This document shows positions 1-64,000 of a stretch of 64,000 nt of DNA, one piece after another. Below the pieces are notes generated by a model that was not told where the DNA came from, searched no databases, and saw only the letters and a program-made list of their open reading frames with translations. Source of the stretch: Mangifera indica (taxonomy: Eukaryota; Streptophyta; Magnoliopsida; Sapindales; Anacardiaceae); assembly GCF_011075055.1 (NCBI RefSeq), contig NC_058155.1:1107373-1171372 (forward strand), given 5' to 3'. The translations under genes were made by a program, and so were the position numbers. Within the stretch, counting starts at the first letter, position 1. Each line of letters opens with the position of its first letter.

Positions 1-467
1 AAGGGGGATCCCATATTGACATCTATTCTGACAGTAGAGGTACAAATAATGTTCGACTATATATATTATAATTTTTGTTAAACACTTTGATTAACCAATA
101 TAAAATGTTAACATTATTATAAGGTATCGGCGATGATAGATCACCTTATGAGGATTCCCTATTATCATTTTTTTCGATAGCTGAGGTAAACTATTTGATA
201 AACCAATATAAATGGTTAAATTTGTTAATATAAATTCTCATTTACCTTTTATCTATTGTTATAACAAGATATTCGATTGGTCTATCTCAACACCCCAAGC
301 AAAGGTAAAAAGGTAATTGATATTACCTCTTAGTGTGATAAGTTGATTGACATTACTTATCCAAGGGATGATATGGTTCAACTCTTGGCACAGGGGGGAT
401 AGTTTAGATATGCAAATTTCATAAAGTTTTCATTATATCTTGTACGTATAAATTAAAAGTATATAGT
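1..467 (+). pseudogene. DUF1985/Ulp1-type MULE gene, copy 1, left part
   Basis: This stretch matches, with substitutions and small indels, the better preserved copy at about 44420-45175. It begins inside a B-type small exon (1-39) ending in GAG|GTA. An A-type exon of exactly 62 nt follows (124-185), after TAAG and before GTAAA. A degenerate coding stretch follows at about 280-430, with several stops. The matching copy is the linker between the DUF1985 and C48 protease parts of a gene carried by Mutator-like elements. The gene resumes at 2730 after a solo LTR insertion. The left end of the element lies outside the window. Confidence 0.7.
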
Positions 468-1160
468 TGTAATACCCTCAGGTATATTCCAGGGGCAATT
501 ATGTCTTTTGACCATGTTTTGAGATTTTTCTCATTTTAAATATATATAAGTATGGGTGTGATTATATATATATATTTTTTATTATATATATAATACAAAA
601 AACAAAAAGTCAAAAAGGGGGGAAAAGAAAAAGAGAAGGAGATAAGATCAAGGGAGAAAAATAAAAGGCAAAACCAAGACTTTTCCATCATTTTCGTTCA
701 TTCTCTAGCAGCCACATTCTTCATATTTTCTTTGTTTTCTTGAAGAAAAAGGAAGGATTTGAGGGAGTTGGAAGATAAGAAAAGAAAAGAAAAGAAATGG
801 ATAGCACTTGGATGCTTTGGTAACCAAAGATTCTCCTTCCTTTTTCTTTTATCTATGTTTATATGCATGTTATGTGAATATGTTAGAGTGTTTTGGTATT
901 GATTTAAAGTGATCTTGGTGATAAAGGAAGCAAAACAAAGAGGAGGAAGCCAACTTTCAAAGATTTGGCTTAAAGCAAGGTAAGGGTTTCCTCCTTGATA
1001 TGTGAATGTTTTAGGGTTTTGGTTCCTTAGATCTATATTATATATGTTGATTTGATGTTGAGGAATGTTGTTTTGCCATTTGGGATGTCTTGTATGTGAT
1101 TTTGGTTCATGGCAGAAAGTTACAGAATATTTACAGTTTTTGCACTGAGTTCGTCCCATG

Positions 1161-1676
1161 TTTGGCTGCCTTATTGAATTAATTATGAGTGCTATTATAT
1201 CTTGTTGGAAAGCTCTTTGAATCCTCTTTCCAATGATATATAGCTTGTATGAATTAGAGATCATTTGGACTGTTAAAGTTGTATAAACCGAAAGGACTGT
1301 TTTACTAAGAAAAAAACAGGGGAGGCAGTTTTGCCACTGAATTTATCTGCTGTTTTGACTGCCTGATTGAATGAATTATGAGTGCTATTATAGCTTGTTG
1401 GAAAGATCTTTGAATCCTCTTTTCAACGATATATAGTTTGTATGAATTAGAAACCATTTGGGCTGTTAAATTGTATAAAAGTATGCTGCCCTGCTAAATG
1501 TCTGTTCTGTGAACAGTACTTCGTAATTTTATCACTGAGTTTAGTCACGTTTCGACTGCCTTATCTATTGAATTATGAGTGCTATTATAGGTCGTTGGAA
1601 AGATCTTTGAATCTTCTTTTCAACGATATATAGCTTGTATGAGTTAGAAACCGTTTGGGATGTTAAATTGTATGAA
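1161..1676 (+). repeat. Three tandem units of about 195 bp inside the solo LTR
   Basis: A block containing 'atgagtgctattata', 'ttggaaag' and 'gatatatag' occurs three times, starting near 1161, 1356 and 1555. The related LTR at 23275-25407 has a single unit, in reverse (about 24410-24560). The array therefore expanded or contracted after the two LTRs diverged. Confidence 0.75.
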
Positions 1677-1737
1677 AAAGAAGGTTGCCCTGTTAAATGA
1701 CTGTTCTGTGAACAGTGTTTCGCAATTCTGGGCAGGA

Positions 1738-1840
1738 AAGAAAGAAAAGAAAGAAAAGAAAGAAAGAAAGAAAGAAAGAAAAGGAAGAAGAAAGGAAAGG
1801 AAAGAAAAGAAGGAAAGAAAAAAAGAAAGAAAAATAAGAA
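1738..1840. repeat. GAAA/GAAG polypurine microsatellite
   Basis: About 100 bp of almost pure purine on the + strand, mainly GAAA with GGAA variants. The reversed LTR copy has a matching pyrimidine tract near 24255-24360, so it is an ancestral part of the LTR family. It produces spurious Lys/Arg-rich and Phe/Leu/Ser-rich reading frames. Confidence 0.9.
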
Positions 1841-1985
1841 AAAGAATTTGGGACTCAAGATTTAGGGGTCGTCCCAAGAGTAATGTCTGGTGAGTTATGA
1901 ATAAATTAAATGGAAGCAAATTTAGTAAAATATAAGACCCGTATGTATGCTATAAACTATGAGGGGGTACTTTACACTACACCGC

Positions 1986-2081
1986 CCGCAGTAGGGCACG
2001 TCCGCAGTAGGACACGTCCGTAGTAGGACATAGACCCCCAGTAGGGTCCGCTCGCAGTAGAGCATGCTCGCAGTAGAGCTT
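1986..2081. repeat. Short-unit minisatellite (about 16 bp, six units)
   Basis: Repeated variants of 'gcagtaggacacgtcc' and 'gcagtagagcatgctc'. The other LTR has a diverged version in reverse (about 23945-24080, 'tactaagagtatgctc'). Confidence 0.8.
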
Positions 2082-2729
2082 AATTCAGAGTCAGAAATAG
2101 TGTAGTGAAAGAAAAATAGCTTGTGCTTAAAAAAAAAAGTGCCAAATCCCTATAGTTAGCTTCCAGAAAGTATTAAATAGACACCAGATGGGACAAAGTA
2201 TGACCCAAATAGTAAAGAGTGAACTAAATTACCCCTCAGTCTCTTATAGAGGTTAGGATGTGGGGTTGAGTCCCAAAAGTGAATTAGAACAGGAAAAAAA
2301 GGATAGTTTACTTAATTTTTCCCCTTACTGAGTGTTCTTATCACTCACTCCCTTTTCTTTCCTGATTGCAGGTAAGGTGATCGAGGTAGCTGCGAGGCAG
2401 GGTCAGGTCAGCGTAGGTAGATCCAGCTGGAGCAGGTTATCTCTGGTTTATATTACATGCATACAGTGGCATGTTTTTATCGATTTTTGACTTTTTGAGA
2501 TTATGGTACAGTTGCATATGATTACTCCTTGTTTTCAGATGAGTTTTCATATGAGTATATACATCTTTTGTTCGCTTCCAGATTTTTAGTTTTCTTGGAA
2601 TACTTTCTAAACACTTTTAAAGATGCGTTTATTGTAAAGTATATTTTTAAAAAGAAAAAAATAGACGCTACGAATATTAATTGTAACATTCCTCTTCGGT
2701 GGGTAGTACTTTTAGGGAGGGATGTTACA

Positions 2730-3843
2730 ATAATTTAACACCAACCGATCTAAAAATTTGACATAGTCAACCTGACATTTCTTGGAATTCTTAGCCATAA
2801 CTTCTACCTTACAAAAGGTATTGAAAATAATTTGAAAATCTCATTGAGTTAATAAATTTTAAATGAAATATTGTTTATTTAGTATAGTATTTTCACAAAC
2901 TTCGTGGTCAACTTATCAAAAAGGGATCGCTCATTTAAAACCTATACACAAATCTATTGAAACCAAGGATCTAACAGGCGATGCCTATTGTGCCATTATC
3001 GAGTACTGAATATAAGGAAATTTTCAAGAAATGGTATACAGAACCCAATCTTTTCGAGAAACGAGAGGTGTATGATATAAGGATGACGACCAAAATTGTT
3101 TCTATGGTATAGTGATAGACACATCTGTATGGTTATTTGACCAGATAAGTTCACTTTGTCAAATAAATTTTGTTTTTTAATATAGAATGTCATTCAGATG
3201 CGTGATATGTTTTATTATCTATTTTTAGCACATGGATTCTTTTTTGGGATTATTACATCGACGACAACATGATGTTATGACAGAGGTTCATCAGAATTAG
3301 ATGATAGTTCTGGGTTGTTTTGTTTGCACATATCCCTCACGAGTATGCCACGTGAATGAAAAATCAATATAACTACTAGTTTTCCTCCACTTTTCACATG
3401 ATTGGTCGATGCAAATTATCCCCCTGACTTATATTTGCAACCTTAAGGTGTGGTGGATGAGGTCAAAAATTCGATTATTAATACTTAACATGGATTACTA
3501 AATTAAGGTATAATATATGTTTTTTGTCAATGTATGCAGGTTGTTATTCCAATAAACTTCGACAATGCACATTTGGTAGTAGGCGTCCTATATTTTAAGG
3601 AGTGGAAAATCATAGTTTACGACTCGTTATAGAGTTTTACTATTGACCTGAAGATATTTAGTAGAAGATTGTTTGGGTATACATCGATGTACCATATTTG
3701 CTAGCTGCGAAATTATTTTCATCTTACGTATGTCGAATTCCACGAGACGATCCATTTGCATTGCATAGGGTGATGGATATATGCAGTAGATAGCCTTATC
3801 AAATGATTATGGTGTGTCATGTTATGTTACATTGAGTGCTTAG
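2730..3843 (+). pseudogene. Ulp1-like (C48) protease pseudogene, MULE copy 1, right part
   Basis: Continues the gene interrupted at 467 and aligns along its length with 45190-46340. The last exon begins after TATGCAG at 3540. It translates to a C48 core with IPINFDNAH (the His that precedes the usual Trp) and [12 protein letters not shown], then a stop, then DYG where the family has the nucleophile DCG. The Cys codon is therefore TAT (Tyr). C48 enzymes process SUMO-like proteins, and plant Mutator-like elements are known to carry such genes together with DUF1985. Stops, frameshifts and the missing Cys make it non-functional. It runs into the sequence gap at 3844. Confidence 0.75.
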
Positions 3844-4343
3844 NNNNNNNNNNNNNNNNNNNNNNNNNNNNNNNNNNNNNNNNNNNNNNNNNNNNNNNNN
3901 NNNNNNNNNNNNNNNNNNNNNNNNNNNNNNNNNNNNNNNNNNNNNNNNNNNNNNNNNNNNNNNNNNNNNNNNNNNNNNNNNNNNNNNNNNNNNNNNNNNN
4001 NNNNNNNNNNNNNNNNNNNNNNNNNNNNNNNNNNNNNNNNNNNNNNNNNNNNNNNNNNNNNNNNNNNNNNNNNNNNNNNNNNNNNNNNNNNNNNNNNNNN
4101 NNNNNNNNNNNNNNNNNNNNNNNNNNNNNNNNNNNNNNNNNNNNNNNNNNNNNNNNNNNNNNNNNNNNNNNNNNNNNNNNNNNNNNNNNNNNNNNNNNNN
4201 NNNNNNNNNNNNNNNNNNNNNNNNNNNNNNNNNNNNNNNNNNNNNNNNNNNNNNNNNNNNNNNNNNNNNNNNNNNNNNNNNNNNNNNNNNNNNNNNNNNN
4301 NNNNNNNNNNNNNNNNNNNNNNNNNNNNNNNNNNNNNNNNNNN
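3844..4343. other. Assembly gap (500 N)
   Basis: Exactly 500 undetermined bases, a round length typical of a placeholder. The left side is Ulp1-type MULE sequence and the right side Ty3/gypsy pol, so at least one element junction is hidden. Reading frames crossing it are meaningless. Confidence 1.
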
Positions 4344-4936
4344 CATCCAAACAAGGGTAATGTGGTTGCAGACGCCCTCAGTAGAAAGGTGATGATATCA
4401 CAATTAACGGTCTAGAGAGAAATTCAGAGAGATATGGACCGAGAGCAGATTGAGCTTATGATTGGGGTCTCGCCAGATTAAAGATTCAACCCACTCTCAT
4501 ATATGAGATTTGAGAAGCTTAGACAAGAGATGAGTGGTGTCAACAGAAAATTCAGAAAGTGCAAGAGGGTCTCGAGATAGAGTTTCAAGTATCAAATTGA
4601 GTTCTCAAATTTAGAGATCGAGTGTATATTCCCCAGATAACAGAATTGAGACAGAGAATTTTTACAAAGGCTCATAGTTTTCTTTACACTGCTCACCTAG
4701 GGGTGTAAAGATGTATCAGGATTTAAAAAGATATTTTTGGTGGTCAAACATAAAAAGGGATATAGGTGAGTTTGTTACCAGATGTCTCATTTGTCAACAA
4801 ATTAAGACTGAACACCAGAGACCCTCAGGGTTGCTTTAGCCTTTGCCTATTTCAGAATGGAAATAGAAGTATATCTCCATGGACTTTATCAGTAGACTCC
4901 CTAGAGTTCAGAATGGATGCAATGCTATTTTGTTTA
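4344..4936 (+). pseudogene. Ty3/gypsy pol fragment (RNase H end to integrase start)
   Basis: In order on the + strand: HPNKGNVVADALSRK, the end of the RNase H domain; a spacer with frameshifts; a H2C2-type zinc region recognisable as HLG..MYQDLKRYFWW and then CLICQQ; and KTEHQRPSG followed by the start of the integrase core, EWK. Several stops and frame changes are present. The 5' part is lost in the gap and the sequence breaks off around 4930 without an LTR. The motifs match chromovirus-type plant gypsy elements. The end of this fragment is only about 415 bp from the SCYL2 start codon. Confidence 0.85.
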
Positions 4937-5352
4937 ATATGCATTTAATATAAAAACTAATAAAACATATGTTTAATATATTTTAGGTTCAAAAATTTGA
5001 AATATCATATTTAAAACACGAACTAACTGAAACGTGAATTATACGCATTTTTACTACTTGGATGAGCACATGCCACTGGACTGTATTAAATTTTGGGGCA
5101 CTGAGTTCTGTTTGAAATCTCAGGTACTGAACTGTTGTTTTCCTATATTAATAAATCAAAAATTAAATAACTTAAAAACAAAAGCTCAACGCAATTCTGC
5201 GAAAAAGAGAGCTTCGATCAAACGGAAATGGGACGAAAAAAGCTTCTTTGATTCATCGTCTCAAATTCTCCAATTCCTCGTAAAATAAAATCAAAACAAC
5301 ATCATAAAAAAAAATTCAATAATTTTTTCTCTAATTATTAATACAATCCAAA
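4937..5352 (+). promoter_or_regulatory. SCYL2 upstream region and 5' UTR
   Basis: Unique sequence between the gypsy debris and the SCYL2 ATG. The last 150 bp are A-rich with CT-rich patches ('tcgtctcaaattctccaattcc'), typical of a plant 5' leader. The transcription start is not visible. Because transposon sequence ends at about 4936, any proximal promoter must be compact or lie in transposon-derived DNA. Confidence 0.5.
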
Positions 5353-8300
5353 ATGTCTATCAACATGAAAACCCTAACACAAGCCCTCGCCAAAACCGCT
5401 GCTGTGATTGAAAAAACCGTACAAACAACTGTACAGGAGGTAACTGGACCGAAACCTCTCCAAGATTACGAGCTTATTGACCAGATCGGGTCAGCGGGAC
5501 CCAGTCTCGCCTGGAAACTCTACTCTGCCAAGGCGCGTGATACTACACGCGCGCAGCAGTATCCTATTGTATGTGTTTGGGTGCTGGACAAGCGCGCGCT
5601 GTCGGAGGCAAGGGTGCGTGCAGGATTGTCGAAGGCGGCGGAGGACGCGTTTCTGGATCTGGCTCGTGCGGACGCGGGAAGACTGGTCAGGCTTCGGCAT
5701 CCGGGAGTTGTACACGTGATTCAGGCAATGGAGGAGAGTAAGAATGCGATGGCGATGGTGACAGAGCCGCTGTTCGCGTCGGTGGCAAACGCTTTGGGGA
5801 ATTTGGAGAATTTTGAGAATGTGACGAAAGCGCCGAAGGAGCTTAAGGGATTGGTATGTGTAATGTGTTTCTTTAGTTTCTAATTAATGATGATTTTGAG
5901 TTGCATTTGGTACTCTTCAATTATTTTCTTTAAACAAGTTAAACTAGCGGAATTAGAGTAAATGTTATGAAGTTGGGACTGTGAACTATGTATCTATCAA
6001 ACTGATGATGTGGCAGTTAATACTGTGATTCATAATATCAATGGTCACATCAGTTGGGATACGATAATGATAGCACTTGTAATGCGGAAGTTATAGTCAT
6101 AAGTTGATATTGTAGATTATCAGTGTATCCTTCGATGATCTGGTTATGATTATGTAGTTATTTTTATAGTTAGCAGTGACATTGCTTAGCTGTGTGTTCT
6201 GTTCTTTCTTTTGGTTGGATTTCTTGAATGTTGCTTCAAAGCATCTTTTGAAAGCATTGATTGGATCGTTTCAAAATGTCATGGTGTAATGTTTGGTTTT
6301 ATGTATTTCTTCACATATGATGATATGTAGACTATGATGGGCCATGTGAAGTATTTGTGATTTTTTTCATAAATCAGTTATTTTGATGAAAAATAAAAAC
6401 TTACTGACTTGAAACATTAGTGCAATCTTTGCTAGAGTATGCAGTCTTCAGAAGAAGTTTTATGTTAGTGTAATTACAAGTTGTGTAATAAATGTTGTAA
6501 CCATGTCTTATTTGGATGATCTTATGGTTCTCTTTTAAGTGAGCATTGGCTATCATATTTTTGCAACACTTGTTGGGAGAGTATCGGCCATCATAATAAT
6601 TATCAAGAGAACTTTCTCAATATCTTTTCAACATCTGTTATGTTTCTATTTTTTTTTTTTCTCTTTGATGTGGAAATACAAGAGAAAGTTAAAAAGTCTG
6701 TGGAAGGGCATGGAAACATCATCTTGTTTATTGGGACAACCTTTCCTCCCCCAGTTTGGGCTATTGTTAGGGAACCTGGAACATGGTGTTCTATGCTAGA
6801 GAATAGATTGTGGAGGTTCAGACTTGGGAGAGAGATAGATAGTGGAATGCGGTGAATAAAAAATGTTTGTGATTACCTGGTGTTATATGTGTAATGAAGG
6901 GTGATTATATTTTCCTTGCTAGGTTGCTAGAGAAGTCTACTTGATATTTATTTTTACTATTGTGTGAAAGAGTTTGTTGGATAGTTAGATGGGATGTCTA
7001 GGAAATAAGATGCACTGTAGGATGGGGGACTATCAAGTCACTTTTGGTTCTGAAATATCCAGCCAGAGGGAAATCACAGGGGTTTTCAGGATGTCAAAGA
7101 TATAATATTCAATGGGACAAGAATCTGAAAATTTGTGATACTGCTAATGTTTTATTTTATTTTCTTTCATATAGAATCTTTTGAAATATTTGGTTTATGA
7201 TATTTTCGGGAGACAGAATTATAAGAAATTTAGTGTTTGCACACTCATCTTAAGTGTATGGTAGTGTCCCAAGGCCAACTCAAAGATAGGGGAAAATAAA
7301 TGTTCCAGCTTTCTATCATAATTTTCTGGCATTTAATGTAACTTCGTTTCAAAACGCAAGGGGGAACAAATAAATAGAGATTTAGTTGCTTGCATTTTGG
7401 CAAAGTAGACATGATGAAGTAGGAACTGCTGCTTACTTCCCCTACAACAGCAATGGAGTACTTTCCTTAAGATCCAAAATCCCAATTTTTTTGTCTAGAT
7501 GTGTAATTCTATTGAGATAAAAGACCAGCTGTACTTGGTCTTTTTGTCGTATTATGATCATAACTCATCTAGCTCAAGTTAGATTATATCCAGGCATTTT
7601 GGACTGATCCTTTGCTTATTGTTGAATCTATATAAAGGGCTATTTTTATTTATGTGTGACAGTTATAGCCTTCTGAATGTGTTTGCTTTGCAGAAAATGA
7701 GTTTGTTGGAAATGAAGCATGGCTTAATCCAGATTGCAGAATCCTTGGATTTTCTCCATTGCAATGCTCGTCTCATTCACCGAGCTATATCACCTGAGGT
7801 TATTTCTTCACTTTATACATGTTTTCATCATTAAAAAGTTGCAACAACTTGTTCCTACTTTCTTGGATTGTTCTTTAGAATTATTCCATTGATATTTATC
7901 TTGATTATCTTCTTCAACTTTCATTATTCAATTTTTTTTTTTTTGGAAATTGGAAATTAAAGGTCTTCATTGCTTTAAAACTAACCTGAACTCTTATCTT
8001 TTATAATTATAGAAAAAAATGGAAATGGCTCGAGAATTGATGAGACTGTCTTATCTTCCTCTGCTTTCTCTCCTGTTTTTTATTTTTTCTTTGGTGTGGA
8101 TGGGATTCATTTGGAATGTTCCATATATAATTTTGCTTTTTTTGATGTTTTCATGTAGAACTTCACAATAGGAAAAAAAAATGCAGGTTTTCTCACTTTA
8201 CCAGTACTCTTCTTTTGATTATAATTACTTAATGGTGAGTGTTTGAGTTGATGCTGAATATTGGTGTGGTAGGGATCGTAATTGTGGCAAATCAGAAACC

Positions 8301-11300
8301 TTGTGCCATTCTCACTCACACCCAATAAAATCAAATCGAAAAATCACAACCAACACACAAAACAAAAGAGAAGAGTAATATAATTATGATTTTATTTCTC
8401 TTGAAGTTAAGAACTCAACAAATGAAAGTAACACTGGATAACTTCGGCTATTCAAGGAATCGAAGACCTCCGTTTTAGCCCAAGTTGCCTAGAAAACCAA
8501 ATGATATTCTTCCTGTTCTTCCTTCTCATGCGCTCCCCTTTTTATCCTTTCTCCCTTTTTTTTCTCTTAGCTGCATGGCCCTCTTTTTGTTTAAGTGGTC
8601 CTCCCATTCTTTTGTGCCAACATCCCTTTTGCATTCTTGTCCCTAATTGTTTGTCTCTTATGGGTAAGAATCTTAACATTACCTGCCTATTTGAGAACCA
8701 CATTGTCTTAAAGGTGAAAGGTGGAAAAATGGAAAGTCTTTTTAATAATTTTCTTCTTTGTTTTTTTTCTTAGAATTTAGATTTTTTTATTTTTGCAAAA
8801 TATTTATATTTTCTCTATTTTTCAGATTTTTTTTTTATTTTTTAAACCAATTAAAAATAGTTTAAGAAAAAATATAAAATATATTTTAAGCATCACCTGT
8901 GCCTGTCACATCTCCCTAACCTACCATCTCCTTCAACTTCTTCATCTTCAACAAAACATGTTCCTCACCAATACTCTCTCTCCAAACGCCTTCCATCAAG
9001 CTCAAAATAAGCTCACACTTCCTCTAGAATTCGTCGAATAGTGGGAGCCAATGCTTCGAAGCCTCCAAAATCAAATCCATATATTCCTGCTTTATCTTTA
9101 CCTTCTTGCTCAATTTGAAGAAAATCTCAACCATTTTGTCGTTAGCCTAGTTGTTGCTAGTGGTTGAAATCTTCATTTAGCTTTCAAAATGTTCACCCTT
9201 AAGATGAGTATCACCAGTTGTGGCCTTCACTTCCACTACCCTCTTAAATGGTTGACAAAGACATCAAAAGTTTCACTAGCAAGATTGAAGACAAGGGCCT
9301 TCTTCTCACCATCTCTGACATCCTTCCATGTTGGAATCATCCTTTTCAAACCATTCTTTCCAAGTTTAGTCTAACCAATGTCACCTTTTTCATCACCTAA
9401 GTCGGTTGATTAAATTTTGGCGTTTTGTTTTCATTAGAATCGACCAATTCACCGTCGGAACTTGCCAATTTACCAATTCGGACTTTTGTCAAGTTTGAGG
9501 CATCTTTGAAACCTATCGATTTACCATCAAAATTTGCTGGTTTTCAATTTTGGACTTCTAGCAAGTTTGAGATGTCTTCAAAATCTTCCAATTCACTATT
9601 TTGGGCCACCGTCAAGCATCTAACACATTTGTTCTCAACTAAAGCTTTTTCCATCTGTAGGACAGGGATCCTTGCCTACATTATTCTTTCCTGAAACCCC
9701 ACCTTTGGTCAAGATGTTGCCTTTATTTAATCTGTCATTGCATTCTATCAGGACAATGAAGGACTTGAATCTGCAGTGATGTGGTTCGAATTCCTTCTTA
9801 CAAGCGAAACGGATCCCTTTATTCCACCTTGCTCAACTCTCTTTTTCTGTGAATCGCTGGAAAAGTATCCACTCCCCAATCTCATCCTTCACCAAATCAG
9901 TCCCTCCTATCTTCAAAGATTGAAACCATTTTGATACTAATTTGTTAGAGACCTCATACAATTCTCATTCATATAGAGCAAAATAAAATCCAAAAATCAC
10001 ACACAAAACAAAAGAGAAAGAGTAATAAAATTCTGATGTTATTACCCTTAGAGTTAATGGCACTGCTAATGAATGTAACACCTGATAATTCTGGCAATTT
10101 GAGGAGTCGGAGACCTCCACCCCAAAAACCTAAAACAATATTCTTCTGTTTTTTCCTTGTCACACACTCCCCTTTTTATCTCATTTCTCTCTTTTCTCTT
10201 AGCCATGTGGCCTTCTCCCCTAAAGTGGTCCTCCCTTTCTTTTGTGCCAGCATCCCATTTGCATTCTTGTCTCTAATTGTTTGTCTTTTGCTGGTAAGAA
10301 TTCTAACGGATAGCTATAACAGTTGCCACGTCAGTGGGCGTGGTGACGACATGGGGAGCAAATATGGTGGTATAGGAACATTGTTGGAAATGGTTATGGC
10401 TTTGGCAGTTTTGTTATGGTCTTTTTGGCCATGGGCAGTTGCTGTTGCCATCCTGTATAAACTGAGTTATTTTCCAATATATACATTCTTTCTGGATACT
10501 GAAAATGCTTAAGTTGCTTCTTTAATAAATCCTTCTTAGCTGATGTATAATAGTCGTTGTCTCTTTTTGGCTTAATCTATTGAGATGAAATTGGATGCTT
10601 TATTTTCTTTTTTTATGTTTATGGACAAGAGTATTATTTAGTTTTAATTTGGAATGGTTAATATTGTCTTTGATCTTGTGGCATAAGAATGCTGTTTATT
10701 ATTTGAGAGTTGGAATAGTTATAATTGAGAGGTCAATAGCCTATGATGTTGGTCCTTTTACGGATTTGTTATCTGATGAGGAACAATTTCTTCTGCAGAA
10801 TGTCTTAATAACTTCATTTGGGGCATGGAAGCTTGGTGGATTTGGTTTTGCAATCACGACAGATCAAGCCAAGAGTGATTCGTCTAATGTGCAGGCCTTC
10901 CATTATGCTGTGAGTAAAATTTCTGTTGGGTTAAGTATAAAATTATGCTGGTTACATTATTCATGATCATTTTTGGATATAATTGTTGCATTTACATAGT
11001 TATTTCTGGTAAAATTTGAAAACATATTTGGTTAATGCTTCTTAATCAGTGTATATTCTTATCCTCTTATGTCACATGATTTCCCATGTATTTTCTTCAC
11101 CTAAGCCTGGTGATCTTAAATTCATATCACTGTGAACATCCACTTCCCATATAATCCATGAACTTTCAAGACACCTAAGGGTTTTTTCGCTCCCCTTTTC
11201 TCTTGGACTTGTTCTACAATACTGAATTATATGGTTCCTTTTGTTCGTCAACTGTTTTTTGTTTAAGGTTTTCATTCAGTCCTAGTCATCCAGTTCTGAT

Positions 11301-14300
11301 GAATATAGTATTTTCCTCAGTGAACCATATTTAGTATTTATTTCTTTATTTGATGTGATTGCACAGGAATACGATGTTGAGGATTCTATGCTGCCCCATC
11401 AGCCATCCTTAAATTACACTGCACCTGAACTTGTTCAGAGTAAGACTGCTTCAGTTGGATGCGCTTCTGATATGTTCAGCTTTGGATGCCTTGCTTACCA
11501 CCTGATTGCTCGCAAGCCTTTGTTTGATTGCCACAACAATGTCAAAATGGTAATCATAGATTAGTTTTCCCTTTTTATAATTCATTTTATATTGGCAGTG
11601 GGTATAAATTTAATCTTAAATGGTTTTCTGAAAAAAAGAAAAGAAATTTCTTCATAGGTTTTTTTCCCTCTTGTGCTGCTCACATGCTGTTCCATTTTGT
11701 TCTCTGCATACAGACATTCATTGGCAATTCACTAGGCCACTGTTTTATCTGCACAGATATCACATGATGTGATAACAATTAAATTGGTATTTTTTGGATG
11801 GCTTAGACTTTATATGACATGCAATATCTCCAATATGCATTTATTAGCATTCAAATGCAGTCTCAAGCATTGAAAGTAAATTAATTTAATGGTCTAAAAT
11901 TTGCATCATGTGTTGTGTAAATTAAACAGTGGTTGTCACTGTCTCATCCTAATTTAATTCGGCCTTTTTAATTTCAGTTTTACTTGTCATTGTTAATTCT
12001 TTTCCTTTATTTATTTTCTTATCTTCATGCAGTATATGAATACCTTGACTTATTTATCCAATGAAGCTTTCTCCTCTATCCCATCAGAATTAGTTCCTGA
12101 CCTTCAAAGGATGCTTTCGGCTAATGAGTCTCTCAGGCCGACAGCATCAGATTTCACAGGTAAAAAAGTGAGCATTATGGATCCATTTATTTTTCTCATT
12201 CTTCTGTATGATAAATTGAGGACAATATTTTTCTGTTAATTGATTTTTTTAGAGAACTTAGAACATGGAAGGTTAAAAGAAAAATAAATATATAAGAAGG
12301 AATTTAAATGAGAGGGGACTGATACAAACCTTCAGATGGAGCGGGACGACGCCTCACTTCACCTGATGACTGGAAGATTTCCGCAGCAAAGAATTCCCAG
12401 AAGAATCATTCACATACTCAGTTACACAATATCGTTAATAACATTTTTAAGTGTTCCCATTCACTATAATACATTCATTGTAACTAATCACTGATTAACA
12501 TTTCAATAAACAGCAGTGCTTGTATATTCATTTCATTCATTAATGGATTGTTTACCCTTGACATCAAGATTCTAGGTTCACTTTACATATGCATAACAAA
12601 AATACATCCAAAAGAACAGGGCAACTCTGCTCAAAATACAATTCCTTGGTCACGCTCCAGCTCTTCGAGAGGCTGTCTCTCCCTACTCCAATTTGCTCAT
12701 CTGAATTCCCCCCTTTTTTTCTCTTTCTTCCAAGTCTTTATACTCCTTTCCTATTCCTTTGCACATCCTACTCCTCTCAGGGAATGTCACCTCATCTTTT
12801 AAATTCCCTAGGATCTGGTACATGCTCCTTGCTTCCATTACCTGCTGCCTTTGACTCATAATTCTTTCCTGGCTTGTTTGATCATCTTGCACTCCCCTTG
12901 GCTGGCTGCCACTTGTCATTCTTCCTTTCTCCTTTGATTTCCTTTTAACATATACTTTTGCTCTAACAGGGACATAAGAAGGTATGGTCAGAAAGATTAA
13001 GAGGGTCCCTTTCACAAGCTGAATAACATTTAGTTCCCAATGAAAAAGTGTCAAGAAGTTTGCCTAGGCCTCACCAATATCTTTGCTACGATGATTTGCA
13101 ATTTAAGAAAACTATGCATCAGAATTTGTTTGTGGTTTTGATTTGAAAATTTCTTTTATGTGAGCATGATGTTTTTTAATAATTATCTGAAATGACATAT
13201 TGCTCAGACATTTTTATGTTCAGTGCTATTGCCATTATGTAAAGTAGTGATCTAGTGGACCCTTAATTTTTTGTGTGAGGGAGCACTCTAAGAATATTTC
13301 TAGTTAAAAATTATTGGATAATTAACTCATTAACGACACTTTAAGAAACAATATAATTAAAAATTATTTTGTGACATGAAAAATTAAAATTCATATAAGT
13401 AAAACACTTATTATTATTTGTCCAGAATTCTTCAATTTTGACTTATTTATTTTTATTATTGTATCAATTGAAATGTTGATTAATCAAAGTAAATAGTTTT
13501 TTAACTGAACAAATAATAAGTGAAGTAAAGATAAACTCTTAACATAAAATTGAAGGAAACATAATCAAAGATTTGAGATCATTAACAATTTATAGCTAGT
13601 ACATTTTTTCCATTCGGAGTTTTTAATTTTTAGCAGTTATGGTTTTTGGAATAGTAGATGTGTTTTCTGAACCTTTAGGTTTTTGGGATTGCTTGTCCTT
13701 TTTAATGTCGACAACTTGTACATTAATAGAGTATATTTGTTTCCTAGAAATATAGAACTAAGAAAGATAATAATACTTGACTTGACATCAGAACAACTAA
13801 AGTAAACTAAGAGAATTGAGCTTGGTAAGGAGGGGCAGAATTGTAATGGATTTAATATACTAGAGATGAAAACTGAATTGTATAATTTAAGGGGGGGGGG
13901 GGGGGGGGGGTGGTACAAGCACTCTAGTTCATAATGTAGGTTCACTATTGGATGTACTCTCTTATTTTATGATATATTTAGCAAAGTTGTTGAGGATCTC
14001 TTGTTGGTGTCATGGATGTTGTGGCATTAATTCAGGAGTGGCTGTTAGTAGCTTAGAATATGTTAGCAATTTGCTTGAGCTATCGTTGTCTGTTTGTAAT
14101 TTTCTTTTGTGTTGTACTCATACTTGATTTTTACGTTTCTTTTAAATTTATGGCTTCCTTTGCAGGATCTCCATTTTTTCGTAATGACACTAGGTTGCGT
14201 GCGCTTCGCTTCCTTGACCACATGCTTGTAAGCATTTGCAATTTAGCTATTACACACATTCTTATGAGATATACTGTTCCTGATTTTGTGTTTGAGGAAT

Positions 14301-17300
14301 GAAAAAATTAAAGAATTTTGATTGAAATGGTAGCCCTTGGCATCATATTTTTGTTTATTTAATTTTATTTTTGCAGGGAAGAGATAACATGCAGAAATCT
14401 GAATTTTTAAAAGCATTATCAGATATGTGGAAGGATTTTGACTCTCGTGTTCTGGGGTATAAGGTTCGAGTCTTCTTTTGGGTCAGAATTTACTTGTTTC
14501 TTGGTTTTGATATTTTCTCCCTGTTTTTAGTAATCTAATCTGACTTGAAGTTGAAATCTGTCAGTTTGGTTATATATTTTAAAATAAGCCTGATAATCAC
14601 ATTCTGATTTGAATTGAGCTAATTTTTGTTCGCTGAGCTGACGGACCATTCAGGCTTTTATGTTGCAACAATTATCATGCATGGAAACTTTCCTGAACAA
14701 GAGTTTCATGCAGGTTCTACCACCACTTTGTGCAGAGCTCCGGAATGTAGTGATGCAACCAATGATTCTGCCCATGGTTCTCACAATAGCAGAGTCTCAG
14801 GTGCTAGTTCTTTCATATTGTGAAAAATATCAAAACTTCGCCTTGTACAACATTCAAATGGGCATGTAAAATGGTTGACTGTAATCTGTTTGGATTGATT
14901 GTTGAAAGGAGGTTGGGATGGTGTAGTTCATGTTGTTGATGTCTCATTTATTCCAACATATTGTATCCTCTTTATTTTCTTCTGGAACAAATTTTGTCTA
15001 ATCATATGTTAAAAAGTTGTTGCAGTTAATTTGAGGATGATAGAGGCTTTTTTTTCCTTCACAGTTGGCTTTGTTAAATTTTTTTTCCATCAAGGAATTG
15101 TTTATTGCATCTTCAGAATATCACATTAACTGTCTGAATTTAATGCTATCTATGCTTGGAGTGTCATTCAATGAGTCGAATATAGAATCTTGTGGAGATT
15201 GTTCGGTTGGCTTTGTAGATTTTCTTTCTGATTTGCCTTTTTATATTTTGGTTTGACTTGAAGTTCTCAACTTGTATCTTGAAGGGCTATTTTTGTATAT
15301 TTTCTAGATCATATGGTTTGATATGAACTTAATGTAGGTGAAGTGATGTGTCAGCATGTCACATTGAATTTGTTTGTATTCGATCTAGCATTATTCTGTC
15401 CTTAATTAATGTAGGATATCTGACAATTTAATGTAGGATAAAAATGATTTTGAGCTAATAACACTACCTGCTATTCTACCCGTCCTGACTACTGCTGCTG
15501 GCGAGACACTTTTGCTACTTTTGAAGCAACTGGAGCTTATTTGCAACAAGGTAACTGAGATGATTATGCTAATCCTTCTTATATTGTAGATTAGAGGAGG
15601 ATGCAGTTGATTAATCCATATTTTATGGTAGATTAGTGGATCCAATTCTTTCCGTCATTCTTAAGTTTAATATTTATTATTATATTTCTTGATGGCATCA
15701 ATAAATTTAATAAATAGGATTGGAAGTAGTTTGGCGATCATGTAGTCTAAATGAAAAGAAGTTAGTTATGGCATTAGTTGGGATGCAAGGATGACAAAAG
15801 TCTATATACATGTTTTTATTACCATGTTTAAATGTTAATGCTGCTAACGTGCCGTCAAGAATTAATAAGTAAGCTTTAATCCAACTTTCCTGTTGCATTT
15901 TTAGCTTATACACCTCTAGATTCATAGTCTCTATATTCTTGAACAAATTGTACTCCATTGTGGCAAAGATTTTAGGTCCAGCTGGAGTTATTAAATCTTG
16001 TTTTACTAGGTAATTACCTCCTTTTCATGGACACAGAAGCTTGATATCAGAATTATCAATAAGATGTTTAAATAAATCTGAACGAGGCACACGTCTCTTT
16101 TTATATTTGTTTAGTGGTTTCTAAAATGCTGCCTGATGAAAACTTTCGTGTGAGTTTTATGTTGTATTTAGATGGCATATTTTCATCCCTGAATGTTTTT
16201 TTTTTTGTTTATAAATGCTTTTACTACAAGAATAAAGCACTAGCATGACACTACCTGTTATATGTTGTTGCAGACTGGACAGGAGCAGTTAGTATCACAT
16301 TTGTTGCCCTTGCTTGTTCGAGGTTATGATGATACTGATCCTCGCATACAAGAGGAAGTTTTGAGACGATCGGCGTCCCTTGCCAAGCAACTTGATGTTC
16401 AGGTGACCAGCAATTCTCATCCATATGGAAGTTCCTTTTATGTGGCAAGGAAGGAATAAATTATCATGTATCATATTGAAGCTGTCTGCATTTTATTAGT
16501 TCCCAGATTAGACCTTAAGTGCTAATTGAAGCCTTATAGAATAAGAGCTAGAATTTGCCCAGCTGTTGTCTCAAACACTATAATTGAAATGATCCTCATA
16601 GAAGTTGAATTCTGAAGCCTATGACAAATTTATGGTCTCAGTTTTATCTCTAAGAAGCAATCAACAGCCCAAGATCTTGAAATTCCACTTGGCTTCTGAA
16701 TGTCCCATCTTCATCTACTATCATTTTTTTTTTTTTTTTGGTGGCAAGTGCAGGGAGAAACTGCTGAGACCAGTTTCTTTAATATTATTTTTTTTCTTTC
16801 TAGTTGGTGAAACAAGCAATTTTGCCCCGTGTGCATGGCCTAGCTCTTAAAACAACGGTTGCTGCGGTATGTATTTCATTAATTTTATATTATTATTTTT
16901 TTTGTAGTGCAATTATGTGTGTATATGGTTTTTTCTTCTGACCAATTCTCCATATTGAAAAATCTTGTATAAACTGGTTGTTGAAGGTTACACAAATGTC
17001 ATTTTTGCGGGATTGTGAGTTTTGCTTCTATGACAGCTAGAATCAGATGTCCATTATAGTGCTTGTGCATGTCTTCTTCCTTTGAAAAGTGTGGACACAG
17101 CTGATATGGATTATTTCTATCTGCACCTCAGTGATAGCTGTGTGCTACCATGTAATTCTGTTGACAGTATCTTTTTTGTTAAATTATGTATGCATTTTTG
17201 AAATTTGGACATGGAAACTCTTTAACATTGACTGGATTAAGATTACTGGATGTCCTGCCTGTAGATAATTTAAACCTGTGTTTTGGTTTATTCATTTTTT

Positions 17301-19423
17301 TCATTTTGTTAAGGAACTTGTTTCTTTAACTAGTTCAGAGCTATTCCACTTTATATGTTCAATCAAATTGGGAAGCTGCTGTTTCTTATGCCGGTGTTTT
17401 TAACTTGTTTCTTTCTACTTTGGTTGATTTTGTTGGGTCACTAGTCTGAAATTTTGTTCCATATTATTATTAAATTTCAGTTTGTTTCTTATCAAGAAAT
17501 AGTTCCCTGAAAAAATGTCGTTTATAGCCATGACAAAGCAATACTGTTTGTGATTAATTTGTTTTAGTGTAAAATGCACATTTGGTGCTAGTCTGGGTGT
17601 GTGTAAACCTCTTGCCTCTAGAGAAATTAGTTGCCATGACTGTTAAATGACATCCTAAGTCTGACTCTTTTATTCCCACCCTAAAAAATTAGCAGAATAG
17701 TGAGAAGAAAATGAAGAATCAATCTTTAGAACTGATATGAAATTGAAATAAATCATGCTGTGGAAAGGGCAAAAGATAATTAGTCATTCTCGTGTATTAT
17801 TTTTAACTTTCTTTCCATAGTTTTTGTACAAGTCAAGATGCTAGACATTGTATTGTCAACATAAGCTCAGCTTATTGTAAAAAAACAAATTGTTCGGAGT
17901 GCAGAATGCCTTGAATGAATAATGGGTGATTTGTTTTCACTACTTCCTGTTGATCTAGAAATTGATATTCAATCTGAAGTGGTGGGGTTGTTTCTGTCGG
18001 CAGGTGAGAGTCAATGCTTTGCTATGCTTAGGAGATCTGGTTCACACACTTGATAAACATGCTGTTCTTGACATTTTACAAACAATTCAACGTTGTACAG
18101 CTGTTGATCGCTCCTCTCCTACACTGATGTGTACCCTTGGGGTTGCTAACTCAATTCTTAAGCAGGTAAACTATGGACTTGTACTATGGACTTGTTGTAG
18201 CTTTCTACTGCATGTGGTGTGTTTGTGTTTATGAAATTCTGGCTAATTGTCGTCACTTTATTTTATTCAGTATGGAGTCGAATTTGCTGCTGAACATGTC
18301 CTTCCATTACTCATACCCCTTCTTACTGCTCAACAATTGAATGTTCGGCAGTTTGCCAGATATATGCTTTTTGTCAAGGATATTCTCAGGTATTGCCATC
18401 ATATATTGCATTTATTGAAATACTATCTCATCCCAGCCCCCAGTCCATTCTGTGTTTGTGCATACTTATAAAATGACTTTATCCTTACCAATCATTTCAT
18501 TCCATTGCAGGAAGATAGAAGAACAACGTGGAGTTACTGTGACTGATACTGAATATCCAGAGGTAAAAAATATTCCTTTTGCCATTTTCCCTCAATCTGA
18601 AGCCTTAAGCAAAACTAGTGGGAGTGTGGTTTCGACAACAAAGAGCAGGCCATCATGGGATGAAGATTGGGGTCCAAAGACAAGGGGACAAGCCCATTCC
18701 AATCAATCTTCTTTCAAAAACTTCTCAACCACTACAACTATTTCCAGTGATAAACCAAGTCAAGTAACTCCTGTGCAATTGCACCCTTCCTTGGTGTCTG
18801 CTGTATCTAGTCAGCAAACAGCTGCATCATGCCCTCCAGTTGATCTTGAATGGCCTCCTTGTGCATCTTCATCTGTGACCTCTTCTGTAGCTGATAGTCA
18901 GAAGCAGCTGCCAAACACTGGAAGCTCTTCATCTTCAACTTTTGATGATCTAGATCCATTTGCTGATTGGCCTCCACGGCCAAGTGGCTCATCGCAAACT
19001 CTTAGCAATGGCAATATAGGATCAAGTTCAAAAAATTATTCTGATTTGACAAGTACACCAAACATTATGAGCTATCCAAGCAATGGCAATAACAGTTGGC
19101 CCTCTGACAAGTTAAACTCAACTTTGGATTTGAGTAGTTTGAATTCTGGGAGCCTGAATAACCTGAATTTTATTGGGTTCATGAAACAGAATCAAGGGTA
19201 TTCAGGTCCAGGTTCAGTTTCAGTTATGTACAATAACAAGAAGGAATCTTCTGATCTTGGATCCATATTTGGTACTACCAACACTGGACTTACTGCACCA
19301 AAACTTGCACCACCTCCTGCAACTGCTGTTGGTAGAGGAAGAGGGAAAGGAGGCAGTTCAGGCTCACAGCATAGTCATGTCAAACCATCATCAGAACAAC
19401 CACCTCTTTTGGATTTGCTGTAA
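5353..19423 (+). CDS. SCYL2: SCYL2-type SCY1-like pseudokinase (14 coding exons, 920 aa)
   Basis: Exons: 5353-5853, 7694-7798, 10799-10909, 11367-11549, 12033-12159, 14166-14227, 14377-14463, 14714-14800, 15437-15550, 16274-16402, 16804-16866, 18004-18165, 18271-18389 and 18511-19423. All introns are GT..AG. The exons sum to 2763 nt without a stop, about the length of plant SCYL2 proteins. The N-terminus [14 protein letters not shown], the VCVWVLDK segment and ISPENV are family hallmarks. Residues ~38-348 are a kinase fold without catalytic residues: HRD is HRA (196-198) and DFG is GFG (216-218). Residues ~360-617 are helical HEAT-type repeats. The Ser/Asn-rich tail holds DPF (765-767), an AP2-ear type motif, and ends LLDLL (916-920), a clathrin-box match. 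Known family role: SCYL2/CVAK104 binds clathrin and adaptors in trans-Golgi and endosomal traffic, and plant homologues affect root hair growth. That this copy is expressed is inferred from its intact frame. Confidence 0.93.
8285..10308 (-). mobile_element. Decayed LTR element in SCYL2 intron 2
   Basis: Two direct copies of a ~370-390-bp sequence, about 8285-8678 and 9943-10308, enclose about 1.26 kb. Both contain 'gtggtcctcc', 'cttttgtgcca' and 'ctaattgtttgtct' in the same order. Read on the minus strand they form an LTR beginning TGTTAAGATTC (from 8678). The upstream copy ends CTCTAACA, followed by AATTAGTATCAAAATGG, a weak match to an initiator-Met tRNA primer-binding site. No domain is recognisable inside and the flanks give no clear target duplication. 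It is most likely a non-autonomous or internally deleted retrotransposon, antisense to SCYL2, and it accounts for most of the 3.0-kb intron. Confidence 0.65.
12317..13060 (-). mobile_element. Probable LTR remnant in SCYL2 intron 5
   Basis: A stretch of higher C/T content than the surrounding intron. On the minus strand, TTTGTATCAGTCCC near 12310-12335 resembles an initiator-Met primer-binding site, with LTR-like sequence upstream (higher coordinates). A 123-residue antisense reading frame (12683-13054) has no recognisable domain and is not called a gene. There is no second LTR copy or target duplication, so this is a tentative call. Confidence 0.35.
13891..13910. repeat. Poly(G) run, 20 G
   Basis: Twenty consecutive G in SCYL2 intron 5, in an AT-rich context. 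Such a run could form G-quadruplex structure on the transcript strand, and its exact length is error-prone in sequencing. Confidence 0.9.
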
Positions 19424-19830
19424 AGGATTTTTCTATTTTTCAACTTTCAAAATAATCATACACAAGAAATTTTTCAAGTCTTGTAGATTGTCCGACTGCG
19501 TCCCACACTTTATTGAGATGGCCAGATCCTCTTAAATGCGTTGAAGTACAAGTTCATCAATCAATCTCTTGGACATGCAAGCCCAATGGCTCTCAGGCTG
19601 GCATGGTTTGTTATATGTAGATCATTGCGAGCGGTTTGTAGTTTATTGTGATTGGTTCTGTTCCGGTTTTTTGTTCTCTCTCTCTGTCTCTCTTTTTTCT
19701 GTTAATTCTGTATTTTTCTGCCGAGTTTTGTTCAGTTTCTTGAATTTTGAATATTGGAAATGCGTTTTCATAGTCCCTATAATATATTCTTTAAAAATGT
19801 ACGAGACACTTTTTTGGAAAGAAAAAACGT
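19424..19830 (+). other. SCYL2 3' UTR region
   Basis: The sequence after the TAA is moderately balanced in composition, then T-rich with a CT repeat ('ctctctctctgtctctc', about 19677-19693). No perfect AATAAA is obvious. AT-rich candidates for poly(A) signals lie near 19780-19830 ('ataatatattc', 'aaaaatgtacg'). No coding feature is seen here. Confidence 0.5.
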
Positions 19831-20273
19831 GAGAAATGAAATATCCGAGTTTCTGCTGAAGGTTAGGACTCGGTTACAAAAAAGGTTAGAAGTCAGTTTC
19901 TGACATCTCATCTTTGTATACCATTTTTTATATTTGGCTCTTTGTGATTGTTGTTTGTGATTGTACACTAATAGCTTCTCTTAAGAATTTATAGCAACTG
20001 CCCAAAGGATAGTTGAGTAACAAAGGAGATGGATTACAAGCATGAAAGTAAAGGATTTTTGTTATTAAAAGAATTTGAAGTTTGACTAATGTTTTTGTGA
20101 TATATTTGCTCAATGTTACACATTTAGAAGCATTGAAGCGGGCTATTTGATATTTGTTTGATCAATAAGGTCAACGGAAACAGCTGTTTGATATCATTTA
20201 TTTGAGAATTTCCGTGGATGTTCAAAATACTTGAAATAATAGATTTCTGTGGCAATCTTTTTTGTCAATTTTA

Positions 20274-20323
20274 GGGCCCTGGAAGTATGGAGCATGGTGG
20301 CAAATTCCAAAGACAGACTGCGG
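20274..20323 (+). other. Orphan exon-like island
   Basis: A G-rich 50-bp block between a pyrimidine tract ending TTTTAG (20273) and a GTAGGT donor. It reads GPGSMEHGGKFQRQTAG in one frame. Composition and both splice-like borders resemble an exon, but I do not recognise the peptide and see no partner exons nearby. It could be an alternative or leftover exon of a fragmented gene. About 20324-20600 downstream holds nothing recognisable. Confidence 0.3.
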
Positions 20324-20609
20324 GAGGTAGGTTTTTTCAATTCAAATATGTGTTGCATTTTGTTTTGACCTCAACGGATCTGTGAGATTTATCTGATCCC
20401 CGCCAGTATTCATAACAAAATTTACCAAGTTGATGCTATTTCACTTTTTTTTTTTTTATGTCAAGTATAACCCTTCAACAGAACATGATTACTATAAGAG
20501 GATATTACATATTTTAAGTATAATTATACTTTATTTATATTTTTTCATTTTAAATATTTATTTTTTAACATGAACCCTAAATTTTTGTTTAATCTTCATA
20601 ATCATTAAA

Positions 20610-21059
20610 GGTGTTTTTAGTTTAGGTAATCTTTTATCACCAAAAATGAAAAATTATCACAAAAATATATTATTTTAAATATTACTGAATATAAATTATT
20701 ATTATGTTTTATAAAAGTCGGTAGATATTAGTAAATATAAATAATTATTATATTTGGTTGAAAATAATAAAATAATGTTAAGATATTATTTTATTAAAAT
20801 AACCTTTGATATAAATGTTTTAATATAATTTTCATGTTATTTGTTAAATTAATTAAAAATGAGTGTATTTTGTTTTAAAAAATTAATAAGGATATATTTG
20901 TAACAAAATCAAAATTACATTATTAATATTCTAATCTCTAATGTGAAAATAGTAATTAATTTATCCTTTATATTATTTATTATATCATTATTAATAATAG
21001 AATATTATTACAATTTTTTATTACTAATAAATCAAATGAAGTAATTAAACCAAATACCC
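20610..21059. mobile_element. MITE-like AT-rich inverted-repeat element
   Basis: Begins GGTGTTTTTAGTTTAGGTAA, and its right end, read in reverse, is GGGTATTTGGTTTAATTACTT: imperfect terminal inverted repeats. The interior is about 85% AT without coding potential. The flanks (ATTAAA and ATAAAA) give no firm target duplication, so the superfamily is unassigned. Confidence 0.5.
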
Positions 21060-22250
21060 ATAAAAAGTTTTTGTACAAATATTCATAATTTTATATAATT
21101 GATTTTAGTCCAAATCTAAGAAAAAACTATTTAAGTCCGTAATTTTTTTTGATACAGTCAAAGTCTTGCATAAAACAAGAAATTACTAGATTTTGCATGT
21201 TTGTTTAGCAAAGGAATGAGATTTCGAGGAGAGTAAGAGTTCAAATATTTTTTGACAATATTTTGAAATTAAACTCATAATGTATCTAGTGTAATACTTA
21301 AGAAATTTTTTATTGAATTTAAAAATTTTATCTATTTAATATAGTTAATTCAGCTAAAAAAATTGATATCTCTCAAATAAAGCTTTTTGTAACCCAACCA
21401 AATTTAAAAAAAAAATGTTTTTACATTATAGTTAGTTTGAAGTCCTGAATAATTCGGATTGCATTCAAAGGTTCCATCGTCTTTTATTTTCTCAATTGCT
21501 GTGACGGGTTTTTCTAATCTTTGCACCTCCTAATGTTTTTATATTACGATGATTCCCATGGAAACAATTTTGTCGTCTCTCGAAGCAGATTTTTATGAGT
21601 GCCTGAAAAGTTTCATACAGTAAAAAAATATAAAATCAACTTAAATTCTAGAGTTTAATTTGAATTAATCAAACCTGGGAAAATGAATCCAAAGAAAAAT
21701 GTTTGAAAAGCTGGCTAAGGAGATTTAGAAAGATATCTTTAAAATATAAATAGGGTGTAAATAAAATAAATAATACGAGGATTAAGAATCATGTCACGTC
21801 CAACCTAAATCCAAAAGCTTATTGGGTCAAATTCATGATTTGCTCTATTGGGCCAAATCCAAACCTAAATTTCTGTTGGGCCAAATCCATCGTAAGTTAA
21901 TACAATCTGAGCCATTAGATCTCTTACAACTATTTAGGTTATTCCAGGGTCCAATTATTTACAATTGAGTAATGTTACACATAAATTTTTGATATATAAT
22001 TTATGTATAATTAGATATTATTTTATTTTTAATTTAAAATTATTTAATCAAATGATAACACATTATTTGTTTACTCAAATTTTGTATTAAAGATTATATA
22101 TAAATAGTTTTATTGTTTACAATTTTCTCTCTATTTCTTTTTAATATTTGTGCATAGACTATATTTGTGTTTTAAGAACACATTATTCTTTAGACATATA
22201 ATAAAAAGAATATGATTAAAATAATGGGAAAGCGACTATTTTGTAAGACT
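21060..22250. other. AT-rich intergenic DNA with a small MITE-like repeat
   Basis: No gene seen. About 21820-21895 has three 'ttgggccaaatcc'-like units. About 21968-22111 is a small AT-rich repeat ('ttagatattattttatttttaat', then 'acacattatttgttta') that matches the MITE at 33694-33823 in reverse orientation. Confidence 0.4.
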
Positions 22251-23269
22251 ATTTATGGTGTCAAAATCATATTGAGTACAACGAAATCAATAAACAAGAA
22301 TTTAACACATACATGCATATTATATCATTGTCCTAGGGTGTTAATGGGAGTCTTACTAGTGTTGGTGGCTTCTCAACTTTATCTAGTGTGATTTTAAGAA
22401 AAACCAGTCCCGATCCAAATATAGGATGTTGCCTTTGATATCCACATGAGATGTTGGGTGATAGAGATTATGGATAGAGTCTTTATAGTCTACTATACCT
22501 TATAAACAGACCGTGTGAATATGTGTTAAAAATGACAAAAAGGCCATAAAGATTGAAAATATGTTCATCTACATAAAAGATGAGAAACCATGCATGACTA
22601 TTCATACGAACCTTATCATATCACCAGAAATTTATGATTATCTAGATTTTTAGATATATGATAAAATTGTTAGATAAGGTCAATTCGAGATAATGAATGA
22701 TCATTTATATGTCATGCACAGTCATTCATCATACTTGTCACTAATCCAATTTTCAACCTATCTTTTCTAGCTTAGATAAAGTCAATACTTTAACATTCCA
22801 TTCCAACACATCCTTTTCTGGGTTATATTTTGGCCCTTCAAGTAGACATAGTTGAACTTTAGTCCAATTATTATATGAGACTCAAAACAAAAAATTTAGA
22901 TACTAAACTCGATTGACCTCATACAACCTAAGAATTCTAAAACCTAGATATACTCTTATTCTGTGTGACCTATAGGATCTTTATCAGGTTGGTAATGAAC
23001 AGAATCGTATTGAATCTACAATCTAACAACCATCTATACATAGACCAAGATTGGTGTCTACCAAGACATCATGACCACCCAAGTGACAAAGTTTTAGAGA
23101 TTGAATTTTACCTATCAATAATAAGTTATCATACAATTTGATCATTTTATCAAAGAATATTTTTTCGAGATTGAGGCATATAATTAGTGTTTGTTTTAGG
23201 GAATCCTCAATATACATTGATTGACATCTGTATCAATAATCGAAAGGTATTAGATTGAACATTGACTTA
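22251..23269 (-). other. Likely LTR/3' sequence of a minus-strand gypsy element, part 1
   Basis: Non-coding, less AT-rich than its left neighbour, and continued at 25413 after the solo LTR insertion. Together with 25413-26748 it lies downstream of the minus-strand gypsy integrase, where the 3' LTR would be expected. The outer border of that LTR cannot be located. Confidence 0.35.
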
Positions 23270-23274
23270 ATCCT

Positions 23275-25407
23275 TGTAACATTCCTTCTCAAAAGTACTG
23301 TCTTTCGGAGGAAAAATGTTACTAATTAATATCTAAGAGCTTAAGAAAAAAAACTTTAACATAAACTTGTCACTAAAAGAGTTTAGAATTTATTCTGTGA
23401 AAACTGAAAATCCAGAAACACACAAAAGACATATATATCACATATAAAAACTCATCTAAAAGCATTTGAACACATGAAGTAATCATGTACATACCTTTAG
23501 ATACAACTGTACAACTATCTGAAAGTTATATTTGAAGAAGGCCAGAAGTCAACAATATCATATAGCCATACGTAAGTAACATAAAACATAGATAGACTGC
23601 TCTAGCCCAGATCTATCCTAGCTACCCTACCTCGCAGCTACCCCAATCATTTGTATTTGTAATCATGAAAGGAAAGGAAGTAAGGGATAAGAATACTCAG
23701 TAAAGGGAAAGAAATAAGTAAACTATCACCTTTCCTATTCTTAATCACTTACAAGACTCAATCTCATGTAATAACTTCCTTAGGGAATCGAAGGAATAAT
23801 TTAACTCATCTTTTACTGTTTGGGTCATATTTTATCCCTTCTGGTGTCCATCTAATACTTTATGGAAGCTGACTATAGAGATTTAACACTTTTCTAAGCT
23901 CAAACTCTCTTTCTTTTTCTCATTATATTATCTCGAAATCTAAACTATGCTCTACTAAGAGTATGCTCTATTAAGAGTATGCTTTACTGCGAGCAGACCT
24001 TACAACAGGTCTATGTCTTACTACAAAAGTGTCCTACTATAGACATGCCTTACTATGCGCGGTGTAGCGTAAAGTGCCCCCTCATAGTTCGTAACATGCA
24101 TGCATTATCTCTTACTACTGATTTTACTTCCATCTAAAACTAAAACTCGTGCCCGAACCCTTTCTTTCTTTTTAGGCATATGGGATACTATTCAGTACCC
24201 ATAACCCACTAGACCATGCTCTCAAGATGACCCTTGAATCTTGAGTCTCAAATTTCCTTTCTTTTTTTTTCTTTTCTTTTTCCCTTATTTCTTTCCTTTC
24301 CATTCTTTATTTTCTTCCTTTTCTTTCTCTCTTCCTTTTTTTTCTTTCTTCATTTCTTTCCAGAAACTATAATTATTGTTCGTTTGATAGGGTAGTCTTT
24401 TTGTTCAAGCAATTTAATAGTCCAAACGGTCTCTAAATCATACAAACTTTATATAATTGAAAAGAGGATTCAAAGAGCTTTCCAAAGAGCTATAGTAGTG
24501 TTCATGATTCATCAAATAAAGTAGTCAAAATGTGGGATGAAATCAGTGGCAAAACCATAAATATTTTCCAACTCTCTACTATGAACAAAATCACACACAT
24601 AGATACCCCAAATGGCAAAACAACATTTCTCAACTTCAAAACTCTTTAATCACATCATTTAACTCAACTCAATCAGGTATATATGTCTATTCATATCTAT
24701 ATATGTATCCCTATGTTCCCTGTCATGGCCGTTAATATATATATACACACACCTTCCTCTTTTGCTTCCAACCATGACCAATGCATCCATATAACACAAT
24801 ATCATCATTTATAACGTAGAGTTAAGGAACCAAAAACATAAAACATGAAACATAGAGTTTATTTAACAACTTAATGGAAACAAAAAATGATTCCACTTAC
24901 CTTGCTTAAAGTTAACATTTGCTAAACTTGTTCCCTCCTCTTTGCCTTACTTATTTTCTCACCAAGAACCACCTTAAATCACTATCAAAACATACTAACA
25001 TATTCATATAATATACTCTAATATATAAACATAGATAAAGGAAAAAGAAAGAGATCTTTTGGTTACCAAGACCTCCAAAGTACTTTCTCTCCTTTTCTTT
25101 GCTTAATTTTTCTTCCAAAACCCCTTCAAATCATCCATTTTCCTTCAAAAACAAAGAAAAAGCAAGAAGAAGACTGCGCACCAAGTTTTTAGAAGGGACA
25201 GGAGAAGGAAATGAAAAATGCATAAAATCTTTTTTTTTTTTGTCTTTTATCCCTTTATATATATATGCATATATTTTTGGCTTATCTTTTATATATATAT
25301 TATACACACACACACATACACTTAAACATATATATTTAAGACTAGAAATGTATCAAAGTAGGGTCAAAAGACATAAATACCCTTGAAACATACTTGAGGG
25401 TATTATA
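23275..25407 (-). mobile_element. Solo LTR, reverse orientation, with perfect target duplication (2133 bp)
   Basis: Second member of the family at 468-2729, inverted: its left end TGTAACATTCC and right end GAGGGTATTATA correspond to the reversed LTR termini (one change, ACA to ATA). ATCCT at 23270-23274 is repeated exactly at 25408-25412, fixing the borders. There is no internal domain, so it arose by LTR-LTR recombination or is a lone LTR. It carries the pyrimidine tract (24255-24360) and one copy of the unit that is triplicated in the other LTR. Confidence 0.88.
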
Positions 25408-25412
25408 ATCCT

Positions 25413-26748
25413 ATTATTGCCACATATTTAAGTGGTCATTGATGTTCATTAGTAGCCCTATCAAAAATATCAACTCTCATACCCGAGAGTGATGAATCTT
25501 CTATTGATTCATCATAATCTTTGTATATCTCTCAATATGATTAATTATCATTGTTCTAAAAATTCTTTCTCAAGAATTATGTTAGACTGGTTTTGAATCG
25601 TATCAATCCTTATAAAAAACGATCCAATGACTCTAAGTCAAAGGATCACATATGCTACTATTTGTTAAAGGATATAATCTATAAATATTAGGATAACCAT
25701 TCATATAAAATCATCTTAATAGGTCAATTCGATGATATAACATGTCGTTTTAGATATATACCCTTGGAGAGAATTTGAACTTAAAGAGATGTGTTCTCTT
25801 AAAACTAAACTTGAATAACAAACAACAAAACTTACGAGCATGACAAATTTAAATTAATTGCATGCAAAAAGGTGTTTATTAACTCGTTTTAAAACTTTAC
25901 TTATATAACAAACAACAAAACTTACAAGCATGACACATTTAAATTAATTCCATGCAGAAAGGTGCTTGTTAACTCATAAACTCAATCCATGGTCTCTATC
26001 TATGGTGTTATTCATACTTTTCTAAAATTTCCTGATTATCAACTTATATCATGCATCAAATACCATATTAGTGAACATATATCCTAAGAAAAGCCATAAC
26101 AGTCATCGATAACATGCTTCAATAATTAAATATGAGACTTATGAAAATAAGTTGTCCTACTTACCTCACTTCTAGTAATTTGCTTAGACTTCACAAGGCT
26201 TGAAAATTTTCAACAACGCTTGACTTCTTCGATAATGGCCACTTTTCCCCAATGCACTAACTTTCTTAGGTAATATCTTTTGCTCTGAAAGTAACAAGGA
26301 GGTAAAATAACACACAATTCCATTTTTGATTTTAGTCATGTAATGTCATTCATGGTCATAAAACCTCCTTGTATGATCGTACAAGCAGTTTAATTGCAAA
26401 GATCATGTCCTGTGATCATAAAAAATGTGTTTATCCAAAATTCAAATGCCATGTACAACTCTACACTTTCTCATGTATGGGCATACATCATAACTAGCTA
26501 GCACTGGTTATCATCTAATCAAATGTATGAGCATATGCCTCTTCCATCCAGAACCATACATCCATAAAAACTTAAACATTTCATGTGTCATGTGTAGAAT
26601 AACCATTATGCCTTTCTTAACCTATGTATAGGTGTGCACTCCTTGTGTGCACAAAGGACTTTAAAACAAAACACTTAACATCCATGCATAATCTATCCAA
26701 AAATAAAAAATGACTAAAATACCCTTAGGTCTACCTATGGGTGTGACA
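25413..26748 (-). mobile_element. Gypsy 3' LTR remnant (minus strand), part 2
   Basis: On the minus strand the LTR starts at 26748 with TGTCACACCC, directly after the purine tract AAAAGGGAGAAA (26749-26760) that would prime plus-strand synthesis. The integrase-encoding remnant lies upstream of it. A tandem duplication of about 88 bp is inside (25800-25976). The LTR is split by the solo LTR at 23275-25407 and its far end is not identified. Confidence 0.6.
25800..25976. repeat. Tandem duplication, two units of about 88 bp
   Basis: The units (about 25800-25886 and 25889-25976) share 'aacaaacaacaaaactta', 'gagcatgaca' or 'caagcatgaca', and 'atttaaattaatt'. They differ at several positions. Confidence 0.85.
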
Positions 26749-26760
26749 TTTCTCCCTTTT

Positions 26761-27965
26761 ATAAGAATTTTGTCTTTGAAGTTCACTCAAACAACTTCAA
26801 ATTTTCTGCCTCATATTCTGCTTAAACTCCCATGTTTCTTTCTAACTCAATGGTTCCTCCATAAGACCTTGACTAGAGGAATGTACTTATTTTTTAGCTC
26901 TTTAACTCATCTATCCAAAATCTACATTGGATGCTCCTCATTAACCAAACTATCCTCTAACTCTAAATCGTTAATCATCAGCACATGGGTTGTTCTCTAA
27001 TGTCTTTACTAGTAGCAACACATGGATCAAGTTATGAATGTTTAACATGTTTATCGACAACACAAGCTGATAAGCTACCTTACCTACCTTCTCTAAAATC
27101 TCAAAAGGAATAATATACCTTAAAGCCAACTTACCTTTCCTATTAAACCTCATAACATACCTGTAAAGGCTACCATGACGAACATATTGTCATCCATATC
27201 GAACTCAAGATCCCATCTCATCTGATCAGTAAACTTTTTTAACAGTACTGAGCTTGTCTCATCTTCTTCGGGATCAATCTAACATCCTGTATCATCCATT
27301 ACGTTATCTTCGACCCTAACACCAATGTTAGGGGATCTTTTTCGCCTATCTCATCCTAATGCAAGATTGATCAGTATTTTTCTCTTATAACATGCCTCTT
27401 ACGAAGTTATCTGACTAGTTGTCTAATAACTATTATTGTGTGCAAACTCTATCAAAGGCAATAAGTCAGTCTGACTCGTTGCATGATCTAGAGAATAAGC
27501 TCTCAATATATCCTTAATCACCTAATTGATCCTTTCGGTTTGTCCATTTGTTTGGGATCGTAAGTGGTACTAAAGGTTAAACTTGTACCTAGTGACCTTT
27601 ACAAACTTTGCCAAAAAATGATACAAATCTCATGTCTTAGTCTGCCATAATCCAACTAGGTACCTTATGCAGTTTCAATATCTTCCAAACATACAACTAA
27701 CCGAACTAATCTATATTTGTTGTATCTCTGATCGAGATGAATAGTGTTACTTGGCTAATCGGTCCACTATTACCCATAAAACATTATATCCACCTTTGAC
27801 CCTCAACAAACTATATACAAAATCTATCAAGATTTGCTCCCATTTCCACTCGATAATGCCTAAAGGCTATAACATTCCTAATGGTTGCTAATGTTTGGCC
27901 TTCACCTATTGATATACTAAGCACTGATACACAAACTTTGTCACATCCTTTTTTCATTCTTGACC
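26761..27965 (-). pseudogene. Ty3/gypsy integrase pseudogene
   Basis: Read from 27965 downwards: KKDVTKFVYQCLVYQ (zinc-binding region, first Cys kept), then AKH.QPLGML.PLGIIEWKW and ILIDFVYSLLRVKGGYNVLWVIV (start of the integrase core). Toward 26971-27153 comes RKGKLALRYIIPFEILEKVG, the C-terminal chromovirus-type region. Many stops and frameshifts are present. Upstream domains (RNase H, reverse transcriptase) are absent because an AT-rich insertion or deletion border interrupts at about 27966. This is the same broad lineage as the fragment at 4344-4936 but on the other strand. Confidence 0.85.
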
Positions 27966-28975
27966 ATAATTATCAATTTCATACAATAAGCGATAAATAT
28001 TGTATGATACGATATTGTATAAATAAAAAATAATACGTATTATAAGGTATATCAAAAATTGATATGATACAGTGTGTATATCGTATAATACAATACGTAT
28101 CGATAAAATTAACGATATAGATCAATACACTTTTTTGAACTAAATTGGGCCTGTAATTGAGGGTGGATACAAATCGGGTTGAGCTTGAACATCATTTGGC
28201 TCGAGTTTAGCTCAAATATAACATGATTCAATTCAATTTGATTAAAATCAATTGTTCAAATTCGTAACTCAATTCAATTCAAATCTATGGTTCAAATCAA
28301 TGGTTTAAATTTGTGACTTAGATTCATAGCTTTAGTTTACAGCTCATTGATGAAACATCATTATTTTACCAATTAATAGGAACAACTATCGATTCAAATT
28401 AAACTTGAGTCAAAACGAATTAAACACTTCTAGCTCGAGTTAAACTTGATTTCAAAAATGAATAGATTCCTTCTATTTGAATTCAAATTAGACAAATTTG
28501 AACCTAATCAAAATCGAGTCAATCTGGCTTCCAAGACCTAGTCAACCTAATTAGGATGCAACTCAAAAACTCCGCCCAACCAAATCTATTTTCTTTTGTA
28601 AATGAAGAATGATTTTTTTTATTGTAATTGGATATTTAATGTATAACTACATATTTCTATTTATTTATTTTTATTGCATTACTTATTTTGCATGATTAAA
28701 TTTAATTATAATTCTTAATCAACATTCTTTTTTGACTAAGTTAGTAACAAATAAAAATCTAATAAGATGATTTTAGTCTTTCATTTATGTTTTGGAAACA
28801 TTGGTGACATTAAATTGAAGTGGAAAACAAAATGAAAAATATAAAAGAAAATTTTTATTTTTTAGAATTTTTTATTATTTTATTTTTAAAAGGTGTATCA
28901 TATGATAAGATACGATACATGATATAAAAAATTAGATTTTTAATACACAATATGATAAGCTATTTGACTATCTTG
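27966..28975. mobile_element. AT-rich inserted repeat with inverted termini
   Basis: Interrupts the gypsy sequence. The left end ('gatacgatattgtataaat', near 27999) and right end (reversed: 'cttatcatattgtgtatta') are imperfect inverted repeats. Both ends are rich in GATACGATA-like units such as 'gtatcgataaaat' and 'taagatacgatacat'. The interior has 'ggctcgagtttagctcaaa', resembling hAT-type MITEs. No coding capacity. Class uncertain. Confidence 0.45.
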
Positions 28976-29414
28976 TCCTTAACCACCACAACGATCTCTA
29001 AAGATCATTTTACATCTTTACACAAATTGTAGGTCGTGTATACCGGTCTAACCTCTTGATACCTCTAATTTGGTGGACGCATCTACACAATTTGTACTTG
29101 TGTAGTACACCAAGTTATCGATAAACAACTTTGACATATGAAATCTATCACCACCTTTTAACGGGATCATTCAACAATATAATAATCTTAACTATATTAT
29201 ATGTGTCCTTAATCAGGTAATATTAGGACTACAGATTCTTCTAAGATGACCACCTAATGTAAATATAGGGCTCTCATAATTAGTTGACATGCAACAATCC
29301 CTTAGTCACAGTTAAACATTCTAAAGATATTGATCTACTATTAAGGAAAAAGAATCACGGTATGATTATACAAATGTAACTATTAGCTCTATGACACATA
29401 CTTTTGACAAATTT
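28976..29414. other. Unassigned non-coding stretch
   Basis: Between the AT-rich insert and the copia 3' LTR. No recognisable domain on either strand. It may be more decayed gypsy sequence. Confidence 0.4.
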
Positions 29415-29629
29415 TGTAGAAGAAATACTTACTTTTTAATATATATCTCCACTCTATATTTTTTTACAGAGAATGAGTACACATATATATACAGGTTCTA
29501 GTATATTTTAGCTATACATAAACTATGGCTATGATAAGGCTTGACCCTTGAATCAAAGGATTATCAATCAAGAGATTTACACTAAAGATTTATCCTGTAA
29601 TTTCTCTAGTTTGACAGCTCACGTCAACA
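29415..29629 (-). repeat. Ty1/copia 3' LTR (215 bp)
   Basis: On the minus strand it starts TGTTGACGTGAGCTGTC at 29629 and ends TTCTTCTACA at 29415. The purine tract GTGAGGGGGAG (29630-29640) lies immediately upstream, overlapping the polyprotein stop codon. No matching 5' LTR is in the window. Confidence 0.8.
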
Positions 29630-32600
29630 CTCCCCCTCACGTTGGTGCATACAAATCTTGGATGCCCAACTTGTCTAGTGAGTTGTAGAAGTTTTTGCTT
29701 GACACAACTTTTATAAGTATATCTACCAACTGATCTTCGGATTTAACAAAAAGAAATCGAATGATCTTATCTTCGAGATTTTGTTTGATGAAATGTCGGT
29801 CTACCTCCATAAGTTTTGTTCGATCATATTGGACAGGATTATGAGAAATATCTATGGCAGCCTTGTTGTCACAAATTAGATCCATCTTAGAGGCTGGGGA
29901 AAAACCAATTTCAGTCATTAATCTTCTAAGCCAGAGGAGCTCACAAAGACCTTTAGCCATTCCCCGAAACTTAGCTTCAGCACTTGATAATGCCACCACA
30001 TTTTGTTTTTTACTTCTCTGTGTCATAAGATTTCCACTAACCTTGAGGTGGATTTTCTATCTATGATATTCCCTGCCCAATCTGTGTTTGTGTAGCCTTT
30101 AATCTTTAGGTGATTATTCTTTGAAAACATAAGTCCTTTTTCCAGGTGAGGACTTCAAGTATCGAAGAATTCGAATTACAACATTCATATGATCTTCACT
30201 CGGGCAATGCATGAATTGACTCACTATGTTTACAACATAAGTGATATCTGGACGAGTATGTGAGAGATAAATAAGTTTACCAACCAGCCTTTGGTATTTC
30301 TTTTTATCAGTAGGTACTTGGTCTGGATATTCTTCAAGTTTATGGTTTTGAATAATCGGTGTGTCTGTCGACTTACATTCTAACAATCCCACTTCAGATA
30401 ATAAATCTAAGGTATATTTCCATTGAGATAGAAATATACCTTGTCTTGATCTAGCAACTTCAATTCCTAGAAAATATTTGAGCCCCCCAAAATTCTTCAT
30501 TTCAAACTCAGTTGCCAATTACTTTTGAAGTGTTGCTATCTTGTCTGGATCATTTCTTATGATAATCATGTCATCTACATAGATTATCAAGGCTGTTACC
30601 TTTCCTCGTTAGTGCTTTAAAAATAGTGTATGGTCTAAATTGCTCTGTTGAAAGCCATATTTTTTCATTGCCAAACTAAATCGCCCAAACCATGCCCGTG
30701 GTGATTGTTTCAGTCCATACAGTGCTCGCTAGAGTTTACACACAACTTTGTTTTTGGAATTCGATGTATAACCCTATAGGATGTCCATGTACACTTCTTT
30801 TTCAAGATCACCATGGAGGAAGACATTCTTTATATCGAGCTGGTGTAATGGACAATCAAGGTTCACTGCAAGAGATAATAAAACTCTTATCGTATTTAAT
30901 TTGGCTACTGGTGAGAAGGTCTCTCGATAATCTACACCATATGTTTGTGTATAACCTTTCGCGACCAGCCTCGCTTTGTATCTCTCGATCGACCCATCTG
31001 CTTTGTATTTAATGGAAAATACCTATTTACACCCTATTGTTCTTTTCCCTTCAGGCAAGCTAACAAGAGTCCATGTTTTGTTCTTTACCAGTGCCTTTAT
31101 TTCTTCATTTATGGCTTGAGCCCATTTTGGATTTGTCAAAGCTTCTTGAACACTAGTAGGAACATGATTCGAGGACGACTCTTGTACAAAAGTTTTGAGG
31201 GGTTTAGAGAGCCTTTTTGTTGAGATATAATTGACAATTGGATATTGTGACCTTCGATCCTTAATATCTAGAGAATATCTATCTAGCGGTTTGCCACGAT
31301 TATGCCTGAAAGGTAGAGTGTAACCAGCAAAAGTATTCATGTCATTAGAGTTTGAAGATGGAATAGAAAAGTGTACCTTATGAATATTCTCAAGAGATGG
31401 GCCTTCAGGTACTGAAGAGGTTGAGGTCTCTATTTTAGTTGGAAGTGGCATTGTAGATGTCTCTGTTAGAGCTATATCAGTTAGAGAGGGTACCTTATTA
31501 ACCACTGGTTCTGTTATAGAGTGTTATGTATTGTTTACCAATTCTGTAGACGTATTATCTTGCCATTCGAATAGAGACCAATTTTGTTCTTTGCCTTGAA
31601 TTTTTCCTTGAAGGGAAGAATCAGATACAGAAAGAGAGTAGAAAGTTTCAAATTCCAAAAAAGTAACATCTATTGTAACATAGGTGCTCTTGGTGGCTAG
31701 ATCATAACATCGATAACCTTTTTGATGTACAACATATCCCAAGAATAAGCATTGAATTACACATGGATCAAGTTTTGTGCGTTGATTTTTATGCAGACAT
31801 AAAAATGCTACAAAACCAAAAGTGCGAGTTGGAATCGTCAACACGGATGGTAGAGATACATGTGAGGAGAGAGCTTGTAATGGTGTCTTAAAATTTAAGG
31901 CTTGAGATGGCATTCGGTTGAGGAGGTGTACAACAGTAGCAACGACATCGGCCCAATGTCTGTTAGGTACATGTGCTCCAAGTAATATAGCATAAGTTAT
32001 TTCGAGTATGTGTCAATTCTTTCTCTCAGCAATGTCATTCTGCTGAGGGGTCTGTGGACATGAGGTCTCATGAAGTAATCCATAAAGATGAAAATACTCC
32101 CAGAATCGTTGATTCACATATTCCCCACCATTTTCAGATCTAAGAATCTGAATTTTAGCTGAGAATTAAGTTTGGATCATTACATGGAAAGCTTGAAATA
32201 CAGTTAACACTTCATCTTTATGTTTTAGTAGATATAACCATGTCATGCGTGTACAATCATCAACAAAAATTACAAACCAACAAAAACTAGATACTATAGT
32301 CACCAAAGAAAGTCCCCACACATCAGAATGAATTAAAGCAAATTAAACTTTACTTTTATTCATACTTAAAGGATAGATAGTTCTATGACTCTTGGCTAAA
32401 ATATAGGTGTCACATTGAAAATTACAAGGCTGAATATTTGTAAATAAATCGGGAAACAGATGTTTCATGTAAACAAAAGATAGGTGTCCCAACCGACGAT
32501 GCCATAACCAAATCTACTGTTCTTTGGTGTTCCTTTGATGATGTACATGATGTGTTTGACCTATACTAATATCATCCATGTAGTAGAGCCCCCCCTTCTC

Positions 32601-33287
32601 CTAGTACCACGCCCAATTATCTCTTTGGTGAGAATATCCTGAAGAAGGAAAAAGGTAGGATAGATGAGTACAACACAATTTAGATCAGTAGACATTTGGC
32701 TAACAGATAATAATTTATGAGTGAGAAAAGGAATGAGTAAAGTGTTATGTAATGATATTGCAAGTGACAAAGTCACAGTGCCTACTTCTGTGATAGAAGA
32801 TATGACTCTATTAGCATTAGCAATTATAGTACGTCTTGGTGGTGAAGTTGTTGAAAAATCAGTGGCATCATAGGTCATATGGTTGGTGGCCCCCGAGTCA
32901 AGTATCCAATCATTGCTATCAATAGCTTTATGCGAAAGATTGTTACCTGAATATGAAATAAGTACAACTCCTTGTGATGATTCAACAAGTGGTGTGAAAG
33001 AGAGTTGGGGCTCTGTTGTCACCACCGCAGCCTTGCCCTCAGTTTCAGCCTTGTCATGACGTTTTCGAGTCTGGAGTTCATGCCACCAATCTGGATAGCC
33101 ATGTAGTTTGAAGCAATTTTCATGGGTATGCTTTGAATTACCATAATGAGAGCACTTGGTTCCATCAGAAGTGATTCGTGACTTAGAGGTTATACCAGAT
33201 TTTCTATTACTGAAAGAAAGAGAGCCTGTAGAGGATGAAGTAGATTGTCCAGATTTACTACTCTTGGAGACTAGAACAACCCTAGAG
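29630..33287 (-). pseudogene. Ty1/copia gag-pol, 5'-truncated
   Basis: Minus strand, in order: end of gag with a zinc knuckle CSHYGNSKHTHENC (second Cys changed to Tyr) at about 33150; protease with LDSGATNHM at about 32900; integrase with RRLGH, HSDVWG, VIFVDDCTRM and LRSENGGEY (D to E); reverse transcriptase with TLVSLPEGKRTIGCK at about 31030 and YVDD at about 30570-30581; RNase H with ALSSAEAKFRGMA at about 29970, ending YAPT. Only a limited number of stops and frameshifts break the frame, so it is younger than the other retroelements here. Most of gag, the 5' LTR and the primer site are missing beyond 33287. Confidence 0.9.
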
Positions 33288-33889
33288 TTTCATTATTGTT
33301 ACCAATGATCATAACCATTTATCTAATAACAATATAGTGTATGTAGGTTTTTCTTAGGAAACTAAACTACTAAAAAAACTCATTTTTTATTATTTTTGTT
33401 ATCTACGCTAACTATATGGACACTCTCTATTACATCTACATAATAACATAGATGTAATTTTCCTACATCACCATTCTTTTCTTTTTCATTTTTGTTTATT
33501 AATCTTCCTTGATTTGGATGTTGATTAAAATAAAAGAAAAATAGAAGAAAAAATTATGTATAGTAATTTACAAGAGCGATGATTGATGTAAGTGTAGAAT
33601 CAAATAATTGATGTAAGATTATACACACAAACGTGCACGTGCGCACACATGCACACACATACACAAAAAAAAAAAAAAAACTATGTACTCATAGTTTTAA
33701 GTATACAGTTAGGTACACAAATAATGTATCATCTTGTGATTGAATGATTTGTATTAAGGATAAAATAACATCAAATCTTATGATGACATATCATCTATAT
33801 ATATTCAATTGTGTACTCAAAACAACATGCATATAACATTGCTTAAATATATATAATGACGTTAAGCTTGGATTCTTACAAAATTGTCT
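33288..33889. other. AT-rich intergenic DNA with CA repeat and small MITE
   Basis: No gene. Around 33620-33680 is a (CA)n tract followed by A17. At 33694-33823 a small element has inverted ends (GTTTTAAGTATACA and, reversed, GTTTTGAGTACACA). A related copy lies inverted at about 21968-22111. Confidence 0.55.
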
Positions 33890-33897
33890 ATCCCATG

Positions 33898-34370
33898 TAG
33901 GGCTGATCTGAAGCAAACTTGTTTGGGCTCGAAATGAGCTTTACTTAAATAAGTCTGAGCCAAGCCTACCCTAAATGAATATGAGCACAAATGCCAGCCT
34001 AGGTTTTAAGCGAAAAACGATCACAAGCTTGAACCAAAACATGGGTTGAGCGAGCTGAGCATAATTCTCTTAAATGAAAAAAATTTTAAGGAAGTTGCAT
34101 ATGATACAGATCATTGTACATTTGAATAATCTAGAATTTGAAACAAACTTGAAATATGAGCCTGAAGTGAGCTCGAAGCTGACCTAATAATCGAGCTGAG
34201 ACGAATATCTCATGTAAACTTAAGCTAATGCAATCCTATCATGTACAGTAAAATTATTAAACGAGCCAAACATGAATATGTGATTGAGCAAGCTCAACAA
34301 ACCCCAGCCGAACCTAATCCAAAACGAGTTAAGCCCTATTTGGGCTCAGCTTAGCTTGTTTCCAACCTTA
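33898..34370. mobile_element. hAT-type MITE with perfect 8-bp target duplication (473 bp)
   Basis: ATCCCATG occurs at 33890-33897 and again at 34371-34378. The element begins TAGGGCTGATCTGAAGC and its other end reads TAAGGTTGGAAACAAGC in reverse. These termini and the 8-bp duplication are typical of hAT. The interior has many 'gagctcgaa', 'gagctgag' and 'gagcc' variants and no coding sequence. Confidence 0.85.
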
Positions 34371-34433
34371 ATCCCATGTTCACTAATAAAAAGTTTGGTA
34401 GTTTTGGCTTGCTGGCCTTGATGAGTCTAAACC

Positions 34434-36104
34434 GTAGATGTCAAAGGGTCGAGTTGGGCCAACCTTGACTTGGCTAATCATGTCAACGAGTTCTGCTTGG
34501 CGAAGGCCCACTATAATACTGGTCTTTTCGGTCGAGTTGGCTTATTAGCTTTTGAAGGTCTATAACATAACCTACAATGTAGTGAGTCATGTTATGTCAA
34601 GCCCTAATTAGGTTGCTTGTGGGCTTGTGGCAGGCTGACTGGTTTTTCAATAGAAAAATATTTTTTTAAAAAAATAACTTATTACATTTTACTAATTTTT
34701 ATTCACTTTCAAAATAATATAATCAAGGAGGTCATACATTGAAAAAAAGGTGAGCTAACCCTCCAAATTATATTTTTTATTTATTTTCAAATGACGTAAA
34801 ATCATTTGTGTATTTTTATTACTATATTTGTATTCTAATTAAAGGAAACTCTAAATTTTTACTCAAAAACCTCACTTTCTAATAACTCCAAACTTTCTTC
34901 AATCTCTCAATCTCAAGCTCTTTCATTCAAATTTTAATTTACTAATTTAGTTTCTATTTTGTTTTTACATTTCGTTAGTACTTTAATTATATCTACCAGT
35001 CGTTATCTCGCATGTGTGTACTCAATATATAAATCACTCTCTCATTATCCCCAATTTGTTGACTCTCCTCATCGCTTCAAATCCACCAAACTCTTAAAAC
35101 TTAACTTCATAAATTCACCTTTAAGAGCCATGAACCTAGAGTTTCATGACATCCTTAGTCACAGTTATGTGAACATCATCAATGACGTAACAGTGGCAAG
35201 GGTAGCATCTCCATCGTCTTCAGACATGGAGATTTCAATGTATTACATGGAGAAAATATTGAGTTACTGCTTTAAAAATAAGTACCTTTTAGAAGAAGCT
35301 TTGATACACTCTTTGTACCATGATGAGGCATCATATCAACTGTTGGAGTTTATTGACAACGTTGTGTTAGGACTTTCTTTCCTAATTATGTCTTCTTGGC
35401 TTACCTGATACTTGATCTGGGACAACTATTGCTCATACACTCTGCCAATATAAGCACCAAGAAACTCGAGCACATGGTCGTCAAGAAGTGTCACTTCTCA
35501 TTTTGCTTTATCTACTACTCCACTTGAATTTCTCAAACCTAATCATCTTTGTAGTTATGTATGTGAATGAGAGGTCTAATTACACCCTTATTTATTCTTA
35601 CAAGGTCTCTCTTATAGTATTTACATTGAACTCATTCCTTCTCATTTGAGCTTACAAAAATGAATTCATCTTAAATACAAAATTATATTAAGTTTTTGTA
35701 TAGAAAAGAAAGTTTTTGTAAACAAAATTATATACAAAATTATATTTGAGCTTACAAGGTCTCTCTTATAGAATAACTATTTTATTTAAAATATATTAAG
35801 TTTTTTTCATTATCAAAGTATTCAAAAGTAAAAAAAAGGGATAGAAAAACAAAATTATAAAATAAATGGAAACTCAGTTATTAGACATAATTAAAAATTG
35901 ATTGAGAAAGTTTGAGACTGAGAGATTGAAGAAAGTGCAGAGAGATAAAAATTGGGAAATTATGTTTTGGGAAGGGGGAAGAATTTATATAGAAAAGAAA
36001 AAAGGAACCAATAGCCATTGCAATTTTTTTTTTCATGGCTTGCTATAAGGGGGGCTTGGGCCAAGCCACAGGACAACGCGCCTGCTTCCCCCTGCCATGC
36101 CTAG
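34434..36104 (+). mobile_element. Non-autonomous hAT-type element carrying an RNase III fragment (1671 bp)
   Basis: TCTAAACC at 34426-34433 is repeated at 36105-36112. The ends GTAGATGTCAAAGGG and, reversed, CTAGGCATGGCAGGGG are imperfect hAT-like inverted repeats. Long subterminal stretches are also inverted: 'actttcttcaatctctcaat' near 34893 recurs in reverse near 35915. The leader resembles that of the hAT at 37698-40634. Instead of transposase it holds an RNase III-like coding fragment, so it would need a partner transposase to move. Confidence 0.8.
35109..35505 (+). pseudogene. Captured RNase III-like gene fragment
   Basis: An open frame (34959-35408, 149 codons) contains, from about residue 88, MEISMYYMEKILSYCFKN, then KYLLEEALIHSLYHDEASYQ and LLEFIDNVVLGLS: the N-terminal part of an RNase III catalytic domain. 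After a single-base frameshift near 35385-35395 the domain continues in another frame as NYVFLAY, LDLGQLLLIHSANISTKKLE and VVKK. The signature corresponding to ERLEFLGDAVL reads QLLEFIDNVVL, so the catalytic Gly-Asp appears as Asp-Asn. No double-stranded RNA-binding domain follows. It looks like a piece of a plant RNase III-like (RTL-type) gene picked up by the hAT element, now broken. Confidence 0.78.
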
Positions 36105-36112
36105 TCTAAACC

Positions 36113-37065
36113 ATCAAGTTTTAGACCTATGAACTTTAAGTTGACAGAAAACAATCCAATATTCCAAAGTTGTTGGAAGGTGATTTTTTGCCTCATTCAA
36201 AATTAATCACTATCCTTTATTATTAAATACTCAACAAAATCATATATACATATTTTAAATATATAATTAAATACATAAATGATGTATTATCATATCTAAC
36301 AAAAGATCTTTAGAATCTAAACCTACTGATAACACCTAGCTACTTACAACACTCTTTAGAATTTATCAATTACACCAACTTTAACAAAAATTACACAAAA
36401 ACTACTTCAATCATTGAGACATAAATCCTAATTCAAATCATCAGCATCAAACAAGAACAATACATGATAGTACATGAGAGGAAATGAAAAAAATACCTCA
36501 AGACTTTATTCAATAGCTTCAAAAACATACAATAATCATGGAGGAGCACGTCGTTTATTCACACAAAAAATAACCAATTTCAGGCTATCACAAGAAATCT
36601 ACACCATTCAATCTATAATTGAAAACGATATCCTAATCAAAACTCACCGTGGATGCCTTTGTTGATAACAATCTCGATTGTAACATCACTACCGTTGAAA
36701 TCACGCCAGATTGGAGCGATGAATCACAGCCCTTGATTTTAATTGGAATAAGTACTTCCAAACAAGGGCTGACCAAAGTGACTCACGAAAATGCACTTTG
36801 ACTGGCAAAAAAGGCAGCTACCAAATCCATATAACGCTTCTTTCCAAAGCAACAAATAAAGAGCGAAGTGTGAATTAAGTTTATAATAAGTACAGTACAA
36901 AACATTAAAAGACGCAAGCTATTTATTTTATATACATTTTGTCAAGTCATGAAATTTCAACAACCAATCTTCTGAAACATTTAACTTGTTGCAAGACCTC
37001 CGATTAATGATTACTCATTAAATAATTGATTAGTTGCTTTTCCGCTAATCAAGCCAGCTACCTGA
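36113..37065. other. Intergenic DNA without recognisable genes
   Basis: Between the two hAT elements. AT-rich, with a patch of higher GC at about 36640-36800. Small reading frames show no domain. About 36240-36310 resembles part of the small MITE family at 33694. Confidence 0.4.
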
Positions 37066-37391
37066 TATGTCACATAGAAGATGTCAATTTGAGTTCTTTA
37101 CTGATGGATGGGGGGTGGGGAAGTGCAAGAAAAAAATATTTTATTTTTTTCATTTTCCACCCCACAATTATAAAAACCTTTAAATCACTCTCATTCCTCA
37201 CACAGCATTCTCATATCATTCTACATCTACTCTTACTCTCAACTTTTAAACTCTCTCCAATTCATTAATTTTCTCTCAGTTCATTTTTTATTGTCTCATT
37301 TCTTCTATTTTTATTTATATAATATTTACTTAAATTATAACAACCTTATTATAGTATTTTATATCTTAGTTTCTTTTTACAAATATCCCTA

Positions 37392-37697
37392 ATGGGTTCT
37401 CAAAATTTTAGAGTTAGAGAATCATGTTCTTTCTAATTTGATGTTGATGACTGTTATGTTAATTTTATTGCAATGACCCAAAAGATTGACACATTTGATC
37501 TATTTTTATTCTCGCAGCCTAAAAATCTAGATGTTACAATTCGAAGCATGATTGGAACTACATCAAGTCAAACATAAATGAGTAACAACCCAATAAGAAC
37601 ATGGAACAAAAGGAAAATTGATCTAGTATGACAACATTTTATTAAATTGAAACAGCCTTTGAAGATTGTATAAGGTGAAGAGACATGTGAGATATAC
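37392..37697 (+). pseudogene. Outer hAT transposase, segment 1 (start and BED finger)
   Basis: Starts MGSQNFRVRESCSF at 37392, after a leader with a TATA-like 'tataaaaacc' near 37170. It reaches a BED zinc-finger start: NKRKIDLV.QHFIKLKQ and then TCEIY. It is interrupted by the second hAT and then the MULE. The same frame resumes at 50129 with KTYSVSIDIENRTTTIR.HLEK, completing the BED finger. Three in-frame stops lie in this segment. Confidence 0.75.
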
Positions 37698-40634
37698 TAA
37701 ACATGCCCTTAGGCCGGGACTTAGGCTCCCATAGTGATGGGCCTTGGTGTCGAGCCGACCTATGTAATTTTTAAGGCCTAAGGTTTGACCATATATATAT
37801 AAAGTCAAGTCAGGCCAAGCCTCAACAAATTTTTTAAAAGATTTTAAATTAAAAAATTTAAACATAAATTATTTTCAATTATTAAATGAGGATAATACCT
37901 CGAATATTTTATTTACAATCCCTCATTTGTAGTGGAAGAATACTATGATTATATGATAAAAAATATTATAAGTTTATAATATAATACAAATAAATTAACT
38001 TACATACTATATAATTACAAACATAAAAAAATATATATATATATCATACTATTTATCTATTAGTCCTTAACGTTCAAATTTCTAAATTTTTCAAAGATAT
38101 CTTTTGCCACCCGATTCTATAATTTTAAATCAGTTTTGACCCAATCCTTCATATATATTATCACCTCAATCATGTTTGAGTGTAAATTGGATTGTATATC
38201 ATCCAACATGCATCTATCTGCATTAAAAGCGGATTTCGATACTACAGTTGACATCGAAGATGTTAATAGATCTCAGGCATGGCAGCAAGCACATGAAAAG
38301 TTTCTACCCTGTCTTTCCACCATGTTAAAACATCTAGTTTTTCAGCATTATATTTTTGAATAATTTTTGAATAACGATCAATATTGATATAATTATAAAA
38401 TTAACCATAATTTGTACTTTAATTGGTAGGCTACTTATCTTTGTGCAAAAGAGATCATATACATGACTTTTTTTGTCTGAACTACTAAAACCTACCTCAG
38501 GTATAGAACTTTATCCAGTTCTTTCATATTTTTATTTATAAATATTATACATTTCAAGTAAAAAATCTTGAACATATTGAACATAATTAACATTGCTATT
38601 AATTGACAAATTTTTATTAATAACTTCAAATAAATTTTGCAATCCATTAGTTTTTGCCCTAAGATATAAAACAGTAGTTGTAGAATAAAATAAAGGAATT
38701 TCACTCCAATATTTTTAAAATTTTTGCTTCATCTGCTTATATATATTCTAGAAAGTATGATGAGAGTCATAAAACCCATGGTCTTTAAAAATGTCATTTA
38801 TTTCTACTATACTATATATTATTGAACAAGTAGTTAGATAATACACACCTGAGCAACGGTCTATGACTATCTTCAATGGCTCTAACAAATTCATTAGAGC
38901 TATAACTATCTCTCAATCTTGATTTCTCAAAAAAAACAAGATTTGTCAAAACTTTTGGTTGGGTATTAAAGTACTGTGTTATAGGAACTTTATACACTTC
39001 GTACGCTTTCAATATGAGATATATTGAATTTCACGTAGTTTTAATATCTACTTTTAATTTTTTTCTTCTCAACCACATTGATTTACATAATTGATTATAT
39101 GCTTGTACCCATGATTGGGATGATGAAATGTATGCAATGACATGTCTAATTACTTGTGTATGTTTTTAGCCAAGCTTAAGCATTCTTGAACTGTTAAATT
39201 AATAACATAACATACACATCTAATATGAAATAATTTTCCATTAAATGGAGGAGATAAATGATTATACATATATTCAATAACTTTATCATTATTTTTGGCA
39301 TTATTAAAGGTAATTGAAAAAAAAAATTATTAATTTTATATTCCTCAAGAATATTTGCTAATGCACAATAAAATGTATGACCATCATGCGGATATTCCAA
39401 ATTTCTAAATGCAATAATTTTTTTCCATAACTGTCAATCAGAATTAATATAATGGGTAGTTGTACATAAGTACCCTATATCTTGATTTGTAACAGTTCAT
39501 AAATCAAAAGTTATTGAAATAACACTATTAAAATTACTTAATTCTCTAATAACTTTTAATTTCATTAATTTATAATTTTTTAGGATGTCTGGCCTAAGAG
39601 TTGACCTAGGAATTATTCTAAATGTCGGTTGAATATTATTTTGCATCATCTATTCTAAAATTTCATCTTTTTCACAACTATAAGGTTGATTAGAAGCAAC
39701 TACATGCCTAGCCATGTAGTCCCGCATCTTCATTTGATCATACATAAGTTGACATTTCTCCCATATGTCTAGAATCCCTCGAATCTCTTGTTGAATTGAC
39801 ATCGAGACTAATAGATCATGATCACGTGAATACAATTTGTTTTTGTCCTTTGAGCTCATGTCAAATTTTTTTGCAGTAATCAGTAATGTATTAGCGAAAA
39901 TGTCTTGTGCCACTCATACTTGCATATGTTAAATAAGAATCATAATGTTTACATACTACTTGACAAATTAATTTTCTTTTGATCATTTCCTTTATTTAAT
40001 CAAAGTACTCCCACACCATTGATGTTTGTTTTCTTTTTCTCTTTGTTGAATACGAACTTGTGCTTATACCATTTCACCTGTTGGTGCTTCACTTATTCCA
40101 CCTTGTGTATCATCAATAATATCATCAACGTCAGCATGATTACATTCAAATGGATTAAATTCATTTGACATTGGATCCATTTGTAATATTTTGTAATGAT
40201 AAAATTGAAATAAAAACAAAATTATAAATACAAAGAATTATTATTTGTGAATTCAAACAATTTCTTAAAGAGAGTTGATAAGAGTAAATGAGATTAAGAA
40301 TATAATGAAAGAATTGAGATTGAGAGATTAAGAGATTTGTAAATAACACTGGAAATGGAGAAGATTTGAATTGGTTTATATAAAAGAAAATAAAACAATT
40401 AAAGACTTCTGCTTGTGTGGCAGAAGCAACTAAGGCTTTTACCTTTTTTTTTTTTTAATTTTTCAATAGTGTTGGGCCAACCCATGGGTCTAATATTAAA
40501 ACTCACAACTTGATCCAGAAGGCCCATGGGTCAAGCTAGGCTTGACACGCTACTGTACTGAGCTCTTTTGGGTCAAACCTGAATTCTAAGCTTCAAGTCG
40601 AGTCTCCATTTGACCTAGCCTAATTGACATGTCT
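37698..40634 (-). mobile_element. Second (inner) hAT transposon, 2.94 kb
   Basis: Flanked by AGATATAC (37690-37697) and AGATATAA (40635-40642), 7/8 identical. Termini TAAACATGCCCTTAGG and, reversed, AGACATGTCAATTAGG. It carries a decayed transposase on the minus strand. It lies within the 5' target duplication of the adjacent MULE, so it inserted after the MULE. Confidence 0.82.
38100..40180 (-). pseudogene. hAT transposase pseudogene (inner hAT)
   Basis: Read from ATG at 40180: MDPMSNEFNPFECNHADVDD, then the BED region KRKQTSMVWEYFD, then MKMRDYMARHVVASNQPYS. Next come ITFDLWTVTNQDIGYLCTTT and RNLEYPHDGHTFYCALANIL, the core around the first catalytic Asp; then KVPITQYFNTQP; finally the C-terminal hATC dimerisation region near 38140-38290, MSTVVSKSAFNADRCMLDDI. 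Multiple frameshifts and stops. The order and spacing are those of an Ac-like plant transposase. Confidence 0.88.
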
Positions 40635-41314
40635 AGATATAAAAAAGGGAAATTAATTAATTAGCCCAAACATAGGTAAAAAATAAATTTGCCGAAACCT
40701 TTATAACGTAAACAAAAATGTCTTATTTCCTTATGAAGACAAAATGCTTGTTTAGAAAAAAAGAAGAAAATAATGCATTTTCCTTTCCCAACCACACAAA
40801 AACACGTATTTGAGCACACGAATTCATAAACCCACTGAATGATTTTCTCAAGCAAAATTTGTGAATTTTTCAATGACCAAAATGGATGAAAAGATTAGTA
40901 AAACAATCTATGTCATGTTTTTATGCATTTTAGTATAAGATTTAGCCTATTGGATGCAGTATTTAGGTGTTTAGACTTAAGGTTTTGATTTGAAACATTT
41001 GATGAAACTGCTTGATTTGTTAGTAATTTGGCTTAATTTTCTTAGGGTTTTTGTGTTAAAGTAGGTGTAGAGTTGATTAGTGATGAAATGGGATTTGAAA
41101 TACAAAGTTTGGTAGCTGAAATCTCACCACAAGAATTTGTGTAGTGAGATTTCTTGGAGACGGGGAGGTATTATGCAGTTTTTAAACTTTCTAGACCAAA
41201 AGAATTCGTGTGGTTGGGGGCCAAAGTGTGAGTTTTTAAATAGTGACACATGTGTACAATGTGTGATAAGGCAAAAGTGTAAATTTGCAAAATAGTTTGA
41301 CACACAAATTCATT

Positions 41315-41337
41315 GGGGGGGGGGGGGGGGGGGGGGG
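41315..41337. repeat. Poly(G) run, 23 G
   Basis: Twenty-three consecutive G in the MULE's left subterminal region. It is the second such run in the window, and its exact length is sensitive to sequencing error. Confidence 0.9.
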
Positions 41338-41595
41338 AATTACAATTTTTTAAAGTTTCCCCACCACACAAATCAAATCACATGGTGGGTGTTGGAGGCA
41401 GAATGATATTTTCAAATTATAGGTAATTTTTGATTTTTTTCATTTAAGAGGGAAAATTGAAACTTCTTTATTTTAGGGCTTTTTTATGTGTAGAATTCGA
41501 ATTTGGGATCTGTTTTTCTAAATAATGCATCTATATTAAGAATTGACTCATTTTTAATATAAAATTGATATAATTGCAATTTAGTTTTTTTATAG

Positions 41596-42344
41596 AGACC
41601 TCCACAAAAGAGAAAAATGGATGATAGAAAGGATAAAATGAGATTTCCTATCGAAAAGTACTTTAAGGCTCAAGTTACTATGCGTAAATATAGAGATGTA
41701 GGAGCCATGATTAAGAAAATATTAACAAAGAGACAGTTAAAAATGTTTCAGCGTACTTACTTTGGGCACTTTCTCAACCTTAAAGATAGCTAATTTGATA
41801 GAGTGTTAGTATACTCTTTCATCCTAGAAGAGGTAAACAAGGCAAACTCGACGATGAGTCATGGTTTAGAGTTCACGGGGTTAACGTTAGGCTTAGCCTG
41901 TATGAGTTTGCCATTATTACAAGCCTTCAATTTAGTCGATTGTTAGAAATTAACATGTATCTTCTATCGAAGGCCACAAAAAGGATCCAACATACATATT
42001 TTCACGGGTATAAGTCAGTTATGTACACTGAGCTAAGTTGTGTTTTCTAATAGAGGCCTTGGAAGGAGGATGACAGTGATATAGTAAAGTTGGCCCTATT
42101 GTATTATCTTCATATGAGGTTATTAGAGAGTGATTTTAAGGAAAACAATCCTCCAAAAGGTATTACAATTGGCTAATCATCTTGATGGATTCAATGCATA
42201 CTCGTGGGGAGTACGAGTGTGACAGATGACATATTAATCGATCTATGACAATATCACTTGAATTTGTGTGAAGTCTAGCCCTGTAAAGAATAAGGAGAAT
42301 GTTATGAAACAATATGGTATCATGGGGTTTCCGTTAGCTTTCCA
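41596..42344 (+). pseudogene. DUF1985 domain exon of the MULE-borne gene
   Basis: Follows TTTATAG and ends TTTCCAG|GTAATT. Translation gives MFQRTYFGHFLNLKDS, then VLVYSFILEEVNKA. After frame shifts it gives LDGFNAYSWGVRV and KQYGIMGFPLAFQ, the characteristic order of DUF1985 (plant transposon-borne domain). Frameshifts and stops mean it is not functional. The C48 protease part of the same gene follows at 46033. Confidence 0.78.
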
Positions 42345-42617
42345 GGTAATTGTATCATTTATTAATTAAAATAAAAATTTGTGATTAAAATAAAACGATT
42401 TAATATGATTATAAGTTTTTAGAGTAACACATTTAAGTTAAAATTACAATTTTGAATATACAAGATGTTAGACACACTACATCGATAGATGGATATCACG
42501 CCAATTTTAGGATCTTTACACATGTTGAGGTGACATATGAAAGACATCTCGGGATGGGATGTTATCCTAACTATCTTCACCAGAGATGTAGTAAATAATA
42601 ATTTATTATTGATTAAA

Positions 42618-43351
42618 GGCAAAAGGACTTATTCCCACCCGAAGTATACTCTTTTCACAAATTCTCACATCTTAACTTTGAAAATCCCATTTACCTACCT
42701 ATGAATAGTTCACTTTGTTAGTTTTAAAGGCAAAATTATCATTTTATATGTAATATTAAAAATAAACTTGAATTTTATTTTCTTTTCCTCTCCAAACTCT
42801 AAAAATTAACCATTTCCCCCTATAAGCCAAGTTTTAAAAAAATGACATTTCCCCTATAAGGTTTCGCTACCAAACTCTGGTGCCATCTTTAGTATCATTG
42901 CCAATGGTCTCTCCCTTTTGAACCTTTCTCTTCTTCTGGTGATCTTTCTCCTCTCACTTGGATGTCTGATCGATATCGAATGAAATCGAGGAAACAAAGA
43001 GTTTCATCTTTTCAATGAAACTCTTTGTCTCCATGACTTTATTCAATGTTAATCGGGAGTCCAGGTGAGAGAAAAGAGATTATCAAAGGGAAAGGAAGTG
43101 TCGAGAGGGAGAGACCATTGACAAAGACACCAAAGTTTGAAAATTGAACCCTCAAGAGGGAATATTATTTTTTAAAACTTGACCTATGAGGGAAATGGTT
43201 AGTTTTTAGGGTTTATGAGAGAAAAAAAAATTTAAGGGGTTAGGGTTTCATTAATTTTAACCACTCATGGGTGGACAAATGAGATTTTCAAAGTTAAGGG
43301 GTGGGAACTTAAGAAAAGAGGATACTTTAGGTCGAAAATAGTCTTTTGGCC
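42618..43351. mobile_element. Mutator-type MITE nested in the MULE (734 bp)
   Basis: TTGATTAAA at 42609-42617 is repeated exactly at 43352-43360. Long imperfect inverted repeats (about 100 bp) begin GGCAAAAGGACTTATTCCC and, reversed, GGCCAAAAGACTATTTTCG. Both arms contain 'cttaactttgaaaatc'. It is related to the MITE at 54712-55351. No coding capacity. Confidence 0.88.
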
Positions 43352-43960
43352 TTGATTAAAATATGAATAAGGTAACAAATTTACTTAAACAAAATTTACA
43401 AGATAATATTAATTTTCAACTAGTTTTAACTCTGGTTGAAAAAGTCACAAACTAGTATGACAATATCGTTTGATACATAAGAATCGCAAATATACAATCT
43501 TCTTCATTGACATCCTCCTCTTCCTTGTCAAGAGAAGCATAATCTATTCCTCTTAACATTGCTTCTTTGATTATGGCTCCTACTCATGTTGAGGCTCTTG
43601 TTCAGTCTCTAGCCATAAAGCCCACTCTAGTCAATACCCTTGTTGTGACCCCCTGTCATTGAGCGCATATCACCAGAGTCCCTTGTTATGCCCTTCACCT
43701 CTGAGCGCTTTTCAAGCAATCCCTACATAACTACACAAGATTTCTCTATGCATTCCTTTGATGTTGCATTGGCTTTATAGAAAAATATTATCTTGGATTG
43801 GATGACTCGTTTGGAGGATAGAATGACACGTATGGATGATACACTGACCCATCTCCACACAAATATTGTTGTGCAGGTTAAAAAGTTAATGAATATTTTT
43901 TGGACACTTTAATTTAATATACAAACATATAAACCTTACAATAATTCATATGTTGTTATA

Positions 43961-44910
43961 GTGTCTTCATGACGATGATAACGGACTATATAGAGAGGGG
44001 GTCTCATATTCACTTTTCTAGCCACACTCAAGGTAAATACTAAACTGTTAAAGTATTTTAGAGTTGATATTTGAAAAATACTTTGTTTACTTGTTAACTC
44101 AAGATTGTTGTTATTGTTACAATGTCCTTTTTTTATGAGGGACTTTTGTTCTGACAATCAAGGTAAGTACAATGTCGACTAAATACATTATAATATTTTT
44201 TAAACACTAGGATTAACTAATATATTTATAAATGTTGATATAGTTACAAGATGTTGGTGATGAGGGATTATCGCATAAAGGTTCCCTATTATCACCTTCT
44301 TTGATAATTGAGGTAAGTACAACATCGTCTGTATATATTGTATTTGAATTCAACATTCGATTACCTATTAACTTGTAATTGTCAATGTTGTGGCAGTATC
44401 CTAGGTTGATGCAAACCCATCGAAGGGGATCCAATATTGACATCTGTTCTAACTGTCGAGGTATGTACAATGTCAATTGTATATATTATAATATTTGTCA
44501 TACACTTCGATTAACCAACATATTTATAAATGTTAATATTGTTACAAGATATTGCTGATGAGGGATCATCCTATAAAAGTTCCCTATTATCACTTTCCTT
44601 GATGGTTGAGGTAAGTACAACTCCATTTGTATATGTTACATTTGAATTCATCATTCAATTACCTATTAACTTGTAATTTTTGATACTGTGGCAGTGTTTT
44701 AGGGTTGATAAGGCTCCATCGAGGGGGGATCCCACTTTAACATCTAATCCGATAAGCAAGGTATGTATAACATTGATTGTATACATTGTAATATTTGTTA
44801 AACACTTCAATTAAACAATATATTTATAAATTTTAATATTGTAATAGGATGTTGGTGATGAGAGATCATTCTATGAAGGTTCTCCATTATCACTTTCCTT
44901 GATGGTTGAG
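43961..44910 (+). repeat. Tandem array of alternating small exons in the Ulp1-type gene
   Basis: Units A (62 nt: 44251-44312, 44549-44610, 44849-44910) alternate with units B (44397-44460, 64 nt; 44695-44760, 66 nt). Each is preceded by an AG-type acceptor (ACAAG, GGCAG) and followed by GAG|GTAAGT- or GAG|GTATGT-like donors. The period is about 298 bp, so exon plus intron pairs were duplicated. More diverged B-like (about 43961-44031) and A-like (about 44121-44161) units precede them. Copy 1 at the window's left edge retains the B-A part, again with a 62-nt A exon (124-185). Confidence 0.8.
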
Positions 44911-46032
44911 GTAAGTATTCGGTGATTTGACTAGTTTCTAAGTGAATCATATCCTGTCATTCATATTTTGTCTGTTGTTATTACAAGATCTCTGGTTGTT
45001 CTATCCTAACACCATAAGCAAGGGTAAAAAAGTGATTGATGTTGCCTCTTAGGGTGATGAGATGATTGACACTACCTCTCAAGAGGACAAGGTGGTTCAA
45101 ATCCCATCATAGAGGGAGGTAACTAAGGTATACAAATTTCATAAAGGTTTTCATTCTATTTCAATAAATGAAAAGTCTATTATTTATTTATTATTTATAT
45201 GGTCTAACACTAGTTGGTCTGAAAGTTTGATGTAGTTGATCTTACCTCTCTTGAGAATTCCTCGACTATGACTTCTACCTTATAAAAGGTATGTAAATAG
45301 ATTTGGAAACCTCGCGAGTTAATATAATTTTAAATGACATATTATTATTTTTTAGATAGTATTTGCATGTACTTCATGGTCGACTTGTAAGAAAAGGACT
45401 GCTTGTTCATAGCCCATACATAAACCCATTGAAACCAAGGGTCCAACAGTTGAAGCCTATTGTGTGGTTATCGATTATTGAATGGGAGCAAAATTTCAAG
45501 AAATGGTATGATGAACCTAACCCCATTTAAGAAAATAGAGGTGTACAACATAGGGATAAGGACTAAAATTTCTTTTTAGGGTACAATTATGGACACATCA
45601 GGATTATTGTTTGACGAGATGGGTTTACTTGATCCATTAATTTAGTTTTATAATATAGAATGTCGTTGAAATGTGTGATCATGTTATATTATTTGTTTTA
45701 ATAGCACATGGATTCTTTTTTGGGATTAGTACATCTGCGACAACATGACTCTGTAGAAGAGGTCTGTCAAAACTGGACAATAGTCATGGTTTGTTTTGTT
45801 GCACATCTCCTGCATGAGTATGTTGCATGTACAAAAGATTAAGATAATTACAAGTTTCCTCCACTTTTCATGAGATTGGTTAATATAGATTACCCCCCTC
45901 CCCAACTTATATTTGAAACCTTAGAGTGTGGTGGATGAGGTACAAATTCGATAATCAATTACATAACAAGGATTAATTAATTAATAACCATTCAAGTAAG
46001 GTATCTTAAATGTATTTTGTCAGTGTGTGCAG

Positions 46033-46340
46033 ATTTTTATCCCAATAAACTTCGACAATACATATTGGGTAGTAGGTATCATGGATTTTAAGGAGTGGAT
46101 GATCACAATTTATGACTCGTTATAGAATTTCACTATTGACATGATGATGTTTACTATGAAGATGTTGGGGTATACATCTATGATACCACACTTACTAAGA
46201 GTGACATCATTTTGGTCTAACACGAGGCATACACCATGAGACAATCTATTTGCATTGCATAACACAATGAATATACTGCAATAGACACCCTTATCAGATG
46301 ATTATGGTGTGTTCATATTACTCTACATTGAGTGTCTAGC
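46033..46340 (+). pseudogene. Ulp1-like (C48) protease exon, MULE copy 2
   Basis: Begins after GTGTGCAG. It reads [20 protein letters not shown] and then MITIYDSL followed by a stop; further on, PLSDDYGVFILLYIECLAFG. The catalytic His before Trp is Tyr here, and the nucleophile Cys (normally DCG) is also Tyr (DYG). It shares the latter change with copy 1 (3540-3843). The region 45190-46032 upstream contains further degenerate linker exons matching 2740-3539. Confidence 0.8.
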
Positions 46341-46744
46341 ATTTGGCCGACCTTTATCTTTTGAGACCGAGGATTTGATACACCTATGCACACGTTTAAC
46401 CATACAATTATTTTTTTAGGATATTAAGTGACTTTTATGTGATATGCATTTTCTATTTATATATGTTTATGAATTCATTTATATGTTATATGCATTAGTA
46501 TGTCCATATGTTTATGTATATACTAACATGCGTTTGTCCTTTATATAGTTATTATAACTGATTAGTCCAGTCAACAACAAATGACGAAAAATGGTTATAT
46601 GAAATCATTGACATATATAACAAATACAATCACAAATTTTATAGATGTTTTAACAAGTATAATCACAAGTTTTATAGATAAAATTAACAAGTATAATCAC
46701 AAATTTTATATCTAAATGAACAAGTACAATCACAAATGCAATTA

Positions 46745-49405
46745 TCTTCAGCCTATCTTTTTAGTTACTGAACTTGATGGTACGAATCTAGATATCAAAA
46801 CAGGACTCTTGCAATTCTATTTCGTATGTCCAGGTTTCTGACATTAACTACAAATTTGTTGTTTAATAAGCTCACCTTGTAAAAGACATCTATTTTTATT
46901 CGTTAGATAACCTATTCGATGATGATGGATGAATGGTAGATGGATAACATGTGCCTCTTCTACATGTAACCACTTTAATTGATACCTTAATGGATTGATA
47001 GCCCCATATAAACTACACAGTAAAATACGATGTTGTAGTAGAGATGCACCCATTAAACATAAGTGGTGAGCTTCATATATCTTGCTATGACGATGGCATA
47101 TGTGCAGGGAATCTGTGATAGTTGAAATTTTTAACATGTACATGTCCATTATGTAAGGTCAACCAACCCATCATATTGGCCACTACCCAAAACCTTGTAT
47201 CGTTAAAATGTAATAGGATGCACCTCCAAGTTTGAAGACTTTCGCACATGTTTAGCAATCTTCTCCTTCATCTAAGGTGTTATCGAATTGGTGCAAGCAT
47301 CTGTAATTAATATAAATATCAACACATATGGTAAGTGATAATTAAGTATAAGTATACGCAAACATATTGATAACATGTTATATTATTGCATATGCACTTA
47401 CTTGCATGATTTCTCTTTTTATAAAACCATCATTGTAATTTACCTACGATAAATTCGGTAAACATAGTAATAGGCAAACCCCGAGTGTGTCTAACAAGTG
47501 CATTGAATAACTCGATGATATTAGTAATCATTATATTGTACCTATGGCCTAGGAAATATGCCTTTGGCCATCAATCATAACCTAATTCACATACGTACAC
47601 TGCTGCATTAGGGTGCGTATAGGACAATGACTTTATTATCTCTCAAAATTCATACTTTGTATATGCCTTAGTTGTTTTCCAATACATCCACGTGACTTTT
47701 GCATTCTTCTTATACTTGGATCGCATGTTATAGTGAAGGTGATAGCAACAACAGTCGTGGTGCACACCTAAGAAGACTTCAGTCATTGCAGAGAAGATAC
47801 TAACATGTTGATTTGAAATTATTACTAAATGAGGTACTTCACCCAAACAATCATTAAACTTTATTAAAAACTAACACCATGTGTTATGATCTTCCATAGG
47901 GCCAATGCCAAAAACCAATAGATATATCTTATTATTACCATCTAATACAACAATGATAAATAATTGGCCTAGATATCTAACTTTTAAGAAGGTAGTGTCA
48001 ATAGAAAATTACTAGGTGAATATGTTGTTGGAATGCACAAATACTATAATCCAACGCTATGTAAAAATATTTAAATCATTACTGCTCATTAGTTAGTGTA
48101 TGCATCACAGTCCCCAGATTACAACATAATAAATTGTAATAATACTTTGATAGCAACACAAACAACTCTTTTGGTGTGCCCCTTCATGATTAAAGTGGCT
48201 AATTTCTCGCTTGTCATACTTGTGCATATAATATATCAATTTTATATCGGTCGATGATGTCCACAATGATCTCCTTAGGTCAATATACATGATCAACCAA
48301 TATAAATCTTGTCCTCAAAATTTACCCTAAAGCTTGGGCCTTAGCTTGACTATGATGAGATATTATCTTATCTTTAGGACATGTGTATTGGTTATTGAAA
48401 TGACTTAGTTCAAAATTGTCACTTTCTCCTACTCGATTTGCCCGTGCATGCCAATTACATTGTTGATCATGACATTTAACCTTTTATCTGATTATGTCTA
48501 ACTTGTGCACTTTAAACTGATATCTCTTTTTAAGAGTATCTCAAGTTGCTACATCAATAGCATGTTGTTTACTCGGAAATAATATACTAATTTTTGGAAA
48601 ATCATAATTTCTTTACGCTCCTTGGCCTATGAATATAGATGTGGATAACTGGTCAAGAAATTTGGGTAACTAATGAAATGTATCAATACGAACATTCTTA
48701 ACATCAAGATTTGTATGCAAGAAACTACTTGTATCTCCACTATTGTAATTAACATGTGTCTTCTCCTCGAACTTCAATTCCTTGATAGGAATATCATGTA
48801 TAACATTCCCATCAATTTCACTCTAATCTAGAAATTTCTTTTTGTTGCCATGAATAAATTCTTCTACATTATATAATACATCAACTTGAACATCATTTAA
48901 ATATGTGAAGTCTTCCTCAGAAAATTCGTGTTTCGAATTGATCTTCATATTTTGAATCTCTACTAAACTAATCTCATGATCTTGTGGATAACTACTCAGT
49001 TTACTACTTTGTAAACCCTTATCTACTTGTTGAACCTCATAACTATCATCATTAAGTGTAGTTTTTACAAAAACTAAAACGCATTCTTTAAAGAGGTTAG
49101 ATAGACCATTAAGAACTTCAACATCTTCATCATTTGAAATTTTAATAGGGATGTCATTGTCAAGATGTCTTGGTCTCATGTTTATCTTAATATTGTTTAC
49201 CTTTCGATCTTTGTTACACTTTTCACTTACCATTTGGATTAATTCCACGAATGTTATGTGCTCTAGAATTTTAATCAATTTCCTATTATCTCTGACATAT
49301 TTCACTACATTGTCATCTTTTTCTATCCATTCCCCTTGTATCTAATTAAAGCATATCCCACCATTTAGATCAATCCTATAATAACCACTATTGATAACCA
49401 AATTT
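46745..49405 (-). pseudogene. MuDR-type MULE transposase pseudogene
   Basis: Minus strand. N-terminal region INSGYYRIDLNGGICF and then YVRDNRKLIKILEH (longest frame 48823-49305); the segment PKEIIVDIIDRYKIDI and KELFVLLSKYYYNL (about 48290-48110); catalytic core LVIISNQHVSIFSAMTEVFL then HHDCCCYHL (about 47830-47740) and WKTTKAYTKYEF; C-terminal zinc knuckle CS.CQKPGHTK.NC (about 46850-46810). These are the ordered hallmarks of plant MuDR transposases. There are in-frame stops in nearly every segment. Confidence 0.88.
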
Positions 49406-50128
49406 ATTTGAAAATAACATATGAAACTATACAAATATAAATAAAATGACAAAAAATACTATTTAAATATTTGAGTTACATTATTTTAATAAGTTCAAGT
49501 TTCATTATTTTATTTCTATTGCACGATTACGCTTATTTCATAATTCTACTACATATTGTAACTGTTAATATACTCTAAATAATTTGATAATAATTTTATA
49601 AAATATTACTTTTCCCCTATATCATCAAATAACATTTTACCCCAAAGTATTATTTAATATCTTTAACATTTTTCATTGTAAAATATCATTTTACCCCTTA
49701 CTATTATAATCGCAAAATACCTCTTATATTTTTCTACCATTTTAATTTTTACACACAATTCTAAGTTATTATATAAGACACTATATATAGTTACATTATT
49801 AATAAAAGTAATAACAATTAGAGTTATAGTACGTATAAATACATTGATATTACAAATTTTTTTCTCTCGCTTGAAATTACGGTCACTAACTTTTTTCTCT
49901 CTCTTAAAATCTCTCTCAGATAATGAGTAAAATTATGTGTTAAAGGATAAAAGAATGGTTATGATTTATATAGAATAAAGGAAAAATAGTTTTGGTATTT
50001 TTTGGATATTTAAGGCAATTTTGTTTAACTCCTTCAAAATCTTAGTATTTTCGTTTAAGCCAAAATTATGGGTAATTTTTTTATAACCCATGAAATATGG
50101 GTAATTTAATTAATATCCCTATACAAAA

Positions 50129-50766
50129 CTTATAGTGTTTCTATCGACATTGAGAATAGGACAACTACGATAAGGTGACATCTAGAGAAGAATTATGTCA
50201 AATCCATCGAACAAGGTTCAATAAATATACAAACTCAAAGTCAACTTAATTTTAATATGCATTCTTCAACTCTTTGCCATGTACAAATTGCATAAGATGA
50301 AGTAGCAAAATAATTTATAGTTACTACATATTCTCCAATTTTTATCAAAAAATGTTTTTTCACTTAAATGATTAGGAGCACTTTTTGTCTACAATATTAG
50401 TCTATTAGTAGGAATACAACTAGACAGTCTTAAAAATTTATAACAAATTAAGTTTAAAGCTTAAAAAAGAATTTGAAACTTTTCAAAATATATCTATTGC
50501 ACTTACTTTCGATATTTTGTCTTTTAGATCAAAAATGATTTTTTTTTCAAGTGTTACAAACTAACAATACATTACTTGGATAATAATGAGTATTTCCAAC
50601 GAAAATTAATACGTTTTACATTGTTGTATTCTAAACATAATGTTGAAATTATTTATGTAATGGTTATTGAAGTTTTAAATTGTTATGTAATAATTGAGAG
50701 AGTTGTTGCTCTAACATTTGACAATATAATTGCTAAAATGGTGGCTATTTCTCTTATATTGAAAAG
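50129..50766 (+). pseudogene. Outer hAT transposase, segment 2
   Basis: Resumes the frame left at 37697: KTYSVSIDIENRTTTIR.HLEK (end of the BED finger). It continues DEVAK.FIVTTYSPIFI, then FETFQNISIALTFDI (catalytic Asp region), then DNNEYFQRKLIRFTLLYSKH and ERVVALTFDNIIAKMVAISL. It is interrupted at 50766 by a MITE and continues in the same frame at 51405. Confidence 0.85.
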
Positions 50767-51396
50767 CTGAGGTGGCAAAACGAGGGTAACCCGCCAAAAT
50801 ATGCATATGAATTTTAGATTTTTGAACTCGGACCTATACCTGTTTTGGATCTCTACCTACGAGTAATGAATTTTTACGGGCAGGCTGGATATGCTTGTAG
50901 ATCACCTATTTTTTTCTATTCATGTTCTTATTCCTCTTCAACATCAAACTTACAACACAAATTTCATATATTTTTCCTTCTCTTGATATGAAATCAACTC
51001 ATATCCACCCTAAAATTAAAGAATTTGTTGTATTGAAAATAAATTTAAAAAATATAAGCATTAACCACTTTGTTATAAATAGTCATTTTGTGTTTAATGT
51101 TCAAATTCTTCAAATTTATAAAAAAAAAAAATTCATAATTTGAGGTAAATTTTTGTTCCTCCTCGAAATAGTTATGTACTTGAAGAAAAAAATATTAAAA
51201 TTTATGAAAAGAATGCATTAAAGTGAAAAAACAAAAGAGAAATGGTAAGAAATTAATGTTAGTAGGTAACCCACGGGTCGAGTTGTACTCGTAAGGTTGG
51301 GTATAGGTTTTAGAAATCATTACCCTATTTTTGATCTGTAACCATTTTACTAGCACCTATATCAACCCGACCTAACTTGCCCATTTGTCATATGTA
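50767..51396. mobile_element. hAT-type MITE inside the outer hAT transposase (630 bp)
   Basis: TTGAAAAG at 50759-50766 is repeated exactly at 51397-51404. The left end CTGAGGTGGCAAAACGAGG resembles the common hAT terminus; the right end, reversed, is TACATATGACAAATGGGC. The interior has 'ggtaacccgcc' and 'aacccacgggtcgagtt' and no significant coding sequence. Confidence 0.85.
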
Positions 51397-52189
51397 TTGA
51401 AAAGGAATCAATCCATATTTTTAAGGAAAATTTTCCATTAGAGATGTGTTTGCTACATAATCAATTTAATTGTTAAAATAGGTTTAGAAGATATAAAGGA
51501 GTGGCCCAAGTATGTGCACATGACTATCAAATTCATTGTTTGTAGCATACAGTATGGAAGAAATATGTCATTTATTGCAAATAAGAGGAGCTGCCCATCA
51601 AACTAGTAAAGTTTTGTTGCAACATGCCCATTTGGTGGAACAAAACGTTTATGATGTTGCAAAATGCTCTTCTAAATGTACACCAAATTATGAACTTCAT
51701 TAATCAGAAGAATGCCCTAGAAGATGCCAACGCCCATACATCTCTGACTGAAAAGTTTATGAAATATTTTTTTTCTATTTCTTAAATTTTTTTTATTCCA
51801 GTAATCTTCTAAGTGATAATTATTATCCTACAACTAATTTAGCATTAGATAGTTTGCTTCAAATTTGTAAAACATTTAATAGGTATAGAGATTATCTAAA
51901 CTTGTGTAAAATAATTACTAATATGGAAGAAAAATGCGATAAATATCGATTAGATATTTTATTATTATATGATTAGGTAATATTTTAGATCCTAGGTTTA
52001 GATTAAATATGTCTAGAACTATAATTACCGAAATAGGTCATCATTTAGGGTATAATTACAATTCTTATTTGTTGGACTCTTAGATGATTTGATTATGTCA
52101 AAACTAAATTTAAAGTTATTAATTTATATTTAATGAGTTAATAAAGTTTAAGCATAAAATTTTTATGATCGAAAGATGGGTAAAATTTA
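51397..52189 (+). pseudogene. Outer hAT transposase, segment 3
   Basis: Directly in frame after the MITE: RNQSIFLRKIFH.RCVCYIIN (the HxxC..H-like region) and GLEDIKEWPKYVH. Further on, YYPTTNLALDSLLQICKTFN and KIITNMEEKCDKY, then ILDPRF in a shifted frame. Stops and frameshifts occur. It ends where LTR-like DNA begins. Confidence 0.8.
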
Positions 52190-53230
52190 TGTTTCAACTT
52201 TTCAGACACAAGACTCTAGTCCTTAAATGTGGGATGCCCCTCCCCTATGGGATGACGGTTCATTTGCTTATGCCATGCTCGTCTTTACAAGTCTAAAGCT
52301 CTTGAAAATTTTTGCCAAATGAATTGGGATGTCCATCCCTATGACTGGGACGCCCATCCCTTCAAATCTAAAGTATTTCGAAATTTTAAAGGTGCAAGGC
52401 AGGATGCCCATTCGAGAAAAAGGGATGCTCATCCCTCAAGTGGTACATTTAAAAATTTGAACGTTGGATGTCTAATTCAAAGCCACCAAAGTCAAAATGT
52501 GTAAGAGGACGCTATCCCATCATGTTTTCAAGGCCAAAACACAATATCGAAACTCAATGGATACATTATCCCAACCAACAGTCATTTGAGTCATTCTAGC
52601 CATCCAAAACTATAAATTGAAGACTCTTTGAAAGGGAATAAGTTAGAGATTGCGAATGTAAAATTTTATACTCTTCTATTCTCTAAAAGCTTATAACTCA
52701 TATCATTAAGAGACACCTTGTACTTAATCTTTGTAATAGCCTTGTAAAGGAATTTTACACTCAATCTTTTTATATTCGAACAAACTTGGATAGAATCCCA
52801 TATAAACTATTGTGGCGTGCGAAATCCCAAATCAACTTGTGAATGTGGGCAAAATCCTAAAGAATTATTATAAAGAGGGGATTCTTTACTAGTGAAACTT
52901 TAAGTGAATTGCTTGAAAAATGAATGTAGGAGACTTAGAAGAGAACGCTTTTAACCACTTTAAATCTTGAGCATTTTCTTTACCTACTCTCTTTGCTTTA
53001 TGTTTTATATTTGTGTTATATGTTTTGACAATTTGTTGAATATTGTTTATATTTAATTATTTAAGTTTGTTGGTTATTAGATTTGTTTGAATATTTTGTT
53101 GAATTTATTTATTTGGTTGTGATTGATTATAAATTTGTTTAAGGAATTTTTATTTGGTTAAAAGTTTAGATAATCTCTTTCTGCTTGAGGATTATTAGTT
53201 ATTTGGGGTTTTTCATTATTTACAACAAAT
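52190..53230 (+). mobile_element. LTR-like insertion in the outer hAT (about 1 kb)
   Basis: Interrupts hAT homology between ILDPRF (about 51990) and the hATC region (about 53520). Contains variants of 'gggatgcccatccc' (52229-52450) and a GC-richer block 'gtggcgtgcgaaatccc', characteristic of plant LTRs. Possible ends are TGTTTCAAC (52190) and TTTACAACA (53227), but I find no target duplication, so the borders are approximate. Probably a solo LTR. Confidence 0.55.
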
Positions 53231-53745
53231 TGAGCAATTTTTTTTCTTATGTTAGAATAGGTATAGCGAAATGACAATCGTCATAAAAAGACCAAACATG
53301 GATTGACGAGGATGTTAATCAATTTGGATCAAGCAATTTGACATTTATGGAATTAAGTAGTAGTAATTGATGCATTAATAGCTCCAATGTGTACAAGCAT
53401 GGACCAGTTGAACTGTAGTAGTATCTTCAAATGAACTTGTTTTATATGAAGATGAAAGAGAAACGAGAAATGAAAGTACTTCAATGGTGGAACTAAAACA
53501 CAAGTTAATAACCTATCATAGTCCAAATGACATGTGACCTTTTATCTATCTTAGTTTCTACAATTGCATTCAAATTAATATTCTCAATTAGTGATCACAT
53601 TGTTTAGATGGTTGAAGTGATTTCTTGTTAGTGATAATGAATACAAGGTGATAGAAGACCACAGTACCAGTTTGAAGATCCTGAACTACTCAACTTACTC
53701 AAAGATACTAGCTTGGAATATAATGCAACGACAATCATTGATACT
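53231..53745 (+). pseudogene. Outer hAT transposase, segment 4 (hATC)
   Basis: The hATC dimerisation motif is seen near 53540-53610: LSILVSTIAFKLIFSISDHI, equivalent to the usual LSIPVSTVASESAFSTGGR. The end YQFEDPELLNLL lies near 53680. Frameshifts are present. The non-coding 3' part of the hAT follows to 54178. Confidence 0.7.
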
Positions 53746-54440
53746 ATTTAATTTATGTATTGAAAACTAATTTAATTATTAATTCCTTTATTTATTTGTA
53801 TTTTGAAAATTTTAATTTAGACACATTATATTATTTATTTCAAATCAATAATACCTACAAAGTATTAATTACAACTTGTGTTAAATTTTTATTTATATTT
53901 ATTACATACATTTAAATATAATTATTTTAAATGATAAATTGTTAAAAAAAATTACAAATGACAATTTAAAATTTAAATTAAATGATTAATATCATTAAAT
54001 TTATAAATATAATATAATTATAAAATATTTTAATTTTAATGTAAAAATATATATAATAATATAACAACCCTAGTCCTAGGCTCAACTTACATTAAGTCTA
54101 AACCAAGGACTAGTATGGGCCCTACACAGGGCTCAGACTAGTCCCTTTCTCCAAGAGCCTGAGCTCTCACAACCTTTATTTGTCACCTCGAGTGATATTT
54201 TTGTTTGGAGACTGCAGATACAAGGGTTGAAAGTTGACGAAACCTTGACCTAAGATAATTACAAGAAAAAACAAACCTTGATCTAAGATTATATTTATGG
54301 TTCATAGTTAATCAGCACAATATTGGCAAGTTGGCAATGTTGCAACACAATTGTATTTTATTTTTTTAATAAGAAACTCTACCCAAATTGAATTATATTA
54401 TGATAACGAGGAATGGTACCTTTTTTTTTTAAAATGAGAA

Positions 54441-54553
54441 ATCCATAATTGAATTGATTTGTATAAAAAATATTGCTAATCCATTAAATTGTGTTGCATA
54501 CACAATTTTATGGATTAGCAATATGTTTCTTATGGATCAATTCAATTATAGAT
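54441..54553. repeat. Foldback hairpin (two arms of about 56 bp)
   Basis: Arms 54441-54496 and 54498-54553 are inverted complements at about 48 of 56 positions ('ataattgaattgat', 'tattgctaatccat'), with almost no loop ('tgttgcatacaca' at the apex). Most likely a small foldback MITE; as RNA it would be a long hairpin. No clear target duplication. Confidence 0.8.
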
Positions 54554-54711
54554 TACAACGTTAATAATCTAATATAATCCAACTTTTGTAATATTCATTT
54601 AATAATCTCATCCTCTTTAATTCTGAATCATGTTGTTTTTAGTGATATTGACAAGCTACCGTGAGGTAAAATAACAATCTTTCAAATATTTTTGGATCAA
54701 AGTTAAATCAA

Positions 54712-55351
54712 GGTTAAAAGACTATTTGTCACCCAAGGATAGTTAAAATGATAAATTCTCACTCTTTTAAGTTTCAAAAAAACTAGATTTTTATTCGTCA
54801 TCCACTTTTATTAATGAATTCTATTAAGTGAAATAGTAAGAAAGTCATTTTGCATTAAATTTTCTATTTTCTTTTTTTTATTTTTCTCTTTATTTTATTT
54901 TCCCGCTTTTTTTTTTGTTTTCCTTTTTAAAATTTGTGTGAAAATGTTAGAGGTGTTAATGATATTTTAGAGGTCTTTTGAAAATTTAAAAAAATTTTGG
55001 GATGTTTTTAAAATTCTCATATATCTCATGATACTTTAAAAAATGATAGTTACACTCTTAAATAAATGACCAAAATATAACAATTTAAAATGGTTACAAT
55101 TTTGATATATTTTATTAGTCTAAGTGATAAATGGTTTTAAATTAGTAAGAATACAGATATAATTTAATATTTATATTAAATGTTAATGGTAATTTTATAA
55201 TTTAAATAAAATAACAAAACAGTCAATTCCAGGAAAACTACACAGATTCATTTACGAAAGTGGATGATAGGCAAGAATTTGACTTTTTAAAATTTAAAGA
55301 GGGGAAAATTGTAATTTCATCTAACCTTGGGAGGGAAATTGTTAGTTGACC
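54712..55351. mobile_element. Mutator-type MITE (640 bp)
   Basis: TTAAATCAA at 54703-54711 is repeated exactly at 55352-55360. Inverted repeats of over 100 bp start GGTTAAAAGACTATTTGTC and, reversed, GGTCAACTAACAATTTCCC, and both arms contain 'tcatccacttt'. It belongs to the same broad family as 42618-43351. No coding capacity. Confidence 0.88.
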
Positions 55352-55360
55352 TTAAATCAA

Positions 55361-56292
55361 TCCTTGAACCATGATTTATTGGTTGATAAATCCCCTATCA
55401 TAATATTCTCTTTACTATAATAAAAATTTCTTATCTAATATAAACAAATAATATTCTCTCTACCATAATAAAATTAACAATATTAATTTTAATAAATCTT
55501 ATCCTTTTATATAACACTTATACACTGTTTCTACAGATTCGTTATTGGAAGTTGGGATGATTTTTCCCATCGTCTCCACTCCACGTAATAAATAATGAAA
55601 ATGATTTGACTAAAGTTTTTGCCCTTGATTAAAGTTGCAATATATGAAAAATTCGAGTAATATGTAGAAATTTGCTTTTTGTTTTGCAAAAATTTTTTGA
55701 TAATCTCCGCAAAACGACATAGCATAGAGCCTCATAATTTGCGGTAAATTGAACGAAAGCAAATTCAAAAGCTAATTACCAAAATGGGACATCTTGTCTA
55801 CTCGCAGCTGACTTCCACGTGTTTGACATTTTCTTGAATTTTTGGCCCATAACATTTTAGTAGACATATTTTAACAACTTTTTAAAGAAGTTTATTAACA
55901 ATTTCATATATAATTAACGCATGAACATGATTGAATGTGTTCACATATAGAGAAGAATAATTTATCTTTAGATTGAACTGGACTTAATTATTTGAAGTAA
56001 CTTTTCACCCCCAAGAAAGAATACTTATTGTTATACAAGAGTGTTGCATGGTCAAAAAGTTTTACCATAAGTCAAATTTTGAGGTGCAACCTTATGCAAC
56101 CATCAATAGACAACAACAACTAAATGTTTCTTCAACACAAAGCCAACAATAGAAGTAGATCTAGACTTATATAGCTTGACATGTGATTAGCGACTAGGTT
56201 ACTCTTATTCTATAGTTTATGAAGTCGAATATTTTCTTGAAGACAAAGTTGCAATTATAATCTTATCAAAACAGAGACTTCCGCAATCTATG
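55361..56292. other. Intergenic DNA without recognisable genes
   Basis: AT-rich, with a short more balanced patch at about 55740-55830 ('cgcagctgacttccacgtg', which contains a CACGTG G-box). No reading frame with a known domain. Confidence 0.4.
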
Positions 56293-56702
56293 TGTTGGAA
56301 ACAATTAAATATGTCAAATCAATATTCTGTGAAAATCTATAAACATTAAATTGGGCAGCCCAGATTCAAGTTTGCTACGAAGCCCATTCAAATATAGTAC
56401 AAGGTGTTGACGTTACTCATTTCCACAACACAATTTGCCTTACATACTGCATTCATTTGGGAGACTTAATCTCTGTGTGCAATTTTGGTTCTGTTTCTGT
56501 GTTTTGGAGAAGAGGAAGAGTAAAACCCCTTCTGTAAAAACAACGTATCTCAATTGTGAGGGAAGATAGTTTTGGACTTTAAATTAAAGTCCAACTGCCA
56601 AGTAACCTCCACACCAACTGCCTTTAGCAGTTAAAGCAAATCAGATCAGATCAATCCATCATGGGTAGACCCAAACTCAATATCTCACATTCACACATGA
56701 CA
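56293..56702 (-). repeat. Ty1/copia 3' LTR (410 bp)
   Basis: Direct copy of 61739-62947 minus its insertion. On the minus strand it starts TGTCATGTGTGAATG and ends TTGTTTCCAACA. Confidence 0.85.
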
Positions 56703-57671
56703 GAAGACCCAAACCAAATACTTAGCCATAGAAATCTTATGCGACGGTAAGTTTCATACTTATAAATGTGTCATGCGACTTTGTGAGCAATCTGCACTTG
56801 GGAGCCAAATACTATGCATCTATTAGGAATAACATAGTTGCTTCAACCTAAATAAAACAAAATAAAGCGTTAGACCTACAGCACCCTAGACCCTAGACGT
56901 AACTATTTTCAATTTGAACGTAACTATTTTTCTAGTCATGTTTCATAGATCAAATGATGTGTGGTCATAGGTGTCAAGCTAAGATAGCAACACTAAGAGT
57001 AAACATCAAACAACAACAATAAGTCAAATGGTACCAACATAAGGTAATCCTTATAAAGTCTCACACAGTGAGAGAGCAAGGATTCATCTTCTCACTATTT
57101 TAACTAGACATCTTACTTATGCACACATGATATGAATCATATGCTGCAGTGTGTATTTTCTCAAATATCATTCACAACACTATACAGATCTTAGTTTAAT
57201 CGTTACATCTATCGCCTAACCTAAGTTTTTAATCATCTTCACACTTACAAGTATTCATCCATATTAATAACTCACACCTAGCATTCACAAGTTGTTTGGA
57301 CATGGGAATCCGAATCGATCATTTTTAAATGTATCTATCCATGACCTTATCTCGATCGATCATCAAGACAATATTTTAACTTCGATAAATCTTTTCTTGA
57401 GAAATTTGTCTCTCATTGGCATGCTCTCTCAGCATTACTTTTCTTAAAAATAATGTCTCATCTTTGCTCAGTTTCTCAATGCCAAAAACAATTACTCGTG
57501 TGAGTGAGTCAATCTCTAACTTGTATGACATTACAATTATATTAAGCTAAAAACAATGTGTATACATTGAAAACCCAAGAATTTCAAGACACAAGTTCAA
57601 ACATAAACTAAACTTGAATTTATGGTTTTCAATGTTGCGTCACCAGTACAATATATAAGCTCAACAACTTA

Positions 57672-60120
57672 TTAATTAACATGTGGAAAATATACTTTTC
57701 TTGGAACAATCTCAATCAAAGGATCAGTGACCATACAATGCGTAGAATTATATTGTACGCTCATTTCCTTCTTTGAAATGGAGTCTCTTACAATATTGTG
57801 TCTAGTGTTAATATGTTTGTTTATCCTATAATACTCGAGATTGTTTATTTCAACAGACATATATTGTTCCAACAATATTGTCATGTTTACTCAGATTCAC
57901 TAAGAATTTTCTTAACCAAACAATATCTTGCATAATCACTGAACAATCTATATATTTGGTATTCATTATGGATAAGGCTATACATCTTTATTTCTTATCG
58001 CTTTAAGATATAGGTCTTTCTGAAGTAAGAAAACATAGCCAAATTTTGATTTGGGTTAGTCTAAATCACTTCCTCAATTGGCATCTCAATAGCCAATTAA
58101 ATGCAAATTTGATCTTTAATCACATAAACAATAATCCATAGAGTCTTTTAAAATATCAATATTCTACAAATAGTCTTTTAGTGCTTTTTTCAACATTGCT
58201 AACCACTAAAGTTACAATCAATTAACTTAGGTTTTCTACCTGATCATAACTCATAGGAAGTGAAAACAACTGATTAAGTAGGCACTCGATTAAGTACACA
58301 AGCAGAAGTTAACGTCATATCATCACAAAGTGACGATGGTATTTTGCTTGCATCATCATTGATCTAACCATTTCTAATAGAGTTCAATTACTCTCCTTCG
58401 TTATACCAGTTTGTTGCAAAGTTCTTAGAATTATTAATTGTCATACTATTTTTTTTTCATTACTTATTCCTCAAACTTTTCGGACAAATACTTAAGACAT
58501 CGGTCAATTCTTAAAACTCTTATTCATTTTATCTAATTGATTCTCAACCTCAATTATATATAGTGTCAAAGCAGTCCACTGCTTCCGACTCATAAGAGAT
58601 CAAGTAGACAAGACCAAATCAAGTATTGTCATCAACATAAGTAATGAAATATGATATACATTCTCAAACATTACATTCATAGGAAAAAATATACCTAAGT
58701 ATATAAATTGCAAAGAAGTCAAGCTCTTACAATTTTGTCAAATGGTTTTTAAGTAGTTTTTCCAAATAGGCAATGTTTACACGTGGGCAGTTTTATTTAT
58801 GCAAAAGTTTTTAATAAACTTTCATAGGCCAATTTATTCAACACATCTTGGCCAACATGCCATAGTCTAACATGTCATTTGTATTCGTATCTATACATAT
58901 AGAAGAAGCAAATAATAAAAAACTAACATTGTCATAATGTAGGGTGAAAAACACCATATAACCATTCAACCAACAAACCAAATCTATAGAAATCAATTCT
59001 ATAACATTTTGATAAAGCACTTAGAGAAATTCAAATTATATCCCAGTTTGAGAAGAACAAGTACTTTGACTAAGATTCATGGAATATTTGGAGTATATTG
59101 GATTTCATATAGATGTAAGATTCAACCACCTCGCAAAACTCATTTGCTCGTGTCCATTCCACTTACTACGACTCTTATATTGTTTCCGACATACATCCAA
59201 TTCACTTTCTTCAAAATTTGACAGAAATCCACTAAAGATATTCTATCATGAGCTACTTGATCAATAGTTTTTGAGTCTATAATCCACTTAGGATAATACT
59301 CAATTAATATTATAGTACTAGAAAATAAAGTTTCATCACTATATATAAAATGAGCCAATATCATTTTTAGCTCTGTTCATTCACGGACGATATAATTCTC
59401 GTTGCTTTTATTGCAATTATTCATCTTGTTTTTGTCTTTTCTTCTAGTACTTTTGTCATTCTCCCTTTTCAATTTCTTGTTCTTGTTCTTTGAGCATTAT
59501 ACGACCTTCTTCCCCTAATCAGACTTAGGCCACTCACTTTTGAAACTTGATTTTGCAATATATGCATGAGTACCAAGTCTAGCTGCCTCAAAGGCGTTTG
59601 TCCTCTAGTTCTATATGGCAAGAACAATTAACAAAAGTCATTTAATTCTCATTATGGGTCATATGCACCTATATATGCTCCTACTTTCGATAAAAGATCA
59701 CTATACTAAATAGACCTATTGTTTATTTGTCAGGTTATATCTAACTAACTTCAGTTCCATAACAATCAACTACTTTAATTAGGGACTACAGTTCCTCCAA
59801 ACTTTTCAATCAAAATCTTATTTATGACATATGCAGTTGAACATTACTAGTACTTATATACCAGAACGTTATACATAGAAGGAGTCAAGATATCACACGA
59901 AGTGAGTCTTACTTCTTACATACGTGATGTACGTCAACATCACATTTGTGTAAGGCACCATTTAGGTTTTCATCTCTCAATCAGCTGCGACTCTATCTTA
60001 ACCTAATCTATGGCGTCCAAAGCCTTTTGCTCATCTAGGATATTATACAATTTAAATGCCACATGTTGGAATTATCCATATTCAGTATCATTCCCATTCA
60101 AATCAGCCATCATGTCTTAA
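57672..60120 (-). pseudogene. Copia gag-pol pseudogene
   Basis: Minus strand, in order: gag start MADLNGNDTEYG with DEQKALDAID (from about 60110); protease WIIDSKTIDQVAHDRISLVD (about 59270), where DSG is DSK; integrase YFITYVDDNT.FGLVYLI (about 58650); and the RNase H end KHINTRHNIVRDSISKKEMS with VTDPLIEIVPRKVY (57884-57672). Reverse transcriptase is mostly missing, implying an internal deletion. Many stops. Clearly older than the copia at 29415-33287. Confidence 0.82.
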
Positions 60121-61738
60121 GATGTTATGGTTAACTAGATCCCAGAGATATATATCAGACACAACTCAATCAAATATATATCAATTGTCACAATTACGCA
60201 TTAAAATTTAAAATATCTTATATAAGACACAGAATCAAAAGTTAACTATGTTCCCAATCATCTTCCATGACACAAATGCTTGATATTTTAAAATTCAATC
60301 TAATTGCGCCAATATAAATTGTGGATCAGAATTTTACTAAATATCAAAATTCCCACATTTAACAAGATATATGATACAATAAATGTATCATTTATTATGA
60401 CTAGGACCATTTCATCAACCTGTATTGTTTCAGAGTCACTTTATCCATGATAAAATCTCTATGAAACTTGCGGTAGGTCAAATACCTTGCGTTACGTTAA
60501 TTTGATAATAACGTCAAAGCAGTGGATATTTCTCTCATACATTACTAAACGTCACTCTTTAGCAAGCTATAATGTATCCACTTCTTGTCTCGAACAAGAT
60601 CATTGATTGTAGGGCTCATATTCGTGCATGGATATTATTAGACTATGTACTATATCTTCTCCAATTAAGAGAGTTCAACAAATTATATATAGTCTCAACA
60701 TGCACCATTAGAGTATGAGATAATCACATCTTATAACATAGTGTGATGGTCCTTAGTCAACAAATTTGCATGAATTAGAAACATGCATTTTTGAAACACC
60801 AATATGTGTTTTCAGGAGTTAGAATGAGGTATTACATGTTTTTATGCATCGTAAGACCCATGAAACACATATCAAGTATAGATCTGAGCATCACACAGCT
60901 ACCAAGATCTGAAAAATAGTTTCACATGCCAAAACACATCGAAAAGAGGTGATCACATGTTATCACGTGCTAGAACATGGTCTTACATGCATTCACGCAC
61001 CAAGTCGATATCGCACGCACTTCCATCCATTGAAACAAAGCCTGCACGCACCTTTACATGACAAGATTGCATCATACGCATTGCCACACATCGAAAGTAG
61101 ATTCTCACACACCTCCATGCGCTCACACATGTCGGTCAATATTGATGGTCAACCTTTGACAGTTAACTGATCAACTAACCCAAGTGGAAGTCAACTGATT
61201 CGGCCTAACCTAATTGATCATGTGAGTTGAACTATTGACCGATAGATTTGACTAACCCATTGACCAACAGGTTGGACAATCGGTTTTCCTAACCTGATTA
61301 TGACCCGAATTGTGTGATGAATCCTAACATTCGATTGTTAAATCGGACATCTTTTGATAATTTTTTGACAATAAGACCATAGGGCTTTTGTAGGCCACTA
61401 GTCAGAGGTTCTTCTAGTACCAATGGTGACCTCTAACGTTGTCAGATTTTGATGATATGGGGGCTTAAAGGACACATCATGAGTCACTGTTTTTGGCCTG
61501 ACTTTTGTCAATTTCGACGTTAATTCAACTTGATTCTTAATTTAAAACATGTAAAACAATTCCTAGCAACTTTCCAACATGTTTCTTGTCATTAATTTCA
61601 TGTAATTTTGGCTGAATTCAATTCATGCCCAAAAGAAATTTTAATCTAAAATCAAAATCCAGATTCTAAATTTCTACAAAATACGTAATTCAATTCACAG
61701 AACACACGACATATTCATAATCTATGTTTTGATACCAA

Positions 61739-62947
61739 TGTTGGCAACAATTAAACATGTCAAATCAACATTCTGTGATCTGTAAACATTAAATTAGGCA
61801 TACCTGGATTCAATTTTGTGACGAAGCCTATTCGAATACAACACAAGCTATTGATGTTAGTCGTTTCTACAACACCATTTGCCTCACGTATTACATTCCT
61901 TTGGGAGAGTTAATCTCTGTGTGAAATTTTGGTTATATTACTGTGTTTTGGAGAAGAGGAAGTGATGGAGGCATCGTAGAAGCATCGAGCCATTAAGAAG
62001 ATTCACTATACATTTCGATTGGGCCAATTACGAGGAGTAGAGCTAAAAAGATGCAACAAGCCTTAGTTGGACTTGTAGAGGGCTTAAAGACTGAAATCAG
62101 CTCACTCAAGGATGATTGGATGCTTGAAGAAGCTAACAAAGAAGCTTATGTGTAGACAGACTTTGAACGACCATAACTTTTGATCCGGGATGAGTTACGG
62201 GGTCTATAATATATCAACGTAAAACTAGTTTTGAGCTCTATAACAACAACTAGCTTTACTGGTTGTACCCAATTCAGAGGCCCAAATAAAACTATTTCAG
62301 TGTGTATTACGCAGTTTTTGTTTTACCAAATTTAAGATTTTCAGTTTTTATAATTTTGATCTTGTTTGTGATCGAGCTAAACTTTATTGAGCCTAATTGA
62401 CATATTTTCTTTCAATTTAATTAGTGTTTTGGGTAGTTAATTAGGTAATGGGCTTAGGATATTTGAAAGTCCATTAGGTCATGGGTGGTTTAGGGTTAAA
62501 TTGTCATTGTACTATAAAAACTAAAATTTTCATGATGAATAGATCTTTTGGCCGATTTTTAGCACAATTTCGCTTACTGTTGAAACTATCAATCCTTTGA
62601 ACTTATCAAGTTTTGTCTTGTGGCGTTCACCATTATGATTTCGAGGTTCATTCGATTCCATATCTATTTGGGTCAAGGGTCATTTAGTAACGAAATCGAT
62701 TTAATCCTGGGAAAAGTATCTTCTTGTACATTGGGTCTTGCATCCAATCGTCCAGGTTCATGTCAGGAAAAGTAAAACTTCTTCTGTAAAAATAACGCAT
62801 CTCAATTGTGAGGGAAAACAATTTTGAACTTTAAATAAAAGTTCAACTGCCAAGTAACCTTTACACCAATTGCCCTTGATAGTTAAAGTAAATCGAATCG
62901 GATCGATCTGTCATAAGTAAACCCAAACCCAATACTATGATATGACA
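61739..62947 (-). repeat. Ty1/copia 5' LTR, interrupted
   Basis: Parts 61739-61962 and 62766-62947 together match the 3' LTR at 56293-56702. Minus-strand start TGTCATATCATAG, end TTGTTGCCAACA. Confidence 0.85.
61963..62765 (+). mobile_element. LTR-like insertion inside the copia 5' LTR (803 bp)
   Basis: Starts TGATGGAGGCATCG and ends GTTCATGTCA (TG..CA). Flanks GGAAG (61958-61962) and GGAAA (62766-62770) match 4/5, and the other LTR copy has no insert here. Near its start it encodes PITRSRAKKMQQALVGLVEG, a motif that plant retrotransposon polyproteins often show at their very end. Best explained as a solo LTR from another retroelement family. Confidence 0.7.
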
Positions 62948-64000
62948 CTCTCGTTATAGTCATCTAACAATATAATAATTTTGACTTAATGATTGAAATA
63001 TTTATATCTACTGTGTAATTATTAATTGTTTAACTTTATATAAGCACACTTGTAAGATAATTTAGTATTTTTGTTGTCTCTTTTTTCTCAAATAATATTT
63101 GTGGTGAAAATATATTCCAATTTGTGGTTAGTGATGTGAAATGGAAGAATATCTATTAAAGATAATAGACAATTTTTTTTTCAGGGAACTCAACTCATTT
63201 TTTTGACTTAGGAAAACTTTCCTTTTAATTATTGTATGTTGAATGAGAATTAATTAAGATATCACTTGATTGTTTATTAATGTATAATTATTTATCTTGA
63301 CATCTTAAACTTATAAGGAAGAAAATGAGAAAATGGTTATATCTCTTGGTTGTTAATTAACATATATTCTTTTTTTTTTTTTTTTGACAATTTAAACTTA
63401 TTCAAAGTAAGTCTTGAATATAAATTTTATGAGCTAAAATTTACCGTATTACATTTTGTATGGAAAATGATCATATCAAACATAGAGAAAACAAATAGAA
63501 TAACAAGTTTAGTCCTGAAGCGTAGAAAGAAAACAAGAACAAAGAGAAAATCCCAAAGAAGATATAATATGGAATGAAGGCAATAAAGTGCCTAAAGCAA
63601 GCAAAATCCCGTTAATTAGTTAGTTCCACTTCCACTCATACCATATAATTAATTAATTGTTTTAACACTTTAATTATTCTTTTTTTTCAGTTTGACGCGC
63701 GCCGATTTTGTTGCGCGATCCAAGGGCCCGAAAAAAGCGCCATTCACGCCTCCACTTTTTTATGACAAATATTGGCTAAATAATTAGGCAGATTTCAACT
63801 CAAGTCATTGCCAATTTATATTGCGGTTTTTATGGTTGGAATTGCGCCATTGGCTGAGCAATCCATTTTGCTTTTACCCATTAACGAGGGATTGGAACAA
63901 GAAATGTTTTCAAATCCGAGAGATTGAAGGGTCAATTTGATTTGACTGGTGCTCGCAATGGTTGACGGGTGATATGACAATTAATTATTTAAATAAATAT
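62948..64000. other. Intergenic DNA; GC-richer patch near the right edge
   Basis: AT-rich to about 63690, then a patch with CG dinucleotides ('gacgcgcgccgattttgttg') to about 63760 and a more balanced composition to the end. This might be the approach to a neighbouring gene, but no exon or domain is visible. The small reading frame at 63350-63577 has no recognisable features. Confidence 0.4.

Follow-up and report, generated by a model that had tools for sequence, protein, structure and literature searches.

A single degenerate hAT transposase gene on the plus strand, split into four pieces by later insertions, almost certainly underlies the repeat stack described here, which lies in an AT-rich stretch of mango DNA of 64,000 nucleotides (hereafter, the window) whose genes and elements have a flowering-plant appearance. 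This very high confidence applies to the explanation as a whole: an Ac-like hAT transposon (a label given by eye) would have inserted, lost its function and then, as a dead copy, been hit at three places by unrelated elements, namely an inner hAT with a ULP1-carrying MULE next to it (site a), a small hAT-type MITE (site b) and an LTR retrotransposon now down to one LTR (site c). Each insertion would have made the target duplication usual for its class, of 8, 9, 8 and 5 bp, respectively. We observed colinear pieces of one hAT gene, assigned the inserts to classes, placed their boundaries and found relatives without the inserts at other loci of the genome. The copy was probably dead by the time the insertions struck.

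A hAT transposase gene in four pieces

Translated frame by frame, the plus strand yields a broken transposase whose four stretches are:

37084 to 37697, plus strand: outer hAT piece 1, the 5' region and the beginning of the transposase gene (coding sequence from about 37392)
50125 to 50766, plus strand: outer hAT piece 2, joined directly to piece 1 in seven relatives
51397 to 52069, plus strand: outer hAT piece 3, the RNase-H region (sub-threshold hAT-like_RNase-H; relatives)
53216 to 54191, plus strand: outer hAT piece 4, the dimerisation domain and 3' end (Dimer_Tnp_hAT; Hermes; loci L013 and L016)

The order of the pieces is that of the original prediction, but its boundaries around the last insert moved: the third piece, drawn as 51397-52189, ends at 52069 because 52070-52189 is LTR and not hAT, and the fourth, drawn as 53231-53745, resumes at 53216/53221. 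The span of piece 1 is that of the relatives' matches, which run from 37084 (L030, the leftmost start of any) to 37695.

Ten frame translations were searched against Pfam, one for piece 1 and three each for pieces 2 to 4. Piece 4 contains the hAT C-terminal dimerisation domain (Dimer_Tnp_hAT, 1.2e-10, above cut-off) and matches the Hermes transposase in the PDB (3.6e-5); in a protein search, 0 of 102 candidates matched it at E ≤ 0.001. Piece 3 resembles hAT-like_RNase-H at 0.0031, below the curated cut-off, while pieces 1 and 2 gave no Pfam match. An Rfam search also gave no match.

The reading frame carries on across each insert. With the flanks of the first gap joined, TCEIY|KTYSVSIDIENR reads in a single frame, as proposed, but the correct block end is 50124 and not 50128: the right-hand duplication of the MULE occupies 50120-50128, and its AAAA (50125-50128) is part of the hAT frame, so that deleting to 50128 removes four bases too many and shifts the frame. 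The frame likewise runs across the LTR (NSY|LQQIEQFFF) and, as predicted and as read by eye from the frame translations, across the MITE at 50767-51396. In contrast, the claim that the first junction completes a BED finger was not confirmed, zf-BED being absent from the Pfam results for the joined 66-aa junction segment and for each half separately. The candidate finger resembles a BED finger by eye only and is degenerate, with Y at the second cysteine position. BED zinc fingers are common among hATs, though not universal. Taken without its inserts, the element measures about 2.9 kb (arithmetic only, with ends assumed at 37071 and 54191); the original prediction gave about 3.0 kb.

The inner hAT was also used as a reference within the window. 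Against it, piece 3 scored 81 (shuffle maximum 51) and piece 2 scored 92 and 65 (shuffles, 78 and 55). This control is weak because senseless pairings passed narrowly (piece 1, 56 versus 51; piece 3 with another part, 58 versus 51) and piece 4 gave no score above its own shuffles; it is superseded by the genome relatives.

Relatives without the inserts

We searched the genome (391 Mb, 241 contigs) with two queries, for both of which the window itself was counted and one copy can yield several matches. Piece 4 with its 3' flank gave at least 49 matches (40 of 64 candidates scored), and piece 1 with its 5' flank gave 28 (28 of 28 scored). Twenty-two loci, 12 from the piece 4 list and 10 from the piece 1 list, were compared with the pieces separately, and the three junctions were checked by base-level alignment with some of them.

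Junction 37697|50125, counted as closed where at most 9 locus bases separate the two matches, is closed in 7 of the 22 loci (L012, L025, L026, L028, L029, L031 and L033). The MITE junction, 50766|51397, is also closed in 7 (L012, L017, L025, L026, L027, L028 and L033), although the piece 2 match of L033 stops 16 bases short. At the LTR junction, 52069|53216-53222, five loci are closed with 9-16 locus bases (L009, L014, L017, L019 and L032), and in L025 and L026 the spacing is looser, at 21 and 63 bases. At each junction the remaining loci have one side missing or are interrupted by a gap peculiar to them; at the first junction, for example, about 700 bases separate the ends of the piece 1 and piece 2 matches of L027. 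Many of the 22 relatives are only partial hATs or contain such gaps.

All four pieces occur in order in L025 and L026, each with its own gap of about 1 kb inside piece 4, and in L012, where parts of pieces 3 and 4 are missing. The original prediction named as its failing case pieces that were not colinear with one hAT or that belonged to different hAT families. Checked on the relatives, the pieces are colinear with individual hAT copies at other loci of the genome and hence do not come from different families. L025 and L026 sit on C4 and C43 and are probably duplicates of each other; they are best counted once, since neighbouring repeats run in parallel and the two may be copies of one region. 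The same repeats recur at the same spacing on C4 (about 7.73-7.79 Mb) and C43 for the pair L021/L022 as for L025/L026, as if the two regions were duplicates or alternative haplotypes. The matched stretches of the relatives are 62-78% identical, and the empty sites are thus paralogous, not allelic. At L013 (3489-3968), a 5' stretch (37117-37223) adjoins a stretch of piece 4 (from 53417), an arrangement that suggests an internal deletion in a copy of the outer hAT.

Two elements side by side in the first gap

The first gap, 37698-50124, holds the following features:

37690 to 37697: left target duplication of the inner hAT, AGATATAC
37698 to 40634, minus strand: inner hAT pseudogene, with hAT domains and a duplication; one terminal base is ambiguous
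40647 to 50119: ULP1-bearing MULE, with the duplication TATAAAAAA (40638-40646) / TATACAAAA (50120-50128)
41581 to 46420, plus strand: ULP1-like passenger gene remnant of the MULE (DUF1985 and Peptidase_C48), broken by a MITE
42618 to 43351: MITE inside the MULE, with an exact 9-bp duplication TTGATTAAA, inverted ends and long inverted arms
46700 to 49400, minus strand: MULE transposase remnant (MULE, Transposase_mut, DBD_Tnp_Mut)

The hAT and MULE had been read as one block. They are two separate elements 12 bases apart, each with its own duplication. The inner hAT has the predicted class, with hAT-like_RNase-H (PF14372, 3.9e-7) above cut-off, Dimer_Tnp_hAT (PF05699, 3e-4) just below it, and an 8-bp duplication whose right-hand copy, AGATATAA, lies at 40635-40642. 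The MULE, whose class was also called correctly, has a transposase domain (MULE, PF10551, 1.6e-14), Transposase_mut at 3e-6 and DBD_Tnp_Mut at 6e-4, below cut-off. Its ends are inverted at 13 of 14 terminal bases within a longer degenerate inverted repeat and its 9-bp duplication agrees at 8/9, a combination that random pairs of places equal at a rate of 5e-7. The passenger gene remnant contains DUF1985 (5.2e-10) and Peptidase_C48 (1.2e-12), which makes the element ULP1-bearing.

The MITE that the MULE had been said to contain was found with its exact duplication. Three levels of nesting, outer hAT, MULE and MITE, are thus present structurally; as a succession of events at this locus they are less secure, since the MULE may have brought the MITE with it.

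The original target was AGATATACAAAA, of which the hAT duplicated AGATATAC and the MULE duplicated TATACAAAA, with 5 bp common to the 9-bp and 8-bp targets. Judged from these letters, either order of insertion would yield the present sequence. Elements of one class might preferentially land in the target duplication made by the other, an idea that we consider very improbable.

Several further features touch on the MULE. A unit of about 300 bases is present in three tandem copies at 44141-45003, and a run of 23 G lies at 41315-41337. The ULP1-MULE region occurs a second time at 3-464 and 2736-3843 (Peptidase_C48 weak, 0.0073, below cut-off), with 71-75% identity to 44724-45180 and 45205-46339. 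This further copy is split by a 2.27-kb stretch of which an inverse copy lies at 23269-25408, and the MULE at 40647-50119 represents the empty site for this insert. To the right of the stack are inverted-repeat elements at 54440-54554 and 54693-55371, part of the latter matching the end of the MITE inside the MULE.

Elsewhere in the window, minus-strand ORFs at 29637-33289 look copia-type by eye, an ORF left of the outer hAT (34938-35408) appears RNase-III-like by eye with nothing significant in Pfam, and 3844-4360 translates as X, apparently reading N.

A probable hAT-type MITE and a solo LTR

The other two inserts are:

50767 to 51396: probable hAT-type MITE, 630 bp, with the duplication TTGAAAAG (50759-50766 / 51397-51404)
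52070 to 53215: solo LTR, TG...CA, with the exact duplication TTATT (52065-52069 / 53216-53220)

The duplication of the MITE is an exact 8 bp; its ends are degenerate (7/14), and 7 of the 22 relatives span the site and lack it.

The third insert is a dispersed repeat with at least 57 matches in the genome, 40 of 440 candidates having been scored. In seven other loci that were fetched, LTR homology starts at 52066-52081 and ends at 53213-53215 in six of the seven (53249 in L008). These limits place the TG...CA ends at 52070-53215 with the exact 5-bp duplication. The original prediction was thus right about the LTR class and wrong about the bounds (about 52190-53230); a boundary of 52190-53227 is likewise wrong, since the other copies begin matching at 52066-52081. 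Pairs of LTRs flanking internal DNA were found at three other loci, L021, L022 and L023, of which the first two look like duplicates, with one pair member partial, and the last has an extra internal duplication. In the window, hAT flanks the LTR on both sides; it is therefore a solo LTR, which combines TG...CA ends, a duplication within 4-6 bp and paired LTRs elsewhere, and is presumably the product of recombination within an LTR pair. An exact 5-bp duplication is absent from all seven other copies (best, 4/5). Of the 22 relatives, 5 span the site closely and lack the solo LTR.

Outer ends of the hAT

The 7/8 match between the outer flanks, TATGTCAC/TTTGTCAC, is no better than chance: around the ends, 31 diagonals at 7/8 or better occur among 72,000 position pairs, and because such matches are frequent here it was dropped as evidence. 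The alternative ends 37071/54192, TGATATGT/TGATATTT, are likewise 7/8 and at chance level. Terminal repeats and a duplication were sought in relatives L009-L020, at the left ends of L025-L027, L030, L032 and L033, and in L013 and L016, with nothing convincing in any of these. On the right, the matches of 12 loci end at 54063 in four (L011, L012, L015 and L019), earlier in four and beyond it in four (L009, 54073; L010, 54110; L016, 54131; L013, 54159). By eye, homology in the alignment with L013 and L016 seems to extend to about 54165, so the outer hAT probably reaches at least there, with its right end at or beyond about 54160; the right end first proposed, 54178, may be close to the true one.

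Alternative explanations

We considered whether the four pieces could be remnants of several different hAT copies that stand in order by chance. Pfam recognises neither piece 1 nor piece 2, and the outer ends and outer duplication were not found, as this would allow; but the exact duplications and the open frame at the junctions, the relatives with pieces directly joined and L025, L026 and L012, which have all four pieces in order and contradict it, leave it hardly credible. One degenerate hAT gene is therefore retained. It could also be asked whether the inner hAT and the MULE came as one composite unit, lying as they do side by side with only 12 bases between. Against this, each has a duplication of proper length and the overlap fits two separate events at AGATATACAAAA, making a joint arrival extremely unlikely.

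The last insert, of 1.15 kb, could in principle be an intron of the hAT gene: a GT near 52180 could plausibly serve as donor, and the AG at 53254 is a pyrimidine-rich acceptor. We reject this reading with near certainty: the insert is a dispersed repeat, the same sequence is found as LTR pairs, it has TG...CA ends and the exact TTATT duplication, and five of the 22 relatives lack it. Two separate elements in the first gap and a solo LTR in the third thus remain the preferred reading.

Comparison with known transposons

Like other members of the hAT superfamily, the outer element has a dimerisation domain and the inner one an RNase-H-fold domain (the converse matches lie below cut-off), and the inner hAT and the MITE have 8-bp duplications; they differ in that the outer and inner hATs are both pseudogenes and the BED finger of the outer one is degenerate. 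ULP1-like genes are carried by plant MULEs such as Kaonashi/KIU of Arabidopsis and by others in melon, rice and grapevine; elements of this kind are described in PMC13317346 and, for grapevine, in PMC2528002. The MULE in the window resembles them in combining a MULE transposase with a ULP1-like gene, here on opposite strands, but is broken by stops and a MITE. The Arabidopsis group is termed non-TIR MULEs in PMC13317346, whereas the copy in the mango window has recognisable inverted ends.

Plant genomes are known for nested transposons and for solo LTRs, and here too elements lie within elements and have target duplications of their own; the stack is the same in kind, though made mostly of DNA transposons. 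It offers a clear, ordinary example of layered transposon build-up in such genomes and a nested-insertion case worked out at base level, whose boundaries were checked by comparison with relatives in this genome that lack the inserts. Its use is as a test case for annotation, and it opens no new question: the stack is ordinary nested-transposon biology, unusually well verified.
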